Positions 1-31,957 of a DNA stretch of 31,957 nt are shown in pieces. Both the position numbers and the translations under genes were made by a program. Numbering within the stretch: the stretch's first letter is position 1; every line of letters starts with the position of its first letter. Location of the stretch: positions 1 to 31,957 of IMG/VR virus record IMGVR_UViG_3300032523_000802, one strand, 5' to 3'. Origin of the DNA: a virus. Under the pieces are notes generated by a model that was not told where the DNA came from, did not search any database, and saw nothing but the letters and a program-made list of their open reading frames with translations.

Positions 1-345
1 GTGTAGCCCACTAGATAAAGAGGCGGACACGCTTGCGCCCGACACGACATCATCTATGGCGCTTAAAATACCCGCTGTTGAGTTGGCGACCATTTCATAA
101 ATACCAAAGTCCCACTTGAGCCCGTTTGACGTAGCAAGTTTACGGTTATCTCCTGTCCTAATTGCTCTGAGATAATTCTTCTCCGTGTAAGCCCCGATTG
201 CTTCGTTGGCAATGTTGAGCATTTTGTGTGGGTCGGTAATCGTGTACCCAAGTTTTTTTAATTCTTTGGCAATTAAAGCCGATTTCTTCAGCGTCTCAAA
301 CTTATGACTGGGTGCGTTGTACTGTTCGTTGTGGTAAATGTTCAT
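1..345 (-). CDS. Histone-deacetylase/AcuC-like enzyme, N-terminal part (3' end outside window)
   Basis: The frame is open from ATG at 345 to the window edge (115 codons). The protein starts with MNIYHNEQY and a helix ETLKKSALIAKELKKLGY, as in zinc-dependent deacetylases of the HDAC/acetylpolyamine amidohydrolase fold. The visible end SASLSSGLH fits the stretch just before the active-site histidine pair (usually GGLHHA). If so it would remove acetyl groups from lysine or polyamine substrates in the cytoplasm. The catalytic Asp/His/Asp zinc ligands are not in the window, so activity cannot be judged. The ATG overlaps the TGA of the upstream gene (ATGA), which implies translational coupling. The coding call is firm; the family call is by pattern only. 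Confidence 0.65.
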   Translation of the reverse strand, partial: MNIYHNEQYNAPSHKFETLKKSALIAKELKKLGYTITDPHKMLNIANEAIGAYTEKNYLRAIRTGDNRKLATSNGLKWDFGIYEMVANSTAGILSAIDDVVSGASVSASLSSGLH

Positions 346-512
346 TTGTCGCCATCACGGCGTGCCTTGCGGTAATCTATCCCCGATTTCGTTGGTTTAT
401 ATATCCACTCACCACTCTCGTCTATAAACACATCAATCAATCCTTTTTTTACAAGTTTGTCTAGTGCTTCTTGAATTTGCTCAAGAGTTGTTGGTTCTTC
501 TTCCATTGACAT
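342..512 (-). CDS. Small protein, 56 aa, possible winged-helix-like
   Basis: ATG at 512; a second ATG two codons later is also possible. The protein starts MSMEEEPTTLEQIQEALDKL, followed by VKKGLIDVFIDESGEWIYKP, a helix-then-beta-hairpin pattern like the second half of a winged helix. The C-terminus is basic (YRKARRDGDK). It ends in TGA overlapping the ATG of the deacetylase-like gene, so the two are probably made together. I do not recognise a named family. Confidence 0.55.
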   Translation of the reverse strand: MSMEEEPTTLEQIQEALDKLVKKGLIDVFIDESGEWIYKPTKSGIDYRKARRDGDK

Positions 513-549
513 AGTTATTGTTTTGCTTTCTTTAGATTCATTTATTACT

Positions 550-873
550 TTACAGTTCCTTTATTGTGTGGTTGTATTCTTTTTCTAGGTCTTCGTGACG
601 ACTTGGGTTATAAAAATCGTTGAATGTTCGTTTGATATTCGGGTTACGTAATGGGACGAATCTGATGCGAACCGTAGTCCACGGTTGCTTGACATACCAA
701 TCGTATGCTTCTTGTCCGTTTGCGAACGCACCGTACTGCTTTTCGCTTTCAGACGCAGTTCCGCTGACAGTCGCAATCAGGGGTGTTGTCGGGAACAATG
801 TTGTGAGACGATACCAGACTTTCGCTAGTTGTCGTGTTTCTTTGGTACGGTCTTCTACGTCTAGTTCACTCAT
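550..873 (-). CDS. Hypothetical protein, 107 aa
   Basis: ATG at 873 follows the stop of the 59-aa membrane gene by 2 nt, so it is the second gene of an operon driven by the promoter at 1063-1091. The protein is soluble, mixed charge, with an aromatic centre (YDWYVKQPWTTVRIRFVP). The pattern suggests an alpha/beta fold, but no motif or family is recognised. Confidence 0.7.
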   Translation of the reverse strand: MSELDVEDRTKETRQLAKVWYRLTTLFPTTPLIATVSGTASESEKQYGAFANGQEAYDWYVKQPWTTVRIRFVPLRNPNIKRTFNDFYNPSRHEDLEKEYNHTIKEL

Positions 874-875
874 TA

Positions 876-1055
876 TTATTCTTCAACATAGTCGGAGGAA
901 AATGAGTCCCGCTTAAATAACTTTCCGTTCAAAATGGTGTTCTTGAAGTTCTTGGCGTTCCAGTGCTTGTAAGTCAGTTTCATTGTTTGCCAAAAAAGTA
1001 GCGCACCAATTATCGCCAATACTAGGTTGGGTTGTATGTTTAGTTGTATGTCCAT
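876..1055 (-). CDS. Small membrane protein, 59 aa
   Basis: One hydrophobic segment near residues 11-22 (LVLAIIGALLFW) is followed by a basic stretch (KLTYKHWNAKNFKN), so a single-pass protein with a cytoplasmic C-terminus is likely. The ATG lies 7 nt after the TAGAAT -10 box, which predicts a leaderless start. It is the first gene of the operon 1055 to 550. Function unknown. Confidence 0.65.
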   Translation of the reverse strand: MDIQLNIQPNLVLAIIGALLFWQTMKLTYKHWNAKNFKNTILNGKLFKRDSFSSDYVEE

Positions 1056-1062
1056 AAAGTTA

Positions 1063-1091
1063 ATTCTACCCGTAATAAAGCCTAATCACAA
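1063..1091 (-). promoter_or_regulatory. Core promoter, leaderless
   Basis: TTGTGA, 17-bp spacer ending TTTATTACGGG, TAGAAT; 7 nt to the ATG at 1055. Confidence 0.75.
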
Positions 1092-1188
1092 CTTTACAAA
1101 TACCAACTGTGACCTAACGGCCCCGATTGGATAAGTTAAATTTTTATATAACGGGGCTGAAACCCGCATATATGTACCTCAAGGTAGT

Positions 1189-1204
1189 ACGGTGGTGGAA
1201 AGGG
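1189..1204 (+). repeat. ACGGTGGTGGAAAGG element, copy 1
   Basis: Preceded by TACCTCAAGG. It lies 15 nt beyond the 3' end of the minus gene 1219-1398, in the gap before the promoter at 1063. The gap also holds two GCCCCG/CGGGGC words and no other gene. Confidence 0.75.
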
Positions 1205-1218
1205 TCTGTCAAACGGCG

Positions 1219-1398
1219 TTAGGTTAGATGTGTGCGACTATCTATGAGGTTTTCTAGTTCGGCTACCGTGTTCTTTAGTTCTTTTATTTCTCTGAGGTAT
1301 GAATCGCATAACGAGCGAACCTCGTTGTACCTGCTCGCCAGTGAGTCAAACTCAGCCTGTGTTGCTTTTTTCATTACTTTTTCCTCTACTTGTGCCAT
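1219..1398 (-). CDS. Coiled-coil protein, 59 aa
   Basis: Starts MAQVEEKVMKKATQAEFDSL and continues as an almost uninterrupted heptad-like helix (YLREIKELKNTVAELENLID). The ATG at 1398 is 7 nt from the -10 box TAGAAT, which favours it over the internal ATG at residue 9. It is probably an oligomerising accessory protein; function unknown. Confidence 0.65.
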   Translation of the reverse strand: MAQVEEKVMKKATQAEFDSLASRYNEVRSLCDSYLREIKELKNTVAELENLIDSRTHLT

Positions 1399-1405
1399 AT
1401 AGTTT

Positions 1406-1434
1406 ATTCTACCCGTAATAACGGTTAATCACAA
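1406..1434 (-). promoter_or_regulatory. Core promoter, leaderless, overlapping the helicase 3' end
   Basis: TTGTGA, 17 bp, TAGAAT; 7 nt to the ATG at 1398. The -35 box lies inside the last codons of the SNF2 helicase gene. Confidence 0.75.
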
Positions 1435-3372
1435 CTGTCCTTGATACAGCCCTAGTACTAACTGCGCACCAAGTTCTAGTTCGCTTTCGGGGCTACCGCC
1501 ATCTACCGCCGAATTGACAACTGAACGCTTTGACGAGATAAGTGAATATATTTCTTCGTCAATTGTGTCGGCACATAGCGCATAAGTAGCAGTTACTGAG
1601 CCCCGTTGCCCCATCCGATGTAAGCGGGAATAGGTCTGGTCAATATCAGCGGGAGTCCACGGTAATTCTACAAAAATAATATCTTGTGCGGCTGTCAATG
1701 TATGCCCTGTCTTGGCGGCTTGGATACTTAAAACAATAACGGCGACGGAAGAGTCTTCTTGGAACTTCTTTTTAACAGCCTCGACCTCGTCTGCTGACAT
1801 ACCACCTTGAATCTTCAGAGCACCCAACCGATTGGTCAAAGTATCAACTACATCGCGATGGTGTGCTGCGACTACAACTTTAGAACCGTTGGATATCCGG
1901 GACTGAACCCACTCAATCACGGATTCCATTTTTGCGTGCGCTGCTATGCGTCTCAAAACAGACAATCTTATTAAGTTTTGTGCTGACTCCGCCTTCATCC
2001 GTGCTCTGACACCTGCTGAGTGAGGTGACTGTCCGAGTTCTATGGCAATCTGTTTGGCTCTCTCTACTAGAAACGCAACTATGTCTGCTTCGGCTTTTCT
2101 GTATTCGGCCATTGGCCCCGCTGCGCCATCAAGAATAAGTCGTTGATGAAACACGGGTGGTAGGTCGGTGAGGACTTGTTCTTTTGTCCGTCTGATGTAA
2201 CATACGCTTCGGAGTTTTTCGTTTAACTCCTCAAGATTTGATGAACCTTCTAGATGCCATTGCCCATATCTGTCTTGGAAAGCATTACAGTACCTGCGGT
2301 AAAACCCCCACGCACCACCAAAGTCCTTTATCTTTCCTAGTATATCTAGTTGAGAAACATATTCGGCTGGTCTGTTGGTTACGGGTGTGCCTGTGAGCAA
2401 TAAGACAGGTGCGCCACTCGGGGCCGAAGACACAATCTTTTTTGCTGACTTGGAACGCTTGGCTGTCAGACTTTTACAATAATGACTTTCATCTAACACA
2501 TACGCCTTGTGCCCTTTGAGTTCGTTTTCCCAAAAAGTTATATTCGTGTAACCGATAACCAGAATGTCGTAAGTCCCGATGCTAGGGAATGGATTTTTCT
2601 CTCCCTTTCCGCTTTTAATAACTTCCACCTTGCGACTGGGTAACCATTTTTTGTATTCGGCTTTCCAATTCATAACTAGATTGGGTGGACACACCACAAC
2701 TGCTGGATAACTAATGTCTTTTAAGTGTTCAAGAGTCGCAATTGCTTGAATTGTTTTTCCTAATCCCATTTCATCAGCAATAAAAGTTCGTTTTGCTTTA
2801 GACGCATACAAAACACCCGCTTTTTGATATGGGAGTAGTGAACTATCTAGCCCCGTGTCACCGATATGTAACGACTCGGCTGATGTTGCTCGAGATGCGT
2901 CTTTCAATTCGGACAATTTTGTGTTGATATGTCCTGCCTGAACAACAATGTCGCTCGAAACTGGCATACCAAATGTCTCTCCCCACTTAATTGCTTCATT
3001 AATTGCCGTTAACGGGGCTCGCCACGCACGGGTCTTGCTATCCCAAGTTACTGAAGGTATTTGTTTGACTGAGCGCACCATGACTGGGTCGTAAGTGAAC
3101 GATATGTAGATTGTGTTGTCTTTAATAAACACGCCTGTATGAGGGGCGCCACTTCGTTTGGGTAGAGTGAATAAAATAACCTCATTATCTATAATGAATG
3201 AATATTTATCAGCAAACTCTCTGACATCAATAATACTTTCAATCGGGGCTCGCCATACGCGGGTGGCTTTGTCCCATTTACAACCGTTAATTCGTTTAAC
3301 TTCGGATACTTGGTTTGTGTCGTATGGGAAGTCTAATACGAGGTGGTTATTATCTAAGAATAAGCGAGACAC
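1429..3372 (-). CDS. SNF2-family DNA helicase/translocase with two HARP-like repeats
   Basis: 647 aa from GTG at 3372. Two similar segments near the N-terminus, each ending WDKATRVWRAP or WDSKTRAWRAP, resemble the HARP repeats of SMARCAL1-type annealing helicases. The motor follows: ADEMGLGKT (Walker A, about residues 199-207), DESH (about 294-297), LLTGTP (about 325-330), and in the second lobe QTYSRLHRMGQ (motif VI). It probably moves on double-stranded or forked DNA during replication or repair. I chose GTG 3372 because upstream codons overlap another gene and are compositionally odd, and because TAGAAT lies exactly 7 nt upstream. That -10 has neither a -35 box nor the ATTACGGG core, so coupling to the upstream gene (stop 5 nt away) is equally possible. 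Confidence 0.9.
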   Translation of the reverse strand: MSRLFLDNNHLVLDFPYDTNQVSEVKRINGCKWDKATRVWRAPIESIIDVREFADKYSFIIDNEVILFTLPKRSGAPHTGVFIKDNTIYISFTYDPVMVRSVKQIPSVTWDSKTRAWRAPLTAINEAIKWGETFGMPVSSDIVVQAGHINTKLSELKDASRATSAESLHIGDTGLDSSLLPYQKAGVLYASKAKRTFIADEMGLGKTIQAIATLEHLKDISYPAVVVCPPNLVMNWKAEYKKWLPSRKVEVIKSGKGEKNPFPSIGTYDILVIGYTNITFWENELKGHKAYVLDESHYCKSLTAKRSKSAKKIVSSAPSGAPVLLLTGTPVTNRPAEYVSQLDILGKIKDFGGAWGFYRRYCNAFQDRYGQWHLEGSSNLEELNEKLRSVCYIRRTKEQVLTDLPPVFHQRLILDGAAGPMAEYRKAEADIVAFLVERAKQIAIELGQSPHSAGVRARMKAESAQNLIRLSVLRRIAAHAKMESVIEWVQSRISNGSKVVVAAHHRDVVDTLTNRLGALKIQGGMSADEVEAVKKKFQEDSSVAVIVLSIQAAKTGHTLTAAQDIIFVELPWTPADIDQTYSRLHRMGQRGSVTATYALCADTIDEEIYSLISSKRSVVNSAVDGGSPESELELGAQLVLGLYQGQL

Positions 3373-3377
3373 GGTGC

Positions 3378-3533
3378 TTATTCTAGCCCCGCTTCGTCGC
3401 CTGCCCCTTCGGGTATCTGATAGCCGTCTATGTCGTGGTCTGAGTCGTGGTCTGGTATGGGTAGCCAACGCCAATCGTTTAAATTATGGGCTATCGGGGA
3501 GTTCGTCTCCCCGATAGTTTGACCTAACTTCAC
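3378..3533 (-). CDS. Small acidic protein, 51 aa
   Basis: GTG at 3533 overlaps the TGA of the upstream 41-aa gene (GTGA), and the stop is 5 nt before the helicase start. The reading frame includes WRWLPIPDHDSDHDIDGY and ends GDEAGLE, strongly acidic. An 11-bp inverted repeat lies inside the frame and encodes IGETNSPI, so the alternative is a non-coding terminator region. Coupling at both ends favours a gene. Confidence 0.45.
   Translation of the reverse strand: MKLGQTIGETNSPIAHNLNDWRWLPIPDHDSDHDIDGYQIPEGAGDEAGLE
3491..3517 (-). terminator. Perfect 11-bp hairpin, possible attenuator
   Basis: CTATCGGGGAG and its exact reverse complement enclose a 5-nt loop. No strong T tract follows on either strand. 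It sits within the proposed 51-aa gene and before the helicase, where it could terminate or attenuate the minus transcript. Confidence 0.45.
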
Positions 3534-3655
3534 TCGCCACCAAAGGGGACGAAGTCCACTTCGCCATTGTCGCAGGCTTGCGCTACACATTGTTGGCAAT
3601 CCATATTGCCCCACTCGTAGTGAGTCTCGGAATTCTTATGGCTATCGCATGGCAT
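3530..3655 (-). CDS. Small zinc-binding-type protein, 41 aa
   Basis: The frame reads MPCDSHKNSETHYEWGNMDC then QQCVAQACDNGEVDFVPFGGE. C3, H6, C20 and C23 could hold one zinc ion. An in-frame TAA just upstream fixes the ATG at 3655. A GGGAGG Shine-Dalgarno lies 11 nt before it, inside the structured leader at 3656-3711. It is the first gene of the operon leading into the helicase. Confidence 0.6.
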   Translation of the reverse strand: MPCDSHKNSETHYEWGNMDCQQCVAQACDNGEVDFVPFGGE

Positions 3656-3711
3656 AATTTACCTTGCCTCCCATCAGCGGGGAGGACTTTGTGTTTGGTT
3701 TGCTGATACTG
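3656..3711 (-). ncRNA. Structured 5' leader A: pseudoknot or alternative hairpins hiding the ribosome site
   Basis: In minus-strand RNA, ATCAGC (3702-3707) can pair with GCTGAT (3673-3678), and CCTCCC (3680-3685) with GGGAGG (3667-3672). The second GCTGAT strand lies in the loop of the CCTCCC/GGGAGG hairpin. GGGAGG is the Shine-Dalgarno of the next gene. A second copy at 6328-6385 keeps the A-rich linker AAACCAAACACAAAG while both helices change together. This resembles a translational riboswitch or protein-controlled leader. Ligand unknown. Confidence 0.6.
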
Positions 3712-3714
3712 ATA

Positions 3715-3743
3715 ACACTACCCGTAATAAGCCATAACGACAA
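3715..3743 (-). promoter_or_regulatory. Core promoter with a long leader
   Basis: TTGTCG, 17 bp ending CTTATTACGGG, TAGTGT. One of two core promoters not followed by a start codon at 7 nt; it feeds structured leader A. Confidence 0.7.
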
Positions 3744-3746
3744 CTT

Positions 3747-3766
3747 TGTGGATAACCTGTGGATAA
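3747..3766 (-). promoter_or_regulatory. Pair of DnaA boxes
   Basis: Two perfect TTATCCACA boxes on the minus strand (3747-3755 and 3758-3766), 11 bp start to start, beginning 4 bp upstream of the -35 box. Confidence 0.65.
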
Positions 3767-3841
3767 CTCTTCGTGCGTGCGCCCGCTAAAAAACGCCCGA
3801 GCAAGCCCCGATGGGAGACTCTAAAATTACAGCAAGGTACT

Positions 3842-3857
3842 ACGGTGGTGGAAAGGA
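3842..3857 (+). repeat. ACGGTGGTGGAAAGG element, copy 2
   Basis: Preceded by ATTACAGCAAGG. It lies 29 nt past the 3' end of the minus gene 3886-4218. The 3767-3841 stretch is GC-rich with an AGCCCCG word and no gene. Confidence 0.75.
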
Positions 3858-3885
3858 ATTTGTAGATAACAGATAGCGGGACTAA

Positions 3886-4218
3886 TTATTTTTTCTGCTT
3901 GAGTAATTTAGTAACTACCGATACCGCTTGCTTCCGTGTTTTATACGCACAATGACCACCGATATCATCAATTTTGAGACCACCATTATATTTTCTGATT
4001 GTGTAGAAGCGTGGGTTGGTATCCCGATATGAATCACGCTCACTAGTAATGAAATAACAGCCACCGTAAATTGTTGGCAGGATTCGGCTACTGAAGAATC
4101 GCATCGCTGATTCATCAAAGAAGTGTGAACCCGACGCCTTCGCTTCAGAAATTATTTCATCAATATTGTTATACATTTTCTTTTTTCCTAATTTAGGTTT
4201 CGTACTTGGTTTGCTCAC
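3886..4218 (-). CDS. Hypothetical basic protein, 110 aa
   Basis: GTG at 4218 is preferred over ATG at 4227, because that ATG overlaps the -10 box while GTG lies exactly 7 nt after it. Basic N-terminus (KPSTKPKLGKKK), then a compact domain with IYGGCYFITSERDSY and a lysine-rich end (VVTKLLKQKK). It may bind nucleic acid; no family recognised. Confidence 0.65.
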   Translation of the reverse strand: MSKPSTKPKLGKKKMYNNIDEIISEAKASGSHFFDESAMRFFSSRILPTIYGGCYFITSERDSYRDTNPRFYTIRKYNGGLKIDDIGGHCAYKTRKQAVSVVTKLLKQKK

Positions 4219-4225
4219 ATATATC

Positions 4226-4254
4226 ATCCTACCCGTAATAAGGTGTGTAAACGC
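4226..4254 (-). promoter_or_regulatory. Core promoter lacking a clear -35 box
   Basis: CTTATTACGGG followed by TAGGAT, 7 nt to GTG 4218. The -35 position reads GCGTTT, so the conserved spacer is kept without TTGNNN. Confidence 0.6.
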
Positions 4255-4320
4255 ACCAGTACAAACTAAATCCGGGGCTACATCGAGCCGGTGTGTCTTC
4301 GTTAGAAACGTATTACGAAA

Positions 4321-4800
4321 TTATAGCGTCAGATAACTTCGGTGAATTAGCCGAGTGTCAGCAGGAGAATACGACGCGACAGTCCCGAGTTCCCAAGCCT
4401 TATCGTAGTCAATGTAACCCCAAATATCAACTTCTCTCAGTTCAGGCATTGTAACTTTTGCTACGAATAAAACTAACTTTTTACCGACTTGTCGTTGCCG
4501 TACGGCAGCACTTTCCCCCGTACGAACACGGCGCACTTCTATATTAGCCCCGACATCCGCTATCTTGTCTTTGTATTGATTGTGTTGGCTAGCGTTCCAG
4601 ACGTGCCCTGCCCAATATCTATTCGTGTATTTAGCGACTGCTAATTCGCAGACCGCCGCAGCGACACACGCCGTGCGGTCGTCTTCCATCAGTTCTTTTT
4701 TGTAATACGAAGCATCTTTTTTGCCCCAGTTTTCTATGTACCTTCTAGTCCCGACGTGCGATGCCCACTCGTATTCAAAGGGCTCTAGTTGTACCAGCAT
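4321..4800 (-). CDS. Hypothetical protein, 159 aa
   Basis: Starts MLVQLEPFEYEWASHVGTRR. Contains RTACVAAAVCELAVAKYTNR, a helix, then a beta-rich half (KLVLFVAKVTMPELREVDIW). The length and the layout of a helix followed by strands with R-rich turns (EVRRVRTGESAAVRQRQVGKK) faintly recall a small nuclease-like fold, but I do not claim one. TAGAAT lies 6 nt upstream of the ATG. Confidence 0.75.
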   Translation of the reverse strand: MLVQLEPFEYEWASHVGTRRYIENWGKKDASYYKKELMEDDRTACVAAAVCELAVAKYTNRYWAGHVWNASQHNQYKDKIADVGANIEVRRVRTGESAAVRQRQVGKKLVLFVAKVTMPELREVDIWGYIDYDKAWELGTVASYSPADTRLIHRSYLTL

Positions 4801-4806
4801 AAAGTT

Positions 4807-4812
4807 ATTCTA
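4807..4812 (-). promoter_or_regulatory. -10 box, degenerate promoter
   Basis: TAGAAT 6 nt before the ATG at 4800, preceded by CTCCGA rather than ATTACGGG, and with no TTGNNN at -35. A leaderless start is still likely. Confidence 0.4.
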
Positions 4813-4824
4813 TCGGAGTACGGA

Positions 4825-4971
4825 CTATTCCTGTTCGCCTTCACAAAAACTAATCCAGTTTTCATCGTCACCTGCGTCAAGTCCGCGAGCCCCGCACCAA
4901 AGTTCGTAGCGATTTACTTTTGCGGTATTCTCTTTTGTGTTTCCGCTAAAGAATACGATTTGTGGTCTCAC
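4825..4971 (-). CDS. Small protein, 48 aa
   Basis: GTG at 4971 shares a base with the TAG of the upstream gene (TAGTG). Longer versions would overlap that gene by about 50 nt. Reads MRPQIVFFSGNTKENTAKVN, then RYELWCGARGLDAGDDENWI and an acidic end. Two cysteines. Function unknown. Confidence 0.5.
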   Translation of the reverse strand: MRPQIVFFSGNTKENTAKVNRYELWCGARGLDAGDDENWISFCEGEQE

Positions 4972-5174
4972 TAAATAACCCAGCCGAGTACCGAGTTTAT
5001 ATTCACGAACGAAAACCACGCTAAAAGCACAACCGAGATAAAGAGTTGTGGCGTGAATTTCTTGGTTTTACGGTAATTTTTTATATTCCTTATCGCCCAC
5101 CAAATTAAGGAAGTCCATAAGGTAATTCCGAATACAAAAATAAATATAACGAAAACGGTCATTCCATCAAGCAT
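4971..5174 (-). CDS. Two-pass membrane protein, 67 aa
   Basis: Hydrophobic segments at about residues 6-27 (TVFVIFIFVFGITLWTSLIW) and 45-65 (LFISVVLLAWFSFVN), with a basic loop KNYRKTKKF between. ATG at 5174 overlaps the upstream stop; ATG at 5162 (residue 5) is an alternative. Coupled downstream to the 48-aa gene. Function unknown. Confidence 0.65.
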   Translation of the reverse strand: MLDGMTVFVIFIFVFGITLWTSLIWWAIRNIKNYRKTKKFTPQLFISVVLLAWFSFVNINSVLGWVI

Positions 5175-5364
5175 CTAAGGTATCCAAGTCTTGAGCCTCA
5201 GCCCAAGCAAGTTCTTGTGCGGTTTCGTTGATTAAGGTATATTCAGGGTGGTCATATAAGTCGCAGTCAATATTGTAAATGCGACCTACTTCGCAGAGTT
5301 GCGTGTAAGCAATTTGTTCCCAATTTTCAATATCTTTCTCAACTGATTTAGTTTTGTTTGGCAT
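5167..5364 (-). CDS. Hypothetical acidic protein, 65 aa
   Basis: ATG at 5364, 7 nt after TAGGAT. Reads MPNKTKSVEKDIENWEQIAY and ends AQELAWAEAQDLDTLDA; largely helical and acidic. First gene of a three-gene operon with the membrane protein and the 48-aa protein. Confidence 0.65.
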   Translation of the reverse strand: MPNKTKSVEKDIENWEQIAYTQLCEVGRIYNIDCDLYDHPEYTLINETAQELAWAEAQDLDTLDA

Positions 5365-5371
5365 AGAAGTT

Positions 5372-5399
5372 ATCCTACCCGTAATAAAGCCTAATACAA
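5372..5399 (-). promoter_or_regulatory. Core promoter, leaderless, 16-bp spacer
   Basis: TTGTAT, 16-bp spacer with TTTATTACGGG, TAGGAT; 7 nt to the ATG at 5364. It is the only copy with a 16-bp spacer. Confidence 0.6.
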
Positions 5400-5401
5400 A
5401 C

Positions 5402-5578
5402 TTAATCATTAGACGGGTGTCTACTTGTGTCCACAACAGACCCAAACTCTTGTTTTGCCCACGCATCATATTCGTCTTCGGTCAAACTTTCCAACTCCGC
5501 CACAGACGGCTCGTAACCCCGGGGCCACCGTTGCCACACAGGAAGTGGAGGAAGTAATCTAAGGTGTCTATTTGGCAT
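5402..5578 (-). CDS. Small proline- and tryptophan-rich protein, 58 aa
   Basis: ATG at 5578 overlaps the end of the upstream 183-aa gene by 11 nt. Reads MPNRHLRLLPPLPVWQRWPR, then an acidic segment AELESLTEDEYDAWAKQEFG. Its stop is just upstream of the next promoter. No family recognised. Confidence 0.55.
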   Translation of the reverse strand: MPNRHLRLLPPLPVWQRWPRGYEPSVAELESLTEDEYDAWAKQEFGSVVDTSRHPSND

Positions 5579-6119
5579 TTATGAACTCAATAAACTCACA
5601 AACGGCAACTGCTATTTGTCCACCGATATCTTTTTTCTCTCCGTATTGTGTTTCTTCAAACTCAGGTAAGCCGTTATCGTTATATTTATAAGTAACTACG
5701 GCGTGACGCATCAGCCCCGAAGTACTAAATGCCAAGACGGTAACACACTCTTGGATATTTTTTGGATTTATACTAAACTCTTTATACACATCACCTTTTT
5801 TCAGATTACTCAAGTCTTCGTCAGAACTATTGGCTTTCTTTAGAAATGCTTCTGTGACTAGAGCCCCGTGAACGGGTGTCCCTAGTTCAGCCCACAATTC
5901 GTGTAGAAGAAACCCCATTACATCAGATAACGAAACATCGTCGTCTTTGGTGTGGTTTGGAAGTGGGATTAGCCGTAATCCTTCTTTCATCTCCCAAATA
6001 ATCAAAGGACAACCATCTGCGGGGCCCCCTGCGTACTCACATAGAGTGCGTTTTGCGGTTTGTGCCGTGCCCACAACTGCGTCTACGAACTGTAAAAATT
6101 CTCCATTATTTTTCTTCAT
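5568..6119 (-). CDS. Hypothetical protein, 183 aa
   Basis: Starts MKKNNGEFLQFVDAVVGTAQ. Soluble, with a GGPADGCPLIIWEMKEGLRL segment, a helical middle, and TVLAFSTSGLMRHAVVTYKY near the C-terminus. The alternating strands and helices suggest one compact domain. ATG at 6119 lies 6 nt after a TAGACT -10 box. Function unknown. Confidence 0.75.
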   Translation of the reverse strand: MKKNNGEFLQFVDAVVGTAQTAKRTLCEYAGGPADGCPLIIWEMKEGLRLIPLPNHTKDDDVSLSDVMGFLLHELWAELGTPVHGALVTEAFLKKANSSDEDLSNLKKGDVYKEFSINPKNIQECVTVLAFSTSGLMRHAVVTYKYNDNGLPEFEETQYGEKKDIGGQIAVAVCEFIEFINAK

Positions 6120-6125
6120 AACTAC

Positions 6126-6154
6126 AGTCTACCCGTAATAAGAACACTCATAGT
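6126..6154 (-). promoter_or_regulatory. Core promoter without a -35 box
   Basis: CTTATTACGGG then TAGACT, 6 nt to the ATG at 6119. The -35 position (ACTATG) is inside the 59-aa gene and does not match. Confidence 0.55.
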
Positions 6155-6327
6155 CCCCCGACCGTGAGTATCACTTCGTCAGACACGATTGCGAGCGAGT
6201 CAAACTTGCCTGCCCCAATCTTTTGGACTATCACTCGTAGGTGGTCATCATGTCCCACGACCCTGCCAGTAATAGTGTCGCCACTATTATCCGTATAGGT
6301 AATTTTGGTGTTTTCAAGTATTTTCAT
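6148..6327 (-). CDS. Small beta-rich protein, 59 aa
   Basis: Reads MKILENTKITYTDNSGDTIT, then GRVVGHDDHLRVIVQKI and SDEVILTVGGL. The strand pattern suits a small SH3- or Sm-like barrel, but that is only a guess. ATG at 6327 is 12 nt past the GGGGG ribosome site in structured leader B. Confidence 0.6.
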   Translation of the reverse strand: MKILENTKITYTDNSGDTITGRVVGHDDHLRVIVQKIGAGKFDSLAIVSDEVILTVGGL

Positions 6328-6385
6328 AATTTGCTTTCGCCCCCAATCGGCTGGGGGACTTTGTGTTTGGTTTGCCGATAGTTCC
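6328..6385 (-). ncRNA. Structured 5' leader B (second copy of leader A)
   Basis: ATCGGC (6374-6379) pairs with GCCGAT (6346-6351), and CCCCC (6353-6357) with GGGGG (6340-6344). The linker AAACCAAACACAAAGTCC and the end GCAAATTATG match leader A, apart from small changes, while each helix has changed on both sides. GGGGG would serve as the Shine-Dalgarno and is hidden in one fold. Confidence 0.6.
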
Positions 6386-6414
6386 ACTCTATCCGTAATA
6401 AGGGTCAATGACAA
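6386..6414 (-). promoter_or_regulatory. Core promoter with a long leader
   Basis: TTGTCA, 17 bp ending CTTATTACGGA, TAGAGT. It transcribes structured leader B. Confidence 0.7.
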
Positions 6415-6416
6415 CC

Positions 6417-6437
6417 TGTGGATAACTCTGTGGATAA
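6417..6437 (-). promoter_or_regulatory. Pair of DnaA boxes
   Basis: Perfect TTATCCACA boxes at 6417-6425 and 6429-6437, 12 bp start to start, 3 bp upstream of the -35 box. An alternating purine-pyrimidine run (about 6446-6471) follows. Confidence 0.65.
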
Positions 6438-6502
6438 CTCTCTCGTGCGCGTGTGTGCGTGCGTGTGCGCGCGGGGCTGCGTAAATATTACAGCAAGGTC
6501 TT

Positions 6503-6518
6503 ACGGTGGCGGAAAGGA
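6503..6518 (+). repeat. ACGGTGGCGGAAAGG element, copy 3
   Basis: Preceded by ATTACAGCAAGG; one base differs (GGC for GGT). Downstream on the same strand come a start-stop ATGTAA at 6524 and the 40-aa gene at 6540. Confidence 0.75.
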
Positions 6519-6539
6519 ACATTAATGTAAAATATTTAT

Positions 6540-6662
6540 GTGAGCGACAAACCTGAAGAACCGGCCAAGAGCCCCGACGAGATTCTTGTTATTGAGAAAG
6601 AAATTCAAGTCCCACGCTTTGTTTTACAAATGCCACAGAGCGGAAGTTGCTGTCCTAAATAA
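6540..6662 (+). CDS. Small plus-strand protein, 40 aa, Cys-Cys tail
   Basis: GTG at 6540 lies 6 nt after TAAAAT (6528-6533), suggesting a leaderless start. Reads MSDKPEEPAKSPDEILVIEK and ends PQSGSCCPK. It is convergent with the minus gene ending at 6667 and is the only plus-strand gene found in the first 16.7 kb. Function unknown. Confidence 0.5.
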   Translation: MSDKPEEPAKSPDEILVIEKEIQVPRFVLQMPQSGSCCPK

Positions 6663-6666
6663 AACT

Positions 6667-7026
6667 TTAATTAGTGTGAGGCTTGTCTTCCCATTGACCC
6701 AACACGGGATATTGAACGATACCCATTTCTGTTAATCGCCAAGCAAACTTACAACAAGGCGTCACATCAGAGCAGGAATGTTGCCCCGCATTTATTGTCT
6801 CCGCTAGTCTTGGGAAAAGATTAAAAAGTTTGACTATACAATCGTGGCACAAAAACCAACGGCGAGACTGACGAGAATCCATTAGTAGTTGTATGTCGTC
6901 AGTAAAGCCACCATAATAACCGAAAAGTTCATATGGTAACGCCCAACCATTATCAATGATTCCGTCTTCGGGGCTCACAGTTCCGCCCCCACAAGCCGTA
7001 CAAGCAACACCTGTTGCCACCGTCAT
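6667..7026 (-). CDS. Zinc-finger-type hypothetical protein, 119 aa
   Basis: C9 and C12 (VACTACGGG) and a later CHDC pair (WFLCHDCIVKLF) could bind zinc. A third cysteine group, HSCSDVTPCC, follows. ATG 7026 abuts the stop of the upstream gene. Last gene of the operon from 7492. No catalytic motif seen. Confidence 0.7.
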   Translation of the reverse strand: MTVATGVACTACGGGTVSPEDGIIDNGWALPYELFGYYGGFTDDIQLLMDSRQSRRWFLCHDCIVKLFNLFPRLAETINAGQHSCSDVTPCCKFAWRLTEMGIVQYPVLGQWEDKPHTN

Positions 7027-7260
7027 TTACTCAGCCTTATGTGGTGTTATTTTATTCCCGATAGTCCCAAACGATTCACTAATTGACTTAGGGTAATTTA
7101 AGTTTTGTATATTTTTTCGGGACTCCGATGTGTGGTTATCAGCAAGTACCTGTACCCGCATTTTCTCTACTGCTTTTATCCGCATAGAGAGTTCGGCAAC
7201 TTTGGTTTCTAATTCGTCAAGTAAGTAAAGTAGGTTTTGGATATCTTCGGCTCGTTCCAT
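7027..7260 (-). CDS. Coiled-coil protein, 77 aa
   Basis: Starts MERAEDIQNLLYLLDELETK with a leucine-rich heptad helix to about residue 36, then a polar tail with SRKNIQNLNYPKS. It sits 1 nt after the 76-aa gene in the same operon. Function unknown. Confidence 0.65.
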   Translation of the reverse strand: MERAEDIQNLLYLLDELETKVAELSMRIKAVEKMRVQVLADNHTSESRKNIQNLNYPKSISESFGTIGNKITPHKAE

Positions 7261-7261
7261 T

Positions 7262-7492
7262 TCATAAGCCTATCACCGTGTGTAATTTTGCGTTACAGAC
7301 GATATCTGTTGTAATTGACAACAACTCGGCGACTAATTCTGTATAGGTAATCCCCATCTCTCCGAGCCACTCAGCATCAAAGCGGTCATTAAGTAAGTCA
7401 TCCCACATAGACGCTATTGCGCCTAACCCTGTTGCGCCTATGCTGAGATAGTTCTCGGCAAGGACTTCTGATAGTGATACATCTTCTGCCAT
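7262..7492 (-). CDS. Hypothetical acidic protein, 76 aa
   Basis: Starts MAEDVSLSEVLAENYLSIGA; mostly helical, acidic, with one cysteine near the end (DIVCNAKLHTV). ATG at 7492 is 7 nt after TAACAT. Heads the three-gene operon to 6667. Confidence 0.65.
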   Translation of the reverse strand: MAEDVSLSEVLAENYLSIGATGLGAIASMWDDLLNDRFDAEWLGEMGITYTELVAELLSITTDIVCNAKLHTVIGL

Positions 7493-7495
7493 AGG

Positions 7496-7759
7496 TTATA
7501 TGTTACCCGTAATAAACGGTAACTCCACCTGCTCAGCCAAGTCTGTTTCCGACAATCCGTCTAGCCCCGCCACGAACTCAATGGCTTTCTCAACTTCATC
7601 ACGCTCTATCAGTTCAGATAGTTGGTAAATTAGTTTCTCCGCTAAATTAAACTCTTTCGTGCTGTGTGCGGTAGTAGCCAACACAAGCCCCATAACGAAC
7701 CTTTCGTAGTTCGTGGTTGGCATAGGTGCTTCCATTAGGTAAGTCTGAGTGTTTCTCAT
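7496..7759 (-). CDS. Hypothetical protein, 87 aa, with the next promoter inside its 3' end
   Basis: Starts MRNTQTYLMEAPMPTTNYER, mostly helical, ending VELPFITGNI. The last ten codons contain the ATTACGGG promoter of the following gene, so the C-terminus is set partly by that signal. The ATG overlaps the upstream stop by one base (TGATG). No family recognised. Confidence 0.7.
   Translation of the reverse strand: MRNTQTYLMEAPMPTTNYERFVMGLVLATTAHSTKEFNLAEKLIYQLSELIERDEVEKAIEFVAGLDGLSETDLAEQVELPFITGNI
7500..7528 (-). promoter_or_regulatory. Core promoter inside coding sequence
   Basis: TTTATTACGGG then TAACAT, 7 nt to the ATG at 7492. The -35 position is GTGGAG, a poor match. Confidence 0.55.
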
Positions 7760-8019
7760 CAGTAAGCCCCGTCGGTGTCGTCGCAGAACGGCTCAAGGTG
7801 TAGGTTCTCAACGATAAAGGCAACCGTGCGAGACAACCCATTAGGCATATCTAGCACGGTATCCCACTCGCCTGCGTTGGCGCAAGCGATAACCTGCTCA
7901 CACAACGGCACGAATACTTCGTGGACTGGTGGATAGTGATTGCCCTGTAAGTGCCATTTAAGTTTGACACTTAACGGGATATCCACTTCTCCAATAGATT
8001 CCGCAGTCAGTTTACCCAT
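7759..8019 (-). CDS. Hypothetical protein, 86 aa
   Basis: Starts MGKLTAESIGEVDIPLSVKL, contains HEVFVPLCEQVIACANAGEW and ends HLEPFCDDTDGAY. TAATG overlap with the KTSC gene upstream and TGATG overlap downstream place it in the middle of a three-gene operon. Function unknown. Confidence 0.7.
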   Translation of the reverse strand: MGKLTAESIGEVDIPLSVKLKWHLQGNHYPPVHEVFVPLCEQVIACANAGEWDTVLDMPNGLSRTVAFIVENLHLEPFCDDTDGAY

Positions 8020-8237
8020 TAGTTAATCCTGAGATAATCGTGATTAGGCTTGATTAGCGTGTTGATTGCGCCACCATAGGTCTCGGACTTCTTGACGCTA
8101 CGCCAAGTGTTAGGTTGGACTTTGGCGTAGATATAACGCCCACCATTACGATATTCCACCGTAAGGGTCTTGTCTTTGCGCCCATAGCGCATTGACGCTA
8201 TGGCTTTGCTCTTTCGTGTTTTGATAAAGTTTCTCAT
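8019..8237 (-). CDS. KTSC-domain protein, 72 aa
   Basis: The sequence SKAIASMRYGRKDKTLTVEY followed by NGGRYIYAKVQPNTW and SYGG-like KSETYGGAINTLIK matches the layout of the KTSC domain: a short strand pair, a GG(x)Y turn, then a helix before the final beta segment. The role of this family is unknown. ATG 8237 is 7 nt after TAGAGT; longer frames would run back through the promoter. First gene of the operon to 7496. Confidence 0.75.
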   Translation of the reverse strand: MRNFIKTRKSKAIASMRYGRKDKTLTVEYRNGGRYIYAKVQPNTWRSVKKSETYGGAINTLIKPNHDYLRIN

Positions 8238-8244
8238 ATGTTTC

Positions 8245-8273
8245 ACTCTACCCGTAATAAGGGGTAACGGCAA
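8245..8273 (-). promoter_or_regulatory. Core promoter, leaderless
   Basis: TTGCCG, 17 bp, TAGAGT; 7 nt to ATG 8237. Confidence 0.75.
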
Positions 8274-8276
8274 CCT

Positions 8277-8296
8277 TGTGGATAACCTGTGGATAA
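8277..8296 (-). promoter_or_regulatory. Pair of DnaA boxes
   Basis: Perfect TTATCCACA at 8277-8285 and 8288-8296, 11 bp start to start, beginning 3 bp from the -35 box. Confidence 0.65.
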
Positions 8297-8318
8297 CTCC
8301 CCTATACGCGCGCGCGAG

Positions 8319-8342
8319 CGCAGGCGCACGCCGGGGCCTGCG
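8319..8342 (-). terminator. GC-rich hairpin between operons
   Basis: CGCAGGC and GCCTGCG enclose a 10-nt loop, next to a CGCGCGCGCG run. No T tract on the minus strand, so termination is uncertain. Confidence 0.4.
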
Positions 8343-8363
8343 TGGATATTACAGCAAGGCACT

Positions 8364-8379
8364 ACGGTGGTGGAAAGGA
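8364..8379 (+). repeat. ACGGTGGTGGAAAGG element, copy 4
   Basis: Preceded by ATTACAGCAAGG; directly abuts the 3' end of the minus gene 8380-8571. Confidence 0.75.
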
Positions 8380-8571
8380 CTAAACTTCCGCCACACCCAT
8401 ACGGATAACATCCCACATAGCATCCCAAGTCCCGCTCACAACTGGTGATTGGAATAGGATTGCGGTTGGTTCGTCGCCGTGCCAAACGGTAATTGTGCCG
8501 TTGCTTAACTCTACCTTGATAGACGCTGAGCCTCTCTCAAGTTCTTGCTTCTCTGTTGTTGTTTCGCTCAT
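8380..8571 (-). CDS. Hypothetical protein, 63 aa
   Basis: Starts MSETTTEKQELERGSASIKV, then strand-rich ELSNGTITVWHGDEPTAILF and a C-terminal helix with WDAMWDVIRMG. ATG 8571 is 7 nt after TAGGAT. Function unknown. Confidence 0.65.
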   Translation of the reverse strand: MSETTTEKQELERGSASIKVELSNGTITVWHGDEPTAILFQSPVVSGTWDAMWDVIRMGVAEV

Positions 8572-8578
8572 AGTTATT

Positions 8579-8607
8579 ATCCTACCCGTAATAAGGCATA
8601 ACGACAA
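8579..8607 (-). promoter_or_regulatory. Core promoter, leaderless
   Basis: TTGTCG, 17 bp ending CTTATTACGGG, TAGGAT; 7 nt to ATG 8571. Confidence 0.75.
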
Positions 8608-8614
8608 CCTGTGC

Positions 8615-8893
8615 TTATTGTATAATCGGCATCACGATAATTGGTGTTCGCTCTCCGACCCAAGCCCCGATACAGTTGTAACTGATATATTCATCTGCTT
8701 CCTCATAAGTCATACCGTCTCTCTCTATACAGACTTTCATCATTAACTCCCACGAATAGACAGCAAGGCGGGGCTCGTTAATGCGTTGCGAATGACCGAT
8801 AAAGGCTTCATCAAAGCCATCCATTAACAGCGCATCGGCTTCATCCATTTCCATAAAGGCTTCGCTGATTATTTCTCTTGTTGGAATTACCAT
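8615..8893 (-). CDS. Hypothetical acidic protein, 92 aa
   Basis: Starts MVIPTREIISEAFMEMDEAD; helical and acidic, with RDGMTYEEADEYISYNCIGA in the centre and a hydrophobic end PIIVMPIIQ. ATG 8893 overlaps the stop of the 42-aa gene by 7 nt. Function unknown. Confidence 0.7.
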   Translation of the reverse strand: MVIPTREIISEAFMEMDEADALLMDGFDEAFIGHSQRINEPRLAVYSWELMMKVCIERDGMTYEEADEYISYNCIGAWVGERTPIIVMPIIQ

Positions 8894-9015
8894 TTGTTTT
8901 TTATTTTACACGCAGTCTTAGATACTTCCTTACGCTTATCGGGAATTGTTTTAGCACGATTGCGAGCCCCGTCTCCGAACGCCCGTCTATCTGCTAGCGA
9001 CCATTTGTTTTTCAC
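8887..9015 (-). CDS. Very basic small protein, 42 aa
   Basis: GTG at 9015 overlaps the TGA of the upstream gene (GTGA). Reads MKNKWSLADRRAFGDGARNR then AKTIPDKRKEVSKTACKIKNKW. The charge suggests nucleic acid binding. The KNKW string occurs at both ends. Confidence 0.5.
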   Translation of the reverse strand: MKNKWSLADRRAFGDGARNRAKTIPDKRKEVSKTACKIKNKW

Positions 9016-9308
9016 TCTTTCCACGCTTCCATTGTGAATACCCCTGCGATTGGATTAGGATATTTAATAATATCATTTACCCAGCGTTCAGCGTCAGAGT
9101 GTTGTGTCTCGCAGTCTCTAAAGTGCTTAGAGTATCTGCCGTCATTATCGCTTTTGCTACGCACAATTACTATCGCTATCTCATTAGTCTTAGTGTCGTG
9201 CCATACCGATACCTGATACACGCACTCAATTGAGCCCCAGTTGTCAGCCTTGTCAAAGGTGATTGAGTAGGTTGCGCCAAGTGGCGATGCTAGTGTCTGT
9301 TTAGTCAT
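9012..9308 (-). CDS. Hypothetical protein, 98 aa
   Basis: Starts MTKQTLASPLGATYSITFDK, continues with strands YQVSVWHDTKTNEIAIVIVR and a helix ending FTMEAWKE. ATG 9308 is 7 nt after TAGAAT. Heads the operon 9308 to 8615. Function unknown. Confidence 0.7.
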   Translation of the reverse strand: MTKQTLASPLGATYSITFDKADNWGSIECVYQVSVWHDTKTNEIAIVIVRSKSDNDGRYSKHFRDCETQHSDAERWVNDIIKYPNPIAGVFTMEAWKE

Positions 9309-9315
9309 AAGTTTT

Positions 9316-9344
9316 ATTCTACCCGTAATAAGGGGCAATGCCTA
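9316..9344 (-). promoter_or_regulatory. Core promoter, leaderless, weak -35
   Basis: CTTATTACGGG then TAGAAT; 7 nt to ATG 9308. The -35 position reads TAGGCA and overlaps the stop of the preceding gene. Confidence 0.6.
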
Positions 9345-9554
9345 CTCAGGCTCTTGTAACATACGGCAAGGCTCGTTATAGCAGTACTCAGTACCACGAC
9401 CCGTTACATAAGTGTCGCCTGCGTAGTACCATTGTTGGCAACTAGAGCATTGGTAGAGAGTTATCTCATCTGTACCATCGTGATTGAGTGTAACCATATC
9501 TCCACACTCGTCTAAATAACGGTCAGCGACCGCAATTGGTTGTGAATTAGTCAT
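9342..9554 (-). CDS. Zinc-ribbon-type protein, 70 aa
   Basis: Starts MTNSQPIAVADRYLDECGDM. Cysteines occur as CSSC (LYQCSSCQQWY) and then CYNEPC near the end, a plausible four-cysteine zinc site. ATG 9554 is 7 nt after TAGAGT. Function unknown. Confidence 0.7.
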   Translation of the reverse strand: MTNSQPIAVADRYLDECGDMVTLNHDGTDEITLYQCSSCQQWYYAGDTYVTGRGTEYCYNEPCRMLQEPE

Positions 9555-9561
9555 AGTTATC

Positions 9562-9590
9562 ACTCTACCCGTAATAAGAACTAACGGCAA
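9562..9590 (-). promoter_or_regulatory. Core promoter, leaderless
   Basis: TTGCCG, 17 bp, TAGAGT; 7 nt to ATG 9554. Confidence 0.75.
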
Positions 9591-9593
9591 CCC

Positions 9594-9602
9594 TGTGGAT
9601 AA
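9594..9602 (-). promoter_or_regulatory. Single DnaA box
   Basis: Perfect TTATCCACA, 3 bp upstream of the -35 box. Confidence 0.55.
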
Positions 9603-9639
9603 CTATTAACGGGACTCGCTGTGCGTTTTAATTTAAGTC

Positions 9640-9670
9640 AGTCTAGGGGGCCCCGCCCCTTAGACTTTTT
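9640..9670. terminator. Probable bidirectional terminator
   Basis: AGTCTA-GGGG pairs with CCCC-TAGACT (one bulged T), 6-nt loop, followed by TTTTT on the plus strand; AAAAA precedes it on the minus strand. It lies 30 nt past the minus gene 9700-10158. Confidence 0.55.
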
Positions 9671-9683
9671 ACAGCAAGGTCTT

Positions 9684-9697
9684 ACGGTGGCGGAAAG
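9684..9697 (+). repeat. ACGGTGGCGGAAAG element, copy 5
   Basis: Preceded by TTTACAGCAAGG; 2 nt from the 3' end of the minus gene 9700-10158. Confidence 0.7.
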
Positions 9698-9699
9698 CC

Positions 9700-10158
9700 T
9701 TACCCCATTAGTGAGAGTAAGGCATCACCAAGCGCACCACGACCTTCGTCATTTACCATTAGTTCATCTGAACCCATACGCATAGCAGTAACAAGTTGTT
9801 GTTTTCTGTTAGCGAATACTAACAACGCAACTCGTTTGCGCTCAGGGTGCTGGCTAGGTGGCAAGTCATCATCATCACCATTACTTTGGGTAGGTGAAGC
9901 CCAACCACAAGTGAATAGAGCGAGTAAGTCTGTGTGTGAAGCCATATCTTGGACTTCGTCAGTCTCAAGTAGGTCATACACATCACGACCTGACTGAATA
10001 TCAGCCGTGTTGATATCGCCGTTGATTACTGGCGCTATCCAAGCGTGGCTGTTTTCGGTACTTATGTCATTTGCGTTAGTTGGTAAATACTTGTCACCAA
10101 GTGTTTCCACTAATCTTTTGAGTTGTAAGTGCTTAGCGTATTTGTTTGTTTTTGTCAT
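9700..10158 (-). CDS. Hypothetical protein, 152 aa
   Basis: Starts MTKTNKYAKHLQLKRLVETL. Middle part TDLLALFTCGWASPTQSNGD then an acidic loop DDDDLPP, a basic PERKRVALLVFANRKQQLV and a Gly-rich end. The pattern suggests a two-part helical protein. ATG 10158 is 7 nt after TAGAGT. Function unknown. Confidence 0.75.
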   Translation of the reverse strand: MTKTNKYAKHLQLKRLVETLGDKYLPTNANDISTENSHAWIAPVINGDINTADIQSGRDVYDLLETDEVQDMASHTDLLALFTCGWASPTQSNGDDDDLPPSQHPERKRVALLVFANRKQQLVTAMRMGSDELMVNDEGRGALGDALLSLMG

Positions 10159-10165
10159 AAGTAAC

Positions 10166-10194
10166 ACTCTACCCGTAATAAGAAGTAATCACAA
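10166..10194 (-). promoter_or_regulatory. Core promoter, leaderless
   Basis: TTGTGA, 17 bp, TAGAGT; 7 nt to ATG 10158. Confidence 0.75.
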
Positions 10195-10197
10195 CTA

Positions 10198-10371
10198 TTA
10201 GTTGTCGTGGGGGATAGATGTCAAAATTAGATACGCACTAATCCCGAATAAAATTAAAAATCCTAAAGGAGATGGAATTGGTGTAGATGCGTCTCCCTCA
10301 AACCCACCCATACAAATAATGGCCCCGATTAAAAAGACGAAGCCAAGCGAGCCTCTAAGGCGACTACTCAT
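10198..10371 (-). CDS. Two-pass membrane protein, 57 aa
   Basis: ATG 10371 overlaps the TGA of the upstream gene (ATGA). Starts MSSRLRGSLGFVFLIGAIIC. Hydrophobic segments at about residues 8-23 and 36-52 (GFLILFGISAYLILT) flank a short acidic loop. Function unknown. Confidence 0.6.
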   Translation of the reverse strand: MSSRLRGSLGFVFLIGAIICMGGFEGDASTPIPSPLGFLILFGISAYLILTSIPHDN

Positions 10372-10883
10372 ATCGTTGCTTTCTCAAACGGACACTCAGC
10401 ACGCTCGCCAAATACAGTCTCATAGAGTTCACGACCATTTTCCCACGAACCGTATCCGTCAGGAAAATTAGGGTTGCCATCCCAATCGCCGTCAGATGAG
10501 ATGCGGACACAAGAGCCGTAGATAACTTTAGCCCTAATGAGTATCGCCGTGATTACTGCGTCATAGGGCTTATAGGCAGTCTTACAGAAATTAAAGAAGT
10601 CGGGTTCAGTTTTGCGCCACTCGGACTGCTCGGGGATACCTGCCCAATAAAAAGTTTCGTGCGCTAAGTCTCGCCCCTCATCACTAAACGCCTCAGCGTC
10701 TCCGTTAATGGAGAAACTAAACTCTGTGAACTCGGGTTCGCCCAAGCCCTCGCCATTACGAATACGAATACCGTTGGCATTGGCGTAGTCGCATAGTTTC
10801 TTAGCGTCTAACGCTAACTTGCCATAGAAATAGGCAGAGCCTGCGTTCTTGACTGGTCGGGATATGTAATGTGTGTAACCCAT
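10368..10883 (-). CDS. Phage-conserved hypothetical protein (MGYTHY family), 171 aa
   Basis: The opening MGYTHYISRPVK resembles a family seen in many phages whose members begin MGYTHY, of unknown role. It continues with a helical part, then DFFNFCKTAYKPYDAVITAI and a C-terminal stretch rich in acidic and aromatic residues (DGDWDGNPNFPDGYGSWENG). ATG 10883 is 7 nt after TAGCGT. The family name is from memory, not from a search. Confidence 0.75.
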   Translation of the reverse strand: MGYTHYISRPVKNAGSAYFYGKLALDAKKLCDYANANGIRIRNGEGLGEPEFTEFSFSINGDAEAFSDEGRDLAHETFYWAGIPEQSEWRKTEPDFFNFCKTAYKPYDAVITAILIRAKVIYGSCVRISSDGDWDGNPNFPDGYGSWENGRELYETVFGERAECPFEKATI

Positions 10884-10886
10884 ATG

Positions 10887-11120
10887 TTACACGCTACCCG
10901 CAATAAGAGTTTTAAGCAACTGCTCTGTCTGTGGCTCTGCCCCTTGTGGGAGTTGTAGTTCTATATCCCTAGAAAGAAATAGGGTTATCTCAAACTTTTC
11001 GCCGTTTTCTTGTGTGGCAGTTACTGTGAGAGTAGTGAAGTTATAGTTCTTACCACTATGGTAGTTTTCTAGTTTTTTCTCAATTTTCGTAACATTATGA
11101 ATTGTCATTGAAGTTGTCAT
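10887..11120 (-). CDS. Hypothetical protein, 77 aa
   Basis: Starts MTTSMTIHNVTKIEKKLENY, then strands NFTTLTVTATQENGEKFEIT and a polar C-terminus. ATG 11120 is 7 nt after TAGCAT. Its last codons (TLIAGSV) are formed by the downstream promoter. Function unknown. Confidence 0.65.
   Translation of the reverse strand: MTTSMTIHNVTKIEKKLENYHSGKNYNFTTLTVTATQENGEKFEITLFLSRDIELQLPQGAEPQTEQLLKTLIAGSV
10891..10919 (-). promoter_or_regulatory. Core promoter, leaderless, variant core
   Basis: TTGCTT, 17 bp ending CTTATTGCGGG (A to G in the core), TAGCGT; 7 nt to ATG 10883. Embedded in the 3' end of gene 10887-11120. Confidence 0.7.
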
Positions 11121-11127
11121 AGTTTCA

Positions 11128-11156
11128 ATGCTACCCGTAATAAGAGGTAATCACAA
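11128..11156 (-). promoter_or_regulatory. Core promoter, leaderless
   Basis: TTGTGA, 17 bp, TAGCAT; 7 nt to ATG 11120. Confidence 0.75.
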
Positions 11157-11360
11157 CTAGAATAACGGGTCTTGCTCACGCTTCTCATCAGCCCCGACGC
11201 AGAAGTCGTGGCGATATTGGTAGTGTTCTGTTTCTACTAGAACTAAATTGCGGGACTGCGCCCTCAGCCAACCTGACACGAACCGTAAAGTCATTGACGA
11301 TTTTGGGTCAATACTAAGCCCGCATTTGTCGCAGGTGAATAGGTTTGGGAGTTGCCCCAT
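11157..11360 (-). CDS. Small protein with a CxxC pair, 67 aa
   Basis: Starts MGQLPNLFTCDKCGLSIDPK; C10 and C13 form a zinc knuckle, and HDFC near the end could complete the site. It follows the stop of the 121-aa gene by 3 nt. Function unknown. Confidence 0.65.
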   Translation of the reverse strand: MGQLPNLFTCDKCGLSIDPKSSMTLRFVSGWLRAQSRNLVLVETEHYQYRHDFCVGADEKREQDPLF

Positions 11361-11363
11361 TTA

Positions 11364-11729
11364 CTAACTAACCAACTCCCCAACTTCTATTCGGTTGTGA
11401 GGCTTGAGTTTGACCACCTGAGACACGACATCATTTGAGATGTCGCCACTTGTCTCTGCTTGTGTGAACGCTTTTGTATCCACTTTAACTTCGGTGATTT
11501 TCTCAAAGACTTCTTGAGAGACGAGATTTTTGAGAGTGAGTACATCAAAGGTACGGTTATTGACCGTAATCATACTGACTACTCCCCCAGTTGTCTCAAT
11601 GCGCTTTATGTCGTTGCTTGCGAACGCTTGCTCAACGAGAGTTTTCATCTCAGCGAGTTTTGCTTCTGCTTCCTTGTAAGCCTTTCGTGCCTCAAGGTAT
11701 TGTTCGGCAATTGTTTGTGTGTTTGTCAT
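11364..11729 (-). CDS. Hypothetical protein with N-terminal coiled coil, 121 aa
   Basis: Residues 1-35 (EARKAYKEAEAKLAEMKTLV) form a coiled coil; then GGVVSMITVNNRTFDVLTLK begins a small mixed domain. The combination recalls nuclease- or recombination-accessory proteins of phages, but I cannot name a family. ATG 11729 is 7 nt after TAGCGT. Confidence 0.7.
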   Translation of the reverse strand: MTNTQTIAEQYLEARKAYKEAEAKLAEMKTLVEQAFASNDIKRIETTGGVVSMITVNNRTFDVLTLKNLVSQEVFEKITEVKVDTKAFTQAETSGDISNDVVSQVVKLKPHNRIEVGELVS

Positions 11730-11732
11730 AAG

Positions 11733-11987
11733 TTACACGCTACCCGTAATAAGAGGTAAGTCCAACTCCGCTAAAAACTTCTTTTTACAACTGTGGCAAT
11801 ATGGGATTGGTTTGAGTTTTTGTCCTCTGTCCTCAAATGCCCACACGCCCATAGACGCACCACTTCGCCTGCTCATATCCTCAACGAGTTGGCTAACTGT
11901 GTGATAAACATATTCGCCACGATTGTCGCAAGTGTGGCACTCTGCTCGCCAACCGAAACCAAAAAGAGCAGGTTCTTTCTTAATCAC
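11733..11987 (-). CDS. Four-cysteine zinc-ribbon protein, 84 aa
   Basis: GTG at 11987. Cysteine pairs CHTC (about residue 18) and CHSC (about residue 65) make a plausible zinc ribbon around a helix. The C-terminus LDLPLITGSV is encoded by the promoter of the next gene. The start overlaps the upstream stop by 8 nt. Confidence 0.65.
   Translation of the reverse strand: MIKKEPALFGFGWRAECHTCDNRGEYVYHTVSQLVEDMSRRSGASMGVWAFEDRGQKLKPIPYCHSCKKKFLAELDLPLITGSV
11737..11765 (-). promoter_or_regulatory. Core promoter, leaderless, inside coding sequence
   Basis: TTGGAC, 17 bp, TAGCGT; 7 nt to ATG 11729. Confidence 0.7.
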
Positions 11988-12201
11988 AATTTACCCAACT
12001 CATAGCGACCCTCAAGAGATTGTCATAGTCGCCCGAAGTGGATTGTTTAACATATTCGGATACTTCCTCAGCCGAAACTCCTGCTCGGCGTAGAGCCTTG
12101 CGTACCGTAGCCATTACGGCGAACGCATTACTGTCATTACCTGATAGTTGTACCGTGATATTTGGATATCTCGGTTCAGTAGTTGTGTTTGTGTTTGTCA
12201 T
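11980..12201 (-). CDS. Hypothetical protein, 73 aa
   Basis: Starts MTNTNTTTEPRYPNITVQLS. Contains NAFAVMATVRKALRRAGVSA followed by an acidic helix, a common layout in small phage regulators. ATG 12201 is 7 nt after TAGAGT. Function unknown. Confidence 0.65.
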   Translation of the reverse strand: MTNTNTTTEPRYPNITVQLSGNDSNAFAVMATVRKALRRAGVSAEEVSEYVKQSTSGDYDNLLRVAMSWVNCD

Positions 12202-12208
12202 AAGTTTC

Positions 12209-12237
12209 ACTCTATCCGTAATAAGAGGTAATAGCAA
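12209..12237 (-). promoter_or_regulatory. Core promoter, leaderless
   Basis: TTGCTA, 17 bp, TAGAGT; 7 nt to ATG 12201. Upstream, AGCCCCG (about 12264) and CGGGGCT (about 12290) form an inverted pair. Confidence 0.7.
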
Positions 12238-12327
12238 CTTCAGTAAATACTTAATAGTGAAAGCCCCGTTTCGCAAACCAAACAAAATTACCGGGGCTCT
12301 CACTAAACTTTACTCACGCTACCTCTT

Positions 12328-12341
12328 ACGGTGGTGGATAG
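12328..12341 (+). repeat. ACGGTGGTGGATAG element, copy 6
   Basis: Variant end (GGATAG for GGAAAG); preceded by CTACCTCTT. It lies beside the hairpin ending the minus operon. Confidence 0.65.
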
Positions 12342-12350
12342 CAACCTTTC

Positions 12351-12377
12351 GGTTGGTTGGGAGTTACCCAACCAACC
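12351..12377 (-). terminator. Perfect 11-bp hairpin after gene 12387-12815
   Basis: GGTTGGTTGGG and its exact complement with a 5-nt loop, 9 nt past the stop codon. No T tract follows on the minus strand, as is frequent for actinobacterial terminators. Confidence 0.55.
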
Positions 12378-12386
12378 TAGATTTTA

Positions 12387-12815
12387 CTAGAGGTACTCAG
12401 CCACCGACTTGTAAGTGCTGGCATTGACATACTCTTGGTCTGTCATTTTCAGGATACGAATACCTTGCGAGATGACATCAGTTTCCATCTTGTAGGTGTG
12501 TTCTCTCATTTCCTCATTTTCTTTAGGCTCTACTGGCAGAACTGATTTAGGTAGTTTTATCTCTGCCGAGAAACTAATAGTTGTTGAGTTCTTGTCGTTT
12601 CGGGTTGCCCACTTGTTTTCTGATATGTCGTGGATTGTGCCTTTGCCTGCCTTAACGAGTTTAAGAATAGACGCATTGTATACCCCTAGTTCTTTCTCAT
12701 AGCGAGCCTTTTCTTTTTCTTGGTTAGCCCAACGCTTTTCACGCTGGTTTAACGCTTCCTCTAACGCCTTGATAAGTGTAGAGGTTTTGACTTTTACTGA
12801 CAATGATTTAGACAT
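12387..12815 (-). CDS. Coiled-coil hypothetical protein, 142 aa
   Basis: Starts MSKSLSVKVKTSTLIKALEE. A charged helix (REKRWANQEKEKARYEKELG) covers about residues 24-45, then a beta-containing domain. The ATG is preceded by AAAGGAAAA (a Shine-Dalgarno) and overlaps the end of the leaderless 14-aa leader peptide, so it is probably translated by coupling rather than as a leaderless mRNA. Confidence 0.7.
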   Translation of the reverse strand: MSKSLSVKVKTSTLIKALEEALNQREKRWANQEKEKARYEKELGVYNASILKLVKAGKGTIHDISENKWATRNDKNSTTISFSAEIKLPKSVLPVEPKENEEMREHTYKMETDVISQGIRILKMTDQEYVNASTYKSVAEYL

Positions 12816-12852
12816 TGTGTTTTCCTTTTGTTGTGGTTGTTGTTTTGTTCAT
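12808..12852 (-). CDS. Leader peptide, 14 aa
   Basis: ATG 12852 lies 7 nt after TAGAGT, exactly where a leaderless gene should start. Reads MNKTTTTTKGKHNV and stops within the start region of gene 12387-12815. The five consecutive threonines make an attenuation-type sensor conceivable. Confidence 0.5.
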   Translation of the reverse strand: MNKTTTTTKGKHNV

Positions 12853-12859
12853 AGTTATC

Positions 12860-12888
12860 ACTCTATCCGTAATAAGGAGTAATGACAA
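12860..12888 (-). promoter_or_regulatory. Core promoter, leaderless to a leader peptide
   Basis: TTGTCA, 17 bp, TAGAGT; 7 nt to ATG 12852. Confidence 0.75.
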
Positions 12889-12890
12889 CC

Positions 12891-13406
12891 TCAACATATC
12901 TGAAACCCACCACACTCCATAAGAAACTCAGCGAACTCTTGGACATTTTCTGTGGTAAAGGGGTAACTCAAAGCGAAGTTCTCTTTTGTGCCAACGCCAC
13001 TACACGCATTACAACTGCCGTGTGTACGCCCCGTCAGGATTGCTACTTCGGGAGATAGTTCTGCCGTAGCGTAGCCCATATCCTTGCCGACTTCATCTTT
13101 GCGGATACCTGTGCCATCACAGTATGGACAATGTTCACGGTCTAGTTCAGCGAGTTTTGTGTTATACGAGTTCTCGTACTTCATTACAGTACCGTCAGCA
13201 ATATCGTTAAGCAATAATTGCCCAAGTATTTTGCTGTCGGTCTCATCAAGACCGTCGCCGTCGTTTGTATGACCGTTTTCTACCTTACGAGCAATCTCGT
13301 AGTTCTCGTAGCAGTAATCCCATAAGGGTCGCCACCACCAAACATTGTTACGGAAGTATTCGCCTTTTTCTGTTGTGGCACTTACGCCATAGACATCCAT
13401 ACCCAT
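12891..13406 (-). CDS. Phage-conserved protein with DnaJ-like zinc knuckles, 171 aa
   Basis: Opens MGMDVYGVSATTEKGEYFRN then a Trp-rich NVWWWRPLWDYCYE. CPYCDGTG and CNACSGVG are the CxxCxGxG repeats of DnaJ-type zinc domains. Similar MGMDVYG openings occur in many phages; role unknown. Its ATG overlaps the TAA of a 10-aa leader peptide (TAATG) and has an AGAGAGG ribosome site inside that peptide. Confidence 0.75.
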   Translation of the reverse strand: MGMDVYGVSATTEKGEYFRNNVWWWRPLWDYCYENYEIARKVENGHTNDGDGLDETDSKILGQLLLNDIADGTVMKYENSYNTKLAELDREHCPYCDGTGIRKDEVGKDMGYATAELSPEVAILTGRTHGSCNACSGVGTKENFALSYPFTTENVQEFAEFLMECGGFQIC

Positions 13407-13438
13407 TATGAGTTAGCCTCTCTGTTTTGTTGTTCCAT
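13406..13438 (-). CDS. Leader peptide, 10 aa
   Basis: ATG 13438 lies 7 nt after TAGCGT. Reads MEQQNREANS; its TAA shares a base with the next ATG. It places a Shine-Dalgarno for the 171-aa gene inside a leaderless frame. Confidence 0.5.
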   Translation of the reverse strand: MEQQNREANS

Positions 13439-13445
13439 AGGCAGT

Positions 13446-13474
13446 ACGCTACCCGTAATAAGGCTTAACCACAA
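13446..13474 (-). promoter_or_regulatory. Core promoter, leaderless to a leader peptide
   Basis: TTGTGG, 17 bp, TAGCGT; 7 nt to ATG 13438. Confidence 0.75.
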
Positions 13475-13475
13475 C

Positions 13476-13685
13476 TTAATGGGCTTCTAGTTCCTCAACC
13501 CTTAAGTGTATTTTGTTTTTTCGGATATACGCAAAGTTGTGAGCGTGGCAACATTTGTTGTAGTTAAAACGGCTAAGAATAGTCCCGCAGTTTGGCTCGG
13601 CGCAAATACGTACAGATTTATCTAGCCCTTTCAGTTCTCGCCTTCGTGCTCGGTAGTATTCGTTTCTACAAACCTGTTTTAGCAT
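13476..13685 (-). CDS. Basic Cys/His protein, 69 aa
   Basis: Starts MLKQVCRNEYYRARRRELKG. Cysteines and histidines (ICAEPNCGTIL, then KCCHAHNF) fit a zinc-bound nucleic acid-binding fold related to small HNH-like or zinc-beta-ribbon proteins, but no catalytic HNH pattern is clear. It has no core promoter of its own; copy 7 of the GGTGG element is immediately upstream. Confidence 0.65.
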   Translation of the reverse strand: MLKQVCRNEYYRARRRELKGLDKSVRICAEPNCGTILSRFNYNKCCHAHNFAYIRKNKIHLRVEELEAH

Positions 13686-13717
13686 TGGCGGAGCCCCTGT
13701 GTGTTCGGCAAGGTACT

Positions 13718-13731
13718 ACGGTGGTGGAAAG
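13718..13731 (+). repeat. ACGGTGGTGGAAAG element, copy 7
   Basis: Preceded by CGGCAAGG; between minus genes 13735-13974 and 13476-13685 in a 49-nt gap with no promoter. Confidence 0.7.
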
Positions 13732-13734
13732 CCA

Positions 13735-13974
13735 TTACGGTTTTACTAACCAATCGCCTAACGTCATCATTTTAATAACTACGTCGTTAAGCAAGCCTTC
13801 CATTGAGTCATATTCGCCCTCGCCTTTGTAGGCGTGTTCCCATTGACCAGTATCTTTGTTGTAAATTGTGCCTTGGTCTAAAAATGCGCTTTCGCTATCA
13901 ACATCGTGAAACCAACACTCGTTCTCTGTGTCGTACGCAATTAGATAGGTGTGGTGTTTGTTTAGTTTTGTCAT
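13735..13974 (-). CDS. Hypothetical protein, 79 aa
   Basis: Starts MTKLNKHHTYLIAYDTENEC; acidic, aromatic, with GQWEHAYKGEGEYDSMEGLL and a helical end. ATG 13974 is 7 nt after TAGCGT. Function unknown. Confidence 0.65.
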   Translation of the reverse strand: MTKLNKHHTYLIAYDTENECWFHDVDSESAFLDQGTIYNKDTGQWEHAYKGEGEYDSMEGLLNDVVIKMMTLGDWLVKP

Positions 13975-13981
13975 ACGTTTT

Positions 13982-14010
13982 ACGCTATCCGTAATAAGCC
14001 TCAGTAACAA
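13982..14010 (-). promoter_or_regulatory. Core promoter, leaderless, inside coding sequence
   Basis: TTGTTA, 17 bp ending CTTATTACGGA, TAGCGT; 7 nt to ATG 13974. The upstream gene's last codons (AYYG, stop) are this promoter. Confidence 0.75.
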
Positions 14011-14317
14011 CGTCTATAAAACCAACCAAACTGTCAATTGCTTCACAACTTTCAGGGTAAGCCTGTTTAGCAAGCCGTTCAATTTTTTTACGATTGGTGT
14101 CGTTTGTGTATTCATAGCGGTTAGCGCCACCATCCCCTTGATTCTCAACTCTAACAATTGACTTGCCTTTATATTTAATAACGCCAACCCAGCAAATACC
14201 TCTGCTGTGTTCGGTTTGGCTTATTAATTTAAATGTGTAATCTTCTAGCCCCGCTTCTGATGCTGGTTTTGTTACAAAATCTTTTATCTCAGCGGGAAGT
14301 TTGTCGTAAAGGCTCAT
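13985..14317 (-). CDS. Hypothetical protein, 110 aa
   Basis: Starts MSLYDKLPAEIKDFVTKPAS, then strands ICWVGVIKYKGKSIVRVENQ and a helical C-terminus. The ATG overlaps the upstream TGA (ATGA). The stop TAG is part of the next promoter's -10 box. Function unknown. Confidence 0.7.
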   Translation of the reverse strand: MSLYDKLPAEIKDFVTKPASEAGLEDYTFKLISQTEHSRGICWVGVIKYKGKSIVRVENQGDGGANRYEYTNDTNRKKIERLAKQAYPESCEAIDSLVGFIDVVTEAYYG

Positions 14318-14595
14318 TGGGTTCTATCCTGAGTCATATGTTTTACAAAACTCTCTACTAATTGGTATTCCTTAATCGTAAAATCGGGTGAACCATTTTC
14401 GGCAATGTCAAAAAATTCGGCTTCGCTACAATAGAAAAATATGTCATCATCTAACACATTGTAACTATCAGAGACTACGTCTCCGTCTTTGTCGGTTATT
14501 TGTTCACCAAAACTGAAGTAGCGACCTACATTGGTTTCAGGTTCGTCATTCCAAGACATTGAAGTAAATGCCCCTATATGTTTTTTGTTTGTCAT
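14314..14595 (-). CDS. Hypothetical acidic protein, 93 aa
   Basis: Starts MTNKKHIGAFTSMSWNDEPE; acidic, aromatic (DDDIFFYCSEAEFFDIAENG). ATG 14595 is 7 nt after TAACGT. Coupled to the 110-aa gene. Function unknown. Confidence 0.65.
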   Translation of the reverse strand: MTNKKHIGAFTSMSWNDEPETNVGRYFSFGEQITDKDGDVVSDSYNVLDDDIFFYCSEAEFFDIAENGSPDFTIKEYQLVESFVKHMTQDRTQ

Positions 14596-14602
14596 AAATA
14601 CC

Positions 14603-14631
14603 ACGTTACCCGTAATAAAGGACAATGACAA
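14603..14631 (-). promoter_or_regulatory. Core promoter, leaderless
   Basis: TTGTCA, 17 bp ending TTTATTACGGG, TAACGT; 7 nt to ATG 14595. Confidence 0.75.
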
Positions 14632-14632
14632 C

Positions 14633-15019
14633 CTACAAACACTCAGGCTCGACCATATCTACTGGAGTTACGGTAAACGACCTACCACAAGCCACGTCGT
14701 GATGCGACAGAGTGCAGTAGAGTTTATCTCCGTCAACTGCGTAGCGTAAGGTCCAATCGCCACTGACCGTAATTGCTTTTAGTAGGTCCTTGCTAGTCAT
14801 TGCTTGAACTACGCCCGATAAGTTTCTATCCCATAGCGGTAAGCCATCTATGGCGAACTCGCAGTTAGGCGATAGGTCAAACAATCGTGAAACGTCTTCG
14901 TTAAAGTTAAACAACGTGTCGTCCCAGCAACCGAAACATTCGTTTGTGTACTCACCAGCCTCGTCGGTACAGGTGCAGTTATTAGTTATCTGTTGGTAAA
15001 CTCTGTTTTGTGTGGTCAT
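14633..15019 (-). CDS. Cysteine-rich hypothetical protein, 128 aa
   Basis: Starts MTTQNRVYQQITNNCTCTDE. N-terminal C-x-C and CFGC could bind zinc; the remainder is a soluble mixed domain (GDWTLRYAVDGDKLYCTLSH). ATG 15019 is 7 nt after TAACGT. Function unknown. Confidence 0.7.
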   Translation of the reverse strand: MTTQNRVYQQITNNCTCTDEAGEYTNECFGCWDDTLFNFNEDVSRLFDLSPNCEFAIDGLPLWDRNLSGVVQAMTSKDLLKAITVSGDWTLRYAVDGDKLYCTLSHHDVACGRSFTVTPVDMVEPECL

Positions 15020-15026
15020 AAATACC

Positions 15027-15055
15027 ACGTTACCCGTAATAGGGAGTAACAACAA
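15027..15055 (-). promoter_or_regulatory. Core promoter, leaderless, variant core
   Basis: TTGTTG, 17 bp ending CCTATTACGGG, TAACGT; 7 nt to ATG 15019. Upstream, GCGCGCGA and TCGCGCGC (about 15075-15135) can form a GC-rich stem. Confidence 0.7.
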
Positions 15056-15143
15056 CATCGAGTTCATGCACGTGAATGCGCGCGACGGGGCTTTAAAAAC
15101 TATTTACCCCACGCAACATCCGCTCGCGCGCGCGTACTCAACA

Positions 15144-15296
15144 CTATACGGTGGTGGAAGACTCTTCGTCCATTATTAAGAATAAGCGTATGTCTAAAAG
15201 CAGGTCGGTCATTTCTCCGGTAGAAACTAAGTCCCGCCCTGATATTTCTGTTAGCACTTTATCTATAAGTTCAGCAATTTTTTGGTTGTTGTCCAT
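15144..15296 (-). CDS. Small helical protein, 50 aa, ending inside a repeat element
   Basis: Reads MDNNQKIAELIDKVLTEISG then helical MTDLLLDIRLFLIMDEESS. GGGGAG lies upstream of ATG 15296 as a ribosome site. Its last codons, STTV, are copy 8 of the GGTGG element read backwards. Function unknown. Confidence 0.55.
   Translation of the reverse strand: MDNNQKIAELIDKVLTEISGRDLVSTGEMTDLLLDIRLFLIMDEESSTTV
15148..15160 (+). repeat. ACGGTGGTGGAAG element, copy 8
   Basis: Shortened tail (GGAAGA); overlaps the 3' end of minus gene 15144-15296. Confidence 0.65.
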
Positions 15297-15304
15297 ACTC
15301 TATT

Positions 15305-15487
15305 CTACTCCCCTTTAAGTGGTTGAATGTCCCACTTCGTACACCAATGGTCGTAACAGTCATCACAGAGATAGACGTCGTCCTCGTAGATGCGTTGAGT
15401 GTTGTCTTCATTGGCACCGATAGGCGCAAGATTCCACTCATCAACCATTACGAGGTCGCACTTGTTACAAACTTGTTGTCGTGTCAT
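15305..15487 (-). CDS. Zinc-ribbon protein, 60 aa
   Basis: Starts MTRQQVCNKCDLVMVDEWNL. C7/C10 and C41/C44 (YLCDDCYDHWC) form a standard four-cysteine zinc ribbon. Part of the operon from 16487. Function unknown. Confidence 0.7.
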   Translation of the reverse strand: MTRQQVCNKCDLVMVDEWNLAPIGANEDNTQRIYEDDVYLCDDCYDHWCTKWDIQPLKGE

Positions 15488-15648
15488 TACGACAGCCCCG
15501 ACGTAGCCAACTTTTCTATATAGCGCAAGATTTTTCTACGTTCTTTACTATCGGCGTCTGCTTGCTTCCCGATATGCGCCTCAAACTGAATGTCGGCAAG
15601 TATTTTTCTTTGTTTTTCGGCAAGTATTTTTGTTTGTTTTGCGTTCAT
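15487..15648 (-). CDS. Basic helical protein, 53 aa
   Basis: Starts MNAKQTKILAEKQRKILADI; the repeat KILAEKQRKILADI suggests a short amphipathic helix pair. TAATG overlap downstream and ATGA overlap upstream. Function unknown. Confidence 0.55.
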   Translation of the reverse strand: MNAKQTKILAEKQRKILADIQFEAHIGKQADADSKERRKILRYIEKLATSGLS

Positions 15649-15821
15649 GGCATTACCGCAAGTTGTTCTTCTAGGCTGTCTATCAAGACCACCATCTGTT
15701 TATGGGATATAACGCTTTGTAGTGCGCCTGCTAGAAACTCTGTGGAGTTGTCGCCCCATAGTTGCTTTGAGAGGTCTACGAGTGTATTTACCGTGTATTT
15801 AAGTTGTGTTTCTTTAATCAT
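15645..15821 (-). CDS. Helical protein, 58 aa
   Basis: ATG 15821 (MIKETQLKYTVNTLVDLSKQ) is preferred to the ATG at 15863, which lies inside the upstream gene; it follows that gene's TGA by 4 nt and has GGTGAT upstream. Ends IDSLEEQLAVMP. Function unknown. Confidence 0.6.
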   Translation of the reverse strand: MIKETQLKYTVNTLVDLSKQLWGDNSTEFLAGALQSVISHKQMVVLIDSLEEQLAVMP

Positions 15822-15825
15822 GGCA

Positions 15826-16287
15826 TCACCAAGACGACTGGTAATAAAACGACCAGTCATCATCCATTTTAAGAGCGTTGTCCAGTATTTCTACTGTGTC
15901 GGTCAGGTCAGAGTAATACCACTCGTTGTATTCGGTATTGCCAAAGAAAAAGCCTGATTGACTAGGCAACAATTCATCAGCCTTTGAGTGGTCAGCAAGA
16001 ACTTGCTTACACAGGTCTAGCAGTTCTACAAGTTTCTCTCTATCAACGTAGGACTCACGACAATCGTCCTCACCGCCTTGACAGTTGTCCACGAAGTATT
16101 GGTGGATTTGATTTGACTTGCGCCAATAGCCCACTTTTATCTCAACAGAGATGCTCGGAGTTTGTTTAGTAAGGAAAGCGACATCGGTACCTAGCGTGTC
16201 CCTGAGTTGCTCAAACATCCCTGACTTATTAAAGTACGGGCTATTGGATGTAAACTTCTTTGCGTACAGGTATTGGTCAAGACCCAT
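15826..16287 (-). CDS. Phage-conserved hypothetical protein (MGLDQYLYA family), 153 aa
   Basis: Opens MGLDQYLYAKKFTSNSPYFN. VGYWRKSNQIHQYFVDNCQG and the ending FFFGNTEYNEWYYSDLTDTV are hallmarks of a family common in phages that starts MGLDQYLYA; its role is unknown. TAATG overlap with the 66-aa gene upstream. Family recognised from memory. Confidence 0.75.
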   Translation of the reverse strand: MGLDQYLYAKKFTSNSPYFNKSGMFEQLRDTLGTDVAFLTKQTPSISVEIKVGYWRKSNQIHQYFVDNCQGGEDDCRESYVDREKLVELLDLCKQVLADHSKADELLPSQSGFFFGNTEYNEWYYSDLTDTVEILDNALKMDDDWSFYYQSSW

Positions 16288-16487
16288 TAGATATCTCCCT
16301 TTTCAATAATTCTTAATTCAATTTTTGACATTAGGTCGTCAATTTCTGGATACCGTTCTGGTAATGCCCCACGATTATTGTAGAAAAAGTCCATATACAT
16401 TGTCTCCATAATTTCCTCAGCATCAATCTCTTCAGGGACTGTGAGGGATAGGTGAATAGTTTTCAACTTCTGTGTTGTGTTTGTCAT
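16287..16487 (-). CDS. Hypothetical protein, 66 aa
   Basis: Starts MTNTTQKLKTIHLSLTVPEE, then acidic helices (IDAEEIMETMYMDFFYNNRG). ATG 16487 is 7 nt after TAACGT. First gene of the six-gene operon to 15144. Confidence 0.65.
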   Translation of the reverse strand: MTNTTQKLKTIHLSLTVPEEIDAEEIMETMYMDFFYNNRGALPERYPEIDDLMSKIELRIIEKGDI

Positions 16488-16494
16488 AAGTTCT

Positions 16495-16523
16495 ACGTTA
16501 TCCGTAATAAGGGACAAAGACAA
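16495..16523 (-). promoter_or_regulatory. Core promoter, leaderless
   Basis: TTGTCT, 17 bp ending CTTATTACGGA, TAACGT; 7 nt to ATG 16487. Confidence 0.75.
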
Positions 16524-16548
16524 CCTTTGGTTAGTATTGTCTTTAGTG

Positions 16549-16605
16549 GGTGGGGTGGTACCGACTACGGCACTCTTACTCGGGTATCATTGCGAACCCC
16601 ACCTA
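16549..16605 (-). ncRNA. Candidate small structured RNA
   Basis: Directly downstream of a full core promoter that serves no convincing gene. GGTGGGGT (minus; 16596-16603) pairs over 8 bp with ACCCCACC (16549-16556), and an inner TAC-CGA/TCG-GTA stem can form. Only an 8-codon frame (GTG, MGFAMIPE) is present. Its end may be the next promoter region. Confidence 0.4.
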
Positions 16606-16611
16606 TATTTA

Positions 16612-16640
16612 ATGCTATCCGTAATAAGAACCAATTACAA
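16612..16640 (-). promoter_or_regulatory. Orphan core promoter
   Basis: TTGTAA, 17 bp ending CTTATTACGGA, TAGCAT. No start codon at 7 nt; it drives the small RNA candidate at 16549-16605. Confidence 0.7.
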
Positions 16641-16728
16641 CATGGTGCACACAGCAGCACATTGAGCCCCGATTCTAAATTTGTTATTAGTGACAACCAA
16701 CACGTTGTTTGTGCGCACGCAAGTCCGT

Positions 16729-16740
16729 ACGGTGGTGGAA
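16729..16740 (+). repeat. ACGGTGGTGGAA element, copy 9
   Basis: Ends 3 nt before ATG 16744; here the purine run can serve as the ribosome site of a plus gene. Confidence 0.7.
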
Positions 16741-16743
16741 GAC

Positions 16744-17142
16744 ATGAATAACACACACGCAATGAAAGGCGATATGAAATTAGTAAACACAGCAGACATA
16801 GAGGGTTCAGTAAGCGCACTCAAATACGCTCGCACAGTAAAAGGGACCATTGACCTCAACGCATACATAGGGCTTGATGCAAAAATCATTACTAACAAAC
16901 TGGAAGTTAATGTGAAAATCATTAACGCACGTAGACGATTCGGGCACCTTGATTTATTGGTAATCCCAACAAGTGGGACTGGTGAGGTCTGGGTAGAACG
17001 CAAAAATATTCAAATTGTTAACGACCCTGCACTATCTCCGAAAGTATCTACACATAATTCTGATGTAGTAGAACCAAAAATGACATTAGAAATGGTGAAG
17101 CAGTTTTTGAAAAGTCAGAACCTGTCACTCAGCAAAGAGTAA
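16744..17142 (+). CDS. Hypothetical protein, 132 aa
   Basis: ATG 16744 follows GGTGGTGGAAGAC. Starts MNNTHAMKGDMKLVNTADIE; strands GTIDLNAYIGLDAKIITNKL and RRFGHLDLLVIPTSGTGEVW suggest a small beta barrel, followed by a helical C-terminus with MTLEMVKQFLKSQNLSLSKE. Longer frames start upstream inside the repeat-bearing spacer and are unlikely. Function unknown. Confidence 0.65.
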   Translation: MNNTHAMKGDMKLVNTADIEGSVSALKYARTVKGTIDLNAYIGLDAKIITNKLEVNVKIINARRRFGHLDLLVIPTSGTGEVWVERKNIQIVNDPALSPKVSTHNSDVVEPKMTLEMVKQFLKSQNLSLSKE

Positions 17143-17373
17143 TTAAAGTTTGTAGGGGACTATGTCCTCTACAACTATTACCGGAGCCGGGGCTGCCGCT
17201 TCCGCGATTGCTTCTGGGGTAATTGTTAAACGAACAACTTTTTCTTCACGAACAATTTCTGGTTTGATTTCAGGTTCAACAGTATCCGTTGGGATACCCC
17301 TAACTGCTGGTTCGGAAATATATTGTTTGGCTACTGTAGCCCCGAATTCATGAGGTGTCATATTTGCTGGCAT
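17143..17373 (-). CDS. Hypothetical protein, 76 aa, Pro/Ala/Glu-rich
   Basis: Starts MPANMTPHEFGATVAKQYIS, then PEIKPEIVREEKVVRLTITP and an Ala/Pro/Val tail. Likely extended. TACTAT lies exactly 7 nt before ATG 17373, so this also looks leaderless, but without the ATTACGGG core. Its stop abuts that of the plus gene (0 nt apart). Confidence 0.6.
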   Translation of the reverse strand: MPANMTPHEFGATVAKQYISEPAVRGIPTDTVEPEIKPEIVREEKVVRLTITPEAIAEAAAPAPVIVVEDIVPYKL

Positions 17374-17411
17374 ACATTAAATAGTAGCATAAAGAATATA
17401 TTGACGCTAGG

Positions 17412-17440
17412 TTGTCATTGTCTCTTATTACGGATAGCGT
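17412..17440 (+). promoter_or_regulatory. Core promoter, leaderless, plus strand
   Basis: TTGTCA, 17 bp ending CTTATTACGGA, TAGCGT; 7 nt to ATG 17448. Confidence 0.75.
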
Positions 17441-17447
17441 ACTACTT

Positions 17448-17723
17448 ATGACAAAACAACCAGCAACAGCAACATTTACAGTTGTGGTGGACGAGCATCG
17501 TCTCATCCAATACACACGTACCAAGTATTACAGAATGGAAAATTACGAACTACCTAAGGGTTTCCGTGATTGGACATACAACGACCAGTACATATGGATT
17601 AACGAAAATGCGGAATTCGTAAAAGACTACGCCGAAGAGGATGACGACGCTTGTGTCAAGGACGACGCTAGGGAAGTAGAAATAACATTAAGCGACTTCC
17701 CTGTAAAAAAGATTGGGGTGTAA
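17448..17723 (+). CDS. Hypothetical protein, 91 aa
   Basis: Starts MTKQPATATFTVVVDEHRLI, then an aromatic stretch (GFRDWTYNDQYIWINENAEF) and an acidic C-terminus. ATG 17448 fixed by the promoter. Its stop lies within the next promoter region. Function unknown. Confidence 0.65.
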   Translation: MTKQPATATFTVVVDEHRLIQYTRTKYYRMENYELPKGFRDWTYNDQYIWINENAEFVKDYAEEDDDACVKDDAREVEITLSDFPVKKIGV

Positions 17724-17746
17724 TTGCCCCTTATTACGGGTAAGGT
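17718..17746 (+). promoter_or_regulatory. Core promoter, leaderless, plus strand, weak -35
   Basis: CTTATTACGGG then TAAGGT; 6 nt to ATG 17753. The -35 position reads GTGTAA and covers the preceding stop codon. Confidence 0.6.
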
Positions 17747-17752
17747 GAACTT

Positions 17753-17995
17753 ATGACAAAATATATCGTAAAAGCATCAAGAAGCATTGAGTACAGTTTC
17801 CTTGTTGAAGCCACTTCTAAAGAAGATGCCGAAGAGGTGTACGGTAGGCTCAACCGAGACGAACTTAATGCGTCTATATGTGAAGTAAGCACCAGCGACT
17901 TAGATGTTGTGTGGGATGTTGAAGAAACCGAACCTGACACTAAGACCTACGCCGAAACAGGTGGGTGGGAAAACATGGAGATACTGTCGTTCTAA
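17753..17995 (+). CDS. Hypothetical protein, 80 aa
   Basis: Starts MTKYIVKASRSIEYSFLVEA; the strand then SKEDAEEVYGRLNR helix then strand resembles a small ferredoxin-like fold found in phage proteins of unknown role. TAATG overlap with the next gene. Confidence 0.65.
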   Translation: MTKYIVKASRSIEYSFLVEATSKEDAEEVYGRLNRDELNASICEVSTSDLDVVWDVEETEPDTKTYAETGGWENMEILSF

Positions 17996-18498
17996 TGATT
18001 ACTTTAACTGAATCTAAACGAAACGAAGTAATCGCCGAGTTATGGGCTCACGCTAAGACGGAACATAATTGCGACTCCCATAACGTGCCTCATACTGTCG
18101 TTGATTTTATCTGCGAAGTAGATAGAGCCTTATATGTGCTATTACTTGCGTGGCAAGATACTCAAAGCAACCCAATAAAGTTACTAAAGACCTATATGGT
18201 CAAAGAAACTGTACAAAATTACGTTGCCACCGAAGTCTTACGGTATGAAGATACTAAGATTGTGGAAGAGGCATCAAAGCCAGTAGAGAGACGTTCGGAC
18301 AAATATGGCAAGTTGGAGAAACTCGCTCTTGAAAACGTATTCAAAGAATACACAACTGATGAACTTATGGAAATTTCGGGACTCTCACGTCCACCGCTTC
18401 TTGCTTGGTTGAAAACTAATGGATTCTTCCGCAGTCTTAAGCGTGGTGTGTGGGAAGCACGTAACCCTAAAGACGACCGTGAAAACGAGAAGTTGTAA
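17995..18498 (+). CDS. Probable HTH DNA-binding protein, 167 aa
   Basis: ATG 17995 shares a base with the upstream TAA. The N-terminal part is helical (VPHTVVDFICEVDRALYVLL). The C-terminal part, TTDELMEISGLSRPPLLAWL followed by KTNGFFRSLKRGVWEARN, reads as a helix-turn-helix with a wing. It sits just before the MoxR/VWA genes and could be a regulator or adaptor of that set. Confidence 0.65.
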   Translation: MITLTESKRNEVIAELWAHAKTEHNCDSHNVPHTVVDFICEVDRALYVLLLAWQDTQSNPIKLLKTYMVKETVQNYVATEVLRYEDTKIVEEASKPVERRSDKYGKLEKLALENVFKEYTTDELMEISGLSRPPLLAWLKTNGFFRSLKRGVWEARNPKDDRENEKL

Positions 18499-18521
18499 TT
18501 ACCGCTTATTACGGGTAACGT
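18493..18521 (+). promoter_or_regulatory. Core promoter, leaderless, for the AAA/VWA operon
   Basis: TTGTAA, 17 bp ending CTTATTACGGG, TAACGT; 7 nt to ATG 18529. Last of the 27 copies. Confidence 0.75.
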
Positions 18522-18528
18522 ATTACTT

Positions 18529-19278
18529 ATGACAACAACAACCATAAATCAAAAAAATAAAGACCTACCTGAATGCTGGCAAATCCTTGAGGATTGTTTA
18601 AATTCAGGAGTAACTAGAGTTATCCTATACGGACCTCCTGGAACTGGTAAAACATATGCGGGCATTAAGCACGGCGACGTCTCACGAGGCGCTCATCGAT
18701 TGGTCTGCACTGAAGACATGACTAACCTTGACGTAACGGGTGCATTTATGCCCTCTAACAACGGCAACTTTATGTGGGTCGCTGGTTCTGCGCTAAAGGC
18801 GTGGGAAGGTGACGGCACAAAAGGGGCTCGGCTAGTAGTTGACGAGATTGACAAGGCTGGTGGCGACGTGTTCGCAACACTCTTGGCAATGCTGGATTCT
18901 GAAGAGTCAGCAAGTTGGCAAAACCCCGATACTGGCAAAACCCATACACCTAAGCAGGGTTTCAGTGCAGTGATGACAACTAATATTGAGGATGTTAATG
19001 AGTTGCCCGAGGCACTTAAAGACCGTTTCCCAATAGCGATTAGAATCAACGAGCCACATCCCGATGCTCTTGCTCGTTTGTCACACGACTTACGGAAAAT
19101 AGCAATTAACCTCGCTGATGCTGGTGAGCAACGTATTTCTCTACGCACATTTTTAGAATTTGATAAATTGCGCAAAGTTCTTGGCGACGCTACGGCATCC
19201 AAATATATATTCGGTGCACGTGCAGAGGGAATTATTGATGCAATGAAAATTAACGAGATTGGTAAGAATTTATCGTGA
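18529..19278 (+). CDS. MoxR/CobS-like AAA ATPase, 249 aa
   Basis: Walker A GPPGTGKT (residues 35-42), Walker B LVVDEID (about 102-108), sensor TTN (150-152) and an arginine finger candidate in KDRF (R166) identify an AAA ATPase of the MoxR/CobS type, single module without a long C-terminal part. Such ATPases form rings that remodel a partner, usually a VWA protein. The next gene encodes a VWA protein and overlaps by GTGA, so the two are almost certainly made and used together. No cobalamin pathway gene is near, so a chaperone or remodelling role is more likely than metal chelation. Confidence 0.88.
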   Translation: MTTTTINQKNKDLPECWQILEDCLNSGVTRVILYGPPGTGKTYAGIKHGDVSRGAHRLVCTEDMTNLDVTGAFMPSNNGNFMWVAGSALKAWEGDGTKGARLVVDEIDKAGGDVFATLLAMLDSEESASWQNPDTGKTHTPKQGFSAVMTTNIEDVNELPEALKDRFPIAIRINEPHPDALARLSHDLRKIAINLADAGEQRISLRTFLEFDKLRKVLGDATASKYIFGARAEGIIDAMKINEIGKNLS

Positions 19279-20816
19279 CCAAGGCTAAGCAACGAGATAA
19301 AAAATTACCTGAACCACATTTTATTACACGGAAAGACCGTCCTGTAGGACGTTGGACCGTTCATGAGTGTGCACCTCAACGAGGAGTTCCTCACGCCAAT
19401 AACATTGAAAGACGTATAGTCACACCTACTGGTAACAGTAAACTTGAGCGTATCATTCGTGCGCACGAATTAATGCACACCAAAATTTCTCCTGCTGATG
19501 ACATTGATAAATGGATTCAACGTGGTATCTCATCGCACCGAGCAATGGTTGCGGTAGAAGAATTCCGAGTTAATTATGGTTTAGAGTTATCAGGTTTCGA
19601 CCTTAATGAATTTCTTGACGGCAAAGAAGATGCTGACGGGGAATATGTTGCTATCCATAACGAATGGGATAGTGCTGTTATCTTTGCGGTTGGTACCGCA
19701 GGTACAGCGGGTGGGAAACGTTTCTTAGTTGGGGTTCGTCGCCATAATAAACTTTGGGCAGACGCTCTATTTAAAATTCAAAAACGATTTTTAAAAGAAA
19801 TTAAAAAAGACATGCGTGCTAGAGATGCTTCTGTTTATTCAACATCAATAGATAATGCATCAGGCTTGTCCCCTCGTGGGTTTGAATGGACCGAGCGTAT
19901 GGGTGAATACCTAGACCGATTGATGCACAACGAACCACAAGAAGAAACTAGTACTGGAAGTAAGGACACAGAAAGCGGCGACGGTACACAAGCAGATACG
20001 GGCGCTGACAAGTCCTCTATTGGGAATCAAGAAGAATCGTCTACTCCTAAAAAATCTAAAAAAATAGTGCACGATTTGAGTCCATTAGATTCTTGTGGCA
20101 AAGGCGAAGACTGGTCTAAATTAGTTTGGGGAAAAGTTGCTTTAACTAGAACTGTTGTTGGCAATTTAGGGCGTAAACGCATATCAAGCAATTTAGGTCG
20201 TAACCCACGACGTGTCCACAGACTTTACACGGACCCTCAACGACGTATCTTTGACACGGTTAAACGTGCCAAAGGTGGAGTTGTGCTTGTGGACGGAAGT
20301 GGTTCAATGCAGTTATCTCATCAAAATATTCTAGACATTCTCGAATCTGCTCCTGGAGCCCTTGTGGCGATTTATTCAGATATGGATAGCGGGGTAGGAA
20401 GGATTCCTAATATTCACATCGTTGCTCGTGACGGCAAGACAGTCAAGAACTCAGATGCTCTTCCACGAGTTGGCGCTGGTAACGGCGTTGATTTACCTGC
20501 TTTAAAGTGGGCTATCAGTCAACGTAGAAACTCTAAGACCCCACTTATTTGGGTCACTGACGGAGGTGTGTGTGTTGCCCGAGGAGGATTTAACGACAGG
20601 CTTTCTATGGCATGTATTAAAGAATCCATAAAGAGCAAGGTTCTACTTGTTGAGAATGCTGAAGATGCGGTTGATGCATTAACCCGTTTACACAAACGAC
20701 AGACAGTAACTAAACGTTGGCCTGTTTACTTCAACGAAGTCATTAAAAAGGTTGGCGGGATTGAAAAACTCCAACAGATTAACATTGCACGTCCTAGTGC
20801 GGGAAAGAAGGATTAA
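19275..20816 (+). CDS. HExxH metallopeptidase-like plus VWA domain protein, 513 aa
   Basis: GTG at 19275 overlaps the TGA of the ATPase gene. The N-terminal part carries HELMH (64-68) and, about 27 residues later, VEEFR, a layout of a zinc site with a downstream glutamate ligand. Residues 221-265 are a low-complexity Glu/Ser/Lys linker. The C-terminal half has a VWA MIDAS motif DGSGS (340-344) and WVTDGG (about 426-431). This fits the DUF2201-type architecture (metallopeptidase-like plus VWA-like) found beside MoxR ATPases. It may bind or cut a host or phage protein under control of the ATPase. Whether the zinc site is active is unknown. Confidence 0.82.
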   Translation: MTKAKQRDKKLPEPHFITRKDRPVGRWTVHECAPQRGVPHANNIERRIVTPTGNSKLERIIRAHELMHTKISPADDIDKWIQRGISSHRAMVAVEEFRVNYGLELSGFDLNEFLDGKEDADGEYVAIHNEWDSAVIFAVGTAGTAGGKRFLVGVRRHNKLWADALFKIQKRFLKEIKKDMRARDASVYSTSIDNASGLSPRGFEWTERMGEYLDRLMHNEPQEETSTGSKDTESGDGTQADTGADKSSIGNQEESSTPKKSKKIVHDLSPLDSCGKGEDWSKLVWGKVALTRTVVGNLGRKRISSNLGRNPRRVHRLYTDPQRRIFDTVKRAKGGVVLVDGSGSMQLSHQNILDILESAPGALVAIYSDMDSGVGRIPNIHIVARDGKTVKNSDALPRVGAGNGVDLPALKWAISQRRNSKTPLIWVTDGGVCVARGGFNDRLSMACIKESIKSKVLLVENAEDAVDALTRLHKRQTVTKRWPVYFNEVIKKVGGIEKLQQINIARPSAGKKD

Positions 20817-20978
20817 GTGTTTACGAAAAAAACAGAGCATAGCGTTAATGGATACCCTGTCAACATGCGCATAGTTAGAAAGTATCTTAAGTGGTGCGGG
20901 GCTCAAGGGCTTGCCTCAACCGATATAGAAAACTGGATGAAGTTCTGTCAGCGGAGAGAGTCTAATAAACTATGTTAA
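20817..20978 (+). CDS. Small basic protein, 53 aa
   Basis: GTG 20817 directly follows the VWA gene's TAA. Reads MFTKKTEHSVNGYPVNMRIV, then RKYLKWCGAQGLASTDIENW and a basic end. One helix-turn-helix-like stretch (QGLASTDIENWMKFCQR). Last gene before a terminator. Confidence 0.6.
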   Translation: MFTKKTEHSVNGYPVNMRIVRKYLKWCGAQGLASTDIENWMKFCQRRESNKLC

Positions 20979-20993
20979 AGTCTAAAGGTCGTT

Positions 20994-21028
20994 GCGCATG
21001 GCTCTTCGTGGTTGTTGTAGCCATGCGC
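20994..21028 (+). terminator. Rho-independent-type terminator
   Basis: GCGCATGGCT and AGCCATGCGC enclose a 15-nt loop, 15 nt past the last stop of the AAA/VWA operon; GTTATTT follows. Confidence 0.7.
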
Positions 21029-21088
21029 GCGTTATTTAAAAAAATGAAAAAAAATTAGTTTTTTTTTAATACTTCACCGGTCGAAACT

Positions 21089-21111
21089 CATCACGGTGGT
21101 GGAAAGGAAAT
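21089..21111 (+). repeat. GGTGG element, copy 10; left 23-bp direct repeat
   Basis: CATCACGGTGGTGGAAAGGAAAT, identical to 21801-21823. Followed by a 5-codon frame (MEWFA) at 21116. An A8/T9 tract lies just upstream. Confidence 0.75.
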
Positions 21112-21113
21112 AG

Positions 21114-21362
21114 TTATGGAGTGGTTCGCATAAACGTTCGGTCCCAAATCCTGGTAGCCTGGAGAACCCAAACAAATAATGAAATCTTTTGCCAATTTAA
21201 ATCTAAATCAACAATACTCAACTCTCGACTTATCCATAAGAACAAGTACAAGGCTAATGAATAAATGACACATGTAAAACAGAACGTTATAACCCCAGCC
21301 TTAAGCAACTTCCCCTGCTCATTCAGGTCTAATGGTGGTGGCGGGAAATTATCGGTCGGCAT
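21114..21362 (-). CDS. Membrane protein, 82 aa
   Basis: ATG 21362 is 1 nt past the stop of the HTH gene. Starts MPTDNFPPPPLDLNEQGKLL; hydrophobic segments near residues 22-44 (GVITFCFTCVIYSLALYLFL) and about 59-70. Likely a two-pass inner-membrane protein. Paired with the DNA-binding gene upstream in a module flanked by direct repeats. Confidence 0.65.
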   Translation of the reverse strand: MPTDNFPPPPLDLNEQGKLLKAGVITFCFTCVIYSLALYLFLWISRELSIVDLDLNWQKISLFVWVLQATRIWDRTFMRTTP

Positions 21363-21363
21363 C

Positions 21364-21735
21364 TTATTGCTCCTTATTCTGAACAATTTGATGAACACGT
21401 TGACGAGAAAGTTCAAAAACATCTGCAATCGCGCGCAGCGATTCGCCACTCTCCCGGAGTTCAAGAATCTTCAAGTTTCTGTTTTGATTCGTCGATGGGC
21501 CAGGGCTCAATGGTCCCCACTGCCAATCCAGAATTTGTTCCAGACATGCAATACGTTCGGGGCTCAGTTCATTCTTTCGGTACCGCTGGCGCATGTATCC
21601 GACCCAAGCGCCAAGTGGAACTTCATTACCATCAACGCGCTCAACAAAAACCGCGGGAACACGGCAATGTCCTTCGCGAACTGTATAAATTTCCAAACCC
21701 TTAATTGCTATCTTGAAGCGCGTGATGTTGTCCAT
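21364..21735 (-). CDS. Helicase-associated domain plus HTH protein, 123 aa
   Basis: Residues about 10-68 (IYTVREGHCRVPAVFVE, then VPLGAWVGYMRQRYRKNELS and LDWQWGP) match the helicase-associated (HA) domain, a small DNA-binding three-helix unit. Residues 86-123 (LRAIADVFELSRQRVHQIVQ) form an HTH like that of sigma-factor region 4. It is therefore a DNA-binding protein and probably a regulator. TATTAT lies 7 nt before ATG 21735, another leaderless start without the ATTACGGG core. Confidence 0.8.
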   Translation of the reverse strand: MDNITRFKIAIKGLEIYTVREGHCRVPAVFVERVDGNEVPLGAWVGYMRQRYRKNELSPERIACLEQILDWQWGPLSPGPSTNQNRNLKILELRESGESLRAIADVFELSRQRVHQIVQNKEQ

Positions 21736-21742
21736 GGTCAAG

Positions 21743-21748
21743 ATAATA
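21743..21748 (-). promoter_or_regulatory. -10 box of the HA/HTH gene
   Basis: TATTAT, 7 nt from ATG 21735; no clear -35 box. Confidence 0.45.
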
Positions 21749-21800
21749 GCAAATCTTTTTTAAAAAGTTTTTGAACAAGTCTTTTATTTTTCGCCCAAGG

Positions 21801-21823
21801 CATCACGGTGGTGGAAAGGAAAT
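21801..21823 (+). repeat. GGTGG element, copy 11; right 23-bp direct repeat
   Basis: Identical to 21089-21111. Here its AAAGGA precedes the ATG at 21828 as a ribosome site. Confidence 0.75.
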
Positions 21824-21827
21824 GGCT

Positions 21828-21866
21828 ATGAGGTATAGTTATCACTATGGCCAAAAATATGCGTAA
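21828..21866 (+). CDS. Possible leader peptide, 12 aa
   Basis: Reads MRYSYHYGQKYA from ATG 21828, 7 nt after AAAGGA. It overlaps the start of the 128-aa gene in another frame. The main gene could instead start leaderless from TATAGT inside this frame. Confidence 0.3.
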   Translation: MRYSYHYGQKYA

Positions 21867-22233
21867 ACAAGACAAAACCATGAAGCCTTCTCCTGAATTT
21901 ATGAGAGATATAGCCACAGAACTAGAAGAAGATGGGTCTTCAGTGATTGGTGGTGCCCAAGATAGGGACAGTGGTAGATACATCATATGTGTACACGTCC
22001 CAGCGACTGCCTTAGTGGACAGTGGTAGCCCCGAGATATTCCCGACGTTTGATACTAATAAGTACTACGTAGCATTTGCAACAGAATTAATTTATACAAA
22101 GTCGGAACAAATTAATGAAAAATACTTGACGAATGATGAAAAAAATGTCGCGTTTGATGAATGGCTAATGTCGTTTGTCCCAGACATCTTTCAAAAGATT
22201 AATAAAATGGCGCTGCCTGATTCTAATCTCTAG
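21847..22233 (+). CDS. Hypothetical protein, 128 aa
   Basis: Starts MAKNMRKQDKTMKPSPEFMR; then strands GRYIICVHVPATALVDSG and KYYVAFATELIYTKSEQINE, and a C-terminal helix WLMSFVPDIFQKINKM. TATAGT (21834-21839) lies exactly 7 nt before the ATG, predicting a leaderless start. Function unknown. Confidence 0.7.
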   Translation: MAKNMRKQDKTMKPSPEFMRDIATELEEDGSSVIGGAQDRDSGRYIICVHVPATALVDSGSPEIFPTFDTNKYYVAFATELIYTKSEQINEKYLTNDEKNVAFDEWLMSFVPDIFQKINKMALPDSNL

Positions 22234-22283
22234 AATAAAAGTAACCGAACAACACCAATGCCTTAGTGTCACCCTGTAATAGG

Positions 22284-22338
22284 GAGAGTCTCGTAAAGAA
22301 CCAACCACCGAAGAAACTATTACCTTACGAGTACTCTC
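22284..22338 (+). ncRNA. Long stem-loop, possible RNA element
   Basis: GAGAGT-CTCGTAA pairs with TTACGAG-(T)-ACTCTC: 13 bp with one bulge, 28-nt A-rich loop. It is far stronger than its surroundings. Confidence 0.4.
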
Positions 22339-22378
22339 AACCCATTATAACCACAGCAACCTAAAGGGGAAAAGATTA

Positions 22379-22407
22379 CTGCGTCTATGCCAGAGTACTA
22401 GACGCAG
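22379..22407 (+). terminator. 9-bp hairpin
   Basis: CTGCGTCTA and TAGACGCAG with an 11-nt loop; an A/T hairpin ending in T6 follows at 22431-22449 and could complete termination. Confidence 0.4.
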
Positions 22408-22477
22408 CCTGGCCGGCCGCGTAACTCTTAAAAAAAGTATAACTTTTTTACAAAATCACCGACCGGAGATAAATTAT

Positions 22478-22519
22478 ATGCTACAGTCTATTTTTAATAG
22501 CCCCATCTTCTGCAACTAA
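22478..22519 (+). CDS. Possible 13-aa peptide
   Basis: MLQSIFNSPIFCN from ATG 22478, with CGGAGA 10 nt upstream. Too short to judge. Confidence 0.2.
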   Translation: MLQSIFNSPIFCN

Positions 22520-22728
22520 AGGGAATACGGGGTTTATATACTTCAGGCCGAAGGAACGAACAGAATACGAATTTGACCCAAATTATGGGAATGGCAGAGC
22601 GTTGTCCAAATTTAAAACTTTGGCAAAGTTTCCCCCAAACCCCCTTCAAAACTTTCTAAACCCCCCAGTTATTGTTAAAACCATCGGCAAGTGAGCCCCG
22701 GACCAAACGTAATATACCTCAAGGCCAT

Positions 22729-22744
22729 ACGGTGGTGGAAAGGG
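22729..22744 (+). repeat. ACGGTGGTGGAAAGG element, copy 12
   Basis: Preceded by TACCTCAAGG, as in copy 1. Its GGAAAGGG is 4 nt before the leader peptide at 22749. Last copy in the window. Confidence 0.75.
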
Positions 22745-22748
22745 ATGG

Positions 22749-22772
22749 ATGTATGTATACACTAGCCGCTAA
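22749..22772 (+). CDS. Possible leader peptide, 7 aa
   Basis: MYVYTSR from ATG 22749; its TAA shares a base with the ATG of the next gene (TAATG), as at 13406. GGAAAGGG is upstream. Confidence 0.35.
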   Translation: MYVYTSR

Positions 22773-23125
22773 TGAGTAATAAGTTCACCAAACAGGAACG
22801 AGATAGACAGGCAAGAGACAGAAGACAGAAACTGTCTCTCGTAACTTTAGAAGAAGTTACTGAATTGTTTGACTATTGGATACTGGTACTTAAGTCGGAG
22901 TCTGCTCGAAAACCTTTAATGAACGATACGCGGCGGCAATTATTGGCGATTGCCATTTACGATTATAGGATGGACTACTGTAAGCAGGCAATAGACGGAT
23001 GCTCTAACAGTCATTATCACATGGGGCGCAATAAGCAAGGTAAGGTGTATAACTCAATAGAATTAATCTTTAGGGACAATGAACACATAGAGCGTTTCGC
23101 TGGATACATGGACGGTGGTGGATGA
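22772..23125 (+). CDS. Putative phage replication-associated DNA-binding protein, 117 aa
   Basis: A basic N-terminus (FTKQERDRQARDRRQKLS) is followed by a helical part. The C-terminal stretch YCKQAIDGCSNSHYHMGRNK then YNSIELIFRDNEHIERFAGY resembles the conserved tail of phage replication-initiation proteins (GC..S..H.G.N, then L.FRD...IERF). A role in origin recognition or helicase loading is likely but inferred. ATGA coupling links it to a helicase-loader-like gene. Confidence 0.7.
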   Translation: MSNKFTKQERDRQARDRRQKLSLVTLEEVTELFDYWILVLKSESARKPLMNDTRRQLLAIAIYDYRMDYCKQAIDGCSNSHYHMGRNKQGKVYNSIELIFRDNEHIERFAGYMDGGG

Positions 23126-23580
23126 CTAACGAAGAACTTCAATCTTTTGTCAAACTGGTGTATGCGTCGTATGACCGTATCTTGGTTCCCAAGGATATGG
23201 CAGATGTCTGCCGTGCCTGGAAACCATACTTAGAAACGTTTGACCTACCCACTTGCGAAAAAGTTTTACCAAATTTATGTATGCAATCTTTATACCTACC
23301 AAAAGTTTGGGAAATTAGAATAGGGGTATTAAATTACCTAAATAAAATTGTCCAACCACCCAATGCTCAAGAAGCATGGGCAGCCTACGTAGGGATTATG
23401 GCTGCTGTCAATAACGGGGCTTCCAGTGACTATTCTCCCCACCCAGTTCTTGTAGCAACTATGAAAGCATTAGGCAAAGGCGCAGGCAACCTAAGCGCAC
23501 AGTATGACCGTAAACAGTTTGAATCCGTATATGACTCCAAATTGCGCCAATTTCAACTACAAAATTATGGGACGGACTAA
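23122..23580 (+). CDS. Helicase-loader-like protein, 152 aa
   Basis: Starts MTNEELQSFVKLVYASYDRI; WKPYLETFDLPTCEKVLPNL and SLYLPKVWEIRIGVLNYLNK recall the helical N-terminal architecture of phage loaders of the G39P type, which bring the replicative helicase to the origin. The second half (EAWAAYVGIMAAVNNGASSD) also fits. Coupled to the preceding replication-type gene. The family is inferred from layout only. Confidence 0.6.
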   Translation: MTNEELQSFVKLVYASYDRILVPKDMADVCRAWKPYLETFDLPTCEKVLPNLCMQSLYLPKVWEIRIGVLNYLNKIVQPPNAQEAWAAYVGIMAAVNNGASSDYSPHPVLVATMKALGKGAGNLSAQYDRKQFESVYDSKLRQFQLQNYGTD

Positions 23581-23632
23581 AAAAAGCACGCAGGCGCAGA
23601 ACTTTTTGCCTTTTTAAAGTATCTTTGATTTC

Positions 23633-23662
23633 TTGCCTTTCCATCAACTTAAGCAGTATGCT
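23633..23662 (+). promoter_or_regulatory. Possible sigma70-type promoter
   Basis: TTGCCT, 18 bp, TATGCT, 38 nt before ATG 23701; no ATTACGGG core. Confidence 0.3.
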
Positions 23663-23700
23663 GACTCAACAAGTAGTAAACCCACCTCAAAGGAGTAATT

Positions 23701-23937
23701 ATGTTAATGGAAACTTACGAACCATATTCATCGCCAGAACAATGTTGGGCTGCGGCTGGTTGGTTTGTCTATGTTCAAACTTTCGGTGGTACTAGTGTCC
23801 AAAAGGCCACTGCATGTCATAAGGCTACGGGTCGTATAGTTCAAATTAATATCAACACAAACAAGAGCAAGAACTTCTCAGAACAATCATGGAGCCATCA
23901 AGTCCTGAACGCACTCATGAAACCTAAGCAGGGTTAA
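23701..23937 (+). CDS. Hypothetical protein, 78 aa
   Basis: A strong Shine-Dalgarno AAAGGAG lies 6 nt before ATG 23701, unlike the leaderless genes to the left. Starts MLMETYEPYSSPEQCWAAAG; contains WFVYVQTFGGTSVQKATACH and a basic tail. Function unknown. The 90 nt after it hold no clear gene. Confidence 0.65.
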   Translation: MLMETYEPYSSPEQCWAAAGWFVYVQTFGGTSVQKATACHKATGRIVQININTNKSKNFSEQSWSHQVLNALMKPKQG

Positions 23938-24027
23938 AAGATTACCCCAATTTAGTGCCTGTATTTTTATTGCCTCATCTTCCCCTTTATGCGCTAATAC
24001 TGGCTTGATTGGGATTAACCTATCAAT

Positions 24028-24192
24028 ATGCGTAAAAACGTAGGACGACCCCCCAAGAATCCAGAAGGTCCTACGTCTTCATTGACTCTTATATTGCCAA
24101 GCCATATTAAATTAAAACTTATTACTGACTCTCAGGCTTATGGTATGACTCTTACTGAATACATAGCATCTCTTATAGAACGTAATGGATAA
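24028..24192 (+). CDS. Ribbon-helix-helix protein, 54 aa
   Basis: Basic N-terminal arm (MRKNVGRPPKNPEG), a strand SSLTLILPSHIKLKL, then two helices with GMTLTEYIASLIERNG, the RHH (Arc/CopG) layout. Probably a DNA-binding dimer that controls its own operon, as is common for this family. Overlaps the next gene by 8 nt. Confidence 0.7.
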   Translation: MRKNVGRPPKNPEGPTSSLTLILPSHIKLKLITDSQAYGMTLTEYIASLIERNG

Positions 24193-24538
24193 TATGGGCG
24201 CGCCTCCCCAACGAGTTGATTACTTAGATAGGGATTACAACCTAAGTATTCGTTTGTCTGGCGCTCAAAAGAACCAAATTATTGATGCGGCCGCTGCTGA
24301 GAATATCTCAGTTAATCAACTTATTCTTTATGCTGTCTGGACATATATCCGTTCTAAAGACGGCATCCCTTTGCCCGGAAGTTCTCAGTTCGCCAAAAAT
24401 ACACCAGAAGATTTATTAAAAGCCTATTTAAGTGGACAAACTCTCTTAATGCCTTGTGGTAAGCCTAAATGTAAAATGGTTCCAGTCATTATGTCCGGTA
24501 TGGAGTTTTGTGAAACATGCAACATTAGGATTGGCTAA
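24185..24538 (+). CDS. RHH-like protein with a four-cysteine C-terminal ribbon, 117 aa
   Basis: Residues 18-52 (YNLSIRLSGAQKNQIIDAAA then ISVNQLILYAVW) fit a second ribbon-helix-helix. C91, C96, C109 and C112 (MPCGKPKC, FCETC) fit a zinc ribbon. TAATG overlap with the macrodomain gene suggests a shared function or co-regulation. Confidence 0.65.
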   Translation: MDNMGAPPQRVDYLDRDYNLSIRLSGAQKNQIIDAAAAENISVNQLILYAVWTYIRSKDGIPLPGSSQFAKNTPEDLLKAYLSGQTLLMPCGKPKCKMVPVIMSGMEFCETCNIRIG

Positions 24539-25005
24539 TGCTACATATTAAAACAAATACAGATATTTTCGACTTCATAAACGAAGGTAACTCAGAGGCT
24601 ATTGCTCATGGGGTTAATACCCTTGGAGTAATGGGCGGCTTTGCTGGAATCATTGCAAGAGACTTCTCTGAACAATGCGATGGATATCAGGAACTATGCG
24701 AAATTAACAAGACGCATCATTTAACTATCCTTACCGGTGGTATGGCTATTGAAGAGGTAAAAGCAAACAACCCTGTTATCTATCACCTTGTCACCCAAAT
24801 CAATCCTGGCGCAGATGCTCGTATTGAGTTTATTAAAGAGTCTTTAACATCCGCAATAGAAATGGCTAAGAAACGCGGCCATACGTCCATCGCTATCCCA
24901 GCAATCGGAACTGGTATTGGTGGTCTTGATTACGATGAGACTGTTGCTGAATTAACTGAACACTTCAAAGAAGATGATTTCGCAATTTACCTTTGTGTGA
25001 GGTAA
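24538..25005 (+). CDS. Macrodomain protein (ADP-ribose binding), 155 aa
   Basis: The protein is a single macrodomain: AIAHGVNTLGVMGGFAGIIA (21-40) is the ADP-ribose-binding loop, and AIGTGIGGLDYDETV (122-136) the phosphate loop. Macrodomains bind or remove ADP-ribose from proteins or nucleic acids, or process related nucleotides. In phages such domains can counter host ADP-ribosyl toxins (for example DarG opposes DarT); that role here is inferred. Its stop abuts the stop of the convergent WhiB gene. Confidence 0.85.
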   Translation: MLHIKTNTDIFDFINEGNSEAIAHGVNTLGVMGGFAGIIARDFSEQCDGYQELCEINKTHHLTILTGGMAIEEVKANNPVIYHLVTQINPGADARIEFIKESLTSAIEMAKKRGHTSIAIPAIGTGIGGLDYDETVAELTEHFKEDDFAIYLCVR

Positions 25006-25323
25006 TTAGTCGTTCCACATTTGGGCCAAAGTTGGCCTTGAAGGTTTAACATTTCTTTTTCTTTGCTCTGCTGCTAATTGTCTTGATGTCAACCCAGCCC
25101 AAACACCATGCATATCGGCAGGTGGAAACTCTAATGCATACTCTAAACAATGTTTCCTTACCGTACATCCCTTACACATCGCCCTAGCCTTCGCAATGTA
25201 TGTAATGTCCTTATGTTCTTTGGGGAACATTAGATAAGTCTTCCCCTTGCAAGCAGCGTCTCCAACCCACTCGTTGATGTGTATTGCTCGTACTTTGACT
25301 GGTTGGGGTTTTCTTTTTGCCAT
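25006..25323 (-). CDS. WhiB-family iron-sulfur transcription regulator, 105 aa
   Basis: C25, C50, C53 and C59 (the last three as CKGCTVRKHC) are the four Wbl cluster ligands, and GVWAGLT (73-79) is the WhiB turn. The C-terminal basic part (KRNVKPSRPT) contacts DNA. Wbl proteins work by binding region 4 of the principal sigma factor, so this one may redirect host RNA polymerase. WhiB proteins are restricted to Actinobacteria and their phages, which supports the host inference. It is the last gene of the operon from 27458. Confidence 0.93.
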   Translation of the reverse strand: MAKRKPQPVKVRAIHINEWVGDAACKGKTYLMFPKEHKDITYIAKARAMCKGCTVRKHCLEYALEFPPADMHGVWAGLTSRQLAAEQRKRNVKPSRPTLAQMWND

Positions 25324-25327
25324 ATTT

Positions 25328-25999
25328 TTATTTACTAATTTTTTTAATGGTTCGACGTTGAATTTGAGACTTAGTTGCTTCCGCTACTTTGTCTCCCTCT
25401 TGTACGTAAGTATGATATGGAGCCCCCGTATAAGGGTCAAACTTTGCCGCCGCCGCCAGGGCCTTAAGCGCATGCTGTTTTGCTATGTTTATATTTAAGT
25501 CTTTTATCTTATGGGTCAAAGCATGTAGGGCACCCATTGCATATTGTGCTCCAGTACCCAAAGCGTAAATTCCCGCCGAGTCCGAAAACCAAGAGTAATC
25601 ACTTTCTACCGTATAGATAACTCCATTGACAACTACGATTACTGATGACCCCTGCTCGGCTAAATGTTCTGATTGTTCATTTTGGGGCGCTGCATAACCT
25701 TGAAGTTCAAAACATTCTCTTAGTGCCGGTATGAACTTAACAGTGATGAACTGGTCTAGTTTTTTACCCTTTAGATTTGGCGGCGCAGCAGGCGGAGTAA
25801 AAGCGTAATGAAGGATATTGATTGCCCTTACATCTCCTGCCGCTCCTAAGACGTAACGACCATTAATGGCTAACTTGCCTGATGATTCTCTTAAAGTAAC
25901 TATTTGAGTTACCGCGCCGTCTGACGAAACGTCAGAAACTTGAGAATCAGCGCAAACTACAGCAAATCCATCTCCTTGAATCCCAATGATTGTTGTCAT
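25328..25999 (-). CDS. Proteasome/HslV-like Ntn peptidase, 223 aa
   Basis: After Met removal the protein would start TTIIGIQGDGFAVVCADSQ, the signature of a proteasome beta-type threonine peptidase: T at position 1, D near 17, and a lysine in GKLAINGRYVLGAAG (the usual Lys33 region). ALGTGAQYAMGAL further on matches the conserved G-S/T-G turn. Length fits a beta subunit without a propeptide. No unfoldase gene is adjacent, so it may borrow a host ATPase or act as a maturation protease. The ATG overlaps the TGA of nothing upstream; the stop of the metallophosphoesterase overlaps its ATG (ATGA). Confidence 0.85.
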   Translation of the reverse strand: MTTIIGIQGDGFAVVCADSQVSDVSSDGAVTQIVTLRESSGKLAINGRYVLGAAGDVRAINILHYAFTPPAAPPNLKGKKLDQFITVKFIPALRECFELQGYAAPQNEQSEHLAEQGSSVIVVVNGVIYTVESDYSWFSDSAGIYALGTGAQYAMGALHALTHKIKDLNINIAKQHALKALAAAAKFDPYTGAPYHTYVQEGDKVAEATKSQIQRRTIKKISK

Positions 26000-27165
26000 C
26001 CAAGAGCCGTATATTCCTTGCCGTTATACATTGCCCATCCGTCGTAGATTGCAATGTTCTCATATGAGAAACGATGTTTACCTTTTTCTTCATATTTAAC
26101 AATCGCAAGACCCTGTTGCCAATTTTCATATCTGATTAATGGCCGACCATCTAAATCAACACCTTGTTTTGTCGAAGGTATAGCACCATCAATTCTTGCC
26201 AAACAACCAGGACTTGCAGCCATAATTGTACGAGAGCCCTCATAATCTTCTCTAGTCTTAAACGCTTGTTCAATTCTGTGTATATGTCCAAAAATTACAG
26301 AAGTTTTTTCTGAGTCAAGATACATGTGGGCGGTCGAACCATTTGACCGAACCTTGTCCCCGTGTATAACACGTAGTTTTTTATTAATCCAAACATCAGA
26401 CGATGGATATCCGGGTCGATACTCAACACCGTATTCGTCCATTCTGCACAAATACGGGATTGAAAGGACTGGCCATGATTTAGGCGTATTTCCTTTTCTC
26501 AAGCCGTATGCCGCACCAGCATTAACCAATAAATACTTGGGCATTCTTTCTTCGTGGTTTCCTGCAAGCCAAACAATTTTAGCGTTTGGTGCCGCTGCTC
26601 TCATTTGAGCACAAAATAACGCGGCTCTATCAATCGATGCTTGAGTTGTTTGTGCGTAAGCAGGGTATGTTAAATACTTGCCCATTTCGGGTAAATCTAA
26701 ATTATCCCCAACACACACAATTAGTTTTGGGTCATGTTCTCTAATTACCACAAGAGTAATATCTAAAGCCTTTTCGTCATGTGTTGGCTCTAATTTCCCG
26801 GCTTCGTTTCTATAAAAACCAATTTGTATATCAGGCACAATAACACATGTCTCAAAGTCGTTATTGAGTTTTGGTTTTGTTGTTGACTTTGGTAGTTGTA
26901 TTGATGGCCCTCTATCAACAATTGGCCATTCTGGCCCATCATCCCACGATGGGGCTAGTTGGATGGAAATTTTCCCTTCTGTACCGTCTTCGTCTTTAAA
27001 TATTGACTTTATATAACTAATTTTTTTAATCTGACCAATATTTTTAGGGTCAATATCCTTATTAATAAGCAGTTCTGTGATGTCTTTAAGTAGTTGGTCT
27101 TTATTCAGGGTTTTTTTATTTTTATTAGCCAACTCAGTTATTTTATTAATTTTTTTACTCGTCAT
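25996..27165 (-). CDS. Calcineurin-like metallophosphoesterase, 389 aa
   Basis: Metal-binding motifs occur in order: PDIQIGF (with Q in place of the usual H), VCVGDNLD, WLAGNHEE, VIHGD and FGHIHR. The first 85 residues are a lysine- and asparagine-rich arm absent from the core family. Phage relatives are often near DNA metabolism genes and may act as phosphodiesterases or nucleases. ATG 27165 is chosen because it overlaps the upstream TGA (ATGA); GTG 27177 is possible. Confidence 0.88.
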   Translation of the reverse strand: MTSKKINKITELANKNKKTLNKDQLLKDITELLINKDIDPKNIGQIKKISYIKSIFKDEDGTEGKISIQLAPSWDDGPEWPIVDRGPSIQLPKSTTKPKLNNDFETCVIVPDIQIGFYRNEAGKLEPTHDEKALDITLVVIREHDPKLIVCVGDNLDLPEMGKYLTYPAYAQTTQASIDRAALFCAQMRAAAPNAKIVWLAGNHEERMPKYLLVNAGAAYGLRKGNTPKSWPVLSIPYLCRMDEYGVEYRPGYPSSDVWINKKLRVIHGDKVRSNGSTAHMYLDSEKTSVIFGHIHRIEQAFKTREDYEGSRTIMAASPGCLARIDGAIPSTKQGVDLDGRPLIRYENWQQGLAIVKYEEKGKHRFSYENIAIYDGWAMYNGKEYTALG

Positions 27166-27458
27166 TTCAAACCACACGTATTTTTCTTCTCGTCGTTAAA
27201 ACATTTACGGCGTGCGTCTCCTAGTGTGGTTTTGCTAATCATAAAACCTTCTGAAGACAAAGCCTCCACAATAGACATTTGAGTCACTTTTGAGAAAAAA
27301 ACATCAATAAAACTTGCCCGGGTCTCGTCATCCATTTTTTGTGCCATGTTACAAACAAAGCAATTTCCTTCTTGCACTCCAGCCTTAAGAAGGCCAAATT
27401 TTGCTCGTAGACTATTGAGTTCTTTGTTTTTGGGCTTAATAACACTGATGTCATTCAT
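27162..27458 (-). CDS. HTH-like small protein with a CxxC, 98 aa
   Basis: AGGGGG lies 6 nt before ATG 27458. Starts MNDISVIKPKNKELNSLRAK; CFVC at about residues 34-37, then VTQMSIVEALSSEGFMISKT and TLGDARRKCF, a helix-turn-helix-like stretch. It heads the metallophosphoesterase/peptidase/WhiB operon. It could be a small terminase-type or regulatory protein; neither is shown. Confidence 0.6.
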   Translation of the reverse strand: MNDISVIKPKNKELNSLRAKFGLLKAGVQEGNCFVCNMAQKMDDETRASFIDVFFSKVTQMSIVEALSSEGFMISKTTLGDARRKCFNDEKKNTCGLK

Positions 27459-27491
27459 TTTGACCCCCTGTTGAATAGATGTTCCGATGTT

Positions 27492-27527
27492 TAGACATAC
27501 TAGTACATAAGTGATAGGCTGTGTCAA
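27492..27527. promoter_or_regulatory. Divergent promoter region with a palindrome
   Basis: Plus strand: TAGACA, 17 bp, TAGGCT toward ATG 27536. Minus strand: a perfect TTGACA (27522-27527), with TAGTAT 19 bp on, toward ATG 27458. The palindrome TACTAGTA (27498-27505) lies between both sets of boxes and is a candidate operator. Confidence 0.4.
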
Positions 27528-27535
27528 CAACCACT

Positions 27536-27964
27536 ATGGATAACAGAATCAAAGACCTCAAAGACGCACTTAGTGAGACCACGGGTGTTGATGGCAATAA
27601 TGATTTAATCGCCAATATCTTAACAACTCTTGATAAACAGAAGTTCTTGCGTTACCACAACGATGGGACAGTCAGTCTTCTCTCGACACCCGGACGAGTT
27701 CTCTGCGCAATTATTGAAGATAATTCAATGACCCAACGAGCATTATCGATTTATCTCAATTTAAGCGAAACAATGATTGATAAAACCGTGAGGGCCTTAA
27801 TACAGGTGGGTTTAATTACAAAGACAAAAGTCAACCGCAAAAATATCTATAAATGTTCATCAGAAAACATCATAAAACACCCTGATATACAACACCTTCT
27901 TCAAGCAATAAACCTACTTAATCCAAGCCCAAAAACAATTATTGGAAACGAAGAAATATTTTGA
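27536..27964 (+). CDS. Winged-helix (MarR-like) DNA-binding protein, 142 aa
   Basis: ATG 27536 is preferred to GTG 27521, which directly follows the proposed -10 box. Residues about 50-105 (TPGRVLCAIIEDNSMTQRAL then LSETMIDKTVRALIQVGLIT) form a winged helix of MarR type. The N-terminal part is helical. It is divergent from the minus operon at 27458 and so well placed to control it. Confidence 0.75.
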   Translation: MDNRIKDLKDALSETTGVDGNNDLIANILTTLDKQKFLRYHNDGTVSLLSTPGRVLCAIIEDNSMTQRALSIYLNLSETMIDKTVRALIQVGLITKTKVNRKNIYKCSSENIIKHPDIQHLLQAINLLNPSPKTIIGNEEIF

Positions 27965-27970
27965 TAGGGT
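27965..27970 (+). promoter_or_regulatory. -10 box of the second winged-helix gene
   Basis: TAGGGT directly after the upstream TGA, 7 nt from ATG 27978; no ATTACGGG core or clear -35. Confidence 0.35.
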
Positions 27971-27977
27971 TAAATAG

Positions 27978-28268
27978 ATGACGGTAGGTAAAAAAAAATA
28001 TAGACTTCCGGTAAAATATGGTTCATCAACCTATGTGGTTCTGTGTTATTTAAAAATGAAGAATAAACCAGTTTCGGTTGATAATTTTCGTAATTTTAGT
28101 GTTGGGAAAGTTAGACCGTCGGACATCAGTAGGTCTTTTGACATTTTGGTTAGGTCCGGGCTTGCTAAGCCGTACGTAAAGGGGTTTATAGAAATAACCG
28201 AAACTGGGAAAAGTTACCTATTTAAAATTGCTCAAAAAGACCACAGGTCAGAATCTAAAATTAATTAA
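27978..28268 (+). CDS. Second winged-helix-like protein, 96 aa
   Basis: Starts MTVGKKKYRLPVKYGSSTYV; VLCYLKMKNKPVSVDNFRN, then RPSDISRSFDILVRSGLAKP and GFIEITETGKSYLF give a winged helix with a typical wing and final strand. Basic N-terminus. Overlaps the convergent gene 28261-28584 by 8 nt. Confidence 0.7.
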   Translation: MTVGKKKYRLPVKYGSSTYVVLCYLKMKNKPVSVDNFRNFSVGKVRPSDISRSFDILVRSGLAKPYVKGFIEITETGKSYLFKIAQKDHRSESKIN

Positions 28269-28584
28269 AAATACTAACAAGCCAAGCCGCAAACACTTCG
28301 TCGGTTTTAGGCATAAACCATAATTGACACTCTTCAATAATTCTATTGTCACCAATTAGTGTCCAACATATATCCATGGTGTCTATTGCGCTACACGACC
28401 CGGCGTTGCACTCCATACCAAAACGATTGACAAAATGTTGAACCAAGCAACCATGTACTGGGTCAACACATGCTCCTATGTCTTGGTTTGGACAAATTAT
28501 CTCGGTAATTTCAAGTTCGTTTTTGTTTATCCATAATTTAATAATATGGCCATCATCGTGCCAAGTCATTAGTTTTTCGGACAC
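28261..28584 (-). CDS. Cysteine-rich hypothetical protein, 107 aa
   Basis: GTG 28584 is preceded by GGGAG at 9 nt; ATG at residue 6 is an alternative. Seven cysteines (ICPNQDIGACVDPVHGC, MECNAGSCSAIDTMDIC) suggest a metal-binding or disulfide-bonded fold. Tryptophan-rich ends. No signal peptide. Function unknown. Confidence 0.7.
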   Translation of the reverse strand: MSEKLMTWHDDGHIIKLWINKNELEITEIICPNQDIGACVDPVHGCLVQHFVNRFGMECNAGSCSAIDTMDICWTLIGDNRIIEECQLWFMPKTDEVFAAWLVSIFN

Positions 28585-28688
28585 TTAACAACTCCCGGTT
28601 AGATTTATAAAACAAATATCGACTTTGTATGAAATTCAACTTACGTCAGTCTAGGCGCATATGACAACGTCAACTATATATTAGCATT

Positions 28689-28717
28689 TATTTAAAAATC
28701 AAAAACTTTCTTGTCAA
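28689..28717 (-). promoter_or_regulatory. Sigma70-type promoter candidate
   Basis: TTGACA, 17 bp, TAAATA on the minus strand, about 105 nt before GTG 28584. No ATTACGGG core; resembles an ordinary host promoter. Confidence 0.35.
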
Positions 28718-28725
28718 GAAATGTT

Positions 28726-29100
28726 TTAATTTTTCTTATTAACGAAATTCCCGACGGCGTGGTCACGGATATGTGTGTCAAGTTTTTCGTCAATTTTTAC
28801 AACAAGGTCTGCATTTAGTTTGACGGTTGATTCAACCCTGTCGATTGAACGTCCTAGGGTTTTACCTAAAGTGCTTATTTGTTCTACTACAAAATTATGG
28901 TCTTCCTTGTTTTGAACCCACTGATTCATAAACATTTCGTTTGCTTCTATGGCGTCTTCGCCGCGTTTTTTGCCTGCTTTATATACAAACTGTAGGTAAG
29001 CAACTGCTACCAAACCCAATACGGGGAGTACGGCAACAAAAAGATTTTGCCAACTTGTCATTTCTTCGGCAGGGGTTATGAGCAGGTCGGAAAAAAGCAT
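28726..29100 (-). CDS. Holin-like membrane protein, 124 aa
   Basis: One membrane segment at about residues 20-40 (LFVAVLPVLGLVAVAYLQFV), then basic KAGKKRGED and a long amphipathic, coiled-coil C-terminal half (ISTLGKTLGRSIDRVESTVK). Size, topology and position beside the endolysin fit a holin or holin-like lysis protein. It follows a 45-aa gene in the lysis operon. Confidence 0.7.
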   Translation of the reverse strand: MLFSDLLITPAEEMTSWQNLFVAVLPVLGLVAVAYLQFVYKAGKKRGEDAIEANEMFMNQWVQNKEDHNFVVEQISTLGKTLGRSIDRVESTVKLNADLVVKIDEKLDTHIRDHAVGNFVNKKN

Positions 29101-29109
29101 GGTTTGAAA

Positions 29110-29247
29110 CTACTTTTTTTTCTTTGATTTTTTTTTAGGGGTTTTTACCGGAGTGTCTTCTATGGTTAGTGATGACAAAAATCCTTCGTTATGTATCGCC
29201 ACAACTTTACGAGAAACCTCAGCATCAACAGAGACGTACTTACTCAC
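29110..29247 (-). CDS. Lysine-tailed small protein, 45 aa
   Basis: GTG 29247 overlaps the endolysin TGA (GTGA). Reads MSKYVSVDAEVSRKVVAIHN then GFLSSLTIEDTPVK and the tail TPKKKSKKKK. The poly-Lys tail is made by an A/T-rich run. Possibly an accessory lysis gene; function unknown. Confidence 0.55.
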   Translation of the reverse strand: MSKYVSVDAEVSRKVVAIHNEGFLSSLTIEDTPVKTPKKKSKKKK

Positions 29248-30026
29248 TTCAGACCCAAGAGTTCTTTTACCTTAGGGCCAACTACAAAGTCCGCGTTAAG
29301 TCGATTTTCTAATTTAAAAGCCTTCAAGGCTTCTTGAGTCTTTGGTCCGATATCGCCGTCAACTGCACCTTTGTAAAAACCCTTATCCTTAAGCGCTTGT
29401 TGAAGGGCTTTGTTGCCGTCTTTGTGCGCAGCAACCGGGGATGCTATGGCAAGATTAACTATTGGCGCACTTTGGTGTGCGGCTGCACCACTAGTAAATG
29501 CGACGACTGCTGGTGTCGGGTTATCGCCAGTGACTAGGCGTAAATGCCATGGTTCGCTTGGAACCACTTCCCAAGAAAATCCAAAATCCTTAACGTTTGC
29601 AATTAGCCAATTAAGTCTTTTTGGTTCTCCTGCTGATGACACATCAACAGCAATCCCTAAATTATGATTGGACCTACCGGGGGTGGCGAGCATCGCCATA
29701 CCCTTCTTTAGGTACCAGGTTTTTCCTTCAAAACTTTTTGTGCTTGTTCCGACAATCGGTGCCAATACATAGCGCTGTTTAAAACCCGCCAGTTGCGAGT
29801 CGTAAGAGCGATAGAGGTCACCCGATGACGTAGGTTTGAGTTCAATCCTGTCGGCTTTGGCTTTGGCAACCATTGCGTTCCATGCGTCTGCTGCTCTGTG
29901 GTGGAGTTTTCCTCCGCCTGGGATTGGTCTAAGTAGAGATTCGGGTAGTTTTCCAGGGGTGACTCCTTTTAGGTCTTTAGGCATAACGATAGGAACAATG
30001 TAGTCCCACGCAACTTTTTTTGACAT
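29244..30026 (-). CDS. Endolysin: M15/VanY-type peptidase plus peptidoglycan-binding domain, 260 aa
   Basis: H121 and D128 in SNHNLGIAVD, and H161 in PWHLRLV, are the three zinc ligands of M15 (VanY-type) peptidases, which cut peptide stems of the cell wall. Residues about 205-255 (NKALQQALKDKGFYKGAVDG then IGPKTQEALKAF) form a PG_binding_1 domain. No signal peptide, so export should depend on the holin. AAGGAC lies 7 nt before ATG 30026. Confidence 0.92.
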   Translation of the reverse strand: MSKKVAWDYIVPIVMPKDLKGVTPGKLPESLLRPIPGGGKLHHRAADAWNAMVAKAKADRIELKPTSSGDLYRSYDSQLAGFKQRYVLAPIVGTSTKSFEGKTWYLKKGMAMLATPGRSNHNLGIAVDVSSAGEPKRLNWLIANVKDFGFSWEVVPSEPWHLRLVTGDNPTPAVVAFTSGAAAHQSAPIVNLAIASPVAAHKDGNKALQQALKDKGFYKGAVDGDIGPKTQEALKAFKLENRLNADFVVGPKVKELLGLK

Positions 30027-30102
30027 TTTTTAGTCCTTGAAGTAAAGGAAAGTACTTTAATTACCGTACTCAGATTGTACAATAAAAGTCGTACCTAAAT
30101 GT

Positions 30103-31957
30103 TTAGTTTTCTGGTTCTTTCATATGTAAATACATAGCGCAGGCAAAAGCAATAGTGGTTCCCCATAGTGCTATTTGTTGAGTGAGGCCAGAAAGAGTAA
30201 AGTACATCACCACTGCTCCGGCAAGAGTGAAACCAGAACCCATGACCCCATAAATAAACTTTTTGGTGAAATTCTTCCAGTCCATAACTTTTGCTCCATT
30301 TTCATATTTGTAAATAGATATTTGTTTAATCCAATCTGGGCCTTCGCCTTCGATTGCTCCACCCTCTTCTGTTTCTTCTTCTTCTCTTCTTGCCGCAACA
30401 TCTTGTCTCGGCGCAGAAGGTCCAGAATTTGACCCAGGAGTTGGTATTCCACCAGCAGCAGAAGCAAGTGCCACCGTACTGGTAACCAAGTTTACAGCAA
30501 TTACACTTCTTCTCGTACCAACATCTATAGAAGAACCGAGTGCGGTATAAGTATCGAACACGCCAGCAAAAACATTTATCTCTTCTTCAAAAGATTCTTT
30601 GACTTCTACTGGTGCTTCAGCGAGGGCTTCGGAAATTTCAGCACCCGTTTCTTGCGAGACCTCGGCAACAACGACTGCGGCGAACACTTCGGTCGCTTGT
30701 TCACCGTTAATGCTTTCAAGCACTTTGGGGCTCGTTGCCAGTTCCGTTGCTTGGTCATTAGGAATACCACCTTCTTGTTGAATTACTAATGTGACAACTT
30801 GCGCTACTTGTTCTTGAGTAATTGTTTTTGATTCCAACACATCCACGATGACAGCGATTGATTCTTTGTTCAACTCATTGCCCAATACTGCAGTAAAGGT
30901 TTCAACCAAAACCTCAGTGCTTACTTTTTCGTCAAAGACTGCACCAAGAGCAGCGCCCAAATTCTCCGTAGTAAGACCGTCTTTCAATACATCCACGATA
31001 AGGTCAATGGTTTCTTTATCAGAAATGTCTTTGTCAAACACGCTGTCAAAAATTGCTTCAGTTTCCGATTTGCTCAGATTTTGTTCAAGAAGCGAACCAA
31101 GTACCTCTTTAGTGTCCTCAACAGAAATATCTTCGTCAAACACGGCGTTCATAACTTTTGTCAAATCGCCCGAACTGATTGGACCATCAAGGATTGAGTC
31201 CAAAGCCGAAACCATATTTTCAGCAGAAGTATCTTTAGAGAAAGCGGAACCTAAAACTTTATTCAATTGTTCGCCAGTGAGGTCTGCATCTAGCATTGTT
31301 GTTAGTGCTTCGGTGAATACATCTGCCGAAACATCTTCGGTGAACACGGCTTCCAAAACATTGTTAAGTTGAGTATTGGTAAGTTCTGCTCCCAACAGAG
31401 TTTCAAGAACGGCGCCAACTTCCTCAACAGCGACTTCAACGCCGGTCGTAAATGTATTTTCAAGAATGTTATCTAGTATTGCTGTTGTAATTGGCTCGTT
31501 TTCTTCTACATCGACGACGGTATAATCATCTGGTGGAATTATTACTACTACCGTTTCAGGTTCTGTTGGCTCTATTACTATTAGTGGCAAAGTTGTTACT
31601 GTTGATACCTCGTCTTCTGGAATGGTCACTGTTGGCAATTCAATTTCGGGTAATGTTCCTACAGGAAGCGTCACCGTTGTGGATTCTGTCTCAGGTTCTT
31701 CTTCTGTCTGTGTTGGCAATGTGGTATCGACTGGCAGAATCACGACGACAGGAACGACGGTCGTACTGGTTGTCCCAGTATCAACAGGTGGAATAACAAC
31801 AACAACTGGCGGAACATAAACAGTAGTAGTTACTACCGGCGGAACATAAACAGGAACAGCAATAGTTGTAGTAGTTGTAGTACTGGTTGTAGTACTGGTT
31901 GTAGTACTGGTTGTAGTAGTAGTAGTTGTAGTAGTAGTTGTAGTAGTACTTGTAGTA
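30103..31957 (-). CDS. Long repeat protein, 5' end outside window (at least 618 aa)
   Basis: The frame stays open through the right edge; GTG 31743 is only an internal codon. From the N-terminal side visible here come a Thr/Ser-rich run, then PVYVPPV-type segments, then acidic Thr/Pro-rich sequence, six 34-36-aa repeats, a low-complexity acidic part, and two hydrophobic segments near the C-terminus (GVMGSGFTLAGAVVMYFTLS; QIALWGTTIAFACAMYLHM). The layout suggests a long, extended, membrane-anchored or envelope-spanning protein. It could be a structural, surface or lysis-related protein; no known domain is seen. Confidence 0.75.
   Translation of the reverse strand, partial: TTSTTTTTTTTTTTTTSTTTSTTTSTTTTTTIAVPVYVPPVVTTTVYVPPVVVVIPPVDTGTTSTTVVPVVVILPVDTTLPTQTEEEPETESTTVTLPVGTLPEIELPTVTIPEDEVSTVTTLPLIVIEPTEPETVVVIIPPDDYTVVDVEENEPITTAILDNILENTFTTGVEVAVEEVGAVLETLLGAELTNTQLNNVLEAVFTEDVSADVFTEALTTMLDADLTGEQLNKVLGSAFSKDTSAENMVSALDSILDGPISSGDLTKVMNAVFDEDISVEDTKEVLGSLLEQNLSKSETEAIFDSVFDKDISDKETIDLIVDVLKDGLTTENLGAALGAVFDEKVSTEVLVETFTAVLGNELNKESIAVIVDVLESKTITQEQVAQVVTLVIQQEGGIPNDQATELATSPKVLESINGEQATEVFAAVVVAEVSQETGAEISEALAEAPVEVKESFEEEINVFAGVFDTYTALGSSIDVGTRRSVIAVNLVTSTVALASAAGGIPTPGSNSGPSAPRQDVAARREEEETEEGGAIEGEGPDWIKQISIYKYENGAKVMDWKNFTKKFIYGVMGSGFTLAGAVVMYFTLSGLTQQIALWGTTIAFACAMYLHMKEPEN
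30835..31452 (-). repeat. Six tandem 34-36-aa coding repeats
   Basis: Units begin FTTGVEVAV, FTEDVSADV, FSKDTSAEN, FDEDISVED, FDKDISDKE and FDEKVSTEV; all but the first (36 aa) are 34 aa. Each has two short acidic helices separated by a turn such as DADLTGEQL. Confidence 0.8.
31866..31957 (-). repeat. Trinucleotide-type Thr/Ser coding repeat
   Basis: Near-perfect ACT/ACA codon runs (minus strand) encode TTTSTTTSTTTT-type sequence and continue beyond the window; prone to length change. Confidence 0.7.

Follow-up and report, generated by a model that had tools for sequence, protein, structure and literature searches.

Two leader sequences on the minus strand of a viral DNA of 31,957 nucleotides (IMG/VR record IMGVR_UViG_3300032523_000802, the whole of which is called the window below) raise the question of what a structured RNA could be doing in front of small phage genes. 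An earlier note had predicted two interlocked helices and an unchanged A-rich linker in both of them, and this was confirmed: copy A (3707–3667) reads ATCAGC-AAACCAAACACAAAGT-CCTCCC-C-GCTGAT-GGGAGG and copy B (6379–6340) reads ATCGGC-AAACCAAACACAAAGT-CCCCCA-GCCGAT-TGGGGG, with compensatory changes in the helices and an identical linker. In copy A, the first helix (S1) joins ATCAGC (S1-5′, 3702–3707) to GCTGAT (S1-3′, 3673–3678), the latter lying inside the hairpin loop of the second helix (S2), whose strands are CCTCCC (S2-5′, 3680–3685, defined by alignment and pairing) and GGGAGG (S2-3′, 3667–3672). The A/C-rich linker of 16 nt (3686–3701) separates S1-5′ from S2-5′. S2-3′ is also the strongest SD-like match of this leader, 11 nt from the ATG, and it is followed by the tail CAAGGTAAATT (3656–3666) with a weak second SD (AAGG), by a Cys-containing ORF of 41 aa (MPCDSHKNSETHYEWGNMDCQQCVAQACDNGEVDFVPFGGE, 3533–3655) and, next on the same strand, by the ORF of an SNF2-type helicase (1429–3474). 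Copy B consists of ATCGGC (S1-5′, 6374–6379), the linker (6358–6373, by alignment), CCCCCA (S2-5′, 6352–6357, by alignment and pairing), GCCGAT (S1-3′, 6346–6351, inside the S2 loop) and TGGGGG (S2-3′, 6340–6345), the G-run of which, 12 nt from the ATG, is the only stretch that makes a good SD-like match, so that the start codon lies 11–12 nt past S2-3′ in the two copies. The ORF after copy B (6151–6327) encodes 59 aa and is unrelated to that of copy A.

A search with the exact linker led to a second phage contig (IMGVR_UViG_3300013372_003612, referred to as G001) with two further copies, C and D; exact and degenerate linker patterns found the element in this contig only among the viral contigs. 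The linker of C is identical to that of A and B and the linker of D differs by one change, and this near-identity shows that the module was copied recently. All 36 pair cells of the A–D alignment (three distinct rows of 12 pairs) are standard, and three pairs, one in S1 and two in S2, are changed on both sides. S1 shows one A-U/G-C exchange and a U-A/U-G change (U-G in D), while S2 shows one C-G/U-A exchange and another pair that is C-G, A-U, or G-C depending on the copy. When the partner columns were slid by 1–3 positions as a control, 33–59% of the cells were paired and there were no double changes, which supports the claim made earlier that the compensatory changes reflect a selected RNA structure. 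The shuffle control for A–D was modest (8–18 of 500) because only three distinct rows are available, thus the main weight rests on independent lineages.

Such lineages were reached beyond G001 via the helicase behind copy A. Its relative in L013 (77% identical) is accompanied by two leaders (E and F) with S1 GTCACC/GGTGAC and S2 helices of 10–12 pairs, that in L014 (70%) by one leader (G) with S1 CGCCCGC/GCGGGCG and S2 CGCGACC/GGTCGCG, and that in L065 (72%) by two leaders (H and I) with S1 GTCGGGC/GCCCGAC and long S2 helices; the same two leaders are present in L066. The layout is therefore wider than the window: with seven additional leaders, nine are known in five related phage genomes, namely A and B in the window, C and D in G001, and E–I in the three phages just named, every relative being a metagenomic contig. 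The lack of further homologs had been named in the earlier note as an argument against a selected structure; homologs were found in G001, L013, L014, and L065. In E–I both helices are entirely replaced relative to A–D and the sequence is unlike theirs, while order, spacing, and position are unchanged. The common order is S1-5′, an A/C-rich linker, S2-5′, S1-3′ within the S2 loop and S2-3′, that is, a pseudoknot topology, and all nine leaders follow the H-type succession S1-5′, L1, S2-5′, L2, S1-3′, L3, S2-3′. The linker measures 11–17 nt with an A + C content of 71–92%, L2 0–5 nt and L3 0–4 nt.

Interlocked helices alone are not rare, a bare two-helix descriptor giving 1–3 chance matches per shuffled strand. 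Scanning the relatives with this descriptor and no promoter anchor gave no excess over the control (45 vs. 42), and matches such as L097-2205 were for this reason not accepted. When S1 was required to begin no more than 1 nt from the first base of the leader, behind a promoter, the score of eight leaders was reached by none of 3000 shuffles and that of leader G by 10 of 3000. A conserved two-helix layout is thus strongly supported by the sequence comparisons. Three matches of the promoter-plus-leader pattern in L032–L034 lacked the helices and were discarded as chance matches, the leaders at L057+15820 and L060+11582 look structured yet fall outside the layout, and promoter-anchored scans of other arrays (G008, G009, G016, and L136–L188) gave no additional credible knot.

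The position of the leaders is defined by their promoters. Every leader sits behind one of about 10–30 near-identical phage promoters that form an array in the respective genome. In the window, CTTATTACGGRTAG occurs in 27 copies with at most two mismatches, compared with 0.4 expected by chance, and the array extends over 1066–18518 (approximately 27 sites). Each copy belongs to a promoter of the form TTGTC-N17-TANNNT and is found in its spacer of 17 nt or at its −10 edge. Copy A follows the hexamers TTGTCG (3738–3743) and TAGTGT (3715–3720), which are separated by a 17-nt spacer, with the array motif CTTATTACGGGTAG at 3718–3731; copy B follows TTGTCA (6409–6414) and TAGAGT (6386–6391) with the motif CTTATTACGGATAG at 6389–6402 (all on the minus strand and recognised by their place in the array). 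The relatives have arrays of their own, for example CTAATAACGGATA in L013, CATAATAACCGATA in L014, TACCATTAGTRCC in L065, and TAATAANGGATA in G016, and others. Lineage-own arrays of mostly leaderless promoters were also seen in L013, L014, L057, L059, L060, L065, and L136–L188; each lineage has a spacer motif of its own, as would be expected if a phage regulator used it as operator. Repeats next to gene starts have been described in cluster K mycobacteriophages, where the 13-bp SAS repeat GGGATAGGAGCCC is found next to the start codon of many non-structural genes and about half of the SAS copies are preceded by an imperfect inverted repeat, the ESAS (17 bp with a 4–13 bp spacer) (PMC3203893). 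Both cases are lineage-specific repeats at gene starts in an actinophage, but SAS and ESAS were not described as two interlocked helices at a transcript start (PMC3203893) and are closer to the promoter array than to the leader; the SAS sequence itself is absent from the leaders.

Most array promoters drive apparently leaderless genes, which makes the start site inferable. The ATG is mostly found about 7 nt past the −10 box in the window, that is, at the expected +1, and 21 of 24 leaderless start codons are located 11 nt after the array motif. A script listed 159 promoters in nine related genomes and classed 132 of them as leaderless by a start codon at +1; as two of these belong to the knot leaders F and H, and one (window 16626−) looks non-coding, the number of leaderless promoters is rather about 129. 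F and H were filed there because an ATG overlaps their first bases, and their layout was assigned by eye; a reading frame from this 5′-terminal AUG may be possible, and that of F runs in frame into the ORF. The knot was found at 9 of approximately 29 leadered promoters and at none of approximately 130 leaderless transcripts of the nine genomes. The phage of L065 has 22 promoters, only two of which are leadered, and both carry the knot. With +1 taken from the start codon position of the leaderless promoters, the first base of S1 is within one nucleotide of it in all nine leaders (at 3707 in A and 6379 in B), and leader G has one unpaired A ahead of S1. Transcription of the leaders would accordingly start at the first S1 base, and the predicted RNA has 0–1 free nucleotides at its 5′-end.

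Whether the two helices form together or exclude each other was addressed by folding energies and geometry. The earlier note had leaned toward alternative helices rather than a true pseudoknot. Of eight leaders evaluated, all but G had an S2 that was more stable alone than S1 alone, by 4–17 kcal/mol; this imbalance argues against a balanced switch, and a pseudoknot needs both helices. S1 is kept at 6–7 pairs despite total sequence replacement. The junctions are 0–1 nt in A–D, which excludes classical H-type stacking and would require a kissing-loop-like stacking, where S1-3′ would run on into S2-3′ and the linker would bridge the far ends. Fully paired loops of 6–7 nt occur in kissing complexes. 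In E–G the junctions are 4–5 and 2–4 nt, and pose no problem for a pseudoknot. The retention of S1 and the roomy junctions of E–G favour simultaneous formation of S1 and S2, with which the computed energies and the junction lengths appear compatible, and together with the dominance of S2 they speak against the alternatives proposed earlier.

Considering these results, we put forward, as the best single account though somewhat short of probable, that the leader is a 5′-terminal pseudoknot which seals the end of the RNA and stabilizes the transcript. Transcription from the phage promoter would start at the first base of S1, and S1-5′, followed by the unstructured A/C-rich linker, would pair with the S2 hairpin loop. 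The 5′-triphosphate end would thereby be buried with 0–1 free nucleotides directly upstream of the ribosome site, and the sealed end would be expected to resist RppH-like pyrophosphohydrolases and the 5′-end-dependent RNases E and J. The few leadered transcripts of the phage could be stabilized in this way while the SD just 3′ of S2 would remain usable. The start of S1 at the inferred +1 in all nine leaders supports such a seal, as a riboswitch or an SD lock needs no such position. The stabilizing function is suggested by analogy with known 5′-terminal stem-loops, of which the ompA type of E. coli is an example. In the DrrS RNA of Mycobacterium tuberculosis, the first base of a 5′ stem-loop is the +1, the half-life is hours, extra unpaired 5′ nucleotides are destabilizing, and the stem-loop raised reporter expression three-fold (PMC5360333). 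The phage leaders resemble the DrrS and ompA-type structures in their predicted pairing from +1 and lack of a free 5′-end, in their place at the transcript start and in being gene-independent; they differ in that the 5′ strand pairs with a downstream hairpin loop via an A/C-rich linker, in adjoining an SD and in being found in phages. Sealing alone could be had more simply from an ordinary hairpin at the 5′-end, which leaves room for a further role of the knot, and sealing is evidently not obligatory, since some leadered transcripts of the same phages have short leaders without structure (L031 8260−, 8047−, and 5824−). Two leaders of G009 (L060), at about 1869+ and 2683+, share a 5′-terminal hairpin UAGAUGG…CCAUCGGUG near the inferred +1, which is possibly a plain stem-loop version of an end seal.

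The main rival, unlikely but to be taken seriously mainly because of A, B, and I, is translational control, in which the pseudoknot or an S1/S2 switch would mask the SD until a ligand, a phage protein, or an incoming ribosome opened it; its models are the gene 32 pseudoknot of phage T4 and the small SD-masking riboswitches. Every knot ends 0–3 nt ahead of the SD region, the strongest anti-SD match of A and B is in S2-3′, and the AAGGAG of I overlaps the outer S2 pairs; the best SD overlapping S2 would favour translational control in these three leaders. An SD-like motif is nevertheless present just 3′ of S2, and outside it, in seven of the nine leaders: the weak AAGG in A, AAAGGA in C, AGGAG in D, GGAG in E (13 nt from the ATG), AGGAG in F, AAGGGG in G, and AGGGAGG (downstream) in H. 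The best SD is in a helix of the element, as in an SD-masking riboswitch, only in B and I and partly in A, hence the suggestion that the leader hides the ribosome site stands in part for A, B, and I and fails as a general description. The shared property is the buried 5′-end and not SD hiding, because seven leaders have an SD-like motif outside S2.

The genes behind the leaders also bear on translational control, and on the riboswitch-like or protein-sensing element envisaged in the earlier note. The seven downstream ORFs compared (A–G, 37–79 aa) are mutually unrelated at E ≤ 1e-4, do not form one gene family or pathway of the kind expected behind a riboswitch and are not metabolic; several contain Cys and others do not. 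Copies B and C are upstream of homologous neighbours (an ORF of 183 aa, 44% identical), and their own ORFs differ. Gene F carries the knot in one phage, while its ortholog in G001 (76%) follows a leader that is short and plain. A gene-specific riboswitch or sensor is therefore unlikely, and a general leader module, as expected of a 5′-end seal, is favoured. The T4 gene 32 translational operator is a pseudoknot through which one gene is autoregulated by its own product; it shares with the elements described here the location in a phage mRNA leader upstream of the ribosome site, whereas the latter lie at the extreme 5′-end and precede genes unrelated to one another. We know of no gene 32-like regulator protein for the phage knot leaders. 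The preQ1-I/II and SAM-II riboswitches are similar in size (approximately 40 nt), in having two interlocked helices and an A-rich loop, and in being near the SD; the leaders differ from them by a long first-loop linker, by an SD mostly outside the element, by downstream genes that are not related metabolic ones and by the lack of a conserved binding core or an Rfam match. Scanning the whole window with Rfam 15 at gathering thresholds (including preQ1, SAM-II, and other riboswitches) gave no match, leader A had none even at E ≤ 5, and the sole match of the L013 leaders was a chance one to an unrelated snoRNA (15.9 bits), in agreement with the earlier impression of a new-looking leader.

A further and improbable explanation is start-site discrimination: in phages whose transcripts mostly begin with AUG at +1, the knot would hide the 5′-end and its near-cognate AUC or GUC from 70S ribosomes and force initiation at the internal SD. 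The AUG of the leaderless transcripts is indeed replaced in the leadered RNAs by AUC, GUC, or ACG at the same position. In leaderless genes, the first 16 nt after codon 2 have an A + C content of 56–80% compared with 48–52% in the genome and are as A/C-rich as the linker; the richness of the linker is therefore not special, and the leader resembles a leaderless start that has been modified. However, AUC is also the start of knot-free plain leaders in these phages, and it is a poor leaderless start anyway. It is more doubtful still that the knot is a binding site for a phage RNA-binding protein or for an anti-decay or antitermination factor: the architecture persists through changes of sequence and A–D have almost the same linker, but the lineages share no sequence beyond A/C richness and no candidate protein emerged. 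It is very improbable, and largely refuted by E–I, that the leader acts at the DNA level (as an operator or as a signal for replication or recombination) or is a copied repeat that does nothing as RNA, for although the array itself is DNA-level and A–D are recent copies with the same linker, the compensatory changes (including the U-A to U-G pair in D), an order that is fixed with respect to +1 and SD, and the occurrence in three lineages with unrelated sequence oppose it.

With the sealed 5′-end as the preferred reading, the layout, covariation, promoter position, and gene independence are the features that comparison supports. Neither the window nor any of three leaders had a DNA match among the GenBank phages in BLAST searches, and no description of leaderless phage genes with pseudoknots was found in the open-licence literature. 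The viruses probably infect Actinomycetota, as the closest cultured relatives of the helicase are in Arthrobacter phages (34%), and its sole relative in a set of bacterial genomes is in an Actinomycetota MAG (55%). Actinophage 5′-terminal pseudoknots may, as a possibility slightly less likely than the seal itself, represent a previously undescribed class, in which a structural end seal would make a promoter of the leaderless type yield a transcript that has a leader and resists decay, the architecture being selected and the sequence free. If confirmed, this would provide a pseudoknot seal that is compact and portable and could serve in expression constructs for Actinomycetota, and it would allow a clean test of how mRNA decay in these bacteria depends on whether the first nucleotide is paired. 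The leaders are in addition the mark of a large uncultured phage group, in which genomes are governed by arrays of phage-specific and mostly leaderless promoters, and transcripts from one promoter type form natural pairs of leaderless, plainly leadered, and knotted ones.

Several other features were noted in the window and its relatives. Array promoters also appear to produce non-coding RNAs (window 16626− to about 16540, L013 9799+, L014 12179−, and L213 2382−). Those of L014 and L213 are closely homologous and adjoin the helicase gene, the L013 RNA closes, in computed folds, with a strong terminator hairpin and a T run, and the window RNA had no Rfam match in the whole-window gathering scan. 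Several array promoters, among them those of A and B, are immediately preceded by paired DnaA-box-like repeats TTATCCACA (window 3744–3770, 6416–6440, 8270–8300, and 9590–9605). The 12-mer ACGGTGGYGGAA is present in 11 copies on the plus strand of the window (e.g., 3845, 6506, 8367, and 21093) and in none on the minus strand, although the genes occupy both strands. The same polarity was observed in 12 related loci with diverged promoter arrays (4–9 copies, none on the other strand and none for the reversed controls). The 12-mer looks like a genome-orienting signal of the Chi, KOPS, or packaging type. At the contig end (31851–31957), a 12-nt tandem repeat similar to TTGTAGTACTGG falls within a long minus-strand ORF or at its end.
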